Shown here: positions 1 through 64,000 of the stretch, piece after piece
How positions within the stretch are numbered: the stretch's first letter is position 1
Layout: each line of letters opens with the position of its first letter
DNA from: a virus
DNA: 64,000 bases
Virus record (IMG/VR): IMGVR_UViG_3300019487_000018
Span: 124,001 to 188,000 of that record
Strand: one strand, 5' to 3'
Program-made: the position numbers and the translations under genes
The notes under the pieces: model-generated
What the model saw: only the letters and a program-made list of their open reading frames with translations
The model's database searches: none
Told to the model about the DNA's origin: nothing

Positions 1-230
1 ATAAGTGGAATGAAGCTAGGAAACTGGTGTGTGCGAGTGTTGATGGAGAAGAGTGGGTCGAATTGTACAGATTCCTCTACGAGAATCTACGTCGAGGCCT
101 CAAGTTTCAAGACACTGCAAAGTGGGAGGAAGGAATTCTCACGATTGCAAAACATCTATACCAGCATGGTGTTGTTGCTGATCCCGAGATCAATGCAGCT
201 GCCATGTTTATCAGCTTAGGACAACTATAA
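1..230 (+). CDS. 44: Clamp loader large subunit (gp44-like), C-terminal fragment
   Basis: The reading frame is open from the window edge to a TAA ending at 230, so only about the last 75 residues are visible. They are helical, with an ELYRFLY segment, a GILTIAKHLYQ segment and a terminal DPEINAAAMF motif. This resembles the C-terminal collar helices of T4-type clamp-loader ATPase subunits, which load the sliding clamp onto primed DNA. The ATPase core lies outside the window, so the call rests on these helices and on the gp62-like partner gene 1.3 kb downstream. The next gene starts at an ATG overlapping this stop codon, indicating translational coupling. Confidence 0.55.
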   Translation, partial: KWNEARKLVCASVDGEEWVELYRFLYENLRRGLKFQDTAKWEEGILTIAKHLYQHGVVADPEINAAAMFISLGQL

Positions 231-595
231 TGGCTCGTAGAAAGAAACCAGACGCAGAGACGCCTGAACAGGCGAGACAACGAAGAATTTTCGAGACGAT
301 TTGTGACCATGCAACGCGTGGTGAAAAGGTATCGTGGAATCGATTGATGGACAACATGGTGTCTTTGCTTGCAAAGTTAAAACCGATTGAAGACAAAATC
401 GTCGCGCTGCAGTCACAGAAACTTCCGATCATTGACGAAGTTGCGAATCTTCGCCGACGAATGGTAATGGACTGTGTTCATCCGTATGAACAACTAGTGC
501 TTACTGCTGAACACGTTGAGTGCAAATTCTGCATGAGGCGCTTTCGCGTGCCAAATATGCACGACGATAGCGTGTTGAGTCAGGATTCCCAATGA
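230..595 (+). CDS. Hypothetical protein with C-terminal zinc-binding-like motif
   Basis: This is a 121-residue protein of unknown function. The N-terminus is basic (ARRKKPD), and residues 40-80 are predicted to be a long helix that may form a coiled coil. The last third has a Cys-His followed by HVECKFCMRRF, a plausible single zinc site (C...H...C-x2-C). It overlaps the stop of the clamp-loader gene upstream (TAATG), and its own end overlaps the start of the MazG-like gene. It is therefore part of a tightly coupled replication and nucleotide-metabolism operon. Confidence 0.75.
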   Translation: MARRKKPDAETPEQARQRRIFETICDHATRGEKVSWNRLMDNMVSLLAKLKPIEDKIVALQSQKLPIIDEVANLRRRMVMDCVHPYEQLVLTAEHVECKFCMRRFRVPNMHDDSVLSQDSQ

Positions 596-1524
596 ACAAG
601 GAACTATTGAACTATCTTCGTCATCTTTCCGAAGAAGACATCAAATCACTTTCACAGCGAGCTCTGAAAACGTGTGAAGAAGTTGGTGAGCTCGCTCGTG
701 TTGTTTTGCCTTATGACGGAGTATATGCAACAAATCATCGTTTTGCGACCCGCGAGGATATTCTCGAAGAAGCTGTCGATACGGTGTTCTGTGCTTTATC
801 AGTTGCTCATGCGCTTCAGTTTACCGACGAAGAAATTGAAGATATGATGTGGCTGAAAGCGGAAAAGTGGGCTCGACTGCAACACAACGAAAAGAACCTG
901 AAATACCCAGTACCATTTGAGATTCATATTACTGTTGAACTGGATCCAATGATAGAAGATTCCGAGCGATTCAAAACAACATGCGCCGAGGCGAACGTAA
1001 AACCACTTGATCTCGTAACACAAACAAGAACGATCAAAGATGTGATGACATCATCAAAACATTTCGGAGACAATCGGTCGGCCTATGAAGAGATGAAACG
1101 AATTACTGGCCGTTTGATGGCAGCAGGATTCATGGTAGTTCGAGAAAAGATTGAAACTGTTTCTTGGCATCCAGCCGCTCCACAACACATCGGTGATGGT
1201 TCAAAAATGCCAGAGAATTGCTATTTTGAAAGTCATATTCCTGTTCGACTCCATCCAAATGATATGGATATTCTTACTCGTCGTTGTAAGGAAATGGATC
1301 TACATCTTTCCCAAAATGCCTTTAAGACACACGAAGACGGTGACGTGACATACATGGCAACATATCGAGTATATGAAGGCACCAATGAACAGTTCCGTGC
1401 ATATGTAGATCAGGCCGTTCAATATCTTGACGCCCAGGAATACATCGTTGGAAAACCAATGAACGAATTTAGCGTATATGATACGAAAGTGAGCCACGAC
1501 GCAAAATGGCTGACCGGAAACTAA
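592..1524 (+). CDS. MazG-like nucleotide pyrophosphohydrolase with C-terminal duplicated domain
   Basis: Residues 20-100 carry the MazG/all-alpha NTP pyrophosphohydrolase pattern: E29-E30-x2-E33 and, after a loop, E60-x2-D63. These acidic residues bind Mg in the family, which hydrolyses NTPs or dNTPs to NMP and pyrophosphate. Phage MazG proteins are associated with nucleotide pools or with alarmone control. Residues 105-310 form a second region with two similar blocks, starting FEIHITVELD and YFESHIPVRL, each beginning with a beta-strand and helix. I do not recognise this domain. At 310 residues the protein is about three times a minimal MazG domain, so it is a fusion. It overlaps the genes on both sides. 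Confidence 0.7.
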   Translation: MNKELLNYLRHLSEEDIKSLSQRALKTCEEVGELARVVLPYDGVYATNHRFATREDILEEAVDTVFCALSVAHALQFTDEEIEDMMWLKAEKWARLQHNEKNLKYPVPFEIHITVELDPMIEDSERFKTTCAEANVKPLDLVTQTRTIKDVMTSSKHFGDNRSAYEEMKRITGRLMAAGFMVVREKIETVSWHPAAPQHIGDGSKMPENCYFESHIPVRLHPNDMDILTRRCKEMDLHLSQNAFKTHEDGDVTYMATYRVYEGTNEQFRAYVDQAVQYLDAQEYIVGKPMNEFSVYDTKVSHDAKWLTGN

Positions 1525-1967
1525 ACCTATTCGAACTGCTAGGAGCTATTAGTGAGAAAAACACTGGCTACTATCAAAATCTGACAGATGAAGAACTGAA
1601 AGAGCTTCAACCGTTTGTCATCATGCGATGGCTAACGGGAACGTCAAGCAAACGACAAGTGTACCTTTTGAATGCTGTTGTAAATCCATTCGTGTTCGAT
1701 CTTGGACAGCATAAACAGTTGTTGTTCTATCTTCTGACGTTGTGTACTCAGCACGCGCAACGATACAACTGGATCAAACCACCCAGCTCAAAACGGCTGG
1801 GCAAATTAGCGGTGACGGTCCTGTGTGATTACTTCAAGTACACAAAACGACAAGCAATTGATGCTGCAAAACTTTTGCAATCAGAAGACATTCTGGACTA
1901 TGCCGAACAATTAGGTTGGCAAAAAGAAGAGATCGCTAAGCTGAAAAAAGAGCTAAAAGGCGACTGA
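1506..1967 (+). CDS. 62: Clamp loader small subunit (gp62-like)
   Basis: This 153-residue protein begins with NLFELLGAISEKNTGYY and continues with LQPFVIMRWLTGTSSKRQVY and a VNPFVF segment. That layout is typical of the small clamp-loader subunit in T4-superfamily phages, which joins gp44 to open the sliding clamp. The C-terminal half is helical and lysine-rich (KKELKGD end). The gene overlaps both the MazG-like gene and the following zinc-finger gene. The nearby gp44-like fragment supports the call, although an unrelated gene pair sits between them, unlike in T4. Confidence 0.65.
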   Translation: MADRKLNLFELLGAISEKNTGYYQNLTDEELKELQPFVIMRWLTGTSSKRQVYLLNAVVNPFVFDLGQHKQLLFYLLTLCTQHAQRYNWIKPPSSKRLGKLAVTVLCDYFKYTKRQAIDAAKLLQSEDILDYAEQLGWQKEEIAKLKKELKGD

Positions 1968-2680
1968 TGTTGGGACTGACAATGACGAAATCGCCAACAA
2001 AATACAAGGCGGCATACACATGCAAGTATTGTTCCCACACGTTTATTCACGAGAACAGATACTTGCAGCACAAGTGCAAGCAAATGAAACGGCTGGAAGA
2101 ATTCCAGACACCAGAAGGGCAAGCTGCGTGGCTACATTATCAACAATGGCTCCGTGCTCAGAAACGAATGCCACCTCCAGCGAAATCATTTCTTACGTCG
2201 AAGTATTACAGAACGTTTGTTAACTTTGCCAAGCATGTTAAAGCAGTCGGGCTACCAAAGGCGGAAAAGTTCATCTGGTTAATGCAGGAAAAGGGCTTGC
2301 AACCGTCGATTTGGACGTCGGATGAAGTGTACTCGCTATACCTAGAACACCTTGATCGAAACACACTGCCTGTCGAGCAGGCAAAGATGTCGATTGATAC
2401 GCTGCTTAATCTAGCAGATCAGAAAGGAACGGACGTTTCGACTGTGTTTGAGGTTTTGACACCTATTGACGTGATCTATCTACTTCGAACTCGCCAACTA
2501 TCACCATGGTTCTTACTGCGGAGCCGCAAGTTCAAGCAACTGTTCAAAGACAAGGCATCCCCCGAGCAGCAAGTGATCCTTGAAACGATCATTCGGCCAG
2601 ATTACTGGTTTGAGAAATTCGAAAAACACCCCAAAGAACTCGCTGAAATCAACAAGTACGTTGCCGCTCTGGACTTATAG
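1967..2680 (+). CDS. Zinc-finger-containing hypothetical protein
   Basis: This is a 237-residue protein with an N-terminal C-x2-C...H...H-x-C arrangement (CKYCSHTF followed by QHKCKQ), like a single C2H2/C2HC zinc finger, and a helical body. ATG at 1967 overlaps the previous stop. A second ATG at 1982 is an alternative start that keeps the finger. Position next to clamp-loader genes suggests a DNA-related role, but no catalytic motif was recognised. It is the last gene before the first late promoter, so it probably ends the replication operon. Confidence 0.75.
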   Translation: MLGLTMTKSPTKYKAAYTCKYCSHTFIHENRYLQHKCKQMKRLEEFQTPEGQAAWLHYQQWLRAQKRMPPPAKSFLTSKYYRTFVNFAKHVKAVGLPKAEKFIWLMQEKGLQPSIWTSDEVYSLYLEHLDRNTLPVEQAKMSIDTLLNLADQKGTDVSTVFEVLTPIDVIYLLRTRQLSPWFLLRSRKFKQLFKDKASPEQQVILETIIRPDYWFEKFEKHPKELAEINKYVAALDL

Positions 2681-2686
2681 CTCTTC

Positions 2687-2694
2687 CATAAATA
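2687..2694 (+). promoter_or_regulatory. T4-type late promoter (CATAAATA)
   Basis: CATAAATA lies 33 bases before the ATG of the fibre gene at 2728, in a short non-coding gap. T4 late promoters consist of little more than TATAAATA. The same motif recurs before other virion genes in this window. Confidence 0.7.
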
Positions 2695-2727
2695 GAAGTT
2701 ACAATCTCTATTTCAGGGGAAGCTCTC

Positions 2728-3966
2728 ATGACAACGTACGTAATCGATTTTTCGGACCCTCTTAAAGATGGGTTTTCGATCGCACCAGGTGGATTCAACG
2801 GACCTGGCGGTTCTGCCTCAAATACATCTCTCCGTCTTTACGGTCGAGGCGCACTAGAATGGGGCGAATCTGTTAATGAAGACCTCGTCCGTCTTACAGA
2901 AAACTTCAACAGCGCTACACCACCTATTACACCAGTTGACGGTATGTTGTGGTTGCGAACAAAGTACTATTGGCTCCGCACGGCAGTTGATTGGTATGTT
3001 CGTGATCCTGATTCACCTGCTGCTTGGGTATTCCTGTCAACAATTGCAACCGGTGGTGTTGTCAACGGTGGTGCTGTAGGTACAAACGTAGCTCCAGCTC
3101 ACGCGATCGGTGTGTATTGGTACACAGGTGGTGCTCCAACTGATCCTCTGACATCGAACCTTGACGCGTTTGGTGACCCACTCACACCCACAACATTGTA
3201 TCGTTGGGACTCAGCATACAAGCAAATTCCAGCCGGTTGGATGCCACAAGCATTTACACAAAATGCAGCTGCTCCAACTGCTGCAAACTTCCCGGAGAAG
3301 AGCTTGTTGGTTTGGGACGCGTTCCAGGGTGTTAGTGGAACGTTCGTTGCTCCACCAATTTCGATTGTTGCACCAACTCAACCAGCACAGGCAACGGAAG
3401 GTACATTGTGGTGGGATAGTGTCAACAACATTCTGTATGTGTGGAACGATTTCACGACAACATGGCAGCCATTGGTTACAGGAGGCGGTGGCGGATCTGG
3501 TGATACGACTTATCTACGTCTTGATGGCACAAACACACCAACAGCTAACCTAAACATTGGTGGCTTCCGTCTGACAAACATTACAACAAACGTAGGTGTA
3601 GCAACTGACGCTTTGAGTGTCGGTGCCGCCGATACTCGTTACGTAAACATAACCGGTGATACAATGACTGGCGTGCTGGCGATGGGTGCATTCAACATCA
3701 CCGGCCTACCTGTCATGTCTTACCCTGACTTGGTCAACACCGAGTTTGCAGCAACAAAGAACTACGTTAATACTGCAGTCACGTCGATTACAAGCGGTGG
3801 CGGTTCGGTTACTGTTCCGTCGGTGTTTGTATCGCCAGCAGTTCCGACCTATAAGGCTGGTGACATCTATGTCTTGGGCGCTGTGATCTACATTGCTATC
3901 GGCGTAGGTGTAGGTGCTCCTCCGGGTGGTAACTGGCGACAAGTGTTCCCAGCACAGTACTCATAA
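2728..3966 (+). CDS. Tail-fibre-type virion protein
   Basis: This is a 412-residue protein. The N-terminus (TYVIDFSDPL, then NTSLRLYGRG and EDLVRLTENF, ending in a PVDGMLWLR segment) recurs in the protein at 17087 and again inside the one at 19388. It looks like a shared attachment module for several fibres. The middle has a glycine linker (GGGGGSG) followed by a fibre repeat with RYVNITGDTMTG, common in phage tail fibres. The C-terminus is short and may trimerise. A late promoter lies upstream, consistent with a structural role. Receptor specificity cannot be inferred. Confidence 0.75.
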   Translation: MTTYVIDFSDPLKDGFSIAPGGFNGPGGSASNTSLRLYGRGALEWGESVNEDLVRLTENFNSATPPITPVDGMLWLRTKYYWLRTAVDWYVRDPDSPAAWVFLSTIATGGVVNGGAVGTNVAPAHAIGVYWYTGGAPTDPLTSNLDAFGDPLTPTTLYRWDSAYKQIPAGWMPQAFTQNAAAPTAANFPEKSLLVWDAFQGVSGTFVAPPISIVAPTQPAQATEGTLWWDSVNNILYVWNDFTTTWQPLVTGGGGGSGDTTYLRLDGTNTPTANLNIGGFRLTNITTNVGVATDALSVGAADTRYVNITGDTMTGVLAMGAFNITGLPVMSYPDLVNTEFAATKNYVNTAVTSITSGGGSVTVPSVFVSPAVPTYKAGDIYVLGAVIYIAIGVGVGAPPGGNWRQVFPAQYS

Positions 3967-3968
3967 AG

Positions 3969-3997
3969 TTGAGATTGTGACCGAGTTGTAGTATGAT
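3969..3997 (+). promoter_or_regulatory. Sigma70-type promoter before the radical SAM cluster
   Basis: TTGAGA at 3969-3974 and TATGAT at 3992-3997 are separated by exactly 17 bases. The radical SAM start codon at 4018 follows at a suitable distance with an AGGAAAAGG ribosome site. This is the only intergenic promoter found for the radical SAM cluster, and it is not of the late type. Confidence 0.6.
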
Positions 3998-4017
3998 CGA
4001 CAGACAAGGAAAAGGTA

Positions 4018-5193
4018 ATGACAGGAGCTGCAGTCTCATTCTACAAGCGATCTGACGCGGGTACATTGCGTAAGCATACACCGTCAGCATTCAAAACAGC
4101 TCCCCTTGCAATTGCTCCTCAGCTAATGCTGACAGAGCTAATGGTGTATTTGAAGACGACTGAAACCTGTCAACTCAACTGCGCACACTGCTTCACCAAC
4201 GGAATCAACGGACGAAAAATCTACTTCGATCCAGCTCGAACAATCGATTGGTTCCATCGTCTCCATGCAGTAAATCCAACCCTGGCGGGAGGAAGTGTCG
4301 CTTTTCATGGTGGGGAGCCAATGCTTGCTCCAATCGCCGATATGCGTCGTACATGGGAAGCGTGCAAGGATTTGTGGCCAACAGTTTGGTGGACAACAAC
4401 GACAAACCTTGTATACAAACTCGACGATGAAAAGCGCCTATTCTTCAAGGAATGCTTTACAGACGGCATCTCAACTTCTTGGGACAAGAATATCCGATTT
4501 GATAACGAAAAACAGGAAGCTCTGTGGGCTAAAAACGTCCAAACACTTCTCGATGATGGGCATAAGATCACGCTTATGGTAAGCTTAAATCGTGCGATCA
4601 CTGATATGAACCCGGAAGATTTCCTGCGTTGGGTTGGTGATATCGGCGTTCACTATTTGCATCTTGAACGAATCACCCCAAATGGTAACGCAACTCGCAA
4701 CCCACACATCCTTCCTTCAAATAAAGAACTCGATGCTTGGATGCTGCGATTATGGGATGCAAGTTTGAAGCTTGGCACACATAAGTACTTTGCTAATCTG
4801 TTTTTGAACGGAATTTTGTCGAGCTTTGTGTCATTAACACATTCGGGTTGTCGTTGTCGAAGTTGCGAGAAGAAGATTTTCACCCTGAACGCAGATGGAA
4901 CAATTGGCGGATGTCCAAACAGTGCAGTAGACAACACGTTCGGAACAATGGAAGATGATATTTTCTCGTTGCTTAGCAGCGAGGGGCGAATCGAAAACAT
5001 TGCTTGTGAAACACAACGCAATCCGCTGTGCTACACGTGCGATGTTTATGACGTTTGCAACGGTGATTGTCACCAACTTGCATGGGAAGGCGACGTTTGT
5101 GCAAGTCCGAAATCGTTGATGCGTCGATTCAAAGCAGAGAACAATAGAGAACAGTATGAGATGTTCCTTAACGGGTTCATCGGCAAGGAGTAA
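4018..5193 (+). CDS. Radical SAM/SPASM maturase A
   Basis: This is a 391-residue protein. C51-x3-C55-x2-C58 (CQLNCAHC) is the radical SAM [4Fe-4S] motif, and HGGEP at about residue 96 is the GGE motif that contacts S-adenosylmethionine. The C-terminal third is cysteine-rich (CRCRSC, GGCPNS, CYTCDVYDVCNGDC and a final C), matching the SPASM layout that binds auxiliary clusters in peptide-modifying enzymes. Such enzymes act on ribosomally made peptides or protein side chains. The gene has its own sigma70-like promoter and a strong ribosome site. It stops two bases before the start of the protein with the CHSS tail, its most obvious candidate substrate (inference). Confidence 0.9.
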   Translation: MTGAAVSFYKRSDAGTLRKHTPSAFKTAPLAIAPQLMLTELMVYLKTTETCQLNCAHCFTNGINGRKIYFDPARTIDWFHRLHAVNPTLAGGSVAFHGGEPMLAPIADMRRTWEACKDLWPTVWWTTTTNLVYKLDDEKRLFFKECFTDGISTSWDKNIRFDNEKQEALWAKNVQTLLDDGHKITLMVSLNRAITDMNPEDFLRWVGDIGVHYLHLERITPNGNATRNPHILPSNKELDAWMLRLWDASLKLGTHKYFANLFLNGILSSFVSLTHSGCRCRSCEKKIFTLNADGTIGGCPNSAVDNTFGTMEDDIFSLLSSEGRIENIACETQRNPLCYTCDVYDVCNGDCHQLAWEGDVCASPKSLMRRFKAENNREQYEMFLNGFIGKE

Positions 5194-5195
5194 CT

Positions 5196-5849
5196 ATGGC
5201 TATCGCTGGCACAGACATCACGAAAGACAATATCACTGGATCAGGTGGCGTTGACTTGAACTCGTTCAAGCAACAAATCACCGACGTTGTCAACGCACTC
5301 ACAAAAACAACAAGCGTGTCCGCAAACGGGACTGCACTAGGTCAAAAGCCATTTGGTAGTGGTGCACCAATTAGTGGATCGTTGTCAAGCACCAACTATG
5401 GTGGAACACCTCCTCTGTCTGCGCCACTTGTCGCTCCTGGCACGGTGACGAATTCACCACAAGCAAGTGACATTGCAGGTGCGAACATTGCAGCAGCCAC
5501 TCTGATCACATTGTTCCAAAACACAGCTGTATTACTGTCCCGTGTTCGTCGCTATTCAATGGTAAAAACATACCTTAGTCCAGCGCCTGTTATCCAACTA
5601 TCACTTACAGAACCAGGCCGCTATGGTTATCTGACAACAACGTACCAAGCAAATCCAGCAACAACAACACCAGCAATCACGACATCTTTGGCAGCTCTTA
5701 CTGGCGATATTAGTGCAGCAACGTTAAACACAGTAATTGACAACGTTGACACCGCAATTACGAACCACAGAAACACAACCGTCGCGTTCACGGAAACGTG
5801 GTGTCACTCAAGCTGTCACAGCAGTCATAGTTCAAGGAACCGTCGCTAA
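5196..5849 (+). CDS. Putative precursor protein with C-terminal CHSS repeat
   Basis: This 217-residue protein is low in complexity, rich in Thr, Ser, Ala and Asn, and has almost no cysteine until its end. The last 16 residues read WCHSSCHSSHSSRNRR (W202, C203, H204, C207, H208, H211), a tandem CHSS-CHSS-HSS unit. A long cysteine-free body with a short Cys/His tail directly after a SPASM maturase is the layout expected of a precursor whose tail is modified after translation. The body could also be a virion or scaffold protein. The stop overlaps the start of the next gene (TAATG). No homologue with known function is recognised; the substrate role is inference. Confidence 0.8.
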   Translation: MAIAGTDITKDNITGSGGVDLNSFKQQITDVVNALTKTTSVSANGTALGQKPFGSGAPISGSLSSTNYGGTPPLSAPLVAPGTVTNSPQASDIAGANIAAATLITLFQNTAVLLSRVRRYSMVKTYLSPAPVIQLSLTEPGRYGYLTTTYQANPATTTPAITTSLAALTGDISAATLNTVIDNVDTAITNHRNTTVAFTETWCHSSCHSSHSSRNRR

Positions 5850-6613
5850 TGACCACAGTTACAACAGAACTTCCGCTTTCAATGGACGCCTTGCGTCAGG
5901 TAATTACACAACCAGATGCAGGAGTGGTTGTTGACTACAACAACAGTAACCTCAAAGGCCGTGCAGCGCTCATTTACATGACGAATACAAACTTACCAAA
6001 TGTTGCTCTGAACATGACAGATGTGTCTCTCGAAGAGAAGTTTGTACTCGTTGACGACTACATCACTCACAAGTCAATCCTGCATGTAGCACAACTAGTC
6101 AACACCGTTTTGAATGTGTTATTCGCCGTTCGGAAAGTTGACATTGGTGCTGAACAAGACATATTGGATCAAGTGTCGCTATTTCCACAAGAACATGTCG
6201 GCGAATATCTTGCAAATCCAACACGAGCTGAACACATCAACAAGCTGATTGAACTTCTCGACAGTCTACCTCTGTACGCTGTAACGTGTTCAACATCATT
6301 CCGCGAAGTATACGGTAAAGGAAAAGAAGCGTTTGAGCCGGTTAACGACATTGATCATACTGGTTTCACATTCGTCCACCTGTTGACTCATCCGTTGTTC
6401 CTCGAATATTTCACACAACCAGCTACGACGACACTGAAGTATTACGTTCAGCAGTTCGACGAGTACATGTATAACGGAAAATCGTTGTTTCCATTTTTGG
6501 TAAACTCGCCTGTATTCGGTATTCTTGAGTGTTACATCACAGGGGCGGTGGACCTTGATCAGCTGCTTACAGCACACTCAGAAATGAATGCTTTGGAAGG
6601 AGCTGCAGCCTAA
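5849..6613 (+). CDS. Hypothetical protein in radical SAM cluster
   Basis: This is a 254-residue acidic protein with no recognised catalytic motif. It is mostly helical (for example HVAQLVNTVLNVLFAVRK), and its C-terminus is alanine-rich. Start and stop both overlap neighbours by the TAATG arrangement, so it is translationally coupled to the CHSS-tail protein before it and the first paralogue after it. That coupling suggests the four genes from 5196 to 8796 work together. Confidence 0.8.
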   Translation: MTTVTTELPLSMDALRQVITQPDAGVVVDYNNSNLKGRAALIYMTNTNLPNVALNMTDVSLEEKFVLVDDYITHKSILHVAQLVNTVLNVLFAVRKVDIGAEQDILDQVSLFPQEHVGEYLANPTRAEHINKLIELLDSLPLYAVTCSTSFREVYGKGKEAFEPVNDIDHTGFTFVHLLTHPLFLEYFTQPATTTLKYYVQQFDEYMYNGKSLFPFLVNSPVFGILECYITGAVDLDQLLTAHSEMNALEGAAA

Positions 6614-7716
6614 TGCTACACCTGTTCAACAAGATATACGTCAAGGGAGATCATCTTGTGAAAGGTTCGCGAGATGCAATTATCATCTCGCCGACCTATG
6701 GAAATGTTCCATTTTACACGACGAAATTCTCAACTCGGGCAAACAACGAAAAAACAGGCCAACTGTGCTATTCAGCAACGTCGCTCAAAGAACTGCTCGA
6801 CACTCACTTTGGTGGATCTGATGCAAAATTCTTCAATTACCTCATGAAATGGCCTGCCGAGAAACGATTAACGATCTACGCCGATCTTCCGACAATGGTT
6901 GATATTGCAACGAGATTCTTCAAAACAGTATTCCCAAAGATGACGGAAGACACATATGTTGTGGTGATGAAGTTACTGCTCTCCCGTATCAACTACTACC
7001 TAGGCGGAGCTGTTTTGCCATTCGTAACATTAACAGAGGACCAGGCAAATTCATACCGCGTCGAAACACTTCAAATTCTTGAAGATGTTGGTGGATTGCG
7101 CCATCGATTTCAAGAAACTGCACGCTGGCGCCTGACAAAAGTGGCACGTGACAGTATCATCCGCAACTGCAGCGTTGAATACCAATTGGCGACCTATCTA
7201 ACAAATCCAAAATGGGCACATGCTCGTGCGTTTGAGAAAAAGGCTGTGTCAATGGCTAAGAAGCAAATCATTCACGAATATGCTCTAGAAATTAAAGGAG
7301 CTATTGTTCGGAACTTCATGAATCTTATCGTTCTTGAACCGACAGCAACGTTCAATTCTCTGAAAGATTCACTCGAGACGTTTGTTCAACAGTTCCCTCA
7401 GTATGCATTTGTTCTCGATGATGGATTTGTGCCAGACAATGCCGAGCATATCTGGCTTAAATACAACATGGAGGATTTGAAAACAGTGTTTGATCGCGTG
7501 ACACACAAGTTCGTGTTCATTGCACAGGACTACACACCTCTGTTGAAGAAATTGACGTTCGAAGATGTGTTGAAGTATGAGCTGGACCGGCCATATCGCT
7601 GCTTTTTGTTCAATGGTGACAACTATCAGGAAACTGTCAACTCTTACTTGATTGACTATATCCTGAATGCTTATCGGATGAACCAACACGAACAAATTCG
7701 CCAGCTGGCACTGTAA
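6613..7716 (+). CDS. Hypothetical protein, paralogue 1 (MLHLFNK family)
   Basis: This is a 367-residue protein of unknown function. It is clearly related to the next gene: both begin MLHL-NK-Y-K and share DAIIISP near residue 25, a VEYQLATYL or LEYQLATYL segment near residue 185, and a NSYLIDYIL or NTYLLDHLF C-terminal segment. Long helices dominate. No metal-binding or P-loop motif is visible. It might bind or present the substrate to the radical SAM enzymes, or form part of the virion; neither can be shown from the sequence. Confidence 0.8.
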   Translation: MLHLFNKIYVKGDHLVKGSRDAIIISPTYGNVPFYTTKFSTRANNEKTGQLCYSATSLKELLDTHFGGSDAKFFNYLMKWPAEKRLTIYADLPTMVDIATRFFKTVFPKMTEDTYVVVMKLLLSRINYYLGGAVLPFVTLTEDQANSYRVETLQILEDVGGLRHRFQETARWRLTKVARDSIIRNCSVEYQLATYLTNPKWAHARAFEKKAVSMAKKQIIHEYALEIKGAIVRNFMNLIVLEPTATFNSLKDSLETFVQQFPQYAFVLDDGFVPDNAEHIWLKYNMEDLKTVFDRVTHKFVFIAQDYTPLLKKLTFEDVLKYELDRPYRCFLFNGDNYQETVNSYLIDYILNAYRMNQHEQIRQLAL

Positions 7717-7725
7717 GGGAAAACA

Positions 7726-8796
7726 ATGTTACACCTACTAAACAAAGTCTACATTAAACCAGACGCTGATTTCCAGCGAGGTCACGATGCAATTATCATC
7801 TCTCCGAAAACGAAGCTGTTTGACAGCGAACTTTTTGGTGTGGATGACATCGACTTTGGTAAGATCCACTTCACCGCAGAAACATTCGATGCTCTTGTCG
7901 AGGTATTTGGAAGTGAAGACGCTTTTGTACAGTGGTTGGTTTATTTCGATCCGTCGACTCGTCTGGTTGTACATTGTGATCCAGCTACATTCGAGCACAT
8001 TCTGGTTCGATGGCTTAAGACGATCCTTCCAAACATGGACGGTTCGAGTTTTCACAGTCTGATTCGCATAATTTACGCTCGATACGGTTACCAGTTTGGT
8101 TATCCGTACGTTCCATTTGTTCGCCTAACACCAGACGCTGCTGCTGTGTACAAGAGCTTCTTAGCTCGTATTCCTTCAAAGGAACAAGCGGTGCAGATGT
8201 GGAATCAGGCACAGCCATACACTGTGAATGTCGATTCTGCTGCTGTAAGTTTGGAATACCAACTCGCCACATACTTGGATGATCCGACTTGGGAACATAC
8301 CGACCAGCTGAAAGCAAAAGTCATCACCATGGTCAAGAAGTTTCAAGTTGGTTCACTACTCGATGTAAAAGAAGTCATGCTTGGGCACTTGTATATGTTA
8401 CCAGACTTTGATCAGTTGAAAGATACACTGGTACACTATGTTACAGAACACCTCGAATACACATTTTTGCTGGACATGAAACTGACCTCAGACGACTACA
8501 CACGATTGTACGATCAATACAATACAGCTGTACTGCGTCAGATCTACATTGATTACTTCAAAATGCATGCGGATATTTTTGACGAGACACAAGTTGAGAA
8601 AGATCACTTCCTCGATCCTGCAATCACATTTGAACAAATCATCGACAATGAGCTAGCTTCAATCGCTACGCGACAACTGCTTGGCTCGTGGGAATATGGC
8701 CTGACAGTCAACACTTACCTGCTAGACCACCTCTTTGCGCTCGAGAGAGCGAATGACCAGGCTGAGTTGAAGAAGTTCTCGCTCCTAAGGAGTTAG
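7726..8796 (+). CDS. Hypothetical protein, paralogue 2 (MLHLFNK family)
   Basis: This is a 356-residue protein homologous over its full length to the preceding gene, so the pair arose by tandem duplication and has diverged strongly. A good ribosome site (AAGGGAAAACA) precedes its ATG. It ends only two bases before the second radical SAM gene, whose ribosome site (AAGGAG) lies inside this gene's last codons. Function unknown. Confidence 0.8.
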   Translation: MLHLLNKVYIKPDADFQRGHDAIIISPKTKLFDSELFGVDDIDFGKIHFTAETFDALVEVFGSEDAFVQWLVYFDPSTRLVVHCDPATFEHILVRWLKTILPNMDGSSFHSLIRIIYARYGYQFGYPYVPFVRLTPDAAAVYKSFLARIPSKEQAVQMWNQAQPYTVNVDSAAVSLEYQLATYLDDPTWEHTDQLKAKVITMVKKFQVGSLLDVKEVMLGHLYMLPDFDQLKDTLVHYVTEHLEYTFLLDMKLTSDDYTRLYDQYNTAVLRQIYIDYFKMHADIFDETQVEKDHFLDPAITFEQIIDNELASIATRQLLGSWEYGLTVNTYLLDHLFALERANDQAELKKFSLLRS

Positions 8797-8798
8797 CG

Positions 8799-9836
8799 AT
8801 GAGCATGGATTTCGTAATCGACTTCAACCTTGAGCTGTTACATGGTTGCAAGTGGAACTGCACTGGCTGCAATATTGGTAAGGAAGAACAAGACGGCTTT
8901 CTTGACGGCGATTTCGATCGTTTGATGCATTTGTTTGAGGATCTCGAGCGAAACTTTCACATCCTATCAAACGTTGCAATCACACCAACCGACTTCATTG
9001 TTTCGAACAACGCAGAGCAAATTTTCGTTCCAGAACTCAAGCTCATGCTTGACAAGTTCAAGGCGGTAACATTGAACACAACATTCCTGCACGATGATGA
9101 CGTGCTGGAATACTGGGCAGCCAAACTACGACCGCTCCTCAAGGGCAATACTCTGAAGTTTAGTGTTCCTGTCGAACCAGATCACTATATGAACAAGAAG
9201 TACATGGCAAAGATCCTTCACAATCGTGACTACATGGTCAGTTTGCTTCCAGAAACGAAATACACAAAGACGTACTTGATCGGCAATTTGTACGAGTACA
9301 AGAAGTTCGTCGACTTCGAATTCTACAGCGAAGACTTTCACGATAAGTGGGATGGACACCTCGATTTGGTGATTACAGAGGGGCGTCTTAATTTGACGAA
9401 TCCGTTCAACCGTCAGCGGTTGCGTCATATGATCGAATATCAGAACGATCTTTACAATCGCTCTGTTGAACACGATCACGGCAAAATCATCGTCAACTTC
9501 ACGAATGGCAAACGTCACGAAGGCTATGATAAGGACTACGTGTACAAAAACGGTCGGATCTACGCACCAGTATTCGTTGGAGAACCGCTGGTCACGTTTG
9601 AGGAAGGCTACTATCTGGATCGATCAGTTGAGTGGAACACAGACAATCTCGTTGAGTTTGAGAATCGAATGACCGTAGAAAGCTTTGAATATCTGCCACA
9701 AACACAACACTGTGCTACCTGCGAATTTGCGAATGCGTGTGTTGCTCGTGGTCTTACCAAGTTGATGAAAACCTTGAAAGTTACGGACTGCTTGGCACCA
9801 AAGCCGGCTTTCACGTTCTTGAGGCAGGTTGCATGA
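8799..9836 (+). CDS. Radical SAM protein B with C-terminal cysteine cluster
   Basis: This is a 345-residue protein. The radical SAM motif C17-x3-C21-x2-C24 (CKWNCTGC) sits near the N-terminus. No canonical GGE is seen; the equivalent region reads NVAITPTDF. The C-terminus has CATCEFANAC followed about 17 residues later by another Cys, like a shortened SPASM or twitch domain. It is more divergent than enzymes A, C and D, so its reaction cannot be predicted. Its stop overlaps the start of radical SAM C (ATGA), so the two are made together and may act in sequence or as a heterodimer. Confidence 0.82.
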   Translation: MSMDFVIDFNLELLHGCKWNCTGCNIGKEEQDGFLDGDFDRLMHLFEDLERNFHILSNVAITPTDFIVSNNAEQIFVPELKLMLDKFKAVTLNTTFLHDDDVLEYWAAKLRPLLKGNTLKFSVPVEPDHYMNKKYMAKILHNRDYMVSLLPETKYTKTYLIGNLYEYKKFVDFEFYSEDFHDKWDGHLDLVITEGRLNLTNPFNRQRLRHMIEYQNDLYNRSVEHDHGKIIVNFTNGKRHEGYDKDYVYKNGRIYAPVFVGEPLVTFEEGYYLDRSVEWNTDNLVEFENRMTVESFEYLPQTQHCATCEFANACVARGLTKLMKTLKVTDCLAPKPAFTFLRQVA

Positions 9837-10975
9837 GTCCAATCAAATTCTACCGCACGAGACCTGAACTAGAGTTCGTGCCTGATAATCGGCACATGGA
9901 ATTGATCATCAAGCCTACAGAGGCATGTAACTTCAAATGCACGTTCTGCTCGAGCACGAACATCACAGACGAAAAAGCTAAAGTCCTCGACTTAGAGTCG
10001 ATCTACGCCTTCCTCAAGCGGTTCCCCAACACACACTCAATCATTGTCAATGGTGGAGATCCATTGATGGTCAAGCCATGGTATTACTGGGAGATCATCA
10101 AATACTGCGACGACAACAACTTGCCGACAAACCTTAGCTTCACCACGAACCTATGGGCATTCTATAAGAAACCAGAGATGTGGGTAGACCTGTTCCGACA
10201 CGATCGTGTCGGTGTCACAACGTCTTTTAACTACGGTAACACACGGCGAATTACAGATGATGAAGTATTCACAGAAGATATTTTCTGGAAGGTCAGCGAT
10301 AAGGTGCTAGAGTATATTGGTTATCGACCAGATTTTATCTCAGTGATTACAGACGAGAACGAAGATACGGCAATAGATAATGTTCGTCTTGCACAGGCTA
10401 TGAGTGTCGAATGTAAGCTAAACTACGCAATGGCAAGCGGAATACAAAGTGCACCATATCAATTGTCAAAGATTTATCGCACATATACAGAGATCTATGA
10501 ACTAGGACTCTGGCCGTGGGAATATAATACCAAGCAGATGATGCAACGTTTGGACGGCAAAGCATCTAGCTGTCCACAACTACGTTCCTGTGATGAAGGC
10601 ATTCGATGCTTACAACCAAGTGGTGATTATTACTCATGTGGCGCATTTGGTGATGATCGAGAATATCCAATCAACTTCCAACAAGAAGTGATTGAAGGTA
10701 AGTTCTTCACACCGCTTCAATCAGCACCAGAATTGCTGTCACTAAAAGAAGAATGTCACACATGTCCGATGTTCAAAATTTGCAATGGATGTCGTAAGAC
10801 GATCACAGACATGAAACGTCATAATGTCGTTGAGGAACATTGCACATTGATGAAGACAATCGCGAAAAAGATCATCAATATCAATGACGAATCGGCTAAC
10901 TTACTAATTGATCGCACGTTAAAGAAGGGAGCTCGCAAGTATGAGCCTTGTACACTAAATACCGTTCTCGCATAA
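9833..10975 (+). CDS. Radical SAM/SPASM protein C
   Basis: The start is set at the ATG overlapping the previous stop (ATGA), giving 380 residues. C32-x3-C36-x2-C39 (CNFKCTFC) is the radical SAM motif. NGGDP at about residue 72 replaces GGEP, a common variant. A full SPASM-like C-terminus follows: CDEGIRC, a Cys in DYYSCGAF, CHTCPMFKICNGC and a later Cys. SPASM proteins usually modify peptides or proteins by forming carbon-centred crosslinks or thioethers. A free-standing HNH gene follows immediately. Confidence 0.88.
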   Translation: MSPIKFYRTRPELEFVPDNRHMELIIKPTEACNFKCTFCSSTNITDEKAKVLDLESIYAFLKRFPNTHSIIVNGGDPLMVKPWYYWEIIKYCDDNNLPTNLSFTTNLWAFYKKPEMWVDLFRHDRVGVTTSFNYGNTRRITDDEVFTEDIFWKVSDKVLEYIGYRPDFISVITDENEDTAIDNVRLAQAMSVECKLNYAMASGIQSAPYQLSKIYRTYTEIYELGLWPWEYNTKQMMQRLDGKASSCPQLRSCDEGIRCLQPSGDYYSCGAFGDDREYPINFQQEVIEGKFFTPLQSAPELLSLKEECHTCPMFKICNGCRKTITDMKRHNVVEEHCTLMKTIAKKIININDESANLLIDRTLKKGARKYEPCTLNTVLA

Positions 10976-11002
10976 ATGAGCGTCGAGCCTTGGAGGACTG
11001 AT

Positions 11003-11500
11003 ATGAAGCTAACAGAAAAACAGAAAGAGGTTCGGCGACGTTATTACAAAGAGAACAGAACTGAGATTCTGGAACATCAAAAGAACCGACGCACTGCCCA
11101 GAAAAAACACATTACACAGCTCGGAAAAACATGGCGTGAAAACAACAAAGACAAAACGAAGCGATACGGGGAAAATCACTACAAGAATCACAAAGATGAT
11201 TACACCACACGCTCCAGAAGGTGGCGCGAAAACAACCCCGAGCGTAAAATATTGGCCCGGCTGCGGGCAGGAGCGAAGAAAGAGCATATTCCATTCAATC
11301 TAGAGTTGGAAGACGTCAAGATACCGAATATATGTCCAGTTTTAGGCATTGCACTTGAAAGAGGAAGGGAAGCTTTTAAGAAACTACAATGTCCGTCGGC
11401 CGATCGAATTGTTCCAAAACTTGGATACGTTCGTGGTAATGTGCGATTTATAAGTCTTCGCGCCAACTTGATTAAATCGAACCGTCGGCTGAAGAACTGA
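11003..11500 (+). CDS. HNH-type homing endonuclease
   Basis: The start is placed at the ATG at 11003, after a TGGAGGACTG ribosome site, giving 165 residues. The N-terminal half is very basic, with repeated KNRR/WRENN segments, as in DNA-binding arms of free-standing homing enzymes. The C-terminal half has CPVLGI, an ADRI segment and GYVRGNVRFIS, the pattern shared with the genes at 16483 and 51888 in this window. Such genes spread by cutting homologous sites and have no role in the host operon. It interrupts the radical SAM cluster between enzymes C and D. Confidence 0.75.
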   Translation: MKLTEKQKEVRRRYYKENRTEILEHQKNRRTAQKKHITQLGKTWRENNKDKTKRYGENHYKNHKDDYTTRSRRWRENNPERKILARLRAGAKKEHIPFNLELEDVKIPNICPVLGIALERGREAFKKLQCPSADRIVPKLGYVRGNVRFISLRANLIKSNRRLKN

Positions 11501-11545
11501 TAAAAGTATACGAGTATATTGTACGAGAACGAGCGAGAATGACTG

Positions 11546-12643
11546 ATGAACCTTGCACAGCTAGTACTGCAACGCAAGCGTGATACCGATCAAGAATACA
11601 CGATTCACTTGTTTGAGAAGTGCAATCTAACGTGTAATTTCTGTTGGCAAGATCACACTGCGAATATTGGTCTGGATACTGTTCGACAAAAGATTCCAAT
11701 CTTATGTGAGATGCTTGATGAAGATCCACATCACAAGTATACAATCAACATCATGGGTGGAGAGGTTTTTGCTGATGATATCTTCACGGAAAAGATGTGG
11801 GGGGATTACTACGCTCTATGCTGGTGGTCACATAAACATGTTGAGAAACTAGGGAAGGACATTACGTTCAATTTCGTAACCAATCTCGTCACCACGAAGA
11901 CAAAAGAAATTTTTGATTTGCTCCACGCATTGCGACGGGAAGGTGTTAAGGTTAAACTGACAACGTCTTACGACGCAAAGGGTCGCTTCAATAAAGCTCA
12001 ACTAGCAACGTTCAAAGAGAACATTGAAGTATTTCGTAATGAGCTTGAAGGAATCAGCATGTTGCTCACAAAGCCAGTAATCAAGCAGCTTGTTGAAGGA
12101 AAGGACGAATATTTCAAGTATCTGTACGACCAGGGGTTCTACATCTACTTCGACTACTATTCACCAGAAGACGACTATCTGTTGGTCGGTCCATCTGATA
12201 AGGATCTGCTTAAGGCGTTCTACTTCCTGGTGGACAACTACCCGAATGTACATCCGATCAAAGAGTGGATTGAGAACCACACAAACTTCATGTCTTGTAG
12301 AAGCTCCAAACTGATCAACCCTGATGGTACGAAGTGCATGTGTGGGAATTTGCTGTTAGATAATAAGCACGTTGTAACGTTCTTTAAGGCAAAGATACAA
12401 AAGGCTGACAACGATGAAATTGAGAACAATTTTTTGAACAGATGGGATTGTTTGTCGTGCGAATATTTCAGTCGTTGCACGTTGGGATGCTTCGTCCAAC
12501 ACGATTTCATGAAGCGCGGACAGATGAAAGAGTGCCCTTTCAAGCTGACTTTCGATAAAATCACCAAGGGAACAGAAGTTGACATCGATCTCTTGGAAAC
12601 ATATTATGGGGAAGACCCTACAACTGACAATCGGGTACAGTGA
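11546..12643 (+). CDS. Radical SAM/SPASM protein D
   Basis: This is a 365-residue protein. The radical SAM motif is C26-x3-C30-x2-C33 (CNLTCNFC), with MGGEVF at about residue 70. The C-terminus carries CRSSKLINPDGTKCMC, CLSCEYFSRCTLGC and a terminal Cys, an arrangement close to a complete SPASM domain. It is preceded by a weak AT-rich gap left around the homing endonuclease. Its stop overlaps the glycosyltransferase-like gene downstream by 38 bases, so it belongs to the same expression unit. Confidence 0.88.
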   Translation: MNLAQLVLQRKRDTDQEYTIHLFEKCNLTCNFCWQDHTANIGLDTVRQKIPILCEMLDEDPHHKYTINIMGGEVFADDIFTEKMWGDYYALCWWSHKHVEKLGKDITFNFVTNLVTTKTKEIFDLLHALRREGVKVKLTTSYDAKGRFNKAQLATFKENIEVFRNELEGISMLLTKPVIKQLVEGKDEYFKYLYDQGFYIYFDYYSPEDDYLLVGPSDKDLLKAFYFLVDNYPNVHPIKEWIENHTNFMSCRSSKLINPDGTKCMCGNLLLDNKHVVTFFKAKIQKADNDEIENNFLNRWDCLSCEYFSRCTLGCFVQHDFMKRGQMKECPFKLTFDKITKGTEVDIDLLETYYGEDPTTDNRVQ

Positions 12644-13073
12644 TCTATATATTGCACAAGTACTCCAGCACAGTATTCGTCGTCGTGCATCAATTGGCAC
12701 AGATTTTCGTTTTGTGTTGCGTGTGTCGAATGTAGTAGAATCACCGCTTCTGTGGAACTATGAGGGAGATTGGTCAATCTTCCTCGACGCGAAAATGCTT
12801 TGTTTGTGCGACATAAAGGAACTTACGGAACATTTCGACCCGCAATACGCCGTTCAGTTTGTTAAGTTCGCTGAACAACCATTGGCTGTAGTTGTATTCA
12901 ATCACAACAAATTTGGCCGAACACCCGATCTCCATGACAAAGAAATTGGAGACCTGCCTTCAGAGTTTAACAGCGAATTCCCAACAGCAAAAATTCTTCG
13001 GTACGACAACGACCCATACAACTCTCAACTTTGGAAAGATGAACTCGATGACATGCTCCGAACTTACAGTTGA
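12606..13073 (+). CDS. Small glycosyltransferase-like protein (GT8-like, degenerate DxD)
   Basis: The start at ATG 12606 gives 155 residues. It opens with IGYSDLYIAQVLQHSI, followed by a region corresponding to the GT-A nucleotide-sugar fold: GDWSIFLDAKMLCLCDI. In related bacterial proteins this site reads as a DxD metal-binding motif within a MDxDM segment; here the second Asp is Lys (LDAKM). The segment AVQFVKFAEQ also fits that family. The protein is shorter than usual and lacks the C-terminal part. It may be inactive, binding-only or use another metal mode. A sugar-transfer role in the cluster is inference. Confidence 0.5.
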   Translation: MGKTLQLTIGYSDLYIAQVLQHSIRRRASIGTDFRFVLRVSNVVESPLLWNYEGDWSIFLDAKMLCLCDIKELTEHFDPQYAVQFVKFAEQPLAVVVFNHNKFGRTPDLHDKEIGDLPSEFNSEFPTAKILRYDNDPYNSQLWKDELDDMLRTYS

Positions 13074-13908
13074 GAACTTCATCTCCCAGCAATGGATCCA
13101 TAAAAATCGCTACGTACTTAACGCAAGAACAGTGACACCTGAATGTGTTGAGTCCTTGAACGCACAGGCATTCAAACGATTCCAGTTATCAAATCATCAA
13201 CGCAAATACTCGAAGTCGCCAATTCGAATCGATATCTGTGAGTGGCTAGAACGTCGGGCGTCATTCTCTCTACATGAATACGACTACACAATTCCACCAG
13301 GGTATGTAACGCCAATTGAGTTTTTTAGCGAGGCGCAGCCATGGCGAATGCTGTTGCTTTCTTTCGATCCATATGCGTCAATCCTGCAGCGAAAGCTGTT
13401 CACCGATGCACGATTCGTTGAACGTGCATACGAAGAAAAGGACGATATGTATTCACCGAAATCGTTCCTGTTGGAACAGATTGAACTTGGATGGCTTGGC
13501 TACAGCGAATTTGAAGACTGTATTTTCATTCACCACATACAAGTGCGAGGTGCACTCAAAGAAGGAATGCGATACAATGACCTTGTTTGGTTCTATAGAT
13601 ACTTGGTTCGTGCATTTACGCAGATGTTGCCCGAAGGGAAGTTGAAGCATGTGTACGCACCAGATGCAGCAACGTTGTCGCTGTACAGCGAACGTCTGGT
13701 CGGGAATGCGTCAATAGTACTTCCGTATTCGCGGCATGTGCTACGAAAGAGCGACTTTCATACGGTTGGCTGGGACGCGTTTGCAACACAATCACCAATC
13801 GCGGCGGCTAAATGCAAGATGCGTGATGTGTTACTGCCAGACGAGATAACACTTTGGAGATACGATTATAATGATCCACACACTTTGGCACGACAGAATT
13901 CTGATTGA
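13048..13908 (+). CDS. Hypothetical protein in radical SAM cluster
   Basis: The start is chosen at ATG 13048, overlapping the previous gene by 26 bases, giving 286 residues. It is rich in aromatic residues and contains mixed alpha/beta segments (RMLLLSFDPYASIL, IFIHHIQVRG, VWFYRYLVRAF). No cofactor motif was recognised. It overlaps the first 2OG oxygenase gene by 38 bases. Coupling to enzymes on both sides suggests a role in the same modification pathway, perhaps a transferase or a binding partner. Confidence 0.75.
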   Translation: MTCSELTVENFISQQWIHKNRYVLNARTVTPECVESLNAQAFKRFQLSNHQRKYSKSPIRIDICEWLERRASFSLHEYDYTIPPGYVTPIEFFSEAQPWRMLLLSFDPYASILQRKLFTDARFVERAYEEKDDMYSPKSFLLEQIELGWLGYSEFEDCIFIHHIQVRGALKEGMRYNDLVWFYRYLVRAFTQMLPEGKLKHVYAPDAATLSLYSERLVGNASIVLPYSRHVLRKSDFHTVGWDAFATQSPIAAAKCKMRDVLLPDEITLWRYDYNDPHTLARQNSD

Positions 13909-14473
13909 AGACGATTTGCTTGACCCGCAAGGCTGGAGTAATTTTCGAGACTGGGTCGGAGTGGAATTTGGTCGTCGACAGACAAAACCAATTATGTCAA
14001 TCGACCATCTCAACTTGCCACCTGAACTCGGTTACTACGCAGCCATGCTTGACGGTGCCGTGACAAACTATTGCGAAGCTTGTGGCATAGACTATGCAAT
14101 GGATATTGTAAACCTACAGGCAACTTGGGTTGAGAATTACAACGAAACAAGTCACCATGAATTCGTACATGAACCACATCACGACCTTTCGGAAGGTGGC
14201 TATCTTGTTGCTGTGTATTATGTATGTACAGATGTGAATTCACTAACAAGATTTGTTGGGGGAGACCTGGCGATATACAAGGCACTGACATATAGTGAAT
14301 ACCCCGAGGGAATGGTTCACGTTCGTGCAATACCGAACCGGTTGGTTGTTTTTCCTGCTATGCTTTACCATCGCATCAAACCATACTTCGGTCGTTCCCC
14401 ACGAATTGCATTGTCGGCTGTGTTGTCTAAATCAGCCGACACAGTTCAAAACAAGAGAGTTTGCACACTATGA
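13871..14473 (+). CDS. 2-oxoglutarate/Fe(II)-dependent oxygenase 1
   Basis: This is a 200-residue protein of the prolyl-4-hydroxylase-like double-stranded beta-helix type. The Fe(II) triad is visible as H103-x-D105 (EPHHDLS) and distal H167 (LYHRIKPYFG), with R178 placed to bind the 2-oxoglutarate carboxylate. VGGDLAIY between them is the usual strand. Such enzymes hydroxylate side chains, often Pro, Asp, Asn or His, using O2 and 2-oxoglutarate. Two different oxygenases beside five radical SAM genes suggest successive modification of one target, but the target is unproven. Its stop overlaps the next oxygenase (ATGA). Confidence 0.85.
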   Translation: MIHTLWHDRILIEDDLLDPQGWSNFRDWVGVEFGRRQTKPIMSIDHLNLPPELGYYAAMLDGAVTNYCEACGIDYAMDIVNLQATWVENYNETSHHEFVHEPHHDLSEGGYLVAVYYVCTDVNSLTRFVGGDLAIYKALTYSEYPEGMVHVRAIPNRLVVFPAMLYHRIKPYFGRSPRIALSAVLSKSADTVQNKRVCTL

Positions 14474-15105
14474 ACTTCTACAAATTGTGGGCGTATCCAA
14501 TTTACACATGCGAAAACGTTCTCCTCGACACCGAACGTCAGCAGGTGGCCGACTATGTGCTACATCGATTCAAAGATCTGGACGACGACAAAATAGTCAA
14601 CGTTCACGTTGCTGTTGATGGCGAGTTGGACAAAATTCCAAGCGATCTAAAGCTGTTGTATTACGCATTGTATGTGAAGTTTTCTCAATATGTCTTCGAA
14701 TGCGGAAATCCTCTTGAAGAGTACTTTCTTCACAGGATTGCTATGAATAAGACTCGCGCATTCGTTCCAGGACGAGACGAAGGTGTGATTTATGAATTGC
14801 ACGCGGACGATAGCGTGAATGACATTACATGCGTCTACTACGCTCAAATCGATACAGTACACGCTAATGGTGGTAGTGCCGGCGGCGACCTGCGAATCTA
14901 CAACCGAGCGGTGCTCGACACAACCGATGATACACGCGAAGCGTATGTCACTTGCAAACCAGTTGACAATAAAGCAGTAATGTTCCCGGGCAGTTTGATT
15001 CACGAGGTTCGTCCATATTTTGGTGAGCGTCCTCGAGTTAGTCTAAACTACAAGTTTCGTCGTTACCGCAGGAACATCTCTTTGAAACCAAAGCTGGTAA
15101 TATGA
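14470..15105 (+). CDS. 2-oxoglutarate/Fe(II)-dependent oxygenase 2
   Basis: The start at ATG 14470, overlapping the previous stop, gives 211 residues. The metal triad is H111-x-D113 (ELHADDS) and H178 (LIHEVRPYFG), with R189 for 2-oxoglutarate. It shares the GGDLRIYN and PYFGERPRVSLNY elements with oxygenase 1, so the two are related but clearly diverged; N-terminal halves differ most. It probably acts on a different position or intermediate. The stop overlaps the start of radical SAM E (ATGA). Confidence 0.85.
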   Translation: MNFYKLWAYPIYTCENVLLDTERQQVADYVLHRFKDLDDDKIVNVHVAVDGELDKIPSDLKLLYYALYVKFSQYVFECGNPLEEYFLHRIAMNKTRAFVPGRDEGVIYELHADDSVNDITCVYYAQIDTVHANGGSAGGDLRIYNRAVLDTTDDTREAYVTCKPVDNKAVMFPGSLIHEVRPYFGERPRVSLNYKFRRYRRNISLKPKLVI

Positions 15106-16046
15106 AACCAGTCACTCTATCAATCAATCCACTGTATCTGTGCAACTTTCGGTGCAAGTTTTGTTATCTAACACCAGAACAACTTGCAGACAAGAAGAAA
15201 ATCGATCATGTCCGTCTTGACCAAATGCTCTCTGAGGTCACAATGGTTACGGCAATCCAACACGTTGACTTGTACGGTGGAGAAATTGCACTGCTTTCCG
15301 ATGAGTACTTTGATGATATGAAGCGGATCATCCGACAGTACTACTACAAGCCGATCAACGTTGTCACTAACCTGTCGAGAGTTCCGAAATTTTTCATGCC
15401 ACCTGACATTCAATTGTCCGTGAGTTTTGATTTCGATTGTCGCGAACGGTACGAAGAAGTGTACAGAAACATGGCAACTGTTCAGAAGCCGCTGCATGTT
15501 CTGGTTTTAGCTAGCAGGTGCTTAATCGACAAAGACGTCGACTACATGATTATGATGCTGAACACATTACAAAATGTTCGGACAGTTGAGATCAAACCGT
15601 ATAGCACGAATCAAGCAAACCAACATACCGTGTCGCACGCAGACTTCGAACGATTCGTTAAACGTTGGTTGACGAGTCGGATTCCAAAACGATTTGCGTT
15701 TATCAACGAGCAGAAGATTATCGAAGCGCTTCGCGGATCGTACAACGCATTTAGTGATGACCATGTCTATATCACCCCTAATGGCAAGTTTGCGGTGCTT
15801 GATTTCGACGAGAGCGATCACGAGAAGTTCACAGAGCTCGACCACTTTGTGGACTATGTCCGGTGGACAGAACATGAGAAACAACTAATCGGAAGCAATT
15901 CATACTGCCAAACCTGTCCATATTTCGGTCACTGTTTGACAGAACACTATCGTTGGGTGAAAGATCTCGAAAACTCGTGCAATGGTTACAGGTTCCTTTT
16001 GGATTGGTGCAATGAAAGAATGGAAAATCCGGCAGCAAATCTATGA
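15102..16046 (+). CDS. Radical SAM protein E
   Basis: This is a 314-residue protein. The radical SAM motif C14-x3-C18-x2-C21 (CNFRCKFC) is followed by LYGGEIAL at about residue 57. The C-terminus has CQTCPYFGHC and a later Cys, a twitch or short SPASM-like cluster. It is the last of five radical SAM enzymes in the cluster. It lacks the features of QueE, so it is not an obvious partner of the FolE2 gene elsewhere in the window. It overlaps the next gene by 35 bases. Confidence 0.87.
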   Translation: MKPVTLSINPLYLCNFRCKFCYLTPEQLADKKKIDHVRLDQMLSEVTMVTAIQHVDLYGGEIALLSDEYFDDMKRIIRQYYYKPINVVTNLSRVPKFFMPPDIQLSVSFDFDCRERYEEVYRNMATVQKPLHVLVLASRCLIDKDVDYMIMMLNTLQNVRTVEIKPYSTNQANQHTVSHADFERFVKRWLTSRIPKRFAFINEQKIIEALRGSYNAFSDDHVYITPNGKFAVLDFDESDHEKFTELDHFVDYVRWTEHEKQLIGSNSYCQTCPYFGHCLTEHYRWVKDLENSCNGYRFLLDWCNERMENPAANL

Positions 16047-16440
16047 TCGTACGTGGCACGACCACGATGACTTGGTCTGCCATTCAAAGATCATTGACAC
16101 CAGTGAACTGGGATTTGATCCCAGCTTTGCAGGCAAAGTTGGTTCATATTTTATGTGGGAATGGGATGTTCTCGTCTATCCGGAGAAGTCGTATGCAGTT
16201 GCAATGGTTTACGCAAAACTGCTCGAGAAATACTTCGGTGAGAACTTCTATGAGGTGTTAGACGATCAAGATTTGTTGCTTGGCGACAAGTACTTTGTTC
16301 GCTACAGCAAAAACAAAGAATGGTACGACAAGTTGATCGCAACTATGGACGAATGGAAATTGTGGGACTTTGAAAACAGCAAGTTACCGCAGGTTCAGGC
16401 GACCATCACGTACTTTAAGAAGGAGTTTCAGCTGATCTAA
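16012..16440 (+). CDS. Hypothetical protein at end of radical SAM cluster
   Basis: The start at an ATG inside the end of radical SAM E gives 142 residues. It is aromatic-rich (WHDHDD near residue 15, MWEWDVLVY near 48, WKLWDFE near 120) with a helical C-terminus. Nothing identifies a family. It closes the operon: a late promoter and a homing endonuclease gene follow. Confidence 0.7.
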   Translation: MKEWKIRQQIYDRTWHDHDDLVCHSKIIDTSELGFDPSFAGKVGSYFMWEWDVLVYPEKSYAVAMVYAKLLEKYFGENFYEVLDDQDLLLGDKYFVRYSKNKEWYDKLIATMDEWKLWDFENSKLPQVQATITYFKKEFQLI

Positions 16441-16457
16441 TCGGGTAGGGAAGTCCA

Positions 16458-16465
16458 TATAAATA
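16458..16465 (+). promoter_or_regulatory. T4-type late promoter (TATAAATA)
   Basis: An exact TATAAATA, the T4 late consensus, lies 17 bases before the ATG at 16483. Confidence 0.75.
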
Positions 16466-16482
16466 AGCGTTTATGGAAAACC

Positions 16483-17061
16483 ATGAAACGCTGCACTTGC
16501 TCACTACACGAGGGAACAAATCCTCTCCCCATTTCATTCTTCACCAAAGACGCATCGACCTCTGATAGCCTATCCCGACTGTGTCGACTTTGTTCTCAAC
16601 GACGCTCCGCGGAAATACGAAATAGACGCAGAAAGAAACAACAAACGCTCACGAGAGAGCGATACAAAAACGATCCAATGTTTCGAGCGAAAGCTTTGGC
16701 TAGCTCTCGGTCCTACCAGCGCAGAAGACTTGCTGAAGACCCTATGTATGCACACAAATTGGAGATGTGGAGGAACGCACGATCGCGCGCTGTACGAAAA
16801 GGTCTAACATTCACAATAACAGTCGACGACATAAGCATCCCTCAGCGTTGCCCCATTCTTGATCTTCCGTTGACGCGAAATCAGGGCAGGCGAGGTCCAA
16901 CGGAGGAATCTCCGACACTCGATAGAATTGATCCAAAGCACGGCTACGTTCCTGGAAATGTCATCGTGATCAGCATGCGGGCGAACACCATCAAAAGTTT
17001 TGGTACGCCAGAAGAACACTTCAAGATTTACCGGTTTCTATCACAGTTGACTCAGAGATAA
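16483..17061 (+). CDS. HNH-type homing endonuclease
   Basis: This is a 192-residue protein. The N-terminus has HEGTNPLPISFF and CRLCSQRR, resembling a zinc-ribbon-like recognition segment, then a basic linker. The C-terminal domain has CPILDL, LDRIDPKHGYVPGNV and ISMRANTIKS, closely similar to the gene at 11003. This family usually acts as free-standing homing endonucleases in T4-like genomes. It has its own perfect late promoter and sits between the modification cluster and the long fibre genes. Confidence 0.75.
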   Translation: MKRCTCSLHEGTNPLPISFFTKDASTSDSLSRLCRLCSQRRSAEIRNRRRKKQQTLTRERYKNDPMFRAKALASSRSYQRRRLAEDPMYAHKLEMWRNARSRAVRKGLTFTITVDDISIPQRCPILDLPLTRNQGRRGPTEESPTLDRIDPKHGYVPGNVIVISMRANTIKSFGTPEEHFKIYRFLSQLTQR

Positions 17062-17064
17062 ATA
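17057..17064 (+). promoter_or_regulatory. T4-type late promoter (GATAAATA)
   Basis: GATAAATA overlaps the last codons of the upstream endonuclease gene and ends 22 bases before the fibre gene ATG at 17087. Confidence 0.65.
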
Positions 17065-17086
17065 CTGCAAAGTACAAGGACTTCCG

Positions 17087-19378
17087 ATGGCTGATTACAT
17101 CATTAACTTCACCGACCCTATGAATGGTTCGTTCCTCATCAAACCGATGACGACGAACGGACCAGCGTCTCCGGCAGCAGTTACACCCCTCGACCCACAA
17201 GCGACTTCAGCAAATACATCGATTGTTCTACTCGGTAAAGGGATGTTTGAATATGGCGAACGTGTGGCAGAATCGTTCGTTCATATGTTGGAACATTTCG
17301 CGTTTCCGACGCCCCCAGCATATCCGATTCAGGGTCAAATTTGGTTTGATAATGGAACTCCTGGTCTGTTCGTCTATGACGGTGCAGTATGGAATCCAAT
17401 TCTTGTTGGCAGTTTTCCGATTGCCGGCGATCTTGATATGGGTGGATTCAAGATCGAGAATCTTGGCGATCCTGATAGCGCCGACGATGCCGTTAACTTA
17501 GGATTTGCTGACACTCGATACGTGAACGTAACTGGTGATACAATGACAGGTACGTTGACTGTGTCGTCAGCAGACATCGTTTTGACAGGAGCAGGTTCGC
17601 AAATCACATTACCAAACGCACCTGTTGCTGCTACCGATGGTGTTAATAAAGCGTTTGTTGATGCATTGACTTTGGACAGTTTGGTAGATGTTATCATCAC
17701 GGTTCCTGTTCTTAACCAATTGTTGCGTTATAACGGTGTAAACTGGGTCAACGCAACAGTTCTCATTCCAAGTGTTCTTGATGATCTGTCTGATGTTGCG
17801 ATCACCGCTCCTGTTGTTGGTGATGTTCTGACATTCGACGGCTTGGTGTGGATTAACCAAGCGCCAGCTGCGTTTACAGATCGATATGTAACGGCTGGTG
17901 CAATGATCGGAACAACTCTGCAATTGTCGTTCTCAACAGCTGTCCCTTCACCAACGATCAACATTGCTGGCATTGCGCCGGACGGTCATACTCATCTTGC
18001 ACCACAGGTGCTGTACAACACGAATCAGCCAGACCCAACATGGGTCGGTCCACCACCAACATATCCGTATCCGTTCTACAACGACAGCTACCTACGCGAA
18101 TTGCTCATCACGACCGCAACGGGCTATCCAAATCCACAATTTCCGTATGGCCTCAACTTGCAGACAATCATCAACACAACCGACCAGGCTCTATATCAGC
18201 TTGTGGATATTGATCGACAGGAAATTCTGCAGGGGGATGGCGCAACATCGCTGTTTACGATGCGGGGCCAGTATTTGGTCGGTCGTAACAAAGTTAAGAT
18301 TTTCAACAACGGCGTCAAACAATACGCAAGCCAGCGCGCTGTTCTCAACGTGGAGTTCGAAACACAAGTAGCACCAATTCAATCAATTAACGTTGGATCT
18401 GATACTGGTCTTGCCGACGGTACGTATTCATTTGATATCATCGTCAATGGTACATTGTTCACAGGTGTTACTGCACCAACTGTTACTGTTGCAGAGGACA
18501 GGGACGTTACGGCAGTTGATGGAACAGGAGGACCGTTAGGTCCTCTCACCACGACCGGAACAACTTGGACGATTACCGATCCACTCGGCGATTTCGCTGA
18601 CACACTTGGAATAGGTACAATTTTCACTGTGACGGGAGCTGGTCCGGGTAGCGGCACCTACGTTGTTTTGACAGCAACGTGGGATGGAATTGGCGAGACA
18701 GACATCGTCATTGATCCGTCGGGTCTTGGAGTACCTGGCATGTTTACAACTATTCCAATTGGCACAACGGTCACGCTCGGTGTCACTACACTACGCAAAC
18801 CATACTACTTCCAACAACTAAAAGAAGATCTCGATGTTAGCTTTGTGGCCAATGCGATTCCGGCGATTGTGTCATTTTACAACAGCACTCTATCGTTCGA
18901 ATCAGAAGTTGTTGGAACCGGCTCGACTGTGTTTTATGTGCCCGTGGCGAATGACTTGTTTGACGAAATGCTAACAGCCGGTGTTGTAACTCCAGACTTT
19001 GTTTACTCGGGTAGTATGGTGAGTATTGACGCAGCTGACAACACTGTCAGCCCAGACGAGTTCCAAGTAATTGGTGATTACACTGGTGCCTTTCCAACTG
19101 GTGTTCGCTTCATTGTGTTCGGTTCTACAGGCAATGACAATGACGATGAATACGTCACAGTAGCCAACGCAACTTTTGCTGCCGGTTTTACAACAATCTA
19201 TGTGACCAACGGAGCGATTTCTGTCAACGAAGCAAGCGGCGCCGGTACGGGAGATATTTTCTTTGAGCGCACACTTGCATATGACGAAGTTGGTACACCG
19301 AATAACAATTCCGATCAAATTCAGTTCACTGTTGCACCAGCCACCGGTGATCTAATCGAAGTATTGATTGCACCATAA
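17087..19378 (+). CDS. Tail-fibre-type virion protein, 763 residues
   Basis: The N-terminal 110 residues (DYIINFTDPMNGSF, then NTSIVLLGKGMFEYGE, ending in QGQIWFD) match the module in the genes at 2728 and 19388. A fibre repeat follows (ADTRYVNVTGDTMTG). Near the C-terminus, NATFAAGFTTIYVTNG recurs in the protein at 27053, showing exchange of modules between fibre genes. The protein is poor in cysteine and rich in Thr, Val and Gly, as in trimeric beta-rich fibres. It is driven by a late promoter. Confidence 0.8.
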   Translation: MADYIINFTDPMNGSFLIKPMTTNGPASPAAVTPLDPQATSANTSIVLLGKGMFEYGERVAESFVHMLEHFAFPTPPAYPIQGQIWFDNGTPGLFVYDGAVWNPILVGSFPIAGDLDMGGFKIENLGDPDSADDAVNLGFADTRYVNVTGDTMTGTLTVSSADIVLTGAGSQITLPNAPVAATDGVNKAFVDALTLDSLVDVIITVPVLNQLLRYNGVNWVNATVLIPSVLDDLSDVAITAPVVGDVLTFDGLVWINQAPAAFTDRYVTAGAMIGTTLQLSFSTAVPSPTINIAGIAPDGHTHLAPQVLYNTNQPDPTWVGPPPTYPYPFYNDSYLRELLITTATGYPNPQFPYGLNLQTIINTTDQALYQLVDIDRQEILQGDGATSLFTMRGQYLVGRNKVKIFNNGVKQYASQRAVLNVEFETQVAPIQSINVGSDTGLADGTYSFDIIVNGTLFTGVTAPTVTVAEDRDVTAVDGTGGPLGPLTTTGTTWTITDPLGDFADTLGIGTIFTVTGAGPGSGTYVVLTATWDGIGETDIVIDPSGLGVPGMFTTIPIGTTVTLGVTTLRKPYYFQQLKEDLDVSFVANAIPAIVSFYNSTLSFESEVVGTGSTVFYVPVANDLFDEMLTAGVVTPDFVYSGSMVSIDAADNTVSPDEFQVIGDYTGAFPTGVRFIVFGSTGNDNDDEYVTVANATFAAGFTTIYVTNGAISVNEASGAGTGDIFFERTLAYDEVGTPNNNSDQIQFTVAPATGDLIEVLIAP

Positions 19379-19387
19379 GGATAGGTC

Positions 19388-22300
19388 ATGACATCATCAT
19401 TTGACATCATCAAAGCGGACGGTTCAACATTCACGATCTACGCGTTAGAAGGCGACGGCTCGAGCAATCTTTCACTCCCACGACAAGTACTCAGTGCGGT
19501 GCTGTCTGGTGGCGCAGGTGTAAACTACTTTGAACTTGGTGATGATCTCACGTACCGATTTGTACCAGGGTTCACCTTCAACGTTATCATTCTTGATCCA
19601 CTGTCCTTCCCACCGACCGCAAACGAAGGAACGTATACGGTCGTAACATCATCATATGTTGGGAACGTTACACGAGTTACAGTTGCTCAAACGATTCCTC
19701 GCGGATTCTTTACAATCAACGGAGTGACAATCGGTTCCCAAACATGGCGAATCAGTGGTAATCATGCTGCTGAATTTGGCGCTGGTACAAGTATCATTGT
19801 CACAAACAACTCTGGTAATGGGAACAGTGTATATACTGTTGTATCGGCAACGGTTGTTGGTCCGAATACTGAAATCGTAGTATTGCAAACAATTCCTGGT
19901 GCTTCAGCTGGTGTTGCCGTCGTACAATTTTTTGCGGCTCCTGTTTTCACACCTGCCACAACACTCGGAATTACTGCTGGTTTGTATGATATCCGTCTTG
20001 CTATCGACGGTGGTGCTTCCTCGATATATACAGTGACCGCCACGGGCACTGACACTATGGCGTCAATGGCTGCTCTTCTAACAACAATAACAGGTCTGAC
20101 TGTTACTGTTGCAAATAATTACTTCACATTTACAAGCGGTACAACAGGTACTGGTTCGTCTGTTGCTGTCGTAACACCAACTGCTGGCATAAATCCGGAC
20201 TTATTCGCTGCTATTGATATAGCAAAAACAGCAACACATACGTCCATTAGTACACAAGGCCGCGCTGCATCATCTGGTGATGGTTTACTAACTGTTAACT
20301 CCTACGACATTGTTGGCGTTGTTCCAGGTGTTGGAGGCACTTGGACTATAGCCGGCAACACCGCATCACGATTCCCGATTGGCTCTGGATTTGCCGTTTC
20401 TGGCAACTCTGCAGGGGATGGTAACTATTCTGTGGCATCAGCAACCAACGTTGGCGCAGACACGGATATTGTTGTCACGGCAACTATTCCATTGTTGTCC
20501 GACACGACAGGTGCAGTTCTTGTTGGAAACATTCCACTTGGTCATATTCAATATCACTTGACCGTTGCCGATGCTGGCATCAACACGTCGTTCGACCTGC
20601 TTGGTAAAGGAATGCCAAACTGGGGCGCAACATTCCAAGGTGACATTGTTCGAGCTCTTGAAAACCATGCCGCTTCAACGCCACCTGCAGCACCTATGTC
20701 TGGTCAATTATGGTATGACACTGGCGCAGCAACCTTGAATCTGTTTGCATCAACGATCTATGATATTGTTGCCGTCGACACCGTAGGTCCTGTATATGTG
20801 TGGACAATTTCTGGTAACCATGCTGCTACTTTCTCGACACTTAACGCTCGATTTGCAGTGTTTGGTAACACTGGTATCAATGAAGCAAACATCGCCGTTC
20901 CGGGCACATATTCCGCTTCGTCGGTGTATCAGATTTTGTCTGCTGTAAACGTTGGTCCAAACACAGAAATTACAATCAATACAACTGTATCTCCTCCTCT
21001 TTCAAACTCGATCCCAAGCGATGCAACCGGTGACGGTAAGTTATATTTGATGAGTGATTGGCACGAAATTGCGTTGACGGAGAATGTTCTAACGTTAGAT
21101 TGGAAAAATTCTGTCCGCGCAGCAACAACAGCAGCACTGCCAGCAGTGACATACAACAACGGACTTTCAGGTGTTGGTGCAACACTTACAGCAACCGCTA
21201 ACGGTGCTCTCCCCGCACAGGACGGTGTTTCTCTTGCTTTGAACGAACGATTGTTGGTTAAGAATCAAGCAAGCGGACTGCAAAATGGTATCTATACCGT
21301 AACACAACTCGGCGATGGCGGCAATCCTTTCATTCTCACACGAGCTGTAGATGCTGATACAAATGCTGATGTAACAGCTGGAATGGCGATGGTTATTGAA
21401 GAGGGAGCAACATATAATGATGCAGCTTTCTTCTTGGGAACAAACAATCCAATCACCGTCGGCACAACCGCATTGATGTTTGTTCAGTTGACAGCATCAA
21501 TTGCTGCGCCAGTCAATGAGATTGTTTACGGCACTGGCGTCGGTGTGACATCTGAGGCAGATTTCACGTGGGATCCGACGACAGACACCTTGATGCTTGG
21601 AGGTGTTGGTGATTTAGGCACAATTACTAACGGTGATGGTGGAACAATTGAATTCGACGCTGGCGTGATTCGCCTAACGGGCGACAACGGCGATTTCATC
21701 GAAATTGGCGCAAGTATCAATCTTACCGGTGTTGCAGGCACAACCGGTTCAACAATCACAATTGCAGCCGGAGATTCGTCCGTTGCTGCTGGCGGAACAG
21801 TTGCCATTGTTGGTGGTGATGCAACACTTGTTGCAGGTGGTCCTGTAACGATTACAGGTGGTACTGGTGGTACAAGTCTTGGTACCGGCACTGGTGGTGC
21901 TGTATCGATTACTGGTGGTACAGCAGGCGCTAACTTGACAAATGGTGGCGCTGTCAATATCCGAGGTGGTTCAGGTGGTGTAGTTGGCGTTAGTGGTGGT
22001 GGTGCTGTTAACATCACTGCGGGTGATGGTGTCGGAGCAACCGGAGGCGGCGGTGGTTCTGTCGTACTTACTGGTGGTACGCCAACCATTCTTGGTATTG
22101 GAGGTGGCGTTTTAATTCAAGGAGCACAAGGTCTTGGCCTTGGAAATGGCAGCGGTGGTGTTGTACTTGTTGGTGCTAATGGTGCTGTAGCAGGCGGTAA
22201 CGGTGGCTCTATTTCGATTACAGCTGGCACAGCAACAAGTGTATTCACAGCCGGAACTCTCTCTTTGACAGCAGGCGGTGGGGGAACAACAACGGTCGGT

Positions 22301-23722
22301 GGTGCAGTAACAATCACTGGTGGTCCAGGCGGTACAGTGTCAGGCACTGGCGGTGCAGTAACAATCACTGGTGGTATACCAACAAGTGGTGCCGGTGGTG
22401 CGGTAACACTACAAGGTGCTAACTCAGCAACTGGTTTCCAAGGAGGCAATGCAACACTGCAAGGTGGACGAGGTGGTTCAACCAATACCGGTGGAAACGC
22501 TGTAATCACAGGCGGCCTTGGTGGTACGACAAGTGGTGCAGGTGGCAACGTTCTCATCACTGGTGGTACACCAACAAGTGGTGCAGGTGGCCTTGTCGTC
22601 ATAGCAGCCGGTAACGCAACTGGTTCAGCAACTGGTGGAGATGCTTCGCTAGCGGGTGGTACAGGTGGTACAACCGGCACTGCCGGAACTGTAACAATCA
22701 TTGGCGGTGCAGGTGGATCAACTTCAGGCAACGGTGGTAGTGCTACTCTTCGTGGTGGATCTCCGAGCAACGGTAACGGTGGTAGTGTTATTATTCTTGG
22801 TGCAACAGCAGCGGGAACTGGTGCTGGAGGCGATGTATCGATTACAGGTGGCAACGCATCGACAACCGGCGAAGGTGGTGACATCACACTCACAGCGGGC
22901 AACGGTGCTACATCAAGAGGTGGCATTGTTACTCTCAACGGTGGTACAAATCCATTTGCTGGCACCGTCAATGCCATCTCAATCAACGGAGGATCAGCAA
23001 CAAATGCTGGTTCTCTTGGAAACGCTGTTCAAATCAACGGTGGCTCACATACAACCAATCAAGGTGGTACGGTAAGCCTTACTGGTGGCACAGGTGGTAC
23101 ATCTGGAACAGGTGGAACCGTAAGTTTGACAGGTGGTACACCTGGTTCAACGTCAACAGGTGGTGCGATATCGATTGCTGGCGGTCCTGGTGGATCGACA
23201 TCCGGTGCAGGTGGATCAATTACACTTATAGGTGGTATTCCGACTGATGGAAACGGCGGAAGTATCACAATCACTGGTCGAAATGCCGTTGGTACAAACC
23301 GTGACGGTGGTAACGTCACACTTACACCTGGCACTGCAACAGGCTCAGGAACAGCTGGTAGAGTGATTATCAATGGTCCTGCTAAGCTTGGACCATTTGC
23401 TGAAACGTTTGCAAGTCCATCAATTTCTGCTGGTACGTTGACATTGGATCTCACCACAGCAAATACGTTTAGTGTGTCACTGAACCAAAACATTACCACA
23501 CTCAATATCAACAATCCACAAGCATCAAGTGCACATGGCTTTTCAATCATCTTCACAGCTGACGGAACATTGCGAACAATTACATGGCCGGGTAGTGTCA
23601 AGTGGGCAGGAGGTACTGCACCAACCATGACTGCGACAGCAGGAAAGGTTGATATTTTGACATTCTTTACGGTTGATGGTGGAACTAACTGGTACGGTGT
23701 GGTCTCCGGTCAAAACTTTTAA
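19388..23722 (+). CDS. Giant glycine-repeat fibre/adhesin, 1444 residues
   Basis: The first 450 residues hold beta-rich repeats (YTVV modules) and a copy of the shared fibre module near residue 400 (NTSFDLLGKGMPNWG, MSGQLWYD). Residues 620-720 contain a common fibre domain (NERLLVKNQASGLQNGIY). Residues 790-1320 are an array of short GG-x-V-x-I-x-GG units, expected to stack as a glycine-rich beta solenoid or polyglycine bundle. The C-terminal 110 residues (VSLNQNITTLNI ... ITWPGSVKWAGGTAPT ... ILTFFTVDGG) match a recurrent distal fibre domain. It is probably a host-contacting fibre or adhesin. Confidence 0.85.
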   Translation: MTSSFDIIKADGSTFTIYALEGDGSSNLSLPRQVLSAVLSGGAGVNYFELGDDLTYRFVPGFTFNVIILDPLSFPPTANEGTYTVVTSSYVGNVTRVTVAQTIPRGFFTINGVTIGSQTWRISGNHAAEFGAGTSIIVTNNSGNGNSVYTVVSATVVGPNTEIVVLQTIPGASAGVAVVQFFAAPVFTPATTLGITAGLYDIRLAIDGGASSIYTVTATGTDTMASMAALLTTITGLTVTVANNYFTFTSGTTGTGSSVAVVTPTAGINPDLFAAIDIAKTATHTSISTQGRAASSGDGLLTVNSYDIVGVVPGVGGTWTIAGNTASRFPIGSGFAVSGNSAGDGNYSVASATNVGADTDIVVTATIPLLSDTTGAVLVGNIPLGHIQYHLTVADAGINTSFDLLGKGMPNWGATFQGDIVRALENHAASTPPAAPMSGQLWYDTGAATLNLFASTIYDIVAVDTVGPVYVWTISGNHAATFSTLNARFAVFGNTGINEANIAVPGTYSASSVYQILSAVNVGPNTEITINTTVSPPLSNSIPSDATGDGKLYLMSDWHEIALTENVLTLDWKNSVRAATTAALPAVTYNNGLSGVGATLTATANGALPAQDGVSLALNERLLVKNQASGLQNGIYTVTQLGDGGNPFILTRAVDADTNADVTAGMAMVIEEGATYNDAAFFLGTNNPITVGTTALMFVQLTASIAAPVNEIVYGTGVGVTSEADFTWDPTTDTLMLGGVGDLGTITNGDGGTIEFDAGVIRLTGDNGDFIEIGASINLTGVAGTTGSTITIAAGDSSVAAGGTVAIVGGDATLVAGGPVTITGGTGGTSLGTGTGGAVSITGGTAGANLTNGGAVNIRGGSGGVVGVSGGGAVNITAGDGVGATGGGGGSVVLTGGTPTILGIGGGVLIQGAQGLGLGNGSGGVVLVGANGAVAGGNGGSISITAGTATSVFTAGTLSLTAGGGGTTTVGGAVTITGGPGGTVSGTGGAVTITGGIPTSGAGGAVTLQGANSATGFQGGNATLQGGRGGSTNTGGNAVITGGLGGTTSGAGGNVLITGGTPTSGAGGLVVIAAGNATGSATGGDASLAGGTGGTTGTAGTVTIIGGAGGSTSGNGGSATLRGGSPSNGNGGSVIILGATAAGTGAGGDVSITGGNASTTGEGGDITLTAGNGATSRGGIVTLNGGTNPFAGTVNAISINGGSATNAGSLGNAVQINGGSHTTNQGGTVSLTGGTGGTSGTGGTVSLTGGTPGSTSTGGAISIAGGPGGSTSGAGGSITLIGGIPTDGNGGSITITGRNAVGTNRDGGNVTLTPGTATGSGTAGRVIINGPAKLGPFAETFASPSISAGTLTLDLTTANTFSVSLNQNITTLNINNPQASSAHGFSIIFTADGTLRTITWPGSVKWAGGTAPTMTATAGKVDILTFFTVDGGTNWYGVVSGQNF
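21750..23350 (+). repeat. Coding tandem array of GG-x-V-x-I-x-GG units
   Basis: Dozens of imperfect units of about 13-22 codons, each with a GGT-GGT pair and a hydrophobic strand such as AVTITGG. The repeats make long open frames on the opposite strand that should not be read as genes. Repeat number is a likely hot spot for recombination. Confidence 0.75.
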
Positions 23723-23731
23723 TGGTGTAGC

Positions 23732-25957
23732 ATGACAATTGCTCGGTCATTCTTCAGGCAGGCTACAGGAAATTTACAGGGAGCAATGTTGTTTGGCTGG
23801 GGAAATGCTACCACAGCAGAAACAGGCACTGGTCTGGGATCAATCACAGGCATATTTGGTCAGTGGGCAATGGCACCAATTTTTCCAATTGATAATCTTA
23901 GTTGGAACACATTGAGTGTCGGTGCTGCACACACCCTTGGAATTAAATCAGACGGCACGTTGTGGGCGTGGGGTGAAAATACAAACGGAGCACTTGGTGA
24001 TGGAACTATAACATCAAGATCGTCCCCTGTGCAAATTGGAACGTCAAGTTGGTTATCTGTTAGTGCTGGTAATGCTAATAGTTTCGGTATTCGTCTTGAC
24101 GGTGCATTATTCGCCTGGGGGACAAACACAAGTGGTCATCTAGGTACCGGCAACACAACAAACTTTTCATCGCCAGTGCAAATTGGAACATCAAGTTGGT
24201 CAATGGTTAGTTCTGGTGAACTTTGGACTGCTGCACTTCGCAGTGATGGAGTTTTGTTTACCTGGGGCAACGCTGGAGACGGTAAACTCGGTGACGGAAC
24301 AATCACTAGTAAATCATCGCCCGTTCAAATCGGTGCATCAGTCTGGACGTCAGTTAGTGCTGGTTCACACCACGGTGCATCTATTCGCTCAGATGGAGCT
24401 TTATTCACATGGGGTCGAGGCGTAAACGGACAACTAGGTGACGGAACGTCGGTTAGTAAGTCATCGCCAGTGCAAATCGGAACATCAAGTTGGAGCATAG
24501 TAGACGCTGGTCAAGATCACACAATGGGCATTAAAATAGATGCAACGCTTTGGGCTTGGGGTGCAGGCACAAACGGAAAACTTGGTGATGGAACAACCGT
24601 TTCTAAATCTTCCCCTGTTCAAATTGGTACGTCTAGTTGGAATGCTGTTGCGGCTGGTCGTGAATTCACTTTCGCTATACGGTTAGATGGTATGCTGTTT
24701 TCTTGGGGTGAAAACGATAGTGGTTTGCCTGGACAACTTGCGAATTTGACATTCACAAACACTTCCTCCCCTGTTCAAGTTGCTTCAACAGCTAGTTGGA
24801 CAATGGTGTCGACTGCTAGAACGACAAATGGAAACTCAGGCATGACTGGTGGAAAACGAACTAACGGTCAAATTTACATTTTTGGTAACGGTCCTGGTGG
24901 TGAGGAATTCGGATTCACCTATTGGGTCCCTGCTACTATTAGTCAAACACTGCCGTATCCATCCGCCTATGCTGAACATCCAACATCTAGTGCACAAGCA
25001 CGAAGCTGGAGTGTGATCAGCTCCGGTGACAACTGGAGTGTTGGCATTCGTTCTGATGGTAGTCTTTGGTCGTGGGGGACAAACACTAACGGGCAACTTG
25101 GAAATGGAACAACCGCTGCTACGTGGCCGCCTACACAAATCGGTGCGTCTAGTTGGACTGCTATAGCGGCTGGACCGAGTCATGTAGTTGCCATTCGTTC
25201 GGATGGTGGATTGTTTACCTGGGGTGCTAACGGTCAGGGACAACTTGGTGATGGATCAACAACAGCAAGATCCTCACCAGCTCAAGTTGGTACTGAGAGT
25301 TGGGTTGTTGTTACTGCTGGAGGACATGGAACATTCGGTCATTTCTCTGGTGGCATAAGGGTTGGTGGAGCCTTGTTTATGTGGGGCAGAAACAGCGAAG
25401 GTGCACTTGGTGATGGCACAACAACAAACAAATCGTCACCTGTGCAAATTGGAACATCGAGTTGGAATGCTGTTGCTACTGGTGATTTCCACACGGTTGC
25501 AATTCGATCAGGCGGCTCACTATTTGCATGGGGATTTAACGGCAGTGGACAAGTTGGTGATGGATCAACAACAAACAGATCATCTCCTGTGCAAATTGGA
25601 ACATCGAGTTGGAATGCTGTTGCAGCAGGCGAATCATTTACTGCTGCAATCCGAAACGGAGGTAATATTTTCACATGGGGCAACGGTGGAAATGGTCGTC
25701 TTGGTGATGGAACTATCGTTTCCAAGTCATCACCTGTGCAGATCGGAACCTCGGTGTGGACACAGATTACGACCGGTTTCGCATATGTGCTTGCTATACG
25801 AAGCGACAACGCTCTCTTTGCATGGGGCAACAACGCAAGCGGACAACTTGGTGATGGAACGGTCACAAGCAGATCGTCCCCTGTACAGATTGGTTCTTCC
25901 TACCAATGGTCAAGAATTTCCGGTGGTATTGATAGTTCGCTTGCCGTTGCAACTTAA
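23732..25957 (+). CDS. RCC1-repeat (beta-propeller) virion-associated protein
   Basis: This is a 741-residue protein made of about 12-13 RCC1-like repeats. Each has LGDGT, SSPVQIG-SSW, a VSAG-H or VAAG segment, a GIRSDG or AIRSDG segment and LFAWG-N. RCC1 repeats form seven-bladed propellers, so this length would give two propellers. The protein starts directly after the glycine-repeat fibre gene and before a glycosyltransferase, and so is probably displayed on the virion as a binding domain. A short N-terminal region precedes the repeats. No signal peptide is present. Confidence 0.85.
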   Translation: MTIARSFFRQATGNLQGAMLFGWGNATTAETGTGLGSITGIFGQWAMAPIFPIDNLSWNTLSVGAAHTLGIKSDGTLWAWGENTNGALGDGTITSRSSPVQIGTSSWLSVSAGNANSFGIRLDGALFAWGTNTSGHLGTGNTTNFSSPVQIGTSSWSMVSSGELWTAALRSDGVLFTWGNAGDGKLGDGTITSKSSPVQIGASVWTSVSAGSHHGASIRSDGALFTWGRGVNGQLGDGTSVSKSSPVQIGTSSWSIVDAGQDHTMGIKIDATLWAWGAGTNGKLGDGTTVSKSSPVQIGTSSWNAVAAGREFTFAIRLDGMLFSWGENDSGLPGQLANLTFTNTSSPVQVASTASWTMVSTARTTNGNSGMTGGKRTNGQIYIFGNGPGGEEFGFTYWVPATISQTLPYPSAYAEHPTSSAQARSWSVISSGDNWSVGIRSDGSLWSWGTNTNGQLGNGTTAATWPPTQIGASSWTAIAAGPSHVVAIRSDGGLFTWGANGQGQLGDGSTTARSSPAQVGTESWVVVTAGGHGTFGHFSGGIRVGGALFMWGRNSEGALGDGTTTNKSSPVQIGTSSWNAVATGDFHTVAIRSGGSLFAWGFNGSGQVGDGSTTNRSSPVQIGTSSWNAVAAGESFTAAIRNGGNIFTWGNGGNGRLGDGTIVSKSSPVQIGTSVWTQITTGFAYVLAIRSDNALFAWGNNASGQLGDGTVTSRSSPVQIGSSYQWSRISGGIDSSLAVAT

Positions 25958-25971
25958 ATTGTGTAGGCTGT

Positions 25972-27042
25972 TTGAAAAACAACTACAACCCTATGCACCC
26001 CATTGACAAACAACTTGATCACATGCTTCACGGACGTTTTGGACGTGGATGGCAAATTTCAGAAAACCTCGACAAAACAATGCCCGATGATGCACGACAT
26101 CTGTTTAATCGAGGTTGGTTCCTACTCAATCAAGGGAAATTTCAAGAAGGCTATCAGACTCTCGAAGCTGGTCGCTTTTTGAATGTCTACGGTTCTGGAC
26201 ATATAGGCACACAAAAACCAATCTGGAATCCTGCAGAAATGTCCCTCGCAGGGAAACGTGTGATTCTGGCTCTCGAGGGCGGCTATGGTGATGAGTTAAT
26301 CAATATTCGATTTGCAACACCACTTGCGGAGCGAGGTGCAACTGTTATAGTTCGTGCAAGTGAAGCGGTCCATTGTTTGATTAAACGTGTCAAGGGCGTT
26401 TCGGAAATTATTACACCTTATCAAGTTCGAGATGTTCATCACGATTGTTGGATTCCTGGATTCAGTGCTGCTTGGTTGCTCGGTTACGATTACTCAACCT
26501 TGATCAATGCTCCGTACCTTACACCACATCCTCAATCGGTTGAAATTTGGAAGAACGTGATTAAAACCGATAAACTCAAAGTTGGCATTCGATGGAGCGG
26601 AAATCCAAAGTTTGAACATCAGCAATTCCGTCGGTTTCCTGTTGAACCTCTACTTGCATTGTCTGCATACCAAAACGCACAGTTATACAGTCTTCAACGT
26701 GATAATGACTTGTTGGACCTTCCGAACAACATTGTCGATTTGCAACACTTGTTAATATCGTGGGAAGACACAACTGCTGCAATTGCGAATATGGATTTGG
26801 TGATCTCCTCGTGCACAGCAGTCGCTCATCTTGCGGCAGCAATGGGTAAACCAACATGGGTTCTTGTTCCAATTCTACCGTATCACATCTGGACATATAA
26901 AGCACCAGAATCACGTTCTTCTCCATGGTATGGAGACAACGTTCGGCTTTTCCGACAAGCAAAGTATGAGTCGTGGGAAAAGCCGTTTAAGATGCTACAC
27001 AAGCAGTTTGGCCAATGGATAAATACGACGAAATCCTCATAG
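25972..27042 (+). CDS. GT9-like glycosyltransferase with TPR-like N-terminus
   Basis: This is a 356-residue protein from a TTG start; an ATG at 25993 is an alternative. Residues 40-70 look like a tetratricopeptide unit (HLFNRGWFLLNQGKFQEG). The C-terminal half has VGIRWSGNP, then DTTAAIANMDLVISSCTAVAHLAAAMGKP and a WVLVP strand, the pattern of heptosyltransferase/GT9-like enzymes that use nucleotide sugars. It lies among fibre genes, so glycosylation of a virion protein is a reasonable guess. The sugar and acceptor are unknown. Confidence 0.75.
   Translation: MKNNYNPMHPIDKQLDHMLHGRFGRGWQISENLDKTMPDDARHLFNRGWFLLNQGKFQEGYQTLEAGRFLNVYGSGHIGTQKPIWNPAEMSLAGKRVILALEGGYGDELINIRFATPLAERGATVIVRASEAVHCLIKRVKGVSEIITPYQVRDVHHDCWIPGFSAAWLLGYDYSTLINAPYLTPHPQSVEIWKNVIKTDKLKVGIRWSGNPKFEHQQFRRFPVEPLLALSAYQNAQLYSLQRDNDLLDLPNNIVDLQHLLISWEDTTAAIANMDLVISSCTAVAHLAAAMGKPTWVLVPILPYHIWTYKAPESRSSPWYGDNVRLFRQAKYESWEKPFKMLHKQFGQWINTTKSS
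27018..27025 (+). promoter_or_regulatory. T4-type late promoter (GATAAATA)
   Basis: GATAAATA lies inside the end of the glycosyltransferase gene and ends 27 bases before the ATG at 27053, the spacing seen for other late promoters here. Confidence 0.6.
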
Positions 27043-27052
27043 GCTGACCATT

Positions 27053-27736
27053 ATGCAACCACCAATTTCATTAGCACAAATCGACGTTGATCCACTTCGT
27101 GTAGGACAAACCCACACTGTTGAAGCTCAAACCAAAACAAACACATTCCAAGAAGTGTTTATCAACGGTCAAAGTTTTGAGATCGACTCTGCGGAGAATA
27201 CAACAAATCCTGACAGATTCACCATTGCTGATGATTTCACAGACATCTTCACGACAGGCACAACGTTCTTTGTTAGCGGATCCGCCGGCAACGATGGTAC
27301 GTATACCGTTGTTGAAAATGCAACGTTTGCGGCTGGGTTTACAACAATCTACGTAACAAATGGGTCGATTACTACAAATGAAGGCGCTGGCCTCGGCACG
27401 GGATTCATCAATACAGGAGAACGGTTGGTCCTTCCGAACAACTCTGCAACACTTATTAACGTCTTCTTAGTGGGCCGTGACACAGTAGCCTCGCCAGGCG
27501 AAGGCGCTGGTTTCATTACGCGGTCGGCGTTCGTTCGTGATGCAACAGCCGCATCCGTTGTACGTATTGGAGGCCTCGTTGACAGCTTTTCAAGAGAGAA
27601 CATGGCTGGAACACCAGATGTCGACCTGACAGCAGATACGACCAACGGCTCGATTAAACTCGAAATCAAAGGATCCACCTCTGGTAATGTGGTTGTATGG
27701 AGTGGTGTTGTTCTCTTGCAACAGATTGAAACGTAA
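27053..27736 (+). CDS. Virion structural protein sharing a fibre module
   Basis: This is a 227-residue protein. Residues 45-120 carry a module (NDGTYTVVENATFAAGFTTI followed by YVTNGSI) that is nearly the same as one near the C-terminus of the 17087 protein. The C-terminal half (SAFVRDATAASVVRIGGLVD) is beta-rich. Its own late promoter and its place at the end of the fibre block suggest a structural role. Confidence 0.7.
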   Translation: MQPPISLAQIDVDPLRVGQTHTVEAQTKTNTFQEVFINGQSFEIDSAENTTNPDRFTIADDFTDIFTTGTTFFVSGSAGNDGTYTVVENATFAAGFTTIYVTNGSITTNEGAGLGTGFINTGERLVLPNNSATLINVFLVGRDTVASPGEGAGFITRSAFVRDATAASVVRIGGLVDSFSRENMAGTPDVDLTADTTNGSIKLEIKGSTSGNVVVWSGVVLLQQIET

Positions 27737-27751
27737 TGGTACAATGTCCTA

Positions 27752-28342
27752 ATGGCTGACATTGATATTGACTTTCGTACCGACTTTGATCCAAAGCGCG
27801 TCTTCAAACAGATCATTCCTGCTTCGATCATCAAGAACGATGATCTCGAGAAGCACAACTGTGGACACTATTTTCAAACGATTCCTGTTGATCCTGTCAC
27901 AGGGTTAGCAGCTATTCCTTATGAAGAAGCAGAGGTCTTGGGATACTTTAAGATTGACTTCTTACATCTGGCTGTGTTAGACAACTTCACAAGCAAAGAC
28001 GAAATTCGAAAGCTGATTCGTCAATCACCTGATTGGACCCTTTTATTACACGAGGAACACGTTTCAAAACTCTTCCAAGTCCATAAACGAGCCGACTTGT
28101 TGAAACGAATTCGGCCAAATTCAGTTCAGGAATTGGCCGATTGTATTGCATTGATTAGACCATCAAAGAAATATCTCATAAATAGATATGTAACAGAGAT
28201 TAACAATAGAGAAACAATACAAAGAGAATTATACGAAAAACCAACAGAGGGTGGTAGTAAATGGTTTAAAAAAGCTCATGCGATCAGTTACGCGTTGACA
28301 ATAGTGCTTCAGTTACACCTTATCCAACAAGGAAAGTTGTAG
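27752..28342 (+). CDS. DNA polymerase III alpha-like accessory fragment protein
   Basis: This is a 196-residue protein. It contains HNCGHYFQTIPVDPVTGL, a YFKIDFL segment, IRPNSVQELADCIALIRPSK and a C-terminal KKAHAISYALTIVLQL. The last two parts resemble a stretch of bacterial replicative polymerase alpha subunits found as a stand-alone gene in several large phages. The polymerase active-site region is absent, so it is not a full polymerase. A TACAAT box and no clear ribosome site precede the ATG. Confidence 0.5.
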   Translation: MADIDIDFRTDFDPKRVFKQIIPASIIKNDDLEKHNCGHYFQTIPVDPVTGLAAIPYEEAEVLGYFKIDFLHLAVLDNFTSKDEIRKLIRQSPDWTLLLHEEHVSKLFQVHKRADLLKRIRPNSVQELADCIALIRPSKKYLINRYVTEINNRETIQRELYEKPTEGGSKWFKKAHAISYALTIVLQLHLIQQGKL

Positions 28343-28439
28343 GAGCAAACGAAACACGCCGTCTAAAAGCAGCTTCAACATTCACTGATAAAGCCAACGT
28401 TGTCCACAGTAAGAAATTTTTACCGAAAGGCTTTCCTTT

Positions 28440-28904
28440 ATGAAAACACTTGCCACAATCAATTTGAGCGACAACCAAAAGCGCGTTATGGCGAAAATTC
28501 TTGCTGCGCCAACACCAAAAGTAGCACTTGACAGCATCAGTAAGAATCAAAGCTTGATCGCAGCTCGTGACCAGCTCGCAAAGATTGGAATGGTTTCACT
28601 GAATCCCAATGGTGCATCGGTAACAGACAAAGGTACAAAGGTGATGCAAGACGAAGCACTTGTTGATGAGGGTGGACAACTAACGCCAGATGGTGAACAA
28701 CTTGCACACACGGACGTGGATGGCAAGCCAGAACAAGACAAAGCCGCTTCTCCCACGCCGACTGATATGATGGGACAGCCAGAACAACAGCCACAGGCAC
28801 CGGCTCCAGGTACTCCGCCACCTCAAAGCCAACCAGATCAACTCCAGTTGCAAAGTGTCAACTGGGAACGATTCAAGTTACTTCGGGAACTGCTCAAAGG
28901 GTAA
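28440..28904 (+). CDS. Hypothetical protein with winged-helix-like N-terminus and Pro/Gln-rich tail
   Basis: This is a 154-residue protein. Residues 1-70 look like a small winged-helix domain (AARDQLAKIGMVSLNPNG, VTDKG). Residues 90-135 are low-complexity (QPEQQPQAPAPG), and a short helix ends the protein. A GAAAGG ribosome site precedes the ATG. Its 3-prime end overlaps the converging minus-strand gene by 27 bases. Function unknown. Confidence 0.7.
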   Translation: MKTLATINLSDNQKRVMAKILAAPTPKVALDSISKNQSLIAARDQLAKIGMVSLNPNGASVTDKGTKVMQDEALVDEGGQLTPDGEQLAHTDVDGKPEQDKAASPTPTDMMGQPEQQPQAPAPGTPPPQSQPDQLQLQSVNWERFKLLRELLKG

Positions 28905-29354
28905 TACTGTAGTTGAGTATCGAATCTCGACACCCGCAGGAAGAGCCTTGCGTCGTCGACGCTTGATACTTTTCACCTGTGCCATGGGAAACTTTGGCAC
29001 AGGACCAATCACTCTAGAGATGAATTCAACGTTTAACGAACGATAGATTCGTGACGTTTCGCTAGTCATTCCACGGCGAGAGAATTCAACCGAGACAGGG
29101 AATCGGGAGCGATTCTCGAAGTACCAATCCGCTGCAGCAACAATCAAAAATTCTTCATTAACACTTTCAGCGCCGCAGTAATCAAGAACGAACGCTTTAA
29201 TTGTTTCGTCGTCAGCGTTGTCAACAATCGCAAGCATTGGCTGCTTGCGATAGACGATCATGGTTACGAATGGATAGCCTTTGTATTCTTTCGGGTGTGC
29301 TTCAATGATGAGCGGAACGTTGGTTTTCTTTGCTGTCTTCTTTTTGACCGTCAT
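28878..29354 (-). CDS. Hypothetical protein, lone minus-strand gene
   Basis: The start is placed at the ATG at 29354, just after a GGAGG ribosome site and 20 bases from a minus-strand GATAAATA, giving 158 residues. The N-terminus is lysine-rich (VKKKTAKK). The middle is a mixed alpha/beta fold (YPFVTMIVYRKQPMLAIVD, FLIVAAADWYFE). A basic RRRRK stretch lies near the end. It is the only minus gene within the plus-strand block and shares a divergent promoter region with the gene at 29437. Confidence 0.75.
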   Translation of the reverse strand: MTVKKKTAKKTNVPLIIEAHPKEYKGYPFVTMIVYRKQPMLAIVDNADDETIKAFVLDYCGAESVNEEFLIVAAADWYFENRSRFPVSVEFSRRGMTSETSRIYRSLNVEFISRVIGPVPKFPMAQVKSIKRRRRKALPAGVEIRYSTTVLPFEQFPK

Positions 29355-29374
29355 TACAACCTCCAGAGTGGGGT

Positions 29375-29382
29375 TATTTATC
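29375..29382 (-). promoter_or_regulatory. T4-type late promoter (GATAAATA)
   Basis: Read on the minus strand, GATAAATA ends 20 bases before the ATG at 29354. Confidence 0.65.
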
Positions 29383-29408
29383 GGATGGGTACCACGCTTA
29401 AAACACAA

Positions 29409-29416
29409 AGTAAATA
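29409..29416 (+). promoter_or_regulatory. Possible late promoter variant (AGTAAATA)
   Basis: AGTAAATA ends 20 bases before the ATG at 29437, the same spacing as the consensus late promoters, and faces away from the minus-strand promoter 27 bases to the left. Confidence 0.4.
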
Positions 29417-29436
29417 TGTCAAAGGAGGGGCAAAAT

Positions 29437-29646
29437 ATGTGCGTTGTCAGTGTGATTACCGAATACGGTCGCGATAGAATGAGTGCTCCCTGGACGCCAG
29501 AACAGTTACAAGCATTCAAAGTTCTGATCGAGCAGGCGCAGAAATTTGACAAGTTAACCGATCAACCGAACTGCGAGGATCCTGCAAAAGCTGTGTGGAT
29601 TGCAGGTGTTGAAGAATCAGTTGGAGCCATCAAGAATGACGTTTGA
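29437..29646 (+). CDS. Small hypothetical protein upstream of superoxide dismutase
   Basis: The ATG at 29437 follows a very strong AAAGGAGGGG ribosome site and gives 69 residues; an in-frame ATG at 29416 lacks such a site. The protein is acidic, with APWTPEQLQAFKVLIEQAQ as its main helix and DPAKAVWIAGVEE near the end. Its 3-prime end overlaps the superoxide dismutase gene by 11 bases, so the two are coupled. Confidence 0.7.
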   Translation: MCVVSVITEYGRDRMSAPWTPEQLQAFKVLIEQAQKFDKLTDQPNCEDPAKAVWIAGVEESVGAIKNDV

Positions 29647-30238
29647 ATGCCCGCCACTCAAGTTCGCTCACGACGCGCTTGAGCCATATCTCTCGAAAGA
29701 GAATGTTGCACTCCATTACGAGAAGCACACAAAAGGGTACTTCAAAAAGACGAATGAGTTGATCGAAGGCACTGACTTTGCAAAGGCCAAGTCGCTCGAA
29801 GACCTTCTAACAAAAGACAACTTGATGAAGGCGGACAGCAAACTATTCAATCAAGCTGCACAAGCGTGGAACCATACATTCTGGTGGGAAAATCTTGCAG
29901 CAAATGGCGGTGACAAAAATCCATCACATGAATTGATGGAAGAGATTGATAATCACTTCACCGACTTCATAACATTCAAGAAGAAGTTTGTTGAAGCCGG
30001 AATGGGCCAGTTCGGTAGTGGTTGGGTGTGGCTTGTTTGGAAGAACCGATCGCTGTCAATCGCAACAACACCAAATGCAGGTACGCCACTTACAACACAT
30101 GCAAAACCATTGCTTGTTGTTGATGTGTGGGAGCATGCTTATTATCCGACATACTTTAATGATCGCGAGAAATATTTGAAGAAGATTTGGACCATTGTAG
30201 ACTGGGGCACGATCAATGAGCGATTCGGAAAACTTTGA
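29636..30238 (+). CDS. sodB: Iron superoxide dismutase
   Basis: The start at ATG 29636 gives 200 residues, the normal Fe/Mn-SOD length. The four metal ligands are visible: H27 (ALHYEKHTKGY), H80 (AWNHTFWW), D163 and H167 (VVDVWEHAYY). Gln76 in QAAQAWNH and NAGTPLTT are typical of the iron form. The enzyme converts superoxide to O2 and H2O2. There is no signal peptide, so it acts in the host cytoplasm. SOD genes are rare in phages; here it may protect Fe-S enzymes during infection (inference). Confidence 0.93.
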   Translation: MTFECPPLKFAHDALEPYLSKENVALHYEKHTKGYFKKTNELIEGTDFAKAKSLEDLLTKDNLMKADSKLFNQAAQAWNHTFWWENLAANGGDKNPSHELMEEIDNHFTDFITFKKKFVEAGMGQFGSGWVWLVWKNRSLSIATTPNAGTPLTTHAKPLLVVDVWEHAYYPTYFNDREKYLKKIWTIVDWGTINERFGKL

Positions 30239-30998
30239 AAGTGTAGAGATCGAAAAGTCGGGTAAGAATCCAAACCGACGTGGTCGCAAGCCAAATCCAA
30301 ACTGGCTGCCGTACAACGAAGCAAAAGAGTTCATTCGCAACGAGCTGATTCCTTCTCGCGCAAAATATATCGAGTGGTGGGATGCGAATAAGCCAAAAGC
30401 TTTACCGCGATTCCCTTACCGTGTGTACAAAGAGTGGGTATCTTGGAATGAATTTCTTGGAACGAACAACAAGTTCCAAGAACAGGGCAAGAAATGGCGC
30501 TCAATCGACGAGGCTATTCTTTGGGCGCACAGTCTCAAACTGGGCTCTTACAAACAGTGGATGGACTTTTGCCGAGAGAACAAGGACAAACTACCTCCTG
30601 ATATCCCTGCGCGTCCAGATCTTGTCTACGAACGTTGGCGGAGCTGGAGTCACTGGTTGGGTAATAAACCGGTCGAAGCAGTTGAAGCAAAGAAGGAAGC
30701 TGAGAAACGTAAGATTTTCTACATCATCCGTATGCCAGAAGTTCCAATGAATGTTCTGAACTTTGGCACGGAGGAGTTTGGGTTGTCTGGTATGAAAGAA
30801 CGGTGGGAACGAGATCATTACCACCTAGTGAAATTCTATTGGTACAATCCTGAGAAAGCGATTGAGATCAAACGATGTGTTGACATGCTGACAACACCTT
30901 ACAAGGAAGACGATCGTCAGCGAATTGTCCCGAACGTTTTCGAGGTAATGTACTATCTCGATATGCTGATGGATTCCGTTCGAGATCTTAATGCTTGA
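30216..30998 (+). CDS. Protein with two phage-integrase-type repeat units
   Basis: This is a 260-residue protein. Two repeats at about residues 30-80 and 88-150 share a helix (EAKEFIRNEL or EAILWAHSL), a K-x-W segment, then P-x-RVYKEWVSWNEFLG or P-DLVYERWRSWSHWLG. This repeat is found in phage and algal proteins annotated as integrase repeat units, and probably binds DNA or protein. The C-terminal 110 residues are different and unrecognised. There is no tyrosine-recombinase catalytic domain. It overlaps the superoxide dismutase gene by 23 bases and ends the plus-strand block. Confidence 0.7.
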   Translation: MSDSENFESVEIEKSGKNPNRRGRKPNPNWLPYNEAKEFIRNELIPSRAKYIEWWDANKPKALPRFPYRVYKEWVSWNEFLGTNNKFQEQGKKWRSIDEAILWAHSLKLGSYKQWMDFCRENKDKLPPDIPARPDLVYERWRSWSHWLGNKPVEAVEAKKEAEKRKIFYIIRMPEVPMNVLNFGTEEFGLSGMKERWERDHYHLVKFYWYNPEKAIEIKRCVDMLTTPYKEDDRQRIVPNVFEVMYYLDMLMDSVRDLNA

Positions 30999-31401
30999 TC
31001 AACAACCAAGAGAACTCACCAAGCCATAACGTCTTTGGTTCCGAAAACTCGTAGTACGATACTCCTTCGTCGATCGCTGTCGCAACACGCTGCAACGCTT
31101 TCATCGTTGCTGCTTCATCAATTGTCGCCACATCCAAAACAACACGAAAATGTCCGTCGATCAACTCAACGCATTCACAGGTTGTTGTTTTGTTTTCGTT
31201 ATGAATGTCGAGAAGTGCAAGAGAAACACCATCAGCGGTGTCAGGGATTACAGCTTGGTTCTTGTTGGTTCGATCTAGGAGTTGCTGGAACAGTGCATCG
31301 ATATAATCGACGCGTGTTGTAACGATTTCAATGTCGACGTATTTGTCAGTTTTACGTACTTGGTTGGGATAGCTCTGTATTTGTGTTATTTGTGTCTGCA
31401 T
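30988..31401 (-). CDS. Hypothetical protein
   Basis: This is a 137-residue acidic protein without recognised motifs. It has a beta-rich N-terminal half (YVDIEIVTTRVDYIDAL) and a C-terminal GEFSWLLIKH. It converges on the last plus-strand gene with an 11-base overlap and begins within the end of the next gene upstream on the minus strand, so it ends an operon. Confidence 0.7.
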   Translation of the reverse strand: MQTQITQIQSYPNQVRKTDKYVDIEIVTTRVDYIDALFQQLLDRTNKNQAVIPDTADGVSLALLDIHNENKTTTCECVELIDGHFRVVLDVATIDEAATMKALQRVATAIDEGVSYYEFSEPKTLWLGEFSWLLIKH

Positions 31402-31729
31402 TTGTTATTATAACCTCCGCTTGTGTTGCAGCCGGCTCTTCCTCACCTGTTGGACTTCTTTCAGATGGTGGTCCGAGCCGTTGTAGTGTTACAAGCATCT
31501 GAACGGCCTGCTCGCTAATGTTCTTCAGCTTTTTCTTGTAGAACTTCTTCTTGTACTCTGTTTTTGCAGAGAGGATCTTTTGGCGATGTGCTTGAGCTTG
31601 CAACATGAGATGCTGGAGTTCGGCTTGAACAGTCGCTCGCATTTGTGCCACGCGAGCTGCTTTTAAATCCGCTAAGGAAATTGTGAGTGTTCCGTCTTCG
31701 TGTTTTGTTTGGAGTTCGTCCGGTGCCAT
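31352..31729 (-). CDS. Hypothetical helical protein
   Basis: This is a 125-residue protein dominated by a long charged helix (residues 20-85, containing QHLMLQAQAHRQKILSAKTE and a KKKFYKKKLK patch) that may form a coiled coil. The acidic, Thr/Asn-rich tail is probably disordered. A clear AAGGAG ribosome site precedes the ATG. A scaffold-like or assembly role is possible but unproven. Confidence 0.72.
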   Translation of the reverse strand: MAPDELQTKHEDGTLTISLADLKAARVAQMRATVQAELQHLMLQAQAHRQKILSAKTEYKKKFYKKKLKNISEQAVQMLVTLQRLGPPSERSPTGEEEPAATQAEVIITNADTNNTNTELSQPST

Positions 31730-31805
31730 GAAAGCTCCTTGTTATCCTGCTATTTCCCAACCGTTTTGTTAAAAGGTCAACAGTTATTTAACCTTACCCT
31801 AACGA

Positions 31806-32294
31806 TTAGTTCGGAAGGCCGGTGATATGGAGCAGTTCTGCATTGCCAGCGGACCAAATATCATAGGTTTGACGACCGTCCGGCGAAGCCATTTTGTTTG
31901 TAGGAATGTCAGTACCGGCTAGGATTGCTTTGCGAATCTTCAATTCATCCTGCAATTTTCCGATGTTGTAGATCCACAACTCTTCGTACATTCCATTATT
32001 TTCGCGTTTGTAGATCAAGTGTGCATCTTTGACCGTTCGGATCAACCCTTGTTTGTCAGGGTCCTGAGTTGCGGCTTGATCGACCATCGAATCGAGTTGT
32101 TGATCTTGATCGCTTTCGTCGTTTTGATTAGCTGGTTTTTCCTCGGTTTGGCCTTGTTCTGAACCGCCTAGAAGATTGCCAATGCCAGTTGGAGTGCCTT
32201 GATCGTCCTTTGGTTGTGGGCTTGATTGGCCGCCCAGCAAGTGGCCGATATTGTCTTGACCAGGCTGTTGTTCAAAAATACGAAGCAGATCCAT
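31806..32294 (-). CDS. Probable virion or assembly protein, Gln/Asp-rich
   Basis: This is a 162-residue protein. Two short repeats (NIGHLLGGQ and GIGNLLGGS) stand near the N-terminus, followed by a disordered acidic linker rich in Gln and Asp and a folded C-terminus (MYEELWIYNIGKLQDELKIR). Its own late promoter, CATAAATA, lies 23 bases upstream, which suggests a structural or assembly role. I do not recognise the family. Confidence 0.7.
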   Translation of the reverse strand: MDLLRIFEQQPGQDNIGHLLGGQSSPQPKDDQGTPTGIGNLLGGSEQGQTEEKPANQNDESDQDQQLDSMVDQAATQDPDKQGLIRTVKDAHLIYKRENNGMYEELWIYNIGKLQDELKIRKAILAGTDIPTNKMASPDGRQTYDIWSAGNAELLHITGLPN

Positions 32295-32697
32295 TAGTTA
32301 CCCCCTGTTGTAGAGGGTATTTATGGCGTTTGTACACCATCCACGTTGAAGATCGTGTTCGATGAATGCACACGAAGCCAACACTCTTGTAGAGATGAAC
32401 AAGACCCTCTTGATTAAGAGTGCTGCCTTTGTACGGTTGTGCTTGAAGGATGATGTTCGCGTTCATAGTTTTTGCACGACGAATTACATCACGCAGGAGA
32501 ACTTTACCGAATCCCTTGCCGCGATGCTCTTTGTATACATGAAACGTATGCAGGTAGAGCCAATTTTGGGAAGTCTTTACAAGATTGCGCGCAGTTCGTG
32601 TCAATGGACCAAGCGTATAGTCTCCAACTGGTACGTAGTGCTCATTGATTGCCGTCACACGGATTCCAGGCCGATCAAGTGTGAATGACGTTACCAA
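32272..32697 (-). CDS. GNAT-family acetyltransferase
   Basis: A TTG start at 32697, seven bases after an AAGGAG site and overlapping the stop of the uracil glycosylase gene, gives 141 residues. The acetyl-CoA loop is seen as VYKEHRGKGFGKVLL (R/Q-x-x-G-x-G/A type), followed by a helix, and LVHLYKSVGFVCI is the usual motif B. These enzymes move an acetyl group from acetyl-CoA to an amine; the substrate is unknown. Some phages acetylate host proteins or neutralise toxins this way. Confidence 0.78.
   Translation of the reverse strand: MVTSFTLDRPGIRVTAINEHYVPVGDYTLGPLTRTARNLVKTSQNWLYLHTFHVYKEHRGKGFGKVLLRDVIRRAKTMNANIILQAQPYKGSTLNQEGLVHLYKSVGFVCIHRTRSSTWMVYKRHKYPLQQGVTNGSASYF
32318..32325 (-). promoter_or_regulatory. 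T4-type late promoter (CATAAATA)
   Basis: On the minus strand CATAAATA lies inside the end of the acetyltransferase gene, 23 bases before the ATG at 32294. Confidence 0.65.
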
Positions 32698-33332
32698 ACA
32701 ATTGTCTCCTTCCCGTGGGAGACAAGGTAAGCATTCGTTTTTGAAAACGGCTTGCTGCCAAAGAACCCGCGATGTGCGGACAGTGGTGATGGATGAGCCG
32801 AGATCAGGATATTGTGCTTTTCTTCGTCGATAAGGTGAATCTTTCCTGCGGCATGGTTGCCCCACAAGATGAATACAACAGTATCGCAGAACTCACTAAT
32901 GACTCGGATCGCTTGGTTGGTTACGGCGCTCCAACCTAGATTTGCATGCGAGCCCGGTTGTCCAGCCAACACTGTAAGATGCGTGTTTAGCAACAACACG
33001 CCCTGTTGTGCCCAATCTGTCAGATCGCCGTTTGTTCGGACGATGCCAAGATCTGATTTCAGTTCGGCGAAAATGTTCGCGAGTGATTTTGGAAGCGGGT
33101 GGGTGCCTGCAGGAACGCTAAACGACAAACCCATCGCATGTTCATAATTCGGATACGGATCTTGTCCGAGTATGACAACGCGCACTGTATCGAGCGGAGT
33201 TAGAGCAAATGCGTTGAGGATATTCTCTTTTCGAGGGAGAACTTGATGCCCTGCTTTTCGGATCGTTGCTAGATCCTCGCAGATTTGGGCGAACCGTTCT
33301 GATTTGAAAATCGGTAGGTCATCCCAGTTCAT
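32691..33332 (-). CDS. ung: Uracil-DNA glycosylase (family 1)
   Basis: This is a 213-residue protein with all main family-1 motifs: GQDPYP (residues 56-61, catalytic D58), LLLNTHLTV (114-121) and HPSPLSA (180-186). It removes uracil from DNA, starting base-excision repair. The usual GQDPYH reads GQDPYP here, so the tyrosine that excludes thymine is kept but the following His is Pro. Presence of the enzyme indicates that this phage does not use uracil-containing DNA. Confidence 0.93.
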   Translation of the reverse strand: MNWDDLPIFKSERFAQICEDLATIRKAGHQVLPRKENILNAFALTPLDTVRVVILGQDPYPNYEHAMGLSFSVPAGTHPLPKSLANIFAELKSDLGIVRTNGDLTDWAQQGVLLLNTHLTVLAGQPGSHANLGWSAVTNQAIRVISEFCDTVVFILWGNHAAGKIHLIDEEKHNILISAHPSPLSAHRGFFGSKPFSKTNAYLVSHGKETIVW

Positions 33333-33811
33333 TCACTCTTTCCAGTTACAAGAAGGTTGTGTGCTGCACATGCACGCCAAAACAAATCAGCCATCAACGG
33401 TCCACCAATCTTCACTGACTGAGGTTTTTGCTTGAACTCGCTCCTAAACACGATTTCTGTTCCGATGAGATATTGGTACGTTAGCCGCTTGAACAATCTT
33501 CGTTCGCAGTCGAATCGCACGCGATGAATCACCGCATCGACATCACCATCATATCCTTCGGCATTCATTTTTCCGACGAGCTTGTAAGTGAGAAATGTGT
33601 CTTCTTCGTCGATTCGGTATGCATTGATATCGATGTAGTATCGAGCTGTTTCAGGACCTTTGAAACGAACCCATACAGTCGTATTGCACACGCCTTTTTC
33701 GCAGATGTTTTGTTTGTGTGCATCTTCGAGAGGCATGTCGACGATCGAATCATCTGCGAACGCAGTGGTGAATAGGAAGAGAAGACTGACGATGGCGTAG
33801 CGAAAATTCAT
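33329..33811 (-). CDS. Exported protein of unknown function
   Basis: This is a 160-residue protein with a clear Sec signal peptide (NFRYAIVSLLFLFTTAFA, cleavage predicted before DDS). The mature part has two Cys (ICEKGVC), likely a disulfide, and a beta-rich body with VDAVIHRVRFDCERR. It overlaps the uracil glycosylase start (ATGA). It is likely periplasmic in a Gram-negative host; its role could be superinfection control or cell-envelope remodelling, but no motif decides this. Confidence 0.75.
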   Translation of the reverse strand: MNFRYAIVSLLFLFTTAFADDSIVDMPLEDAHKQNICEKGVCNTTVWVRFKGPETARYYIDINAYRIDEEDTFLTYKLVGKMNAEGYDGDVDAVIHRVRFDCERRLFKRLTYQYLIGTEIVFRSEFKQKPQSVKIGGPLMADLFWRACAAHNLLVTGKSE

Positions 33812-33850
33812 AGCTTTTCCTTCAAGAAATCAAGTTGTAGACACCAAGCG

Positions 33851-34897
33851 TTAACGTAAGCCCCCAGGAATTCCTTTTGAAACAACAGCCGTTGCTGACC
33901 AAGGATGAAGCGACTCAAGGTGTTCAGTAACAACACTGAAGTCTAGAATCTTACCCTCATCGTACATCATGTCAAGGCCTTGATACAACAGACGTGATGC
34001 ATCCTCTGTGAACAGAAGGTTTGATCCGTTAAGCTCAGCGAACGCTTGTTCATCACGCCGCTTACAGATTACAACAACTTCGGTTGGGACTTGACGACGA
34101 GCCACCTCTACAATATCTTCAATCCACACAACATGTTTGTCAGGATTAAACTGAACGGTGATTTTTCCGAGCGATCGTTGTGAGTGTCCGTTTGCAGCCT
34201 TACCGCGTTTGCGTGTTGCATGCTGCGCAAGTTCAAACGAACATGGACAGGTTGAGGAATACAGATAGTCAACAGTCAGAAGGAATTTGTATGTGTCCCG
34301 TCCCGCTCTTAAATAAGGAGTATCCGTTACTTCTCTGTGCAATTGACCTTCCAATGTGCAGTCATAGAAAATGTATCCAAGCATCTTGTCATGGCTCAGT
34401 TCTACTCCTTCGACTGTCTTGAATGTACGACCTAACGTTTTCTCTTCGTCCGAGGCCTCGCGTCTAGTTCGGAGCGCTGGCTGCGTCCAAGGATATTTGA
34501 AACGCAACTTACAATACACGTGCTTCGATCCTTGCTTTTCTTGAAGTCTTTTAAGAATCCCCTTCAAGCCGTCGAGTGAGAGATGATTTGCAATCTCTTC
34601 ATGCATCAGGATTGGGAATCGAGACAGGTTTAATCCTTTGGCTTCTGGATTGTCCAGTGAACCATACAATGAAGCCTTTACATGTAGATTTTCGATGGAA
34701 CCATCTCTGCGTAAAAACTTTATTGGAAGATCAACACCAGTCACACCAACCTTGTCCAGTCGTACCTTCGACCCTGGAATTACAGGATTGACTTGTGGGT
34801 CTGGAAGATCGCCGTCGTCTGGATAAAATTTGTCATCGTATGTAAAGTCCAAGTGCGGCATGTGTGCACTGTAATCGTTATTTCGGAATTTGGTCAT
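33851..34897 (-). CDS. folE2: GTP cyclohydrolase I type 2 (FolE2)
   Basis: This 348-residue protein has the FolE2/MptA hallmarks: VGVTGVDLPI near residue 50, a GLNLSRF segment near 88-94, STCPCS (residues 215-220, with the metal/catalytic Cys) and NGHSQRS (237-242). FolE2 converts GTP to dihydroneopterin triphosphate, first step of folate, pterin or 7-deazaguanine synthesis. Length is somewhat above the usual 260-320. Its ATG overlaps the stop of the intein-containing kinase gene. A QueD-like gene at 41043 suggests a shared pterin or deazaguanine route. Confidence 0.85.
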   Translation of the reverse strand: MTKFRNNDYSAHMPHLDFTYDDKFYPDDGDLPDPQVNPVIPGSKVRLDKVGVTGVDLPIKFLRRDGSIENLHVKASLYGSLDNPEAKGLNLSRFPILMHEEIANHLSLDGLKGILKRLQEKQGSKHVYCKLRFKYPWTQPALRTRREASDEEKTLGRTFKTVEGVELSHDKMLGYIFYDCTLEGQLHREVTDTPYLRAGRDTYKFLLTVDYLYSSTCPCSFELAQHATRKRGKAANGHSQRSLGKITVQFNPDKHVVWIEDIVEVARRQVPTEVVVICKRRDEQAFAELNGSNLLFTEDASRLLYQGLDMMYDEGKILDFSVVTEHLESLHPWSATAVVSKGIPGGLR

Positions 34898-36612
34898 TAT
34901 AACTCTCGTTGTTCATACGTTGCCAGTATTTGTGCATCTATCATTTCTGCACGCAAATCTGCATCAAGTACATCAATGATATTCAGTCTGTTCGGCTGTG
35001 TCATCTGTGCGGTGAAATCATACATTGTGAGATCAACCATCCGTCCGTAGTGTTGGTTTACTGCAGCACGGTTGGGATCCATTACAATGGGGAATTTTCC
35101 ACCTTTGACGTAGTATACAGCATCATAGCTTTGTTGAGCACGAAGACATTTCATGTAGTACTCGTTTAAGTACTGATCGAAACGGTTTTCTCGACCAAGC
35201 CAAATCACAGCATAAGCAAAGAGGTCAGCATATGTTCTTTCAGTGAACACAACACCTGTTCGTCTTTGATATTTGCGATCGTTACTTGATGTGTGTAGCA
35301 CTCTTTCTGCGTCATGCTCATCTTTGTATTTTCGAGCAAGAATTTCGTTTTGGAATTTTACGACGAGATCGGGATCTTTAATGATGTCTTCAAGAGACAT
35401 TCCCCACTCACTTTGAATTGACCGTGATGTTTTTCGTTCGATTATGCGATAGCCTTTGGCCTCAAGTCTTTTTAGAATTGTTGTGTTGTGCGTAACGATG
35501 TAATCGTCCGTGATGTATAAATGTTCAGGATCGTCGATTGCTATACACCACACCTCTTCTTTACCTTTGTAAGTAATGTCTGAAATCCTGCGTGTGAGCA
35601 GTAAACTTCCGTTTTTGTGTCCTTCAAAGTGAGAGGAACGACAACGATCTTTTTTTCTGGGGAGTGAAAATACACTAGAAGGATTTGGCAACTTTAGAGC
35701 AATTTCATATGCAATGAGACCACTGTGAAGCTTGTCTTTGTACTTGTACACAGGGTGTCTTTCACTAATCGTTGCTACTCCGCCGAGCGACCAAACAATG
35801 TCCTGTACGTCTCTTGCGAGTGCATAACTAGTTGTGGTAAACGTTGTAGAGGAGCCATTACTACTCACAGTTCCGTCTGTGTCCATCAACCCTTGAAGTA
35901 ATTTCAGCCTATCGTTTGGTGGTCCATTTTTATATGCATTAGGAACAAACTTTTCTGGCGACTTTTTCATCAGATCGTAGTTCTCAAATGCACGTATATA
36001 CTTGTTATTATGTTTTCCCTCATGACCAAGTCGATACGAGATCGATGTACCTTGTTGAACAAAGTTATAACCAGAATCGAGTAACTTACTGCACTCATGT
36101 AAAATATGTGTATCTGTTGTTGTAAGAAGTACAGATTCCGATGTTAAAGACCCGTCTCCAAGAAGACACCCCAACAAATAGGGAGGTATGTCATATTGAT
36201 GATTATTGTCGTTCAAATATGGTGTAACCAGTGGTATTGACAGATTTGTCCCCCACTGCTTTCTTGTTTTTTGTCTCTGCATGTAAGCACTCATGCTGAG
36301 TGTGGTCATTACTTCTTGTTTCAATCGATAAAATGATTTGTTGTTTTTTTTCGTGTATTGACCATACGAACACTTCCACAAATGATCTCCACACGCCTCT
36401 GTTTTCCCGCCATCGTGTGTGGTAATAATGTACACATCTTTCACACCTTGAGGGAAAATTCCAATGATAGGTGCAGAATGACCATTTGGTGTAATCACTC
36501 GATCTTTACAGGTAAGCTCCCCTATACACTTCCATCCTGTTTCACATAGTACTTTCGAGTGTAGAGGTTGAGCCTTGCCTGACCCCTGTGAGCCAGAAAT
36601 TGCCACCAGCAT
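34897..36612 (-). CDS. P-loop kinase/NTPase interrupted by an intein
   Basis: This 571-residue precursor contains a 208-residue extein. The extein starts LVAISGSQGSGK, is broken exactly after the Walker A lysine (K13), and resumes at T377 with TTILKRLEAKGYRIIERKTS. After splicing the P-loop reads GSQGSGKTT. The rest (FTERTYADLFAYAVIWLG) resembles AAA_28/NadR-like nucleotide or nucleoside kinases of phages. Insertion at an essential phosphate-binding loop makes the protein inactive until spliced. The gene is just upstream of FolE2, with overlapping stop and start. Confidence 0.82.
   Translation of the reverse strand: MLVAISGSQGSGKAQPLHSKVLCETGWKCIGELTCKDRVITPNGHSAPIIGIFPQGVKDVYIITTHDGGKTEACGDHLWKCSYGQYTKKNNKSFYRLKQEVMTTLSMSAYMQRQKTRKQWGTNLSIPLVTPYLNDNNHQYDIPPYLLGCLLGDGSLTSESVLLTTTDTHILHECSKLLDSGYNFVQQGTSISYRLGHEGKHNNKYIRAFENYDLMKKSPEKFVPNAYKNGPPNDRLKLLQGLMDTDGTVSSNGSSTTFTTTSYALARDVQDIVWSLGGVATISERHPVYKYKDKLHSGLIAYEIALKLPNPSSVFSLPRKKDRCRSSHFEGHKNGSLLLTRRISDITYKGKEEVWCIAIDDPEHLYITDDYIVTHNTTILKRLEAKGYRIIERKTSRSIQSEWGMSLEDIIKDPDLVVKFQNEILARKYKDEHDAERVLHTSSNDRKYQRRTGVVFTERTYADLFAYAVIWLGRENRFDQYLNEYYMKCLRAQQSYDAVYYVKGGKFPIVMDPNRAAVNQHYGRMVDLTMYDFTAQMTQPNRLNIIDVLDADLRAEMIDAQILATYEQREL
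35485..36573 (-). mobile_element. Class 3 intein with LAGLIDADG endonuclease
   Basis: Residues 14-376 of the precursor. Residue 1 of the intein is Ala, not Cys or Ser. The class 3 triad is visible: W79 in GDHLW (block B), C356 in EVWCIAI (block F) and T374 before the terminal His-Asn (block G, THN). The +1 residue is Thr. In class 3 inteins the block F Cys attacks first. Two dodecapeptides, LLGCLLGDG (146-154) and LQGLMDTDG (239-247), mark a LAGLIDADG homing endonuclease. Length is 363 residues. Splicing competence is inferred from these residues. Confidence 0.85.
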
Positions 36613-36626
36613 TTACTCCCTCCATT

Positions 36627-36827
36627 TTATTGATTTTGTTTTAGTCGTCTTTCAAGGTCGCGAATCTCGTCGTGCATTGGTGAATTCTTTGCTTCCTTTG
36701 CCTGTCTACGAAGGTCTTCGAGGTATTCTTGTTCTGAAATGTTGATGTTGTAACCACAATCAAAGCAGTACTCAGTCCAGTCTTGGACGTTCTGATGTGG
36801 GCAATCTAGGTATGAGTATTTTTCCAT
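36627..36827 (-). CDS. Small zinc-ribbon-like protein
   Basis: This is a 66-residue protein with C9-P-H and CFDCGYN, a plausible C-H...C-x2-C zinc site, followed by a charged helix (QEYLEDLRRQAKEAKN). An AAGGAGAAG ribosome site precedes the ATG. It lies 15 bases before the kinase gene and is probably cotranscribed with it. Function unknown. Confidence 0.75.
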   Translation of the reverse strand: MEKYSYLDCPHQNVQDWTEYCFDCGYNINISEQEYLEDLRRQAKEAKNSPMHDEIRDLERRLKQNQ

Positions 36828-36910
36828 TTTCTTCTCCTTAATAGAAGTAAATGGTAGAGGAGGAAAGTCGAAAAATCAACAAGTGCCTTTACAATCCTTC
36901 AAGATGGCAA

Positions 36911-37066
36911 TTACATGCCCTTGACAACAAACAACGTTTGCTCTAGGCAGGGGTCAACGAACAACCAACAAAGGTCTAAGTTTAAATCCCTGCAAACAAT
37001 CGCAGTCCATGTTTTGTGATCTATTTTCTGCACCAGTTTGTGTGCAGCACGAAGTGTGAGTTCCAT
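36911..37066 (-). CDS. Short protein duplicating the start of the 38370 gene
   Basis: A 51-residue frame starting MELTLRAAHKLVQKI. Its first 15 residues and its leader (CTCAACTCAAGGA) match those of the gene starting at 38948 (MELTLRAAHKLVDKI). After that the sequences diverge (WLFVDPCLEQTLFVVKGM end). A sigma70-type promoter (TTGTCT, 17 bases, TAGTAT) precedes it. It is either a real small gene or a truncated copy left by duplication. Confidence 0.5.
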   Translation of the reverse strand: MELTLRAAHKLVQKIDHKTWTAIVCRDLNLDLCWLFVDPCLEQTLFVVKGM

Positions 37067-37095
37067 GGATACTTTTCCTTGAGTTGAGGAGGTCT

Positions 37096-37124
37096 ATACT
37101 ACGGGGTAAAACCTAATCAGACAA
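37096..37124 (-). promoter_or_regulatory. Sigma70-type promoter
   Basis: On the minus strand, TTGTCT and TAGTAT are separated by 17 bases and lie 30 bases before the short gene starting at 37066. Confidence 0.5.
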
Positions 37125-37200
37125 CTTTTTACAAACGTGAGCGTCTGAGATTGTTGAAGATCTGCTGTGTTGCTTCCCTCTTTGAAGGGACAAATTCCAT

Positions 37201-37277
37201 TGGTCGGAGTGGCAGGATTTGAACCCGCGTCTTCCACGTCCCAAACGTGGCCGTCTACCAGACTGGCTTACACTCCG
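37201..37277 (-). tRNA. tRNA-Pro (UGG)
   Basis: This 77-base cloverleaf is read on the minus strand. The acceptor CGGAGTG/CACTCCG is followed by A and an encoded CCA. The anticodon stem CCACG/CGTGG holds the loop TTTGGGA, giving anticodon UGG. The T-arm has GCGGG, TTCAAAT, CCTGC. A second tRNA-Pro with the same anticodon lies at 39638. Confidence 0.9.
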
Positions 37278-37287
37278 ATGGTCAAGT

Positions 37288-37352
37288 AACAACCAAACGA
37301 GACCAATCGTCTGTAGGTGTTTTGCTAATGGATTTAGTCGTTACCGACTTTT
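37288..37352. repeat. Diverged 65-bp repeat with GNRA hairpin, copy 1
   Basis: This stretch aligns with 39823-39888 over its whole length. On the minus strand it contains AGTCG-GTAA-CGACT, a stem closed by a GUAA (GNRA) tetraloop. It lies just upstream of a tRNA-Pro gene, as copy 2 does. In copy 2 the stem is AGTCG-GTAA-CGGCT; one A-to-G change keeps pairing as U-G. Confidence 0.55.
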
Positions 37353-37397
37353 ATCCCTTTTGCCGCACCCGTGCGAGCCGGAAATAGCTACGAGCAT
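37341..37397 (-). pseudogene. Orphan P-loop fragment related to the kinase gene
   Basis: After an AAGGAT ribosome site, the frame reads MLVAISGSHGCGKRDKSR and stops. The first 13 residues copy the start of the intein-bearing kinase (MLVAISGSQGSGK), including the Walker A motif. It breaks off one residue after the same lysine where the intein is inserted. It looks like a remnant of a second kinase gene, and its end overlaps the GNRA-hairpin repeat. Confidence 0.55.
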
Positions 37398-37406
37398 TGT
37401 TATCCT

Positions 37407-38216
37407 TTAGTCAATGTACGCGAAACGCGTCTCTAAGAGTGTTGGTCGTTGCACAACCGAGGTTAGAAATTTCAACGCTTCACCATTGCACATTTTATAT
37501 CCGTATGATCCATATTTGACTGCCCGAGACAACGATGCGGCTGGAAACGTTAGTTTGTGAACTGCAAGTTTCTTATTGGCGATATCAAGCAATGTATAGT
37601 CCCCGACGATAATCGTCTCACCATCTGTTGCCAGCTGACAAATCGTGTAATCGAAACTATCAAGTAAGTGTTCCACTGAGTCGTGGAAAAAATCACCGTG
37701 AATCAGCTGAATGTTGTACTTGTTTTTGTCTTAGGTGAAGTCAAAATTTGTAACGTGGCTAGTTTCGAGCGTTTTTGTAAACAATCGCTTGTTATCTTTT
37801 AGACGAAGAACAGGAAAAAGAACAGGAAAGATATTGTCCGCAATCTCATCCACACCTGATCCTTCAATCATACGGTGTTGAAAGATTTCATGTTGGTCTG
37901 CATTTTTGAAGAAGATGTCGAAGTCAGTTTCACACGATTTTCCTTCAACAGCTTGCCGCAGACATCCGCCGCCAAGCCAAGGACCATTCTCCAACGAAAA
38001 TTCAACAGCTGTTTGGCGTTGCAAACTACCAAGCAGATGCTCGATATGTGCAACGATGCTGGTTACCTTGTTTGGATGTAAGTGTTGAATTAGTTCGTAT
38101 AGTGGATATTTGATCATACGAAAATCATAGAGGAGCGGAGTAAAAAGTTCAACAGAACCGTGACAATCCCTCAATCCTTCAACCAGCAATACGGTCTTGC
38201 GAGCCCAATCCTTCAA
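37407..38216 (-). pseudogene. Nucleotidyltransferase-like gene interrupted by an in-frame TAA
   Basis: Two frames, 37731-38216 (161 residues) and 37407-37676, are in the same phase and are joined by readable sequence without another stop (DKNKYNIQLIHGDFFHDSVE). One TAA at 37731-37733 is the only break. The first half has LGGGCLRQAVEG with TDFDIFF (D98, D100), the G-G...D-x-D signature of polymerase-beta-type nucleotidyltransferases. The second half (FDYTICQLATDG, KYGSYGYKMCNG) matches the C-terminal part of such phage proteins. It is a nonsense mutant, a sequencing error, or a readthrough gene. The N-terminus is uncertain: an 18-bp direct repeat (TTGCTGGTTGAAGGATTG) duplicates the start region. 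Confidence 0.7.
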
Positions 38217-38302
38217 CCAGCAAAATAGGGTTAATTGTATGGCTCGCCTTCAATGACCAATCCATCAGCTGTATGAGGTTTAGACCTCGATCTTACGCTG
38301 AA

Positions 38303-38328
38303 CATCTCACCAGCAAGCTGGTGAGATG
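38303..38328. terminator. Strong 12-bp hairpin
   Basis: CATCTCACCAGC, AA, GCTGGTGAGATG forms a 12-bp perfect stem in the gap between two minus-strand genes. There is no U-tract, so it may be an RNA-processing or stability element rather than an intrinsic terminator. Confidence 0.45.
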
Positions 38329-38369
38329 ACGTTGTAAGGTGGTTTGTCTCCCTTCTTACTCGCGCCGCC

Positions 38370-38948
38370 TCAAATCAGCTTCTCGTCCGACAGAACAATA
38401 ACGTGAGTCTGTGGTAGCACGAGAGTGTTCGCAAGATTCTTGTGAAGAAGCGCATCTTCGATGGTTTCTGCTTGGCGACGGTATCCAGCAATCTCATGCT
38501 CCATACGTTCACGATTGCTGATGAGCGAGAAGTTCACGACATCAGCACGATAGCTCTCACCAGCGGCTTCTTGGGCGCGCGCGATTTGACGTTGAAGGGC
38601 TTCTGGTGTTGACACATACTGCTCACGAAGGACAGACACGAGCCGTCCCAATAGCTGAGCACGATCAACAACATCTTTGCGTTCTGAGACAAGTTGGTTG
38701 ATCCCTTCGCGCTCATTGATTGCGCGAATGGTGTCGCGAATAAACGTGCGGATAGTCATCAGATCTTCAACGCGAGCGATCTTGTCTTCGAATTCTTGCA
38801 TCCGATCTTGGTACAGGTGTTCGACAACGTCGCTATCATTATCAACGTCAAACACGTTGATCGTAGCGATTGGGTTGATTTGGATTGCGTGGATTTGTTG
38901 GGTGATCTTGTCAACCAACTTGTGTGCAGCACGGAGGGTCAGTTCCAT
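38370..38948 (-). CDS. Hypothetical helical protein (MELTLRAAHK family)
   Basis: The start at ATG 38948, after an AAGGAG site, gives 192 residues. The protein is almost all helix (DKIARVEDLMTIRTFIRDTI, LLGRLVSVLREQYVSTPEAL) and may form a long coiled coil. Its N-terminus is duplicated in the short gene at 36911. Homologues in phages are usually annotated as hypothetical. The role is unknown. Confidence 0.75.
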   Translation of the reverse strand: MELTLRAAHKLVDKITQQIHAIQINPIATINVFDVDNDSDVVEHLYQDRMQEFEDKIARVEDLMTIRTFIRDTIRAINEREGINQLVSERKDVVDRAQLLGRLVSVLREQYVSTPEALQRQIARAQEAAGESYRADVVNFSLISNRERMEHEIAGYRRQAETIEDALLHKNLANTLVLPQTHVIVLSDEKLI

Positions 38949-38989
38949 GAAATGTTCTCCTTGAGTTGAGGGATTGTATCCTACAAGGG

Positions 38990-39256
38990 TCAATGAAGTT
39001 CGACAACAGCGTATCGAGTTTTTTCAAGCAACTCGTCAAACGCGGCGTTAACAGTAGTGCTGTCTAGACGGAAACCAGCTCCTTCTTGTGGTCGTCCGTC
39101 ATCGTCACAAGGCACACAATACATGCCGTTTCGACCTTCCATTACTGTAAAGCCAAACAATGCAATCAGGCGCTTTTTTGCTGTCAACAGACAATCGACG
39201 TTGTCAAGGACGAGTTGGTCCTCTTCAAAATCAAGGTTCGTTGCTAGGTACTTCAT
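38990..39256 (-). CDS. Hypothetical protein
   Basis: This is an 88-residue acidic protein with a central GFTVMEGRNGMYCVPCDDDG turn. No clear domain. It lies between the helical protein gene at 38370 and the gene at 39278, in the same direction. Confidence 0.65.
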   Translation of the reverse strand: MKYLATNLDFEEDQLVLDNVDCLLTAKKRLIALFGFTVMEGRNGMYCVPCDDDGRPQEGAGFRLDSTTVNAAFDELLEKTRYAVVELH

Positions 39257-39277
39257 CGTGTGTTTTCTTCGTATCGC

Positions 39278-39502
39278 TCACGAAGCGTTGGTTGGTCCAT
39301 TATCTTCTCGAATAATTGTTAGAGCCTGCGATTTCTGAAGATCAGGCAGAAGACCTTCAGACACTGTTAGGCGCCACGTTCCGTCGGCAAGTGGGTCGAA
39401 GTGGAGAAATTCATTCTGGATCTTTAGAATCGTAAACCTTGAGATCTCTATTGTACGACCTGTTCCTTCAAAACGAAACGTTCGACGAACGTTATTGGCC
39501 AT
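39278..39502 (-). CDS. Small hypothetical beta-rich protein
   Basis: The ATG at 39502 is chosen over an upstream GTG-type extension and gives 74 residues (ANNVRRTFRFEGTGRTIEIS start). It overlaps the end of the zinc-ribbon gene upstream by 11 bases. Function unknown. Confidence 0.6.
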   Translation of the reverse strand: MANNVRRTFRFEGTGRTIEISRFTILKIQNEFLHFDPLADGTWRLTVSEGLLPDLQKSQALTIIREDNGPTNAS

Positions 39503-39614
39503 ACTTAAGTACCACACGGCACTTCGAACAAATGAAGCACCACATCTTCTTGATTAGTTCTCCAACGTGGCCACATTGGTGGCATTTGACCGTGTTTTGA
39601 TCTTGCGTCACCAT
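39492..39614 (-). CDS. Tiny zinc-ribbon protein
   Basis: The ATG at 39614 gives 40 residues; an ATG at 39632 lies directly against the tRNA CCA end and has no ribosome site. Two knuckles, CHQCGH and CSKC, form a C4 zinc ribbon. Such miniature ribbons are common in phages and may bind RNA polymerase or nucleic acid. Confidence 0.6.
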   Translation of the reverse strand: MVTQDQNTVKCHQCGHVGELIKKMWCFICSKCRVVLKYGQ

Positions 39615-39637
39615 TTGACGCCTCTTTTGCATGAATA

Positions 39638-39714
39638 TGGTCGGCGATGGAGGATTTGAACCTCCGGCCTCTTGCTCCCAAAGCAAGCAGTCTACCAGGC
39701 TGACCTAATCGCCG
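39638..39714 (-). tRNA. tRNA-Pro (UGG), second copy
   Basis: This 77-base cloverleaf on the minus strand has acceptor CGGCGAT/ATCGCCG, A and encoded CCA. The anticodon stem CTTGC/GCAAG holds TTTGGGA, anticodon UGG. It has the same anticodon as the tRNA at 37201 but different stems, so it is not a recent exact copy. Confidence 0.9.
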
Positions 39715-39822
39715 AAACGTTCTTGAAATTCACAGCGTGTACTGCAGCGGCTTAGGCTCCCAATCGTAGCGATCTACTTGTGCACTTTCGATCTACCTTC
39801 GCTTGTTTCAAGAGTTTCAAAC

Positions 39823-39888
39823 AACAACCAAATCAGGATCAATGATTTGTGGACGTTTTGCTTACGGATATAGCCGTTACCGACTTTT
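39823..39888. repeat. Diverged 65-bp repeat with GNRA hairpin, copy 2
   Basis: See copy 1 at 37288. It lies between tRNA-Ala and the second tRNA-Pro. The shared core is TTTTGCT, GGAT, TAG and CGTTACCGACTTTT on the plus strand. Confidence 0.55.
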
Positions 39889-39942
39889 TCGTCCGTTCGC
39901 TAAGGACGTGTCTTACTTCACCCTAGGAGGTCCATTGTTGTT

Positions 39943-40016
39943 TGGTGGAGGATGAGAGAGTCGAACTCTCGAGTACGCCGTGCAAAGGCGTCAGTTTCCC
40001 ACTAGCTTAATCCCCC
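39943..40016 (-). tRNA. tRNA-Ala (UGC)
   Basis: This 74-base cloverleaf on the minus strand has acceptor GGGGGAT/ATCCTCC (one G-U pair), A and encoded CCA. The anticodon stem ACGCC/GGCGT encloses TTTGCAC, anticod on UGC, and the T-arm is GAGAG, TTCGACT, CTCTC. Confidence 0.9.
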
Positions 40017-40177
40017 AAGGTCCATATTCCAGCATGTAATGACAAATTGCACATAAGACTACACACTTTTCAATTTCTTGCCTAAGTTTCTCAAACGCTA
40101 TGAACCAGCGTGAAGAAACAGCAAATTCTCCTATTTAAGGAGAGTGTAAAGCGAATTCGGGTCTGCCGCCTCCACCA

Positions 40178-40197
40178 GTTAGTTTTACGAAACTAAC
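40178..40197. terminator. Hairpin after the 40225 gene
   Basis: GTTAGTTT, TACG, AAACTAAC forms an 8-bp stem 28 bases beyond the stop of the minus-strand gene ending at 40225. On the plus strand it follows a CCGCCTCCACCA sequence resembling the 3-prime end of a tRNA or tmRNA. No U-tract. Confidence 0.35.
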
Positions 40198-40224
40198 AAA
40201 CTATTTAGGGATGTTACAGAAATA

Positions 40225-40494
40225 TCATTCAAGGGACAACGGGGTATTGTCAATCTGCCACTGAGTGTACAAAACAATTACCTTGAGTTCGACGTCTTTT
40301 TGATCCAAACTCGTGTAGACTAGCACGTCGAGTTTGTCTGTCTTGTGTTTGATTCGGAAGATGATTCGTCCGAAATCATCCTCGTGCTGCTTCCACATAG
40401 AGATCGATTTGCGGCTGATATCCTTACACGCCAGGATTGTTTGCTTGCCAGGAGCAGTGTCAAGGATCGCGCCAAAGGTGAAGAAATCGCTCAT
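40225..40494 (-). CDS. Hypothetical protein downstream of macro-domain gene
   Basis: The start at ATG 40494, overlapping the macro-domain stop (ATGA), gives 89 residues. It is a beta-rich protein (FTFGAILDTAPGKQTILACK, LDVLVYTSLDQKDVELKVIV). Translational coupling suggests it works with the macro-domain protein, but no function is recognisable. Confidence 0.68.
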   Translation of the reverse strand: MSDFFTFGAILDTAPGKQTILACKDISRKSISMWKQHEDDFGRIIFRIKHKTDKLDVLVYTSLDQKDVELKVIVLYTQWQIDNTPLSLE

Positions 40495-40961
40495 TTCAAA
40501 TCGCACACGTAGAAGGTAACTTTCTCATATCGATTTGCAATGTCTTCAAGTAGTGGACCTACATCAATGTCCCATATAAGTCCACCAAGACCGCAGCCAA
40601 GACGCGGCATGGATACAGGAAGTTGATGAGCATCGGCAAATGCTGCGGTACCGAATAGAGTTTGTTTGATCGCGTCGCAGTTTGCGTAACGTTTTCCATC
40701 ATTGCCGTAGTACACTTGCGTGTAGAGATTTCCAACGAACAAGTTTGGGGCAACTTTGATAAAATGGAAACTTCCGAGCAGGCTTGCTTTTTTATCGGTT
40801 TCGATGTTTTGATCAACGGCACGGTAACGGTCGTACACCTCTGGCCACTTGTTCCGGATCGCTAGTGCAACACCAGAGCCCATTCGTCCTTGACAGTTAA
40901 CGCCGTGAACAACAATTCCTGTCTCAACTGTTGTCAAATCTTTAATTACGTACTCGATCAC
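40491..40961 (-). CDS. Macro-domain protein (ADP-ribose binding, Poa1-like)
   Basis: A GTG start gives 156 residues, one macro domain. GVNCQGRMGSGVALAIRNKWP (residues 20-40) and PRLGCGLGGLIWD near residue 119 are the two phosphate-binding loops that hold ADP-ribose. Relatives remove phosphate from ADP-ribose 1-double-prime phosphate or reverse ADP-ribosylation. In a phage this could serve NAD metabolism, tRNA repair by-products or defence against ADP-ribosylating systems; the sequence cannot choose. Confidence 0.85.
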   Translation of the reverse strand: MIEYVIKDLTTVETGIVVHGVNCQGRMGSGVALAIRNKWPEVYDRYRAVDQNIETDKKASLLGSFHFIKVAPNLFVGNLYTQVYYGNDGKRYANCDAIKQTLFGTAAFADAHQLPVSMPRLGCGLGGLIWDIDVGPLLEDIANRYEKVTFYVCDLK

Positions 40962-41043
40962 GTTCTTTCCACCTTTCGATTCTTGCTTGAGTGTCTTTCA
41001 TCACAACTGTTCCTGCTGGGTGAGCTAGTTCGCCTAGTTTCAT
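40942..41043 (-). CDS. Tiny protein between QueD-like and macro-domain genes
   Basis: This 33-residue frame, MKLGELAHPAGTVVMKDT followed by a basic helix, starts at the ATG overlapping the previous stop (TAATG) and overlaps the macro-domain GTG start by 20 bases. The perfect fit between two coupled genes supports expression. Function unknown. Confidence 0.5.
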   Translation of the reverse strand: MKLGELAHPAGTVVMKDTQARIERWKERDRVRN

Positions 41044-41432
41044 TAGCATTCAACTACAGCACCACCTTCACCGTCCTCGTTTACTTCACACGTATCAAGT
41101 TTGAACTGTTTCAACAGTTCAGTGGCAAGCATTTCACAGCTCTGGGAGCCAAACAGCAAACACTGGTACTCTTTCGAAAAATATCTCTTATGTAAAAACT
41201 TCTTCATTTGATGTGCCAATTTGATAAATTCAATGTCCCTATCATTATGATAAACGGATTTTGTTGCTATTACAAAGAACTGATGTCTGTGCAAGTTCTT
41301 CAAATACATTACTTCATCAATATCGCAGTTTGTCCAGCAATGAAGTCCTTCTACCTGAAAGCGAACTATAATGCGAGTACTCAATGTCGTTCTATTTCTT
41401 ACAAAAGCAGTTTGATTCAAATTTTGTTTCAT
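41043..41432 (-). CDS. QueD/6-pyruvoyltetrahydropterin synthase-like T-fold protein
   Basis: This is a 129-residue protein. The pattern F-x-V-E-G-L-H31, LHRHQFFV (H48, H50), RDIEFIKL and SCEMLATELL, then CEVNEDGEGG follows the order of QueD/PTPS motifs: first zinc His, HGH, DF, PTSE and the pterin-binding Glu. The catalytic Cys before the HGH motif is not present (LKNLHRH instead of CGRLHGH), so the reaction may differ or be lost. QueD makes 6-carboxytetrahydropterin from the FolE product; FolE2 is encoded at 33851. Homology is judged by motif order only. Confidence 0.5.
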   Translation of the reverse strand: MKQNLNQTAFVRNRTTLSTRIIVRFQVEGLHCWTNCDIDEVMYLKNLHRHQFFVIATKSVYHNDRDIEFIKLAHQMKKFLHKRYFSKEYQCLLFGSQSCEMLATELLKQFKLDTCEVNEDGEGGAVVEC

Positions 41433-41791
41433 TTTATTGATATCCTTATTGCGGCCAACTGTGGATGGCTTCGAATTGAACTTTACAATACACTGTTGTC
41501 AAGGCGTTAGACATTGTTTCTCCCCATTATCGATTTTATATGTAAATACGATTGTACCACTTAACACGAGGACTGACAAGTGACGAAACAACCTACTGTC
41601 CACACTCGCATCAAACCACGCAGCAACGGTACATCTTCTCATCAACGCGAAAAGAGAGTCCACGCAACAACGAAGCATTACGACTGGGTTGCAAATACCT
41701 GTCAGAAGTTAAATGTCAAGCAGTTCGTATCGTTTTGACGGTTATATGTTATCGTAAGATTTGGAATACAAAATTTGATACCGCTTGGACC
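41433..41791. other. Gap between Fe-S carrier and QueD-like genes
   Basis: No minus-strand gene is seen. The right part is AT-rich and contains a possible plus-strand small gene (41580-41738) preceded by TGTAAATA, a possible late promoter variant. No tRNA or clear hairpin was found. Confidence 0.4.
41580..41738 (+). CDS. Possible small basic protein
   Basis: A GTG after GAGGACTGACAA opens a 52-residue frame (TKQPTVHTRIKPRSNG...QKLNVKQFVSF) with 12 basic residues. The composition looks protein-like and the ribosome site is good, but the gene stands alone on the plus strand inside a minus-strand block. Confidence 0.4.
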   Translation: MTKQPTVHTRIKPRSNGTSSHQREKRVHATTKHYDWVANTCQKLNVKQFVSF

Positions 41792-42121
41792 CTATGCGGA
41801 GAAGGAGGACCCGCATCCACATGTTGAAGTAGCATTCGGATTGTGAATAGTGAATTGAGCGCCATTGAGATCTTCAAGATACTCAATAGTGGCACCAAGA
41901 AGATATTGAAAGCTCATCGGATCAACCAAGAACTTCACGCCGTCCTTTTCGATCACGGTATCGTCGTCAGCGATCTCTTTATCGAGCGTGAATCCATACT
42001 GGAAGCCGGAACAGCCTCCGCCTTGAACGAACACGCGAAGCATCAAGGAAGGATCCCCTTCTTCGGCGATCACTTCCTTGATTTTGTTAACAGAGGTAGG
42101 TGTAAATGTTATGAGATCCAT
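41792..42121 (-). CDS. A-type iron-sulfur carrier (IscA/ErpA/HesB family)
   Basis: A 109-residue protein from ATG 42121; an upstream in-frame ATG at 42142 arises from a 21-bp tandem duplication and adds seven residues. The three cluster-binding cysteines are present in GGGCSGFQY and the C-terminal CGCGSSF. A-type carriers deliver Fe-S clusters to target enzymes. The gene is 25 kb from five radical SAM genes that need [4Fe-4S] clusters, so a support role is plausible (inference). A late promoter motif overlaps its start. Confidence 0.9.
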
Positions 42122-42152
42122 ATCTGTATTTATGAGATCCATATCTGTATTT
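42111..42152. repeat. Perfect 21-bp tandem duplication
   Basis: ATGAGATCCATATCTGTATTT occurs twice without gap (42111-42131, 42132-42152). It duplicates the start codon region of the Fe-S carrier gene and creates a CATAAATA late motif at the junction. Confidence 0.85.
42127..42134 (-). promoter_or_regulatory. T4-type late promoter motif at duplication junction
   Basis: CATAAATA on the minus strand ends six bases before the ATG at 42121. If active, transcription would start at or next to that ATG, giving a leaderless message. Confidence 0.4.
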
Positions 42153-42660
42153 AGTGAGCCAAGCTGGCGGCGTTCACCGCTTGGATCAGAGCAAATTCAG
42201 CGAATGTGAATACGCCCTCGCCCACGGACAGCAGTCGGGTTTCACCGTTTGTCGGAACAACGATGACATTGTGGCGATTGGATCCCGCATGTCTTGTGAT
42301 TACCACCGTCTCTGGTTTGCGTACAAGCGCAGCGGCTTCGTACAGCCGTTCCGGTAGAACCATTCCCACGCAAGTAATCGCTCGGTTGAGTGACTGTTCG
42401 TCTTCACTGAACGACGTGAAAGGAATTTGAGCTTCGTTTGCCAACTTTTCAAGTGACACAACCATGTTGTTTAGATCGGCGGAATTACCACCGTTCAACA
42501 CGATCATTGTCTTGTGACTCGTTGCCCACTCCCATAACAACGCCGACGCTTCGTCGTGGTTAATTGGATATTTCACGAACAACTCATGCAGGCAGTGCGC
42601 GGACTGAATCCCTTGCTGAATTGACGACAGGTAGAAGTTGCAGAAGAAGTAGGCACGCAT
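42151..42660 (-). CDS. Peptidyl-tRNA hydrolase 2-like protein
   Basis: The ATG at 42660 lies eight bases after GGAG and gives 169 residues. The N-terminus [20 protein letters not shown] with His following, [29 protein letters not shown] and LPERLYEA follow the Pth2-type fold pattern found in many large phages. Pth2 frees tRNA from stalled peptidyl-tRNA, which could matter with the phage tRNAs. Some phage members of this family have unknown activity. Confidence 0.6.
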
Positions 42661-42686
42661 AGTGAACTCCATGTATGGAAGTCGCC

Positions 42687-42715
42687 ATGTTACTGGACTA
42701 TCAAATTTAGGTCAA
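42687..42715 (-). promoter_or_regulatory. Sigma70-type promoter
   Basis: TTGACC and TAACAT are separated by 17 bases on the minus strand, 27 bases before the Pth2-like ATG. It diverges from the late promoter at 42729. Confidence 0.5.
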
Positions 42716-42728
42716 CAACATAGTAACC

Positions 42729-42736
42729 CATAAATA
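42729..42736 (+). promoter_or_regulatory. T4-type late promoter (CATAAATA)
   Basis: CATAAATA ends 19 bases before the ATG at 42756; AAAAGGAG lies between. Confidence 0.7.
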
Positions 42737-42755
42737 CTTGAAAAGGAGTAACCCT

Positions 42756-43190
42756 ATGGCCGCAATCACGTTTTACAACAAGTTCAAAGAAAACCAAATC
42801 GATGGCGATGCTGTTATAGATTTCGACACCGACACAATCAAGGTCATGTTGGTATCAAGCGCATATGTTCCGAACGTAGCCACGCACGATTTCAAAGATG
42901 ACGTTACCAACGAAGTTGCTGGAACGAATTACGTTGCCGGTGGTGTTGCACTTGCCTCAAAAACAGTTGTTTTGGCAGGTAGCGTGGTCACGTTTGATGC
43001 GGCTGATGCAACATGGTTGCAGAGCCTTGCAGGATTCTCGAATGCACGTTACGGCGTCATGTACAAAGACACAGGCGTTGCAGCAACAAGTCCTCTTATC
43101 GGTTATTTGAACTTCGTTACCGATAAAGGCAACGTGAGCGGTGATCTAGTAATTCAATGGAGCGCGTCGGGCATCTTCGCGCTGTCATAA
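42756..43190 (+). CDS. Virion structural protein, 144 residues
   Basis: The ATG at 42756 is chosen because an AAAAGGAG ribosome site precedes it. The protein is beta-rich and without Cys (ITFYNKFKENQIDGDAVIDF, YVAGGVALASKTVVL, DLVIQWSASGIFALS). It resembles small capsid-decoration or tail proteins of tailed phages. With the next gene it forms a two-gene plus-strand late unit inside the minus-strand region. Confidence 0.7.
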   Translation: MAAITFYNKFKENQIDGDAVIDFDTDTIKVMLVSSAYVPNVATHDFKDDVTNEVAGTNYVAGGVALASKTVVLAGSVVTFDAADATWLQSLAGFSNARYGVMYKDTGVAATSPLIGYLNFVTDKGNVSGDLVIQWSASGIFALS

Positions 43191-43208
43191 TCTTGCTGGG
43201 GGCAAGAA

Positions 43209-44336
43209 ATGACTGTAATTGCGCAAGCGACGACGCAACCGCGCCATGCACATATCAGTTCATTGTGGCACGGGGAAGAAACCGTCTTCACCTCCACATC
43301 AATTATCCGTGCTGTTGCAACGGACAATGATTACTTCAAGCTAGACAACTTCGTTCTCGACATTCCTGTCAATACAACGATTAAAGGAATCGTCCTTGCG
43401 ATTAACTACCGAATCGTTGGTCGTTGTGAAGTAGCCTTTGAAACGATTCAACTATTAAAGAACGGAATCCCAGTTGGATCAAATAAAGCCGATCCAACCA
43501 GTGCGCTCCCACCTCGAACAACAAGCGCGACCCCACCGGCCCGTTTTGGCAGTACCGCTGATTTGTGGGGGACAACTTGGACGCCGGCAGAAATAAACGA
43601 CAACGAATTTGGCGTGCAAATTCGTGCTGTGGCACTAGCTCCATTGTTACCATCACTGTTTATTGACGGCGTTGACATTACGGTCTACTACGAAGGAAGT
43701 AGTCAGGCTGCTTTGGATCAATATACGATTCCATCGACAGCCGAGTTAAGCTTTTCCACTGAAGAGCATAACGTGATTTCGTCGATCGCTGTTGACATGG
43801 CTAGCTTAACTCTGACGTCGTTTGAAGTTACAACTCCGGAATTAGTCACACTTGCTGTTTTGCAGCTTCAACCACAAGACGCAAAGATTGATGATCTCGT
43901 TTCGCCTGATACGGCGGCCTTGACTCTTAACTCGTTTGCCGCTGTTGTCGGCGGAATTGTTTCCGTCCCGGTACCTGCAGCGTTAAGCTTAGGAACTTTT
44001 AACGCTTTAATCGATGATCTAGTCGCACCTGACCTAGCTACACTTGCTTTGACTTCCCCACAAGCTAAGATCGACGATAGAGTCCTTGCTGTTGTAGGCA
44101 GTCTGGTTTTGGTTAGTTACGATGCTGCCGTGCTCTATCCCGAAATCATTTCTGTGGAAACAGCTGAACTGTTCCTACAAACGTTTGAGGTGAATACACC
44201 AACGATCATTCATGTCGCGTCGCCAGGAGCATCACTGACGCTGACGTCCTTCGAACACGAAATTGTTGGTACAACACGCGTGTTTCCGGATCTTGGCACT
44301 CAAAGTTTTGAATCAGGTGACCACATAATTACGTAA
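43209..44336 (+). CDS. Repeat-containing virion protein, 375 residues
   Basis: Residues 1-160 form a beta-rich domain (DIPVNTTIKGIVLAINYRIV, FIDGVDITVYYEG). Residues 170-370 hold about seven units of 25-30 residues with a core such as ASLTLTSFEVTTP or AALTLNSFAAVV. The units suggest a stalk of stacked strands. It follows the small virion protein by 18 bases and ends at a converging minus-strand gene. Structural role is inferred from the late promoter and composition. Confidence 0.7.
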   Translation: MTVIAQATTQPRHAHISSLWHGEETVFTSTSIIRAVATDNDYFKLDNFVLDIPVNTTIKGIVLAINYRIVGRCEVAFETIQLLKNGIPVGSNKADPTSALPPRTTSATPPARFGSTADLWGTTWTPAEINDNEFGVQIRAVALAPLLPSLFIDGVDITVYYEGSSQAALDQYTIPSTAELSFSTEEHNVISSIAVDMASLTLTSFEVTTPELVTLAVLQLQPQDAKIDDLVSPDTAALTLNSFAAVVGGIVSVPVPAALSLGTFNALIDDLVAPDLATLALTSPQAKIDDRVLAVVGSLVLVSYDAAVLYPEIISVETAELFLQTFEVNTPTIIHVASPGASLTLTSFEHEIVGTTRVFPDLGTQSFESGDHIIT

Positions 44337-44347
44337 TTTACTTACCA

Positions 44348-44581
44348 CTATTCGCCACCGCCTCCGCCATCACCACCACCGTTACCACCATTGCCACTGC
44401 CATTACTACCACCTGGCATGCCCCAGTAGTAACCGCCAAAGCCACCAAAGCCACCAAAGCCATAGAACGTACCTGTGCGTGACTTCTTACGTCGTGAAGC
44501 AAATGTTAGGACTTTTGGCTTCCTACGCTTCGAATGTTTCTTCTTGCGCTTGCCTTCTGTAAGAACGTGTTCAAGCAACAT
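44348..44581 (-). CDS. Small basic and glycine-rich protein
   Basis: This is a 77-residue protein with two parts: a basic N-terminus (KRKKKHSKRRKPK) and a glycine tail (GFGGFGGFGGYYWG then GNGGNGGGDGGGGG). The low complexity suggests disorder or phase-separating behaviour, perhaps binding nucleic acid. Its ATG overlaps the stop of the upstream lysine-rich gene. Confidence 0.65.
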   Translation of the reverse strand: MLLEHVLTEGKRKKKHSKRRKPKVLTFASRRKKSRTGTFYGFGGFGGFGGYYWGMPGGSNGSGNGGNGGGDGGGGGE

Positions 44582-44823
44582 TATTTGTCCCCTGCACGCT
44601 TACCAGATTTTGTCATATCGAACCACATGTTGCCAGCGACGTAAGATGGCTCTTTTGGTTCTTTCATGAATGGAACATCCTTCTTGGTGAGAGTAACTTT
44701 TGCTGCAGCCTTGCCACCACGCTTAGCTTTTTTCTTTGGTGCTTTCTTTGCTTTCTTTTTTGCAGCTTCTACCAATTGTTCCTGCTTTTCGTTGATGTCC
44801 AGCAGTTCTTTCAGGATGCTCAT
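44581..44823 (-). CDS. Lysine-rich, histone-H1-like small protein
   Basis: This 80-residue protein has an N-terminal helix (ILKELLDINEKQEQLVE) followed by AKKKAKKAPKKKAKRGGKAA, like histone H1 tails and phage DNA-packaging or internal head proteins. A CTAAATA late-type motif lies 24 bases upstream. Its role is probably nucleic-acid binding in the head or during takeover (inference). Confidence 0.7.
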   Translation of the reverse strand: MSILKELLDINEKQEQLVEAAKKKAKKAPKKKAKRGGKAAAKVTLTKKDVPFMKEPKEPSYVAGNMWFDMTKSGKRAGDK

Positions 44824-44847
44824 AGCTTTCTCCTTGTTCTCAGGAGA

Positions 44848-44855
44848 TATTTAGT
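44848..44855 (-). promoter_or_regulatory. Late promoter variant (ACTAAATA)
   Basis: ACTAAATA on the minus strand ends 24 bases before the ATG at 44823. Confidence 0.45.
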
Positions 44856-44881
44856 CAACCAACGGGGTAAAATACGAAAGA

Positions 44882-45115
44882 TCAGTGTACAGATGCGGTT
44901 GCATGGGCTTCCAACCCAGCAAGAACGTCGTCTTTGTGGGCAAGAAGCTTGTCTGTGATTTCAAAAAGTGTATCCCAATCTTTGTCGTCCGGAGTAAGAC
45001 CAAGATCGAGCAAAAGTTGTCCAAGACAAAACACACGCTCGCCTTGTTCATATTGTTCGAGGACTGTTTTCAGGATCAAATACTGAACCAGAGCATCACG
45101 CTGCGTCTCCATCAA
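44882..45115 (-). CDS. Small helical hypothetical protein
   Basis: This is a 77-residue acidic protein (LVQYLILKTVLEQYEQGERV, DKDWDTLFEITDKLLAHKDD). Its start overlaps the end of the next upstream gene by 20 bases. No recognised family. Confidence 0.65.
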   Translation of the reverse strand: MMETQRDALVQYLILKTVLEQYEQGERVFCLGQLLLDLGLTPDDKDWDTLFEITDKLLAHKDDVLAGLEAHATASVH

Positions 45116-45368
45116 GTTTCACTCCTAACTCAAGAGCACGCAGATGCATGTCTTGCATGTCAACCTCAAGCTGAAGCAGGATGGCCGCCGCGTGGTCATA
45201 ATGTGTAGTTGCCACACGAGCGTTAGCCGGATCTTCACGCATTGCGGCGTAATAGTTGACCCGTTTCCTTGCCTGAGCTAATCGAATAGCAGCTTGTCGG
45301 TAATCCGACAAAAGCTTCTCACGTTCTTGATGTTCATTGCGTTCACGTTGGAACGAATGTAGTTTCAT
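45096..45368 (-). CDS. Small coiled-coil-like protein
   Basis: This is a 90-residue protein with a long charged helix (QRERNEHQEREKLLSDYRQA) and a second helix (AAAILLQLEVDMQDMHLRAL). Its leader contains a hairpin that includes the ribosome site. Function unknown. Confidence 0.68.
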   Translation of the reverse strand: MKLHSFQRERNEHQEREKLLSDYRQAAIRLAQARKRVNYYAAMREDPANARVATTHYDHAAAILLQLEVDMQDMHLRALELGVKLDGDAA

Positions 45369-45390
45369 AGGTTCACCTTTCGATGAACCT
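45369..45390 (-). promoter_or_regulatory. Leader hairpin around ribosome site
   Basis: AGGTTCA and TGAACCT pair across an eight-base loop (TCGAAAGG on the minus strand) that holds the Shine-Dalgarno bases of the gene starting at 45368. This could make translation conditional. Confidence 0.4.
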
Positions 45391-45397
45391 ATTTACG
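45390..45397 (-). promoter_or_regulatory. Late promoter variant (CGTAAATA)
   Basis: CGTAAATA on the minus strand ends 21 bases before the ATG at 45368, directly before the leader hairpin. Confidence 0.4.
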
Positions 45398-45401
45398 TGA
45401 T

Positions 45402-45620
45402 TTACTTGTCGTCTTTCTTGAGAACAGCACCGTCTTTGTACTCTTGGACGATGACGTAACCTGCTGGGAATGGCTTGACGTTTGTGATCAGACGCTTTCC
45501 TTCAGAATTGACAAGAACGTACACGTGTGGCGTATATGTTTCGTTGTTGACGATTGGGTCGTGGTTCGCTGCAAACGTGAAAGTTGGAACGAGAGCAAGC
45601 ACGGCAAGTAGGGTTTTCAT
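45402..45620 (-). CDS. Small exported protein
   Basis: This is a 72-residue protein with a Sec signal peptide (KTLLAVLALVPTFTFA, cleavage before ANHD). The mature 55 residues are beta-rich (HVYVLVNSEGKRLITNV) and end in lysines. It is probably periplasmic. Function unknown. Confidence 0.7.
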   Translation of the reverse strand: MKTLLAVLALVPTFTFAANHDPIVNNETYTPHVYVLVNSEGKRLITNVKPFPAGYVIVQEYKDGAVLKKDDK

Positions 45621-45644
45621 AGGTAAAGTCTCCTTTATGAAATA

Positions 45645-45944
45645 CTACGACGGCTTTTCAAGTTTGTCAAGCAGGCGATCCAGCTCCTGCTTGAAACGTA
45701 ACGCACGAGCCTGTTCACACACTGCGTTTTCCAATGCGTGCTGGATTTTTGTACGCAGAATATTCACAGGAGGATGATCAATGATTTCGTACTCAGTGCC
45801 TCTGTACTTGTCGGAGTATGAATGATCTTGATCGATTTGCGTCAGACGTTCTTCTAGCTCATTCATTGAATACACTTCAATGTAGTCTGGATGGTTCTTG
45901 GTTGTCCACCACGCCCAGGTGGTCCAAACTTTGGCCCAAATCAT
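45645..45944 (-). CDS. Hypothetical protein
   Basis: The ATG at 45944 overlaps the stop of the tiny membrane protein gene (ATGA) and gives 99 residues. It is rich in Trp at the N-terminus (WAKVWTTWAWWTTKNH) with a helical C-terminus (TKIQHALENAVCEQARALRF). Function unknown. Confidence 0.65.
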   Translation of the reverse strand: MIWAKVWTTWAWWTTKNHPDYIEVYSMNELEERLTQIDQDHSYSDKYRGTEYEIIDHPPVNILRTKIQHALENAVCEQARALRFKQELDRLLDKLEKPS

Positions 45945-46042
45945 ACGATCACTGCCACGACGGCGATGACAATCAGTACGGCAATAACGCCGAGCAATAT
46001 CTTCACAACAGCGGTAGGCTCTTTTCCATAATTGTAGTCCAT
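45941..46042 (-). CDS. Tiny single-span membrane protein
   Basis: A 33-residue frame: DYNYGKEPTAVVK then a hydrophobic helix (LLGVIAVLIVIAVVAVIV) to the C-terminus. GAGGATAATC precedes the ATG and the stop overlaps the next start, so it is likely to be translated. It could modulate an envelope protein, as many phage miniproteins do. Confidence 0.6.
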   Translation of the reverse strand: MDYNYGKEPTAVVKILLGVIAVLIVIAVVAVIV

Positions 46043-46050
46043 GATTATCC

Positions 46051-46665
46051 TCAGAACGGTTGAGTAGGTGGTTGATGTAATGCGCGCACAAGTTCAACTT
46101 GTGACATCAACACGTGTTTGATGTTTTCGTATGCCGGCTCTTGTTGTGGAAATTGTCGTCGAGCAATGCGCAACATTGGAAGAATGTACTCTTCCACTTC
46201 ATCACAATAGTTTGTTTGTTTCTCTGGTGAGAATACTCCAACCATTGTTTGGACATTGTGGATTCGATCTGCGCCTTTACAAACCGAAGCAATTGGATCG
46301 GTAGCCATTGCAGCATAGTATTCAGTATTTGATTTCCCTTTCGTTTTCGTCAACAAGTCAACGCTAGCTCCAATTCTGTCGCCAAACATTTTGTAGATAG
46401 CATCGAGCGGCACAGGATGATCCTCAACAACGTCGTGCAGAAGTGCCGACGCAACAGTTTCCTGTGGCCAAAGAAGCGATGTGTGAATCGTTCGCAAATA
46501 GTGAGCAATTCGAATCTGATGTTCGAATTCGGGCGTAACTCTGTCTTTGCGAAATCCAACATGTATCTCTGCTCCATATTCAAGAGCCTTGATTGCTGTG
46601 TACCACTGCCGTCCGAGCATCCAGTAACGCAACGTCAGTTTGAGTTTGTTGAAGTGGCCTCGCAT
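46051..46665 (-). CDS. HD-domain (p)ppGpp hydrolase-like protein
   Basis: This is a 204-residue protein. H49-x2-R52 (HQIRIA), H77-D78 with E81-D82 (LLHDVVED) and ADRIHNVQT (D133, N137) match the metal-binding and ppGpp-binding motifs of the RelA/SpoT hydrolase and MESH1 families. No synthetase domain is present. The enzyme would remove pyrophosphate from alarmones and prevent a starvation response during infection. Other HD nucleotidases cannot be excluded. Confidence 0.78.
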   Translation of the reverse strand: MRGHFNKLKLTLRYWMLGRQWYTAIKALEYGAEIHVGFRKDRVTPEFEHQIRIAHYLRTIHTSLLWPQETVASALLHDVVEDHPVPLDAIYKMFGDRIGASVDLLTKTKGKSNTEYYAAMATDPIASVCKGADRIHNVQTMVGVFSPEKQTNYCDEVEEYILPMLRIARRQFPQQEPAYENIKHVLMSQVELVRALHQPPTQPF

Positions 46666-46677
46666 ATTACCTCCAGT

Positions 46678-46881
46678 TCAATCCGTACACGTATTGAACG
46701 TTCGTGAACTGTCGCGATAGTGAAGACATGCTGCACAATTGTAGATCAGATCTTCGATCATTGTTGGTGCTGGACGACACGCAAACAGCGTTTCGGGTGG
46801 TCCGAGATTGTCCGGATAAACTTCGAGGTCCTCAGCAGACGCCGTCGAGAACATGAGAACCATGGCAATGATTGTTCTCAT
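46678..46881 (-). CDS. Small exported protein with Cys residues
   Basis: The ATG at 46881 follows GGAGGAAAA and gives 67 residues. A signal peptide (RTIIAMVLMFSTASA) precedes EDLEVYPD. The mature part has four Cys (FACRP, NCAACLHY and NTC), enough for two disulfides. It is probably periplasmic. Function unknown. Confidence 0.7.
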   Translation of the reverse strand: MRTIIAMVLMFSTASAEDLEVYPDNLGPPETLFACRPAPTMIEDLIYNCAACLHYRDSSRTFNTCTD

Positions 46882-47087
46882 TTTTCCTCCATTAACACTT
46901 TGTGACGATCTTGAACAGACATCTTTGTCCAAATCTCTCGAAGCCAACCGTCAATTTCAGCGACCTCGGTGTCGTCTAAAATTCCCGATAGTTGCCCTTG
47001 TTCCAGATCTCGCTTCAACATTTGGTATTCTTCAACGAGCGTCAATTCTGCTGTCGGTTGAAAAACAACCTTCGTTTCTTGACTCAC
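46878..47087 (-). CDS. Small hypothetical protein
   Basis: This is a 69-residue acidic helical protein (LTLVEEYQMLKRDLEQGQLS, DTEVAEIDGWLREIW). Both ends overlap neighbours by ATGA, so it is coupled to the exported protein after it and the gene before it. Confidence 0.65.
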   Translation of the reverse strand: MSQETKVVFQPTAELTLVEEYQMLKRDLEQGQLSGILDDTEVAEIDGWLREIWTKMSVQDRHKVLMEEK

Positions 47088-47488
47088 ATGACCTCCGTTT
47101 TCGGTCCTTCAAAAACAAGATAGTTGTCGCGAAGAACTCGCTCAACAGCAACTCCAACAAGGTACATTTTGTTCGAATTGAGAGCGTTTGCACGTTCGAG
47201 TGGCTCGTAGGTTCCCTTTAGCCGTTCGTTAAAATCTGCAATGCGAAGTTGCGGAAGAAAGTACACAGTGATCTTCTCAGGATCTTCAACACGAACACTC
47301 ACGCCAGTAGGCGACGGTGCAATGATTACATTGTTGTTATCGTCGATCAACGCAGCTAACGCTTTGTGGAGGTTGAGAGCAAGTTGTTCGATCTCACCGA
47401 CCTCTGTTCCTCCGAGGACAGTCATTGTCATTCCTGGGAATTGAGTTTTAAGCGCACTAACAACAGCATCAAGATCAGTCTTGTCCAT
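47084..47488 (-). CDS. Hypothetical protein
   Basis: This is a 134-residue mixed alpha/beta protein (VVSALKTQFPGMTMTVLGGT, KITVYFLPQLRIADFNE). GAGGA lies before the ATG. It starts the operon running down to 45402. No recognised domain. Confidence 0.68.
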   Translation of the reverse strand: MDKTDLDAVVSALKTQFPGMTMTVLGGTEVGEIEQLALNLHKALAALIDDNNNVIIAPSPTGVSVRVEDPEKITVYFLPQLRIADFNERLKGTYEPLERANALNSNKMYLVGVAVERVLRDNYLVFEGPKTEVM

Positions 47489-47719
47489 TTAGTCCTCGAA
47501 TTTCACTTTGAAACATACTCTGTCTTTCCAGCTTCGCCACACAAGCGCGGGAAACGATTGTTTCTTCTTGTTTTTAACTTTGAAAGGGTTCTGATACAAC
47601 TATAATGAAGAGGACCGTATGTGTTTGCAAGACGAAAATGCAACGACTGAGATTTCATGTTACCCTCATAGGTTGACTTTCAGTATACATCAACCATTTC
47701 ACCCAACCAACTCTGAACA
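47489..47719. other. Intergenic region with possible plus-strand promoter
   Basis: On the plus strand, TTGAAA and TATAAT are 15 bases apart near 47580-47607. A 36-residue plus-strand frame (start MCLQDENATTEISC) follows but has no convincing ribosome site. Nothing is seen on the minus strand. Confidence 0.35.
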
Positions 47720-48259
47720 CTATTGTTGAGGGAAGTTGGCACATGACTTGACGATTTCATCACGGACCTTCATGATAAAATCGGTGCTGTGATAAACGTT
47801 CCACAGCACTTCACCCATACCTTTTGTAATGTCTTTGAATTCTGGATCGCAGTGGTGTTTGCGCGTTGGGTTGTAGGTCGCCTGTTTGTGATTCCAGTCG
47901 AACTCTCGCATGAGAAACAAGTAATGCGTTATCTCATGTCCAATCGCCCACGTCACAAGCAGACGATCTTCCATGTCAACTACTCGCGGAGCAATGCTGA
48001 TTTGAATCGGATAGTTTGGCTCCTGTACCGTTGGATATTGCATTGCCATCCGAGCGATTCGCGGCACTTCCCAATCGAGTGTGATTGGTGGGGGAGGAAG
48101 ATCGTCTGGAGCACCAACACGCTTCTTTCCGTACTCCCATAGTCTGTTCACCAACTCGAGATCAATTGGAACAGGCGGAACAACGATCTGCTCGATTTGT
48201 GGCCCTGCAAAACATACCGTTGAAAACAGTGTGGTGATTATCGTGCAAACAGCATGCAC
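47720..48259 (-). CDS. Exported HEXXH metallopeptidase-like protein
   Basis: A GTG at 48259, within the end of the lipoprotein gene, gives 179 residues with a signal peptide (TIITTLFSTVCFA, then GPQIEQ). IGHEITHYLF is an HEXXH zinc motif, and later acidic and His residues (RKHHCDPEFKD) could complete a site. Proline-rich DDLPPPPITLDW follows the signal. It may act on the cell envelope in the periplasm. The start codon is uncertain because no strong ribosome site is seen. Confidence 0.6.
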   Translation of the reverse strand: MHAVCTIITTLFSTVCFAGPQIEQIVVPPVPIDLELVNRLWEYGKKRVGAPDDLPPPPITLDWEVPRIARMAMQYPTVQEPNYPIQISIAPRVVDMEDRLLVTWAIGHEITHYLFLMREFDWNHKQATYNPTRKHHCDPEFKDITKGMGEVLWNVYHSTDFIMKVRDEIVKSCANFPQQ

Positions 48260-48504
48260 TGCTCGACGACAACTGTCCCTTGTGCAACTCCATACGGCGA
48301 GTCTTCTTTGAAGTAGCATTTTCCACTTGATGGTTCGTACCACAGGGTCCATAGCGACTGCTCCTTCCATGTGATGTTGATCAGTTGCCAACTCGGATCT
48401 GGTTTGTTAAGACTTGCCGTGCCCCCAAAGCGCGCCATGTTGTTATCCGTACATCCACTGACGAGCAAAGCCAGCGCAAAAACCAAGCCAAGTGTTGCTT
48501 TCAT
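48238..48504 (-). CDS. Phage-encoded lipoprotein
   Basis: An 88-residue protein with a type II signal peptide: KATLGLVFALALLVSGC, lipobox LVSGC, then TDNN. The mature part is short with Trp-rich strands (WQLINITWKEQSLWTLWYE). Lipoproteins of this size in phages are often associated with blocking superinfection at the membrane. Confidence 0.78.
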   Translation of the reverse strand: MKATLGLVFALALLVSGCTDNNMARFGGTASLNKPDPSWQLINITWKEQSLWTLWYEPSSGKCYFKEDSPYGVAQGTVVVEQCMLFAR

Positions 48505-48531
48505 CGTTGATCTCCTAAGTATCGATTCAAC

Positions 48532-48741
48532 TTAGTCGTTCTCTAGGGGAACGTCAACGCATGTTTTCTTATACTCGTCAAATGCTGCGCGAATCACGGC
48601 GCCTTCATCAAGCGCCGTACGAATCGCGTTAACAACTTTTGAGTCTGAGGTGTTGATCCCGACCTCGCGCAAAGCGTCACAGAACTTCCAGTGTGCTCGG
48701 ATTTTCTGCTCGGTGTTGTAAATCACTTCACACATTTTCAT
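48532..48741 (-). CDS. Small hypothetical protein
   Basis: The ATG at 48741 lies inside the end of the phosphatase gene and gives 69 residues (KMCEVIYNTEQKIRAHWKFC). Helical, acidic. No recognised family. Confidence 0.6.
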   Translation of the reverse strand: MKMCEVIYNTEQKIRAHWKFCDALREVGINTSDSKVVNAIRTALDEGAVIRAAFDEYKKTCVDVPLEND

Positions 48742-49252
48742 CAGGGAGATCCTTAAACGCTGCTTCAAGATCCTCTTGACGTTTAGCGCGAAGGCCAGCC
48801 ATCTCAGTGATCCGATTATACACGGTTCGATTTGGCTGATACACACCTTGTGCAGCAAACTCACGAATTCGACGAGTTTCGTCAACAAGGCCAAGAATGT
48901 CTCCTGCAGCTAAAGCAACAGCTGGTGAACGTGAGTATCCAGCGTCGCAATGGACAATCAGACAATCTTTGTCAGCATGTTGGCGGACGAAGTCAACAAT
49001 TGTCTGTGCTTCCCATTCAGTAATTGGCTGAATTAACTCTCTCAGACCGTTGCCAGACGCCCAACGCATCAGATCGTCATTATCCTCAACGTCCGCAAAC
49101 TTGCGGTAAAGGATGTCTTCGAACTCTTCGCGAAACTTCAGCGGCTTAAAGTTCTTGTACGAGGTGATCCGGATGAGTACAGTCCGCCCCAGCCCCTCCG
49201 ATTTCGGACTGACTTCGCGAATTGCATTTCTGTTTGAGATCAGGAGTCTCAT
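48728..49252 (-). CDS. Dual-specificity/tyrosine phosphatase-like protein
   Basis: The ATG at 49252 follows AGGAAAAGAG and gives 174 residues. LIVHCDAGYSRSPAVALA carries the C-x5-R signature (C102, R108), with the Ser after Arg. A conserved Asp ahead of the loop is not certain. Such enzymes remove phosphate from Tyr, Ser/Thr or from nucleotides and RNA. The helix after the loop is long. Its targets in infection are unknown. Confidence 0.75.
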   Translation of the reverse strand: MRLLISNRNAIREVSPKSEGLGRTVLIRITSYKNFKPLKFREEFEDILYRKFADVEDNDDLMRWASGNGLRELIQPITEWEAQTIVDFVRQHADKDCLIVHCDAGYSRSPAVALAAGDILGLVDETRRIREFAAQGVYQPNRTVYNRITEMAGLRAKRQEDLEAAFKDLPDENV

Positions 49253-49613
49253 CTCTTTTCCTCGGAACAAACAAGTGTTCTTGATCGTCCCATAATGGAT
49301 TGGTGATTTCAAGGTCTTGGAAGAATGACAACTCTGCAAGACCACATACACTGTACCCTAACATTGTGCAAAAGGTCAAGTAGTCGTCTTGAGAGAACAT
49401 CTCTTGGTAATACATGCGAGCGAGCATATTCAGTCCCATCGGTTCAGGACAATCATGAGAGGTGTAATCGTCCCAGTCACGATACCATCGGTCACACACA
49501 ACACGAAGAACTCCGTTCTCGCGGAATCGTTGTACACCGTAGTCGTCGATTATTGTCTCGAACGTACGAGTGCCAACTTGAACACGAATGACATCACCGA
49601 TGTAGTACTTCAT
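49146..49613 (-). CDS. Hypothetical protein overlapping the phosphatase gene
   Basis: The ATG at 49613 overlaps the previous gene and gives 155 residues. The first 120 look folded (KYYIGDVIRVQVGTRTFETI, DYLTFCTMLGYSVCGLAEL). The last 35 lie in the 107-base overlap with the phosphatase gene and are polar. Overlap of this size is unusual; the functional end may be earlier in evolution. Confidence 0.6.
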   Translation of the reverse strand: MKYYIGDVIRVQVGTRTFETIIDDYGVQRFRENGVLRVVCDRWYRDWDDYTSHDCPEPMGLNMLARMYYQEMFSQDDYLTFCTMLGYSVCGLAELSFFQDLEITNPLWDDQEHLFVPRKRDETPDLKQKCNSRSQSEIGGAGADCTHPDHLVQEL

Positions 49614-49879
49614 CCTCGTTTCTCCGCTCCTGGAAAGTCGCCAACAATCGAGCGACAATCAAGACAAAAGTGAAACTTGACGTAATCACCACCACCAATT
49701 CCAAGATCATGGGGAACGTATTCCTCTATGTACTCAACATCGATCTTGAAATGATATTCGTCAAGGACAGGCTTGACGATATGGCACCTGTCGTCACATT
49801 TAGCGGAAATATAAGCGACGTTTTCGCTTTCACACACATCACAACAGGTGATTTCGCACCTTCTTCTTTCCAGGGCCAC
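49610..49879 (-). CDS. Zinc-ribbon-like hypothetical protein
   Basis: The C-terminal frame has CCDVCESE and, 50 residues later, CLDCRS, forming a C4 site, with a middle segment KPVLDEYHFKIDVEYIEEYV. A GTG at 49879 gives 89 residues and keeps all cysteines, but no ribosome site is clear. It overlaps the gene before it by 41 bases. Confidence 0.5.
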   Translation of the reverse strand: MALERRRCEITCCDVCESENVAYISAKCDDRCHIVKPVLDEYHFKIDVEYIEEYVPHDLGIGGGDYVKFHFCLDCRSIVGDFPGAEKRG

Positions 49880-50090
49880 GCTTTGGCGTGTAGCCACTCT
49901 TACGAGGGCCAAGCCAATGATCCGGACCACGAGTGACGACCCAGTCAAGAACTTCTTTCCCATCCTTGTCCTTCTTGTTGAGAGAGCGACGCTTGATTTT
50001 TGCGTCAGGCTTCTTCGTGAAGAACACAGGCTTACCATCTTCGAGGTACAATCGGCCGTTAACGTCGGCTAACGCGAACAAGTTACTCAC
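49839..50090 (-). CDS. Small basic hypothetical protein
   Basis: A GTG after a perfect AGGAGG site gives 83 residues. The N-terminus is beta-like (LYLEDGKPVFFTKK) and the rest is very basic (KIKRRSLNKKDKDGKE, KRGPGKKKVRN), suggesting nucleic-acid binding. It starts a minus-strand operon divergent from the gene at 50202. Confidence 0.65.
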   Translation of the reverse strand: MSNLFALADVNGRLYLEDGKPVFFTKKPDAKIKRRSLNKKDKDGKEVLDWVVTRGPDHWLGPRKSGYTPKRGPGKKKVRNHLL

Positions 50091-50169
50091 AGGCAGTGCC
50101 TCCTAACTTGGTTTGAATTCAACAGTTTTCTACCGTACGCAATAACAAAGGGGTATGACAACAATTCAA

Positions 50170-50177
50170 GGTAAATA
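50170..50177 (+). promoter_or_regulatory. Possible late promoter variant (GGTAAATA)
   Basis: GGTAAATA ends 24 bases before the plus-strand ATG at 50202. Confidence 0.4.
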
Positions 50178-50201
50178 CGTGGAACCTCTGAGGAAACAAC
50201 T

Positions 50202-50435
50202 ATGTTGCTACAAGAAATTGTCGATGTCCGTTCACGATCGATCCAGTCATATGCCGAACTTCGAAGCAAACTATTTGACGTGCTTGGGCCACAGGCGATT
50301 CGTGGACTTGATCGAGATGCTGCAACGGCTCGAGCACACGAACTTCTTCGCAACGCAACATTCCTTGATGACAGACTGAAAGCAAAACTAACCGCGGACG
50401 TTATCGAACAACTATATACTCATGAAACTCAATGA
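50202..50435 (+). CDS. Small helical hypothetical protein
   Basis: This is a 77-residue protein (LLQEIVDVRSRSIQSYAELR, AATARAHELLRNATFLDD) with a GAGGAAAC ribosome site. It is one of two plus-strand genes in the minus-strand region. It overlaps the next gene by 14 bases. Confidence 0.7.
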   Translation: MLLQEIVDVRSRSIQSYAELRSKLFDVLGPQAIRGLDRDAATARAHELLRNATFLDDRLKAKLTADVIEQLYTHETQ

Positions 50436-50802
50436 AATTACTGGCATTATTCGTCGTTCGTACATTCATCTGTACAACCATTATGTTGATGCTGCGTTGA
50501 CGATCCATGATCAGATGGTGCACGAATACAATAAGCACGAATCATCTGATCCGGAACAAGCCAACAGAGACTGGCACCGCGAATGGGAACGGATTGCAGC
50601 AAAGATACCAAAAGTTGAATATTATGATATGGCTGAATTTCTTGAATATCAAGACGAGATACCTGACGTGCTTTCGTACACGCTGTATTACTGGAAACAC
50701 TCACCACACGCCGACGAATTTTTATCAGCATTCCACAACGCACACACTGTTGGCTACCAATTTTGGATCAGACGATCTGGAATGCCTTTGACGTCGCTTT
50801 GA
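50422..50802 (+). CDS. Hypothetical protein
   Basis: This is a 126-residue acidic, aromatic helical protein (ITGIIRRSYIHLYNHYVDAA, EYQDEIPDVLSYTLYYWKH). The ATG lies inside the previous gene, so it is coupled. No recognised family. Confidence 0.68.
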   Translation: MKLNEITGIIRRSYIHLYNHYVDAALTIHDQMVHEYNKHESSDPEQANRDWHREWERIAAKIPKVEYYDMAEFLEYQDEIPDVLSYTLYYWKHSPHADEFLSAFHNAHTVGYQFWIRRSGMPLTSL

Positions 50803-50861
50803 TCGTGAACGATTTCTTAACGACGTCGCCGCTGGTTTCGACAGCGGGTCGATCGATGAAA

Positions 50862-50948
50862 CTAGTTGAGATTATAGACAATGATCATAACGGTTACTGC
50901 AATTACGCCAGCAATGTTGGCAAGTTCACACCAATTTACGCCACACAT
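50862..50948 (-). CDS. Tiny membrane protein
   Basis: A 28-residue frame, MCGVNWCELA then a transmembrane helix (NIAGVIAVTVMIIVYNL). Its ATG is six bases after GGGAG, which lies in the end of the metallopeptidase-like gene, and it starts three bases after that stop. It is preferred to the plus-strand frame over the same bases because of its ribosome site. Confidence 0.55.
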   Translation of the reverse strand: MCGVNWCELANIAGVIAVTVMIIVYNLN

Positions 50949-50950
50949 TT

Positions 50951-51376
50951 TTAACTCCCACAATGATAACCACACTTTGTTTCCGGTTTTTTAACCCGTA
51001 GGCGGGCAAAATTTCCATTCGTCCGAAACTGGACGTTCGACCCTTTTTCACGCAAGAAGTAGTTCTGGATAATGATAGCCTCTCCCTCCAGCTTGTCTCT
51101 TTCTTCAATAGTTGCAACACCTTGGCACAGAGTTTGGCGCCAGTGAACCAGCTCATGAACAACAATCGATCTACCAACAATGTCTGATTGATCTATATCT
51201 TTGCCAATAACAACATCACCACCGTAACACACCGCATAAACTTTCCTGTGGTGTTCATTGGCAATTGTTTGCAAAATCACTTGATCGACAACAACGACGT
51301 GAGGCATCGTGTCTCGCTGTGGGAGATCAGTGTTTTCAACCAACCAATTTAGCAGCGAGGCAATCATAATGTCCAT
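50951..51376 (-). CDS. HEXXH metallopeptidase-like protein 1
   Basis: The ATG at 51376 after AAGGGG gives 141 residues. VVHELVHWRQ carries HEXXH. The downstream helix DKLEGEAIIIQNYFLREKGS matches the paralogue at 55877 (KREAIAYEIQNKYLESIGS), where a Glu could be the third zinc ligand. No signal peptide. It is a minimal zincin-like protein, and activity is not shown. Confidence 0.65.
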   Translation of the reverse strand: MDIMIASLLNWLVENTDLPQRDTMPHVVVVDQVILQTIANEHHRKVYAVCYGGDVVIGKDIDQSDIVGRSIVVHELVHWRQTLCQGVATIEERDKLEGEAIIIQNYFLREKGSNVQFRTNGNFARLRVKKPETKCGYHCGS

Positions 51377-51438
51377 CACAATCCCCTTGTAAGTTGGTCA
51401 AACTGAAATTTCATTGTACAGTACTATTAGGGTCAAAA

Positions 51439-51678
51439 CTACTTGTTCGAACGTGCAAAGGCAGAACCTTTCTGATAGTGAAAGTTTACTCGACCGCCAT
51501 TTGCTTTGATCGCTGCAACTTCCTTTTGCGTCAAGCAGATGTGATATCGCCCTGTGTCGATGTTCCGCTCGTTGCGCACCTGTGCTTCACTGTGACAGAA
51601 CTTTGCTGTGTTGAAGTCAGCCTGTTGCAAGAAGCTAACGTGCGTGATTCCGATTGTGATCATGAAAAGTGTAATCAT
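51439..51678 (-). CDS. Small exported protein
   Basis: The ATG at 51678 after GGAAGG gives 79 residues with an N-terminal hydrophobic signal (ITLFMITIGITHVSF). The rest is polar (NERNIDTGRYHICLTQKEVA). Probably periplasmic. Confidence 0.6.
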   Translation of the reverse strand: MITLFMITIGITHVSFLQQADFNTAKFCHSEAQVRNERNIDTGRYHICLTQKEVAAIKANGGRVNFHYQKGSAFARSNK

Positions 51679-51887
51679 GCGCCTTCCAACATCACACGAA
51701 AGAAGCAATCATCGATCTCTTGATTTTGTTCCTTGTATCCTGTAAACATACAAAAAACCTTGTGATCTACTAAAAATCTTACGATAACTAATCTTTGTAC
51801 AAAAATCACTAGATGATTTGGTACCCTAATTCCGGAACGTCTTTTTCGGAAAAATTTGGTTGGACGTATAGTCGATGTTTCAGTGCG

Positions 51888-52391
51888 TCAATTTGTCGTG
51901 CTTGTCTCATTGTGTTTCACAAAAGTATGGAAGATTCGTTCGATTATCTGAGAAAACTCCTTGGTTGTCAATCCCGATTTCATCGTGTTAATTTGAGCAC
52001 AACACAGAACAACATTTTCTGGAACATAACCGAGTGTGTTATCTTTGCGATCAACACAAATGCTCATTCCTCCATTCCGCTGCCGGGTCATTGACTCTCC
52101 GCTATAGAAACACCGACCATTTTGCATCTCGAACAATTGCTCTAGATGTTGCTTATCAATAGTGCATGGGAGATTGGCCGCCATTGCGCGTTCTCTTGCT
52201 TGTAGATACCTATACTGGAAGATATTTTCATCTTGCCAGCGACTTGAACGATTGCGATATTCTGTTTTGGCTTCTTCCGATAGACCGTCGTATCGACGTT
52301 TTACTTTATCGATCGTACATTGTTTGCATCGAGATTTGTTGCTTTTGTAAAATTGCTGTCGATCAACACATTCACATTGTACACATTTCAT
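51888..52391 (-). CDS. HNH-type homing endonuclease
   Basis: This is a 167-residue protein. Two N-terminal knuckles (CVQCECVD and CKQCT) form a zinc ribbon, followed by a basic stretch. The nuclease-like part has GRCFYSGESM, DRKDNTLGYVPENVVLCC and INTMKSG, corresponding to the same elements in the genes at 11003 and 16483. A GGGGAGTAATTATT leader and a TCTAAATA late-type motif precede it. It stands at the boundary where gene composition changes. Confidence 0.72.
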   Translation of the reverse strand: MKCVQCECVDRQQFYKSNKSRCKQCTIDKVKRRYDGLSEEAKTEYRNRSSRWQDENIFQYRYLQARERAMAANLPCTIDKQHLEQLFEMQNGRCFYSGESMTRQRNGGMSICVDRKDNTLGYVPENVVLCCAQINTMKSGLTTKEFSQIIERIFHTFVKHNETSTTN

Positions 52392-52413
52392 AATAATTAC
52401 TCCCCAAAAAACT

Positions 52414-52421
52414 TATTTAGA
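52414..52421 (-). promoter_or_regulatory. Late promoter variant (TCTAAATA)
   Basis: TCTAAATA on the minus strand ends 22 bases before the endonuclease ATG at 52391. Confidence 0.45.
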
Positions 52422-52579
52422 TTTTTTTGTGGAATTGCTTTTGGGTGAATTTTCGGCTTAAAAAATTTCAACGGCGGTTTTGACAAACACCAAACCTATA
52501 TTACACCGGCGCCGAGCATCGCCACCTCAAAGATTTCCTTTCGCCTACGCCTTAGAGGACTTCGTTTGTTGTCAAACGT

Positions 52580-52708
52580 TTAGGGGAGCCCGATGCTTAG
52601 ACCTTGCGGCCAGCGGCCAGCGGTCTTGATGTCAATACCAGTGATCATCCTTCGTACACTGCTCCCTGTGCCGGTGGCGTTGCCTTTCAGCTGAACGATC
52701 CGTGTCAT
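52580..52708 (-). CDS. Tiny hypothetical protein
   Basis: A 42-residue frame (TRIVQLKGNATGTGSSVRRM, ending GLSIGLP) starts at the ATG overlapping the lipoprotein stop (TAATG). A short CGTTTG/CAAACG hairpin follows its stop. Coupling supports expression; function unknown. The remaining bases to 52413 hold no gene. Confidence 0.5.
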   Translation of the reverse strand: MTRIVQLKGNATGTGSSVRRMITGIDIKTAGRWPQGLSIGLP

Positions 52709-52896
52709 TACTCGGCCGGCTGCTGGTGGGTGCGCTCCAGGCAGCTGCCGAACTTCGAGTTCGCCATGCTGGAGGCGAACAGGCCGACGGCCTTCGCCTC
52801 ACACTTCGATGTGCCATCATCCGCCTTCAGCGTGATCTGGGACATGGCACAGCCAGCCAGAAGGATGGTGATGGCAATGATCATTGCTGCTTTCAT
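52708..52896 (-). CDS. Small lipoprotein
   Basis: A 62-residue protein with lipobox signal KAAMIIAITILLAGC. The mature part has a TLKADDGTSKCEAKAVGLFA segment and a second Cys pair. AAGGAA precedes the ATG. A sigma70-type promoter lies upstream, inside a long repeat. Confidence 0.7.
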   Translation of the reverse strand: MKAAMIIAITILLAGCAMSQITLKADDGTSKCEAKAVGLFASSMANSKFGSCLERTHQQPAE

Positions 52897-52919
52897 TTGT
52901 TTATTCCTTGTTCCAGTTG

Positions 52920-53002
52920 GGGTATTGTACGCCGATCGGACTTAGTTGGCAACTACATCTCGCCAGCCGTCCGTTTCTCGCAGGCTAGTCGTTCTTTCTG
53001 GA
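52920..53002. repeat. 83-bp direct repeat, copy A
   Basis: Nearly identical to 54147-54229 (a few substitutions near the end). It spans a sigma70-type promoter and the last 17 codons of the gene ending at 52953 (QKERLACEKRTAGEM). Confidence 0.9.
52924..52952 (-). promoter_or_regulatory. Sigma70-type promoter
   Basis: TTGCCA and TACAAT separated by 17 bases on the minus strand, upstream of the small lipoprotein gene. Confidence 0.6.
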
Positions 53003-53363
53003 ACGCTGTCGCTGGGTCGCTGTATTCGTCGTACACTCGCAGGACGAAGTCCCACAGCCCTTCTTCGCCGATCTTGTTGAACCATGCTTGCACGACTGGG
53101 CCCAGGATGTCGCTCTCGACGAACTCAGCTTCCGTTGTCGACATCCACAGCAGGTCAAACGCGACTAGCGTGATGTCACGAGAATGCCCCTTGCTTTTCC
53201 ACTGCACGACGTGGTTTGCGGTCAGCCCGGTCACGCCACACTCGTTCACCAGGCCGGTGGGGATCTCCCCGTCCGCATGCGCTCGAGGCATCAAGATCAA
53301 GCACAGCGCCCCAACCAAGACAAACGCAAGCACGAGCACGATTGTGTTGACGATCCGTTCCAT
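52953..53363 (-). CDS. Exported or membrane-anchored protein
   Basis: The ATG at 53363 gives 136 residues. A long hydrophobic N-terminus (IVNTIVLVLAFVLVGALCLI, then PRAHADGE) is a signal peptide or anchor. The mature part is helical and acidic with FDLLWMSTTEAEFVESDILG. Its last codons are duplicated at 54147-54229. Confidence 0.7.
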   Translation of the reverse strand: MERIVNTIVLVLAFVLVGALCLILMPRAHADGEIPTGLVNECGVTGLTANHVVQWKSKGHSRDITLVAFDLLWMSTTEAEFVESDILGPVVQAWFNKIGEEGLWDFVLRVYDEYSDPATAFQKERLACEKRTAGEM

Positions 53364-53364
53364 A

Positions 53365-53835
53365 CTACTTCGCCTTGCGCGCATTGTACACGTACGTGCG
53401 GGCGCCGGCTTCCGTCATGCCGAGTTCTTTCTGGAACAGAGTGGTCAAGTCCTTGTTGCTCATCGTCGGGTTGGCCCGTACGAGTTCCTTCGCGCGCTCG
53501 GTCTTGCTCTTGGGCTTGTCTTCGACAGGGTGCGCATCGGCCTCAGCTTCCGCTTTCGGAGTGAACACCTCGCACAGCCACTTGCTGGTGAGCAGCGAGT
53601 CGAGCTGCTGTTGGTCGGTATTCGTCACGTTCATGGGAGCTCCTTCGAAGGTCGATAACTTGGTACCACGGGCGCCGATCGCTTTGTCCTTCATCCAGTG
53701 CAACTCTTCGGCGTGCGCGAACAGGATCGGCTCGTGTTCGAACTCCTCGAAGATCATTCCGTCACGATGGCTCCACTTACGCTCCGGCGCCACCCGATTC
53801 AGGTACTCGACTGCGTCTTGCGCGGTTGGTTTCAT
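53365..53835 (-). CDS. Hypothetical protein with C-terminal TYVYN motif
   Basis: The ATG at 53835 gives 156 residues. The N-terminal domain has FEHEPILFAHAEELHWMKDK. A GGAGCTCCC site before an internal ATG (NVTNTDQQQLDSLL) may allow a shorter product. The C-terminus NKDLTTLFQKELGMTEAGAR followed by TYVYNARK resembles the end of the 57339 protein (KELDMSKAGATTYAYNCKK), a small helical domain shared by two phage genes. Confidence 0.68.
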   Translation of the reverse strand: MKPTAQDAVEYLNRVAPERKWSHRDGMIFEEFEHEPILFAHAEELHWMKDKAIGARGTKLSTFEGAPMNVTNTDQQQLDSLLTSKWLCEVFTPKAEAEADAHPVEDKPKSKTERAKELVRANPTMSNKDLTTLFQKELGMTEAGARTYVYNARKAK

Positions 53836-53922
53836 TGTTGTCCCAACAGATAGAGCATTATACCCTATTGGATTTGCCAACACGCGACCGACGCCTGCCG
53901 AGTGCGTGCGGGATAGTTTTCA

Positions 53923-54120
53923 TCAATGCACCATGAAAGGTTTGTACGTCGCAACGAGCCGCATCAGATGTATTCCGATGATCCACATGCACAGTAGCTG
54001 CCATCCTGCGACTTGATTGAACCGCTGCTTGACGATCGTGTTGATGAGGCAGCCGTTAACCAGGAGCAAATTGAACGACCAGATCATCACTGCGAACATG
54101 TCCGATCTGAAGAAATCCAC
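53923..54120 (-). CDS. Small two-span membrane protein
   Basis: This is a 65-residue protein with two hydrophobic segments (MFAVMIWSFNLLLVNGCLI and WQLLCMWIIGIHLMRLV). An AGGAGCTTG ribosome site precedes the ATG, and a sigma70-type promoter lies within the 83-bp repeat upstream. It could be a holin-like or anti-superinfection protein; the sequence does not decide. Confidence 0.65.
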   Translation of the reverse strand: MDFFRSDMFAVMIWSFNLLLVNGCLINTIVKQRFNQVAGWQLLCMWIIGIHLMRLVATYKPFMVH

Positions 54121-54146
54121 TTCAAGCTCCTGTTGTCACACTGATA

Positions 54147-54229
54147 GGGTATTGTACGCCGATCGGACTTAGTTGGCAACTACATCTCGCCAGCCGTCCG
54201 TTTCTCGCAGGCTAGTCGCTCCTTCTGGA
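54147..54229. repeat. 83-bp direct repeat, copy B
   Basis: Copy of 52920-53002. The coding part leaves a 19-residue frame (KIIQKERLACEKRTAGEM) with a GGAG site, a remnant of the neighbouring gene's end. Confidence 0.9.
54151..54179 (-). promoter_or_regulatory. Sigma70-type promoter in repeat copy B
   Basis: TTGCCA, 17 bases, TACAAT on the minus strand, upstream of the membrane protein gene at 53923. Confidence 0.6.
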
Positions 54230-54240
54230 TGATCTTCATC

Positions 54241-54531
54241 TTACTCCCCTGCGACGAACTTCACGATTTCGACTTCATCGCCGTCGTTGTTGCAGATCAC
54301 AGCATGCAGCTCATCTTCATTCGTGACGAAGTAGCTGAGATACTGCTCATCTTCGTCCGTGAGCACAGTCGAGTCGTCGACCATCTGCATCTGAAAGTCG
54401 CGCACGTTCTCGTGGAACCGATCGCCGACACCGAAGTCAGGCGTCTCTTCCGCCAACGGCATGGCATCGTACCAACGCGTGACAAGTATGAGCTGCTTGT
54501 AGCTGTCTTTCGGAATCTGCACTTCACGCAT
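54241..54531 (-). CDS. Acidic hypothetical protein
   Basis: The ATG at 54531 after GGGAGAG gives 96 residues. A strongly acidic protein (QMVDDSTVLTDEDEQYLSYF), which might mimic DNA or bind basic proteins. No recognised family. Confidence 0.68.
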   Translation of the reverse strand: MREVQIPKDSYKQLILVTRWYDAMPLAEETPDFGVGDRFHENVRDFQMQMVDDSTVLTDEDEQYLSYFVTNEDELHAVICNNDGDEVEIVKFVAGE

Positions 54532-54553
54532 CACGTCTCTCCCAACTGATGAT

Positions 54554-54589
54554 GAGCCCATTATACACTGATGGGCTCAAATTTGGCAA
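54554..54589 (-). promoter_or_regulatory. Sigma70-type promoter with palindrome over the -10
   Basis: On the minus strand TTGCCA (54584-54589), 18 bases, TATAAT (54560-54565). An inverted repeat, GAGCCCAT and ATGGGCTC separated by nine bases (54554-54578), overlaps the -10 box and could be an operator. Confidence 0.55.
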
Positions 54590-54865
54590 CTACATGCTCC
54601 AATATGATTCGCAGCTGGGATCGCAGTAGTGCGGCGTGTTGACAGGTATGACGACGTCTTTGCCGCTGATCAGGTTCTTCACGGTTTTCGTCTTCTCGAT
54701 GTGCTGCGCGAAGTGCTTCGCCTCGGCAACATCGTACTGAGCGAGATCGAGAAGGTGCTTGCCACATTCGCGTGTCATCCCGGCTTTGGCCGCCCGCTCC
54801 GTGGCGTAGCCATCTCGTTTGCCGAGAAGCAAAGTACTGTCCTTGTGGAAGATGACGTATCTCAT
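54590..54865 (-). CDS. Hypothetical protein
   Basis: This is a 91-residue protein (RYVIFHKDSTLLLGKRDGYA; RAAKAGMTRECGKHLLDL). The C-terminal HYCDPSCESYWSM has two Cys. Residues 2-35 resemble a small domain common in phage genomes. Function unknown. Confidence 0.68.
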   Translation of the reverse strand: MRYVIFHKDSTLLLGKRDGYATERAAKAGMTRECGKHLLDLAQYDVAEAKHFAQHIEKTKTVKNLISGKDVVIPVNTPHYCDPSCESYWSM

Positions 54866-54911
54866 CCTTGCACCTCGCTGAATTCACTGTTCTCCTGCCG
54901 AAGCTTCACCT

Positions 54912-55319
54912 TCACGCTTGTACTCCTTTCGTAGCTTTCGCGACGGCGATCTCGTTCAGTTGATCGGCGTACTTACAAATGCGAGGATACAGGATTTGGT
55001 CGGTTCCTTCCACATCTCCGGTCGGATTCACACGAGTCTTCTTCGCACGAATTCGCATCCACTTCTCGATCTGCCAGTCGAGCAGAGTCTTGTGCTTGAG
55101 GAAGTACTTCGCGGTCAAGCTACCGCTCTTCGCATCAGCGCCGCTGAATCCCGCACCGTTGTGGAGGTGGGTGTTGTTCGTGCTTTGCTCGCTCTCGGTT
55201 TGACGCTCGAATAGCGCAACCAATGCGCGCCCGAGAATCTGGATCTGCTTCTCTTTCGGAGCGGCGACCAGCATCAGGTGCAGGCTCTCTTTGGTCACGA
55301 TCGGTTGTTGGGCGCTCAT
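54912..55319 (-). CDS. Conserved phage protein of unknown function
   Basis: This is a 135-residue protein with IQILGRALVALFERQTESEQ, GAGFSGADAKSGSLTAKYFL and LDWQIEKWMRIRAKK. This arrangement is common in phage genomes but has no assigned function. A sigma70-type promoter lies 29 bases upstream. Confidence 0.72.
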   Translation of the reverse strand: MSAQQPIVTKESLHLMLVAAPKEKQIQILGRALVALFERQTESEQSTNNTHLHNGAGFSGADAKSGSLTAKYFLKHKTLLDWQIEKWMRIRAKKTRVNPTGDVEGTDQILYPRICKYADQLNEIAVAKATKGVQA

Positions 55320-55347
55320 CTTCTATCCTGGATCAACTGATGAGGAC

Positions 55348-55375
55348 ATTGTACACAAGTTTGGCAAATTGTCAA
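55348..55375 (-). promoter_or_regulatory. Sigma70-type promoter
   Basis: TTGACA, 16 bases, TACAAT on the minus strand, upstream of the 54912-55319 gene. Confidence 0.6.
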
Positions 55376-55795
55376 CCGTCATCTTTAGTCCACTCTGGCT
55401 GCAGCAATTTCAGTGAATCTATGATGTCCGTCTCACTGAGGGTTGATGACAAGCCAAACTTGGCTAACGTTGAGACTTTCGTCGGATCGAAATATGCTTC
55501 GACCTCATCAATTATCCACTTCGCTTGAAGAAGCGAAGGATGTGGATATGCAACTCGTAACGCTCTCATTGCATCAATTTTGCTGTTTTTTCGCCAAAGT
55601 GCATCCGCGACGAGCGCATGCCAAGGCTCGTAATTGGCGTGCGAGAATCCACACCCTCGATGTTTTACTGCGGCGTAATGCTCAGGCTGCGTAGTCGAAT
55701 TGGGAATCTTTGCATACTCAGCCCTCCCACTCCCCGATCTGCGCCTCTACATGCAGAGCATAATGGACTAACGCTCGGCGTTGCTGTGCGTTCAT
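55372..55795 (-). pseudogene. Probable frameshifted gene
   Basis: An ATG at 55795 opens NAQQRRALVHYALHVEAQIG and stops at 55718. A second frame, one base further on, runs on without an ATG (AEYAKIPNSTTQPEHYAAVK, NYEPWHALVADALWRKNSKI) to a stop at 55372. The join lies in a G-rich run (GGGAGTGGGAGGGC). Together they give about 140 residues. It is either an insertion/deletion in the G-run, a sequencing error or programmed shifting. If only the second frame is real, translation would begin late, near 55569. Confidence 0.5.
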
Positions 55796-55876
55796 GTTGA
55801 CATGATAGCCAAACCTCACGATCACATCAACGTTGATCTTTGCGATCTGGCTATTTGACAATCCGTGTGGTCGTGT

Positions 55877-56329
55877 CTATTCAGCACGTTCAGAGAAAGA
55901 GTCATCCTTTCGCTGCACTGGTCGAAACGGTAGCACATCTTCTGTTCGCAGTGCTGGTTTGAACAGATCCATATAGAACGGATTTGGCACACGCGACTTC
56001 GATCCGATCGACTCCAAGTACTTGTTTTGGATCTCGTAGGCGATTGCTTCTCGCTTCGCGAGCACGTTCGCTTTGGCTCGAGGGCACTTGTCCTGTGTGT
56101 AATGTACGAGCTCGTGAACAAGCGTTGAACGACCGAGCTCGGTCTTGAGATCAACCATTGGTCCGAGCATTACGTGTCCGTGGAGACAGATCGCGACAGC
56201 AGGTTGCTTGTACAGCCTCTCAATCCGTTGAGATGATTCGTAGGTGACGACTACGTCCTCATCGGACACGTGGATCCCAACACTCGCGATGAACGCGAAT
56301 AGTGCGTGGATCAGAGCTTGGTCGACCAT
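55877..56329 (-). CDS. HEXXH metallopeptidase-like protein 2
   Basis: This 150-residue protein is a paralogue of 50951. LVHELVHYTQ carries HEXXH, and AIAYEIQNKYLESIG provides a possible third ligand. There is no signal peptide. A 31-bp piece of its N-terminal coding sequence is repeated at 59546-59576. Confidence 0.68.
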   Translation of the reverse strand: MVDQALIHALFAFIASVGIHVSDEDVVVTYESSQRIERLYKQPAVAICLHGHVMLGPMVDLKTELGRSTLVHELVHYTQDKCPRAKANVLAKREAIAYEIQNKYLESIGSKSRVPNPFYMDLFKPALRTEDVLPFRPVQRKDDSFSERAE

Positions 56330-56403
56330 GGCGTGTTTACTAGTAATCTAGAACGAACTTGGCCATGATAGTTCCTCACCTGGCATGAATCGCGCTAGCA
56401 TTG

Positions 56404-56733
56404 TCATTCTCCTTTGTACCAATTCGACAGTTCAGACATTGCTGCACCAGACGACCAATTTGCAGCACGTACCACGTCATGGGCCCGCCGGCGGTCATTT
56501 GCAGACAGTGCCTGGTGAAAGAGGTGTTGCGTGCGTTCGTAGTACACGATGCTCTTGATCTCCTCTTCCATCGCCTCAGGGTCGTCGACTTCGATCCTTG
56601 TCAGGAGCTCAGAAATGAAAGCATTTACGACGTCATCGAACCGACCGCGTACGAGGAAGGTTCGAAGGGTGACCGAGTCACGTTCTTCTTGGGTGATTGG
56701 GGCGAAAATGATCTGTTCGAGGCCTGTAGTCAT
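56404..56733 (-). CDS. Hypothetical protein
   Basis: The ATG at 56733 gives 109 residues (TTGLEQIIFAPITQEERDSV; SELLTRIEVDDPEAMEEEIK). It is helical and acidic. A tiny frame overlapping its stop (19 residues) is not included. Function unknown. Confidence 0.65.
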   Translation of the reverse strand: MTTGLEQIIFAPITQEERDSVTLRTFLVRGRFDDVVNAFISELLTRIEVDDPEAMEEEIKSIVYYERTQHLFHQALSANDRRRAHDVVRAANWSSGAAMSELSNWYKGE

Positions 56734-56746
56734 AACGACTCCGTTA

Positions 56747-57265
56747 TCAGACGATTGGACGTTCGTAGACGAGCTGTTGACCGATGACCATCGAAATGAT
56801 GTTCTCGATCTTGAATGTCCGAACTTTGATCTCTTTGTCAACAGATTGTTTCGGAGATCCACGATAAACTGGCATCCAAGGAGCGATGTCTTGCAGGGAG
56901 ATTTCACGTTGTCCATGCAAGTAGACGGGCTTCGCTTCCTTCGAAAGTTCGATTGTTTTGATGTAGTTACGACTTTCGTGTTCGACGACGATGTTGTCGT
57001 GACACTCACCCCACCGAAGATTTTCCGCTTGGAAATCATCGGTTTTGCCTTCGATTCGACGTTGCTGATTCACACGACGTTCATAGTCGGCGTTGATCAA
57101 CACACGAATCGCTTGAACTTTCAGGACATTTCCGAAGTACGGATTGCCAGTTTTCCGCATCGGAACTTCGGTCACTGTCGTCAGTTGGACTTCACCTGCA
57201 CCACGAAACGACCTGAGAAAGCTGATGAAGTCAGCTTCGGTCGTGTACAGAGGTTTCGTGTTCAT
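56747..57265 (-). CDS. Hypothetical protein
   Basis: This 172-residue protein has a beta-rich N-terminal half (GAGEVQLTTVTEVPMRKTGN, NVLKVQAIRVLINADYERRV) and a C-terminal half with IISMVIGQQLVYE. Similar proteins are found in many phages without assigned function. Confidence 0.7.
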   Translation of the reverse strand: MNTKPLYTTEADFISFLRSFRGAGEVQLTTVTEVPMRKTGNPYFGNVLKVQAIRVLINADYERRVNQQRRIEGKTDDFQAENLRWGECHDNIVVEHESRNYIKTIELSKEAKPVYLHGQREISLQDIAPWMPVYRGSPKQSVDKEIKVRTFKIENIISMVIGQQLVYERPIV

Positions 57266-57338
57266 CGCCTTGACTCAACTCTGTTTGTTTGACGGTAGAG
57301 TCATTGTCCCTCATTTTGCCAAACTGCTCAACAGATAC

Positions 57339-57992
57339 TCATTGACAATTACTTCTCGTTGCTTTCCGACCTTTCTTCGACTTCTTCATGCCACCGACAG
57401 GTTCGCCAAGAGCTTTCTTGCAGTTGTAGGCGTAAGTGGTCGCACCAGCTTTTGACATGTCGAGTTCTTTGATCAGAAGTTTGATAAACCCCTGATTGTC
57501 GAGAGCATCTTCGGGCTTGACTTCCAAGACGAACTTCTTGTACAGTTCGCGTGCGAGAACTTCCTTGCCACCCTTCTTCATCGAACCGTTGGTCTTGACT
57601 TCGACTTTTGTCTCGACGAGCTCAGACACTTGTTTCTGTTCCGTCGCAACCGCTTGATACACTTGCGGTTTCGCGAAATGCCACGGCTCCGCAGCCATGA
57701 ACTTGTCGATCCGAACTTCGCAGATCTTGAGGATTTCTTCCTCATTGGAGATCTGATGATTCGCCTTCCAAGCTTCATCGGCGACCGCTTTCGCGACCAG
57801 ACGAGCTTTGTCGGCGTTGTCGTACACGACTTTGATCCCGATGATCTGGAAGATCAGATCTTGAGCTTTCTCCTGCGGCTGTTCCGCAGTTTCGATCGCC
57901 GCTTGTACTGCTTGGACAGCCGCGAATCGCGACGTTCCAAGGTCAAGGCGTTCGAAAACGAGTTGTGTGTTCACCACTTGCTTTTGCTCCAT
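57339..57992 (-). CDS. Hypothetical protein with C-terminal TYAYN motif
   Basis: This is a 217-residue protein. The N-terminal 150 residues are helical. The C-terminal KLLIKELDMSKAGATTYAYN, then CKK, is related to the end of the 53365 protein, and a basic tail (KKSKKGRKATR) follows. The tail suggests nucleic-acid binding. Driven by a sigma70-type promoter. Confidence 0.7.
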   Translation of the reverse strand: MEQKQVVNTQLVFERLDLGTSRFAAVQAVQAAIETAEQPQEKAQDLIFQIIGIKVVYDNADKARLVAKAVADEAWKANHQISNEEEILKICEVRIDKFMAAEPWHFAKPQVYQAVATEQKQVSELVETKVEVKTNGSMKKGGKEVLARELYKKFVLEVKPEDALDNQGFIKLLIKELDMSKAGATTYAYNCKKALGEPVGGMKKSKKGRKATRSNCQ

Positions 57993-58013
57993 CCGTTGTT
58001 GTACGGTAAGAAC

Positions 58014-58041
58014 ATTATACGCGGATTTGGCAAAATGACAA
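58014..58041 (-). promoter_or_regulatory. Sigma70-type promoter
   Basis: TTGTCA, 16 bases, TATAAT on the minus strand, 22 bases before the ATG at 57992. Confidence 0.6.
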
Positions 58042-58071
58042 GCGTTCTAACAACCTCGAAACAACCTCAAA

Positions 58072-58260
58072 CTACTTGATGGTGACCGGCGTTCTGTTCA
58101 ATTCACTCGTGACCACGAGTTCACCATGCCGCGCCTGCACGCTGGCGACATGGTACGTCCCATCCTTCGCAAGCCATGCCACCGAGAGATGATCGCCGTT
58201 CAGGAGCTCGACCGTTGCGTTCTCCGTCGACACTTCCTTACAGCCGCCTTTGAAGATCAT
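58072..58260 (-). CDS. Small hypothetical protein
   Basis: The ATG at 58260 overlaps the stop of the membrane protein gene and gives 62 residues (IFKGGCKEVSTENATVELLN; HLSVAWLAKDGTYHVASVQ). It is beta-rich, compact. Function unknown. Confidence 0.65.
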   Translation of the reverse strand: MIFKGGCKEVSTENATVELLNGDHLSVAWLAKDGTYHVASVQARHGELVVTSELNRTPVTIK

Positions 58261-58556
58261 ATCATGCCTCCGTTCTTGAGGAGCCAGTATGTTACACCGA
58301 CCCACACGAGGGCGCCAACAGTCACGCTCGTGTAGTCCCATCGCCACAGCGCCCACAGGAAGCGCTGCCAGATATTCTGAACGTAAAATCTTCGCATCTT
58401 GAACACCCGTTTCTCGAGCCACCGATGGAACATCATGACGATCAGGCCGACGATGGCGCCTGCGATGATGACGAAGAAGTACGTGCCGGTCTCGCCGCCC
58501 ATCATGTTCCATAAAGCAGCTTCCGCTGGGTTGCGGTAGACGATGATCTCTTGCAT
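58257..58556 (-). CDS. Membrane protein with two helices
   Basis: This is a 99-residue protein with hydrophobic helices TYFFVIIAGAIVGLIVMMF and TVGALVWVGVTYWLL separated by a basic, aromatic loop (RRFYVQNIWQRFLWALWRW). GGAGGCATC precedes the ATG. Coupled to the next gene (ATGA). Confidence 0.7.
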   Translation of the reverse strand: MQEIIVYRNPAEAALWNMMGGETGTYFFVIIAGAIVGLIVMMFHRWLEKRVFKMRRFYVQNIWQRFLWALWRWDYTSVTVGALVWVGVTYWLLKNGGMI

Positions 58557-58572
58557 GATGCCTCCGTGTTTA

Positions 58573-58806
58573 CTAGTCGACGTACAGGTCGACGGGCTTG
58601 AACTTGACGTCGTTCATCTTGAGAATGGTGAACAGTTGTTGGCGGACGTGATTGGCTTCGCTGATCGTATCGTACGCCCATTCGAACACCACCTTACCGC
58701 CAGGAGCACCTGGGTCGGTTTGATTCAGAGTGAGACTGCGAACTGCTACATTGTTCTGGACTTTCGCCCATTCGTTCGCGTCTACGACCAGTGTGACGGA
58801 GGCCAT
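58573..58806 (-). CDS. Small hypothetical protein
   Basis: The ATG at 58806 after AAGGATGAT gives 77 residues (ASVTLVVDANEWAKVQNNVA). The middle has NQTDPGAPGGKVVFEWAYDT. No recognised family. Confidence 0.65.
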   Translation of the reverse strand: MASVTLVVDANEWAKVQNNVAVRSLTLNQTDPGAPGGKVVFEWAYDTISEANHVRQQLFTILKMNDVKFKPVDLYVD

Positions 58807-58813
58807 ATCATCC

Positions 58814-59053
58814 TTACGGGAGGTAGAAGGTACCGCTGTCTTTCTTGATGTTGCGAGGCCGACGCATCTTCGCGGATTCTCTCGCAATTGTCCACAGCTC
58901 CTTGAACAACGTCGTGAAGGTGCCTTTCTGCACCTTCATGTCGATCGACATCAGGAACCCGAGGAGCGCAGCCACCCAACCGAAGTGATACCAGAGGGCG
59001 ACAATCAGGCCGAGTTGATACAGTCCGCGGACGGGACGGAAGGTGAATGTCAT
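58814..59053 (-). CDS. Small membrane protein
   Basis: The ATG at 59053 after CCGGAGTGATC gives 79 residues. One or two hydrophobic segments (LYQLGLIVALWYHFGWVAAL, LGFLMSI), then a basic tail (KMRRPRNIKKD). Confidence 0.65.
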   Translation of the reverse strand: MTFTFRPVRGLYQLGLIVALWYHFGWVAALLGFLMSIDMKVQKGTFTTLFKELWTIARESAKMRRPRNIKKDSGTFYLP

Positions 59054-59055
59054 GA

Positions 59056-59343
59056 TCACTCCGGATAGGGCCGCACGCCGGCGGAGACAACGCGGGGTTG
59101 TTCGACGCACAGGCCTTGGAACAGGAACGCTGGGATCTCTTGGCTCCAGATCGTTTCCGCTTCGGATTGCGTCATTGTGTAGGCGAGAATGTCGTAGGCG
59201 AGATGTCCGCCGGCTTCGAGAGACAGGAAGCGAGGATCCTGGCCTGGGGTGTTCGTGGTGTAGAAGACGTTCTTGTCGCGAATGCCTCGAAGAACGACAT
59301 ACTTCGCGTTGTGGTTGCCAACTGCAGGCTTGTTCACATTCAT
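59056..59343 (-). CDS. Hypothetical protein
   Basis: This is a 95-residue protein (NHNAKYVVLRGIRDKNVFYT, YTMTQSEAETIWSQEIPAFL). CTCCTTCAAGGAG in the leader pairs with itself around the ribosome site. A sigma70-type promoter lies upstream. Confidence 0.68.
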   Translation of the reverse strand: MNVNKPAVGNHNAKYVVLRGIRDKNVFYTTNTPGQDPRFLSLEAGGHLAYDILAYTMTQSEAETIWSQEIPAFLFQGLCVEQPRVVSAGVRPYPE

Positions 59344-59367
59344 GAGTGGCTCCTTGAAGGAGCACGC

Positions 59368-59396
59368 ACCTTACCCTAGTTATCTTGATTTGGCAA
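59368..59396 (-). promoter_or_regulatory. Sigma70-type promoter
   Basis: TTGCCA, 17 bases, TAAGGT on the minus strand, 25 bases before the ATG at 59343. Confidence 0.5.
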
Positions 59397-59545
59397 CTTG
59401 AATGAGATATCTTGTTCCAAAGCGATGGCTAGCCGGGCTAACTTAAGCCCACTGCACCTTTGCTTTCTCTATCTCGTTTTGAATGGTTGCACTCACGGAT
59501 ATTGTTGACGGCAGTAGCGATCAGCACGTCGAACCATCTTTCCAT

Positions 59546-59576
59546 CACTCGCGATGAACGCGAATAGTGCGTGGAT
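59546..59576. repeat. 31-bp copy of metallopeptidase coding sequence
   Basis: Identical to 56281-56311, which codes for part of the N-terminus of the metallopeptidase-like gene. Here it lies in a gene-free gap (59397-59604) and has no frame of its own. Confidence 0.85.
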
Positions 59577-59604
59577 GGGGTATCGATCAGATCGTCATCG
59601 ACCT

Positions 59605-60060
59605 CTATGAAGGGTTATTCTTCGGAAAATTTGCACTTTGGTTCCACCAGAACTTATGAGCAGTCTGCCATAGTGCGTGGAACACAGCTTCGAATTTCCT
59701 TACATCAGACCACAACGGCCAAAACTCTTCTCGTTTTGGTAACGGCACCCCAGTAAATCCATCGATAAAATCGGAAATCTTTTCATTTGTTATATAATCA
59801 AAAGGTGCTTTGAGCTCATCGAACGCCAGGTCATGGCGACAGCCGTGTGAAATCAACCAGTTTTGATAGTCATCGAACATTTGCATCCGTAGTGCAAAGA
59901 ACTCATCAAACAGATGATTGATACGATGTACGTACGCCGCACTTACTCTGTCTATTAACTTGGCTTCGAACGCTCGTTGGTGCGAAGACCGGTATGCGTT
60001 CAATCTCCTTGAGAGTTGTGTTAGCTGGCTGGGATCCAGCATTCGTGCAGATCTGTACAC
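59605..60060 (-). CDS. Hypothetical helical protein
   Basis: This 151-residue protein, mostly helix (RRLNAYRSSHQRAFEAKLID, RINHLFDEFFALRMQMFDDY), is rich in aromatic residues at the end (FHALWQTAHKFWWNQSANF). Its coding sequence is more AT-rich than that of its neighbours, suggesting a different origin. Function unknown. Confidence 0.68.
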   Translation of the reverse strand: MYRSARMLDPSQLTQLSRRLNAYRSSHQRAFEAKLIDRVSAAYVHRINHLFDEFFALRMQMFDDYQNWLISHGCRHDLAFDELKAPFDYITNEKISDFIDGFTGVPLPKREEFWPLWSDVRKFEAVFHALWQTAHKFWWNQSANFPKNNPS

Positions 60061-60077
60061 GAGTTTTCCTCGATAAA

Positions 60078-60212
60078 CTATAACACATTGTCTCTACAGC
60101 TTTTTCCAGACGTACTTCTGAACTTCTGTGAATTCGGTACCCGCACAGCAATTTTGGACCGTGCGGTCGGCTGGCTCACCTTTCGGGAGCTCATCACCAA
60201 TTGTTCGTGCAT
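60078..60212 (-). CDS. Possible small basic protein
   Basis: The ATG at 60212 follows AAGGGTAAG and gives 44 residues (HEQLVMSSRKVSQPTARSKI; VRVPNSQKFRSTSGK). A hairpin, TTACCCT and AGGGTAA around a five-base loop, would cover the ribosome site. Confidence 0.4.
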   Translation of the reverse strand: MHEQLVMSSRKVSQPTARSKIAVRVPNSQKFRSTSGKSCRDNVL

Positions 60213-60269
60213 CTTACCCTTATCTAGGGTAAAGTCAACTACACATCTCCATATCTTCCACACTTCGTT

Positions 60270-60539
60270 TCAGATGCTCCGATAAGGAGAAGTACGATTG
60301 ACTTGGGATTGTTTCGGAGCGACGATTCGTTTCGTTCCTTGAGGAACGGGAGCGCCATAGTAAAGCTGAACTTCGCCGCTATGTCCGTTTGCGAGTGCCA
60401 GTGCACGAGACTTGCTTTTGAACACTGAAGCAAATCGCAGATTCTCGGTCCATTGGATGTCGTAATCCTTAGGACCATTCGGAGCGATCACGAGGTACTT
60501 GTTGCTGCGCTCGATGACGTATTCGTTCATGGAGAGCAT
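60270..60539 (-). CDS. Hypothetical protein
   Basis: This is an 89-residue protein (NEYVIERSNKYLVIAPNGPK; SKSRALALANGHSGEVQLYY). The ATG at 60539 overlaps the -10 box of the promoter, so the ATG at 60530 is more likely if that promoter is used, leaving almost no leader. Function unknown. Confidence 0.65.
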   Translation of the reverse strand: MLSMNEYVIERSNKYLVIAPNGPKDYDIQWTENLRFASVFKSKSRALALANGHSGEVQLYYGAPVPQGTKRIVAPKQSQVNRTSPYRSI

Positions 60540-60566
60540 TTTAACCTAGCGTGCTTGATTTGGCAA
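60538..60566 (-). promoter_or_regulatory. Sigma70-type promoter
   Basis: TTGCCA, 17 bases, TAAAAT on the minus strand, directly before the gene at 60270. Confidence 0.55.
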
Positions 60567-60578
60567 CACGAGTTGACC

Positions 60579-60827
60579 CTAGTAGCCTTTTAGTACGATA
60601 GTGTCGTCACTACGCAGAGCGACCAAGATCGCAAGCGGATGCCAATTTGCCATGATCATACTTTCTTCCTTTTTGGTAGGTGAGTTTCGGGACTGGCCAT
60701 ATGGCCTCCGATTGACCTTGCCGTGCTTCGGCTGCGTCTTCACAGGCCCTTTGCCGCCACCTTTGCGGCGAGCGCTCCACTCTCTCGCTTCACGAGTCTT
60801 GCGCGCCATCTTACTGTTTCGAGACAT
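60579..60827 (-). CDS. Small basic protein
   Basis: An 82-residue protein: the first 55 residues are very basic (ARKTREAREWSARRKGGGKG, KHGKVNRRPYGQSRNSPTKK) and the last 25 hydrophobic (MANWHPLAILVALRSDD). AAGGAGAAGC precedes the ATG. An internal ATG with an AAGGAAG site may give the short C-terminal part alone. Confidence 0.62.
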   Translation of the reverse strand: MSRNSKMARKTREAREWSARRKGGGKGPVKTQPKHGKVNRRPYGQSRNSPTKKEESMIMANWHPLAILVALRSDDTIVLKGY

Positions 60828-60863
60828 TGCTTCTCCTTGAGAAGTTTGTGTTTACTAGGAAAC

Positions 60864-60892
60864 ACTGTATCCTGATTTCATTTCAGGGTCAA
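60864..60892 (-). promoter_or_regulatory. Sigma70-type promoter
   Basis: TTGACC, 17 bases, TACAGT on the minus strand, upstream of the gene at 60579. Confidence 0.55.
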
Positions 60893-60896
60893 CGTT

Positions 60897-61067
60897 TTAC
60901 AAAAGATCGTTATCTTGCATCCAGGTGACCGTTTGTTGACTGACACGGTGCCAATGTCGAGCACGATTTTCGGCACGACGTTGAATCTGTTGCTTGACGA
61001 GACGTGCATCGCGTTGCTCCTGCGTTTCGCCTTTGTTATTCTTGCGTTTGAATTTCCCATGTGCCAT
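60897..61067 (-). CDS. Tiny basic protein
   Basis: The ATG at 61067 after GAGGTGGAC gives 56 residues, a basic helical protein (AHGKFKRKNNKGETQEQRDA; QQIQRRAENRARHWHR). Possibly nucleic-acid binding. Confidence 0.6.
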   Translation of the reverse strand: MAHGKFKRKNNKGETQEQRDARLVKQQIQRRAENRARHWHRVSQQTVTWMQDNDLL

Positions 61068-61149
61068 TGTCAAGTCCACCTCTGTCTAATGCGTCTAGTG
61101 CTTTCGGGCACCGCTTGTTTGAAGTCGTACAGGCACGTGTTATTCTCTA

Positions 61150-61184
61150 ATGGAAAAGAAAAAGGGGCAACACTCGGTTGCCCC
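61150..61184 (-). terminator. Intrinsic terminator after rIIB-like gene
   Basis: On the minus strand GGGGCAAC, CGAGT, GTTGCCCC is followed by TTTTTCTTTT, a textbook hairpin plus U-tract. Confidence 0.85.
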
Positions 61185-61210
61185 TATCGCCACAGCCAGG
61201 CGAAATGGTG

Positions 61211-61241
61211 GAGGAGGGAGTCACTGGTGAGCTCCCTCCTC
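61211..61241 (-). terminator. Second strong hairpin after rIIB-like gene
   Basis: GAGGAGGGAG and CTCCCTCCTC form a 10-bp stem around an 11-base loop, between the rIIB stop and the intrinsic terminator. Without a U-tract it may protect the 3-prime end. Confidence 0.6.
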
Positions 61242-61250
61242 ACTACATCT

Positions 61251-62279
61251 TTAGATCGAAGTCGCGTCGTTGAAGAACTGGCGCGACTTGTGACCGCGAC
61301 CGTCCTTGTAGCCGGCGATGTAGCCGTTCTTGAACTCGCTGTCGGCGTGTTCCTTCGAGGCGTCGTCGAGCTTGCTTCGGCCATCGACGTAGCCGGCGTT
61401 GTAGCCAGCTTCGAAGCCGTAGCTCGGTGTTGAGATCAACCATTGGTAGTCGAGCAAGTCCAGATCGTCCTCGAACTCGCGATCGGCGTCGTCTTGGTCA
61501 GGATCGTAGTCGGTTACGACCGACGTGTTCCAGATTGTCTTGCCACCAGTCGCTTGCTCGACCTGCTCGTGCGTCAGCTCACCGACGACTTCGTAACGAC
61601 ACGCACGTCCCTTCGTGTTCTTGTAGTCGGTCGGGATCGACACGACATCACGAGGGTTGATCTTGAGAACGACGATCTTCTCGCCGCTATACGACTGCAG
61701 GTAGCCGACAGAACAGAAGTGCAAGCCGTTGGAGCACGTCTCATCCTTGTTGCCGTTGACTCGATTGCGAGGCATCTCGACGATTGCACCGAGCGAGTTG
61801 TCGGTTTTGCCATCGTGCACCGACTTGTAGTCGTTGCGAACGCGCTTGTACGCGAGGAACTGGCCGTCTTCGGTCAGAGGCATCTTGCCGTACTCGAGGA
61901 AGCTGTACAGCTCGTCCACTGCACGCTTGGACGGATTCTGCATCAGGTTCTCGAGGAACTTCACCATCGGATCGACGTTGAAGCCTTCCTCCATCATCGT
62001 GAGGATTCGGTCGCAGATGTAGTTGTGAACGACTTCACCGTTGAAGCTGATCGTACCTGCGTCTTGATCGACGGTGATCTTGCCTTCCGTGAAGATCGCG
62101 ACGCTCTTGGCGATGTTGATCAGGTCGGGAATCAACGCGATCTGTTCGGGATCGCCCGACTTGGCAGCTTCGACGACAGCCAGGAAGTTCGGGTGCGCAG
62201 CTTGGACGACGTACGGATGCACGCCGATCACAAGCGAGAGCACTTCGCCTGGTACGTAGATCATGCTGAGGTTGGACAT
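61251..62279 (-). CDS. rIIB: rIIB-like protein
   Basis: This 342-residue protein has the T4 rIIB signature: EGKITVDQ...ISFNGEVVHN (residues 65-86), DRILTMMEEGFNVDPMVKFL (residues 89-109), NPSKRAVDELYSFLEYGKMP and GQFLAYKRVRNDYKSVHDG. CSNGLHFCSVGYL follows. The C-terminus has repeats (FEAGYNAGYVDGRS, FKNGYIAGYKDGRG). RIIB with RIIA affects lysis inhibition and exclusion in T4; its exact biochemical role is not settled. It is about 30 residues longer than T4 RIIB. A promoter and two terminating hairpins flank it. Confidence 0.85.
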   Translation of the reverse strand: MSNLSMIYVPGEVLSLVIGVHPYVVQAAHPNFLAVVEAAKSGDPEQIALIPDLINIAKSVAIFTEGKITVDQDAGTISFNGEVVHNYICDRILTMMEEGFNVDPMVKFLENLMQNPSKRAVDELYSFLEYGKMPLTEDGQFLAYKRVRNDYKSVHDGKTDNSLGAIVEMPRNRVNGNKDETCSNGLHFCSVGYLQSYSGEKIVVLKINPRDVVSIPTDYKNTKGRACRYEVVGELTHEQVEQATGGKTIWNTSVVTDYDPDQDDADREFEDDLDLLDYQWLISTPSYGFEAGYNAGYVDGRSKLDDASKEHADSEFKNGYIAGYKDGRGHKSRQFFNDATSI

Positions 62280-62322
62280 ACAAACTCCTTGAAGTGAGGG
62301 ATGCCTGTTGTCAGGCTCGCTG

Positions 62323-62351
62323 AGCCTACCCTATCGTGATATGTTTGGCAA
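62323..62351 (-). promoter_or_regulatory. Sigma70-type promoter for rIIB
   Basis: TTGCCA, 17 bases, TAGGCT on the minus strand, 43 bases before the rIIB ATG. Confidence 0.5.
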
Positions 62352-62354
62352 CAA

Positions 62355-62543
62355 CTATTTGACGGCAACCAGTCTCGGCTGAATTGCACCACCTTCCTCG
62401 AGTGCTTCGAGGAGAATTGTTGGCAGCTCCATTTCGAAGCCGTCAGCGTAAATGACCGTCGTGTTATCTCCGTTGATCGACTTCACCTTGAACTGCCGTG
62501 TTCCTTGGCGGCTTTTGATGATGTAGTGACCTTGTACTTGCAT
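62355..62543 (-). CDS. Small hypothetical protein
   Basis: The ATG at 62543 after CGGAGCTAGCC gives 62 residues (QVQGHYIIKSRQGTRQFKVK; ADGFEMELPTILLEALEEGG). Compact and beta-rich. It lies between a terminator and the rIIB promoter. Confidence 0.65.
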   Translation of the reverse strand: MQVQGHYIIKSRQGTRQFKVKSINGDNTTVIYADGFEMELPTILLEALEEGGAIQPRLVAVK

Positions 62544-62554
62544 GGCTAGCTCCG

Positions 62555-62604
62555 AAAAAAGAGAGGGGAAGCGACGCGGCCGACGTTGGGTCCACTCCCC
62601 TCTC
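62555..62604 (-). terminator. Intrinsic terminator
   Basis: On the minus strand GAGAGGGG pairs with CCCCTCTC across a 28-base loop and is followed by TTTTTT. It closes the 62610 gene; the next gene's ribosome site comes only a few bases later, so partial readthrough could set its expression. Confidence 0.75.
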
Positions 62605-62609
62605 ACCCC

Positions 62610-63983
62610 CTAGTTATTACGTGCCTGTTCGCACGTGTTGATGTAATTGACGACGAGCTGAGCGTGCTTCTCAGTCAGGTTCGACCAACTGATTAGCGAG
62701 AACATCTCATACATCTCGAGAACTTTATGCCACATCGCCATCGTGTCATCAACTTCGTGGGTGACGTACAGCGATACATCAATAATTCTGAAATGGTTGT
62801 TCAGCTTGACGATGTGAGCCGTATCATACTTGTGTTGGGAGTAACCAACGACTCGTTCCATCACCTGAGCAAACGGACCTTCAGCAACTTCGCTTCGCCA
62901 TTTTCTACGCCACTGAGCGATGATGTTCGCGGTCATTCCCTTGCCGAATCGCTCGACGAGGTTATGGATCACAAGACAGTTGTCAAGCTCGTGATTCGTG
63001 TTCATCGCTACGAACTTGGTGTGAATGTGCGAGAGAATGTTCGTCCATTCCCCACCACTATCCTTGGCACGCTTCACATCTTTTTCGTTCATTGCCACCA
63101 GACGTTTCGTGTCGTCTTCCTTGATCAGACCGAACGCAACCGCACTTTCGAGAATCTCGTCGAGATACGACTGCTCGCGACCATTCCACACAATGGTGAA
63201 CTTTTCGCTCGGAAGATACCATCCACCATCCGACAACTCGATCTCTTGTGCCTTGAAGCACATCTTCGAGAATGTCCGGCGAAGTTGGTTCTTTCTGTAA
63301 CCACCGTTCTTTGCAAAGCCAGTCCACACGTTCAGGACGTTTTTGTCTTTCTTCTTATACTTGTACAGTTTCTTGGTTTTCACGAATCCAAGTTCACTGA
63401 TCAACAGTGGATCAGGCGTGCCAAGATCAGCGAGCAATTTGACAATCTCGCTCTTTGCTGTCTTCTCTACATCCTTCGAAGTGGGACGAAGAACAAGTGC
63501 ATAACGATCCCAACGATCGTGGGTTTGATCGAGCTTCGCTTGCAGGAACTGACGCACGATGTCGTTCGTGCCGTTGTTGTACATGTCGTCGATCAGCACA
63601 GGCATCGCAGGGTGAAGGTTGAACTCGAACTGGAACTTTTTCGCTTTGTCGTTCCAGTGCTTTTGGCGGTTGGTGACTTCGTATGCGCACTGACGCTGCA
63701 GAGTTTTGGTCGATTTTGTCTTGAAATACAGCACGACATCAACGTTCGCAACGTTCGTCATGTCGAGCGTCAGCTCGTCTGTGAGTTTCTTACCCTGATA
63801 CGTGAAGGGTTTGGCCTTCTCAAGCTCAGCGAAAATCTTCGTAAGAGCATCGGACTTGTTGTTTTCGAACGACTTGAACTTCATTCGAGCAACCCACAGC
63901 GACGTGCACTTGTCAAACTCTTTCTGCACAGTCGTGTGCATGTCGTGTGCGGCTGCTTCGAGGATCACAGCGAGATTTGTCAC
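62610..63983 (-). CDS. Hypothetical protein, 457 residues
   Basis: A large soluble protein with no recognised catalytic motif. Segments include FEFNLHPAMPVLIDDMYNNG, DRWDRYALVLRPTSKDVEKT and LDNCLVIHNLVERFGKGMTA. It lies upstream of the rIIB-like gene but does not look like rIIA: no GHKL ATPase motif was seen. It could be a nucleic-acid-associated early protein. The ATG is 17 bases from the window edge and its promoter lies outside. Confidence 0.75.
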   Translation of the reverse strand: MTNLAVILEAAAHDMHTTVQKEFDKCTSLWVARMKFKSFENNKSDALTKIFAELEKAKPFTYQGKKLTDELTLDMTNVANVDVVLYFKTKSTKTLQRQCAYEVTNRQKHWNDKAKKFQFEFNLHPAMPVLIDDMYNNGTNDIVRQFLQAKLDQTHDRWDRYALVLRPTSKDVEKTAKSEIVKLLADLGTPDPLLISELGFVKTKKLYKYKKKDKNVLNVWTGFAKNGGYRKNQLRRTFSKMCFKAQEIELSDGGWYLPSEKFTIVWNGREQSYLDEILESAVAFGLIKEDDTKRLVAMNEKDVKRAKDSGGEWTNILSHIHTKFVAMNTNHELDNCLVIHNLVERFGKGMTANIIAQWRRKWRSEVAEGPFAQVMERVVGYSQHKYDTAHIVKLNNHFRIIDVSLYVTHEVDDTMAMWHKVLEMYEMFSLISWSNLTEKHAQLVVNYINTCEQARNN

Positions 63984-64000
63984 GGTTGCTTTCGTGTACT

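Follow-up and report, generated by a model that had tools for sequence, protein, structure and literature searches.

A putative RiPP-like cassette of jumbo phages and the His-x-Ser-tailed protein it may mature

We analyzed a window of 64,000 nt from the virus record IMGVR_UViG_3300019487_000018 (positions 124,001-188,000). The cassette at 4018-16440 is real and bigger than the preliminary description of this DNA had said: five radical SAM genes, two 2OG oxygenase genes and the gene of the 5196 protein form one block. Our preferred reading, to which we assign a probability of roughly 65%, is a RiPP-like system that modifies a fibre-associated protein at its C-terminal tip. The product of 5196-5849, folded and probably virion-borne, would end in an unstructured His-x-Ser/Asn tail, and the radical SAM enzymes, aided by the proteins B and C, would modify this tail. 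The best-fitting chemistry would join each His to the beta-carbon of the residue two positions later, possibly with thiol chemistry at Cys in addition and with the 2OG oxygenases adding hydroxyl groups. The resulting hardened or metal-binding tip, borne by the tail fibres or acting beside them, would contact the host surface.

The cassette and its radical SAM enzymes

The genes of the cassette are listed in Table 1. Their tight coupling, noted previously, is borne out, as 13 of the 14 intra-cassette gaps measure -38 to +9 bases and the remaining one 45. A promoter had also been placed at 3969. A 10/12 match does exist there, but the region has 16 sites of this quality where chance alone predicts 20.6.

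Table 1. Features of the cassette and its two neighbours, in window positions
Feature	Position	Strand	Evidence or remark
rA: radical SAM/SPASM-like, system marker	4018..5193	+	phrog_1802 2e-57; motif CQLNCAHC
Precursor, likely substrate	5196..5849	+	tail WCHSSCHSSHSSRNRR at about 5799-5846; phrog_35144 weak, E 0.009, residues 166-217
B: conserved partner protein	5849..6613	+	phrog_20767 1.1e-35
C1: conserved partner protein	6613..7716	+	phrog_36207 1.8e-10
C2: probable C1 paralogue	7726..8796	+	N-terminus alike by eye
rTr: divergent radical SAM (CKWNCTGC)	8799..9836	+	phrog_31457 9.5e-23
rX: radical SAM/SPASM-like	9833..10975	+	Pfam Radical_SAM 36.4 bits, cut-off 29.5
HNH/endonuclease VII-type gene, not pathway part	10976..11500	+	phrog_3322 6.9e-27
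rY: radical SAM/SPASM-like	11546..12643	+	phrog_1802 2e-41
Protein without convincing family match (earlier 'GT8-like')	12606..13073	+	rare among loci
Protein without convincing family match	13048..13908	+	start picked by ATG overlap
2OG-Fe(II) oxygenase 1	13871..14473	+	PF13759 below cut-off; phrog_81 2e-10
2OG-Fe(II) oxygenase 2	14470..15105	+	PF13640 above cut-off
rZ: radical SAM	15102..16046	+	phrog_1802 1.5e-35; Pfam Radical_SAM 26.4 bits, under the cut-off of 29.5
tl: short conserved gene at the cassette end (MKEWKIRQ...)	16012..16440	+	phrog_20737 7.5e-30, longer reading from 15982
Upstream fibre-like virion gene, neighbour	2728..3966	+	weak virion/tail fibre PHROG matches, 4.5e-5 and 0.008
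Downstream tail-fibre-like gene, neighbour	17087..19378	+	phrog_9729 tail fiber 4.5e-10

The C-x3-C-x2-C motif reported for the ORFs at 4018, 8799, 9833, 11546 and 15102 is present in all five. Across their families this cluster motif is retained in 133/133, 78/78, 86/86, 50/53 and 121/121 distinct homologues (468 of 471 in total), the last figure being that of the rTr family. At least four Cys in the C-terminal half were likewise found in 468 of the 471. As to the cysteine sets that had been called SPASM-like, the SPASM domain model TIGR04085 (cut-off 27 bits) scored rA at 23.7, rX at 26.5 and rY at 17.5 bits, all under the cut-off, and left rTr unmatched in the NCBIfam scan, which covered rA, rTr, rX and rY.

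Among the PHROG profiles, the radical SAM family phrog_1802 matches rX (1e-53) besides rA, rY and rZ. rTr matched a profile of unknown function and no radical SAM model. The Pfam Radical_SAM cut-off was passed by rX only (rA 17.9 and rY 19.7 bits). Identities to isolate homologues were 54, 53, 43, 43 and 36% for rA (five homologues) and 53-61% for rX. In the NCBIfam scan every maturase match lay far under its cut-off, the best one of rA being an anaerobic sulfatase maturase (42 bits, cut-off 349), and so homology assigns no reaction to these enzymes. DynA and DarE, the maturases of dynobactin and darobactin, are among the matches of rA and rX, with DynA first or second for both, but they score 24-42 bits where the cut-offs are 450 and 650.

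Weak viperin-model matches of three radical SAM proteins raise the idea that the cassette is viperin-like host-takeover or defence machinery, with the tail protein as a regulator instead of a substrate. We consider this very improbable: the matches reach 20-24 bits against a cut-off of 180, and the cassette has a single tail protein (a second locus type has two) and a gene order that is mostly fixed, in many cases with fibres nearby.

Recurrence of the gene set

Six isolated jumbo phages and more than a hundred IMG/VR stretches also carry the gene set, with its order mostly kept. Selecting loci by rA only (from 361 relatives, the best 80), we found a tail ORF downstream in 73; six of the others end within 700 bases and one lacks a tail. 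The tail was absent from all other ORFs of these loci (0/2,918). Selection by the tail only, with a DNA pattern, gave 120 stretches; an ORF that ends in the tail is present in 116, and 111 of those 116 carry a radical SAM gene of the families on the same strand. The first IMG/VR set was picked by the tail, so that its tail conservation is circular, and the tail-chosen and rA-chosen sets share contigs. In the 48 rA loci with at least 7.5 kb downstream (the long loci), the tail ORF is present in all 48, and in 45 it follows rA with no other family gene between them.

An encoded core linked to its modifying enzymes, as expected of a RiPP, is thus found in both rA-chosen and tail-chosen loci. Neither an RRE for leader recognition nor a leader-removing protease was recognised among the window proteins scanned. 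The preliminary description had proposed a single pathway with a phage or host protein as its target and the CHSS-tailed product as the candidate substrate, and had held that independently scattered homologues would speak against it. The homologues co-occur in mostly conserved order, and their co-occurrence in isolates, in tail- and enzyme-chosen loci and in bacterial chromosomes supports the proposal at the level of sequence. We regard the case for the tail as the substrate of the enzymes as strong. Megablast of window positions 1-24000 against phages was unmatched, and the eighth phage match of rA was Thermus phage phiLo (8e-4).

B was found in 48/48 long loci. Its AF2 model is confident (pLDDT 89.8), but the best PDB match (Z 4.8) spans residues 1-60 only, and therefore no fold is assigned to it. 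Family C is present in 40/48; C2 was put into the C profile, so its match there is by construction. tl was seen in 13/48, many of the 48 ending before its position.

The claim of two 2OG oxygenases holds: 14470 (scanned from 14461) matches PF13640 at 32.0 bits, above the cut-off of 27, and 13871 matches PF13759 at 21.8 bits, below 27. These enzymes are not universal to the system, as neither an oxygenase nor a cupin was recognised within the available stretch of 17/48 long loci. The cupin-like enzyme may be the hydroxylase in other phages. A His-Asp-His-Arg set was counted in 18/22 OX1 and 7/40 OX2 members (15/43 with a looser pattern); the low tallies reflect either ill-fitting patterns or some degenerate members.

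The GT8 label given earlier to 12606 found no support: its product had no Pfam or NCBIfam match at E<=1, a PHROG match of only 0.14 and no PDB match better than E 0.18. Relatives were seen in a near-identical virus and one other contig (L091, 1.1e-7), and a glycosyltransferase as part of the pathway is unsupported. For 13048, the loci searched gave no relatives but the near-identical virus, and a longer reading (12892-13908) lacked a convincing Pfam or PHROG match. The homing-type endonuclease gene at 10976-11500, overlooked before, is probably a mobile insertion.

The tail and its putative crosslinks

The 5196-5849 product ends in a strict Cys-His-x-Ser repeat. Across the family, the repeat unit is His-x-[Ser/Asn], usually preceded by Cys. 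The 73 precursors of the rA-chosen set comprise 60 distinct sequences with 182 repeat places, which are not independent because the precursors are related. The residue at i+2 from His is Ser at 137, Asn at 38, Ala at 6, Lys at 1 and Gly at none of them, while Gly stands at i+1 in 59/182. All 182 places thus show the triceptide-type arrangement of an aromatic residue at i and a side-chain-bearing residue at i+2. That Gly is missing at i+2 and frequent at i+1 fits known radical SAM crosslinks from His(i) to the beta-carbon of i+2. Such crosslinks are described for HaaB and YhhB, and a Phe-Ser link for MscB, in an excerpt of PMC11002830. The triceptide enzymes (XncB, OscB, MscB, HaaB, YhhB), as portrayed there, are SPASM-type radical SAM proteins that join an aromatic residue to the beta-carbon of i+2; here, in contrast, the enzymes would act on the tail of a protein that is folded and linked to fibres, oxygenases accompany several radical SAM genes, and the system is largely viral. 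The best triceptide model reached 23.3 bits against 445 (YhhB), with XyeB and FxsB lower. We put this crosslink type forward with weak to moderate confidence. Making three links of a single kind would not call for so many radical SAM enzymes, which speaks against the preferred reading. Some tails carry His-x-Ala or His-x-Lys.

In seven sequences found via rA (window and isolates), 10 of the 12 invariant columns fall in the tail. The AF2 model of the precursor has a mean pLDDT of 86, with the tail at low confidence, and 0/619 PDB chains matched it at Z>=2. A PDB sequence search gave a single weak homeodomain match of the precursors (E 0.006), which we do not believe. Since only the short tail is conserved, tblastn searches of phages with the window's precursor and with precursors of two other types gave no match. 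The only other repeat-pattern match in the window's genome is a CHASCH site, which lies inside a sheath-like gene but not in its reading frame. Further short pattern matches occur in Atu_ph07, FLC6 and FLC8, and reversed-pattern controls also matched in 5/9 records.

Metal-binding spike tips of phages are known, and Cys-His pairs are good ligands. The tail might thus be a Zn-, Fe- or Cu-binding tip with little or no covalent change, while the enzymes act on host glycans, tRNA, nucleotides or the like; two genes annotated as dihydrofolate reductase in each of the FLC6 and SURPRISE13 cassettes would suit such other targets. We find this unlikely, as metal binding alone leaves both the linkage of tail to rA and the missing Gly at i+2 unexplained, and the NCBIfam matches of rA and rX, though weak, are mostly peptide or protein maturases.

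In the Hxs system (HxsA/HxsB/HxsC), C-terminal His-x-Ser repeats stand beside paired radical SAM enzymes, an arrangement like that of the cassette. The HxsA model left 42 precursors unmatched at E<=1, the HxsC model gave 32.7 (rX) and 13.1 bits against a cut-off of 267.9, and HxsB was not among the best 25 NCBIfam families listed for rA, rTr, rX and rY. The His-Xaa-Ser motif and HxsB/HxsC are mentioned in an excerpt of PMC9062424.

Fibre genes, virions and predatory bacteria

A tail-fibre-type gene lies just upstream of the cassette in 10 of the 15 loci checked, where nine genes from eight loci were first picked for their fibre-like look and further loci were scanned later. In the relative L156, the counterpart of the 2728 gene has tail fibre family matches at 1.6e-8. 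Inspection of upstream genes in L165, L190, L194, L199 and L221 turned up DnaJ-like, tryptophan-halogenase, 2OG and endolysin-like genes but no fibre. The precursor homologue of Atu_ph07 is gene 170 (numbering checked), the lowest-numbered gene of the virion-protein cluster given in an excerpt of PMC6102473. Read from this cluster boundary, gp170 would be present in Atu_ph07 virions, and we hold with moderate confidence that the tail protein is a virion component.

This boundary position also speaks against a rival idea, that the tail is cleaved and released as a small RiPP against competitors or the host, for instance against an outer-membrane protein as darobactin and dynobactin are, with the folded part as a large leader. 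The weak DynA matches, an RxRR end that could serve as a signal and the Gram-negative envelopes met by phages and predators alike would agree with release. We nevertheless judge it improbable. Protease and exporter went unrecognised among the window proteins scanned (NCBIfam, Pfam, PHROG), the precursor body is modelled as a folded domain, and the RxRR, absent from some tails, does not lie between leader and core because the core is at the extreme C-terminus.

Searching 368 Bdellovibrionota genomes, we found an rA homologue in 18. A Peptidase_S74 fibre-chaperone domain lies within 17 kb of the cassette in 9 of the 10 genomes examined, which hold only 2-19 such domains each. Two bacterial tails have just two His. 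Pfam matches in the flanks (acyl-CoA dehydrogenase, COX1, SecA, FixO, cytochrome b, pyruvate kinase) argue against mis-binned phage contigs in five genomes (G001, G003, G005, G060, G113), one of which has its locus on a contig of 4.15 Mb. Contigs as short as 5-11 kb may be of phage origin. The tail-sheath gene PF04984 was absent in 7/8 such genomes, which fits a chromosomal origin without proving it. Of 19 pattern matches in the genome contigs, 12 were tail ORFs, 11 of them accompanied by cassette genes and the twelfth at the end of its contig; a further match lay inside another ORF and six were neither, so that the pattern alone gives chance matches there.

Some of these predators have the system next to fibre-chaperone proteins, where it may serve in prey contact. 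The mosaic adhesive trimer (MAT) fibres of Bdellovibrio, according to PMC10769870, are built like phage tail fibres, some with S74 chaperones; the words 'pilin' and 'radical SAM' do not occur in the main text of that paper. The cassette-side S74 proteins resemble them in this respect but measure 331-430 aa, and 6 of the 8 scanned carry a prepilin-type N_methyl motif. A role of the tip in host contact is suggested with weak to moderate confidence. That phage tails and predator surface fibres share an enzymatically cross-linked and so hardened, ribosomally made His-x-Ser tip for touching or breaching Gram-negative envelopes, repeatedly exchanged between them, is a tentative extension.

If the preferred reading is true, the system would offer the first case known to us of a phage structural protein with a radical SAM/RiPP-type modification; none was found in the open literature searched. 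The system would be a source of new enzymes acting on protein C-terminal ends, and its presence in several cultured phages makes the chemistry readable by mass spectrometry. Many phages carry it, and phage adsorption would be linked with bacterial predation.

A packed cassette in the window and in isolated phages

The IMG/VR virus record containing the window is 193,297 bases long and belongs to a tailed phage, with sheath-like and terminase-like genes seen by eye elsewhere in the record. Fifteen genes are tightly packed on the + strand at window 4018-16440. We recovered all seven genes for the five radical SAM proteins and two 2OG oxygenases of the preliminary description. Its GT8-like label for the 12606 product found no support here; neither this product nor that of 13048 falls into a recognised family. 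The candidate substrate is the tail protein, so called for its C-terminal Cys-His-x-Ser repeat (the tail), and rA marks the system.

Features of the cassette and further ORFs of the window
Feature	Window position	Strand	Assignment
rA	4018	+	radical SAM
Tail protein gene	5196	+	
B	5849	+	conserved, uncharacterised family
C1	6613	+	conserved, uncharacterised family
C2	7726	+	conserved, uncharacterised family
rTr	8799	+	radical SAM
rX	9833	+	radical SAM
HNH gene	10976	+	HNH/endonuclease VII-type
rY	11546	+	radical SAM
Two oxygenases	13871, 14470	+	2OG oxygenase
rZ	15102	+	radical SAM
tl	16012	+	conserved, uncharacterised family
ORF	16483-17061	+	HNH/endonuclease-VII-like, matches phrog_3322 at 4.5e-32
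ORF, 1,444 aa	19388-23722	+	long glycine-rich repeat, VTITGGTGG-type (by eye)
Following ORF	23732		RCC1-like repeats (by eye)
ORF	34897-36612	-	nucleotide-kinase-like (by eye only)
ORF	51888-52391	-	HNH/endonuclease-VII-like (by eye only)

The extra HNH-type ORFs at 16483 and 51888 suggest that homing endonucleases are scattered across the phage. In the kinase-like ORF, the P-loop GSQGSGK...TT is apparently split ahead of TT by a large intein-like insert with HN at its end.

Performing tblastn with rA, we matched eight phage records. Seven cover at least 80% of the query (E at most 7e-66), and the eighth, Thermus phage phiLo, is a weak match. Two of the seven strong records are the same phage, leaving six phages for comparison (Atu_ph07, Phosso, FLC6, FLC8, SURPRISE13 and DT01). 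In all six, the gene order opens with a cupin-like gene, rA and the tail protein. The tail protein ends in FCHSSCHASCHNSRSRR in Atu_ph07, YCHTSCHASCHSSRSRR in Phosso, VCHSSCHTSCHGSRGRR in the three Burkholderia phages and ICHTSCHTSCHSARGRR in DT01. Outside the tail these proteins are barely similar: across seven sequences (the six phages and the window), 10 of the 12 invariant columns lie within it. Two genes annotated as dihydrofolate reductase also lie within the Burkholderia phage cassettes (L003:21307-22520). The accessible text of the papers on FLC6 and SURPRISE13 names the cupin, 2OG and radical SAM genes only as annotations, and the same is true of radical SAM genes in that of the RP12/RP31 paper.

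Linkage of the tail and the enzymes in IMG/VR

We selected IMG/VR sequences in two ways. The DNA pattern of the tail, blind to the enzymes, gave at least 120 stretches, and a tail-ending ORF was present in 116 of the 120 listed. A gene from one of the five radical SAM families accompanied it on the same strand in 111 of these 116, and B was present in 91; many of the stretches are truncated. In a second cassette type, two tandem tail proteins are accompanied by a run of rTr-type enzymes in place of the rA set; the tandem pair is seen at L058:11753-13467 and also in L011, L022, L028, L043 and L055.

With the rA profile, which takes no account of the tail, we found 361 relatives. Among the best 80 of these, 73 loci showed a tail-bearing ORF downstream of rA. 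Six loci without one had fewer than 700 bases remaining downstream; L157, with 1,210 bases, also has none, and its close relative L156 has the tail 982 bases on. The tail was found in none of the 2,918 other stop-ended ORFs. In the 48 long loci (at least 7.5 kb downstream), we find the tail protein and B in every case, followed in frequency by rX (44), C (40), rY (38), the cupin-like gene (31) and rZ (20), with two to six radical SAM genes per locus. In 45 of the 48, rA is followed by the tail ORF as the next family gene. Among longer gene orders, the most frequent is cupin, rA, tail, B, C, rY, rX, rZ, with oxygenases in between. No recognised oxygenase or cupin was found within the stretch read in 17 of the 48; L154, near-identical to the window, is counted here because its oxygenases lie further on. 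The genes had been proposed to form one pathway acting on a phage or host protein. The tail-selected and rA-selected sets agree on co-occurrence, and thus independent scattering of the homologues, which would speak against such a pathway, was not observed.

Tail sequence, predicted folds and candidate chemistry

The repeat unit in the rA-selected set is C-H-small-[S/N], and one group of tails lacks RxRR, ending in CHGSI or CHGSL. The window tail has three His-x-Ser units with only two Cys, as has its relative L155, there with one His-x-Ala. Five units are present in L165. In L126 (7832-8515) the tail is expanded, with eleven CH units arranged in blocks of which CHSSCHDSCHSNVV is an example, and is a natural experiment on the repeat. 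Bacterial variants (NYCHTNVPTPPPCHASRGRR, QYCHGNFPPPCHGSRGRR and NYCHSNHCSHSNHGSRGRR) alter the Cys spacing and keep His-x-[Ser/Asn]. At 182 places in 60 related rA-selected precursors, the residue at His i+2 is S in 137, N in 38, A in 6, K in 1 and never Gly, while Gly occupies i+1 in 59. A crosslink onto the i+2 beta-carbon would call for this pattern.

According to the accessible part of PMC11002830, the radical SAM enzymes HaaB (on Ala) and YhhB (on Arg) link His C2 to the i+2 beta-carbon, and MscB links Phe to Ser. A His-to-Cbeta(i+2) crosslink would be our first guess for the tail chemistry, at roughly two chances in five, to which sulfur links and beta-hydroxylation may be added. All NCBIfam maturase matches of rA, rX and rY fall far under their cut-offs, so homology leaves the crosslink type unsettled. 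Hxs family membership fails at model level; triceptide membership fails at that level too, whereas a working resemblance to triceptide chemistry holds. Such tail proteins are already grouped in phrog_35144 (labelled 'unknown function'), which is matched at E<=0.1 by 41 of the 42 sequences in our alignment. In the mostly open-access literature searched, we found no description of a CHSSCHSS-type tail or of a radical SAM/RiPP system for jumbo phage, tail, Atu_ph07 or Bdellovibrio.

The AlphaFold2 model of the L107 precursor (42-sequence alignment) has a mean pLDDT of 86.3, and 51 over the final ten residues. Among predicted viral proteins, Foldseek gave clear matches to its fold for two short proteins and for the Atu_ph07 homologue of 296 aa; three Myoviridae sp. 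ctijX18 proteins matched less well, at E 7e-5 to 0.01. None of 619 aligned PDB chains reached Z 2. The window B model (mean pLDDT 89.8) matched viral folds at E<=0.001 in Atu_ph07, RSF1, an uncultured phage, ctWb16 and ctijX18; its best PDB match is only Z 4.8, over residues 1-60. With Atu_ph07 and ctijX18 among the matches of both proteins, the predicted folds repeat the co-occurrence.

Fibre neighbours and predatory bacteria

A protein matching phage tail families lies directly upstream in 10 of the 15 rA loci with upstream genes listed. No fibre was found among the upstream genes examined in five of the 15 (L165, L190, L194, L199 and L221), where we see a DnaJ-like gene in two, a tryptophan halogenase in two and an endolysin-like gene in one. 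The halogenase genes (phrog_2928; L194:3953-5551 and L199:3942-5519; matches of 1e-139 and 2e-144) stand just upstream of the cassette, each followed by a 2OG oxygenase-type gene (phrog_81 in L194), and are possibly, with it, further tail or fibre chemistry. The Atu_ph07 tail protein is gene 170. In the accessible part of Attai et al. (PMC6102473), most of the virion proteins detected by mass spectrometry fall into three clusters, and CDS 170-215 is one of these; the numbering of record and paper agrees, both giving gp215 as the major head protein. From this cluster boundary, gp170 is likely present in the particle.

In the species-genome collection, the tail DNA pattern gave 19 stretches, 12 with a tail ORF. 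Four of the 12 come from assemblies titled Bdellovibrionaceae, Halobacteriovoraceae or Bacteriovoracaceae; the remainder, titled as various metagenome bins, may be phage contigs. By Pfam, ordinary chromosomal genes flank the cassette in five genomes, in one on a 4,153,408-base contig. Among 368 Bdellovibrionota genomes, 18 carry rA at E<=1e-40; nine of these show the repeat in its strict triple form, and in four others we read variant tails. Extra proteins of 570-579 aa starting NPPHADWSxANN occur near two bacterial cassettes (L238:1572-3311 and L241:13568-15280) and are perhaps B12-binding radical SAM enzymes.

Peptidase_S74 is a chaperone domain of phage tail fibres. It lies on the rA contig within 17 kb of rA in nine of ten genomes examined (of the 18; the exception is G357), and such domains are few in these genomes, at 2 to 19 each and 59 in all. 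A type IV prepilin N_methyl motif also scores above cut-off in six of eight S74 neighbours scanned. Bdellovibrio, per the accessible text of PMC10769870, recognises prey with tail-fibre-like MAT adhesins, some with S74. In a FastTree phylogeny of 52 sequences (five of them the rX outgroup), bacterial rA sequences are interspersed with phage rA at about six positions, with some supports weak (0.55) and some bacterial contigs short. Because of this scatter, we read rA as a gene that would have been exchanged repeatedly between phages and bacteria.
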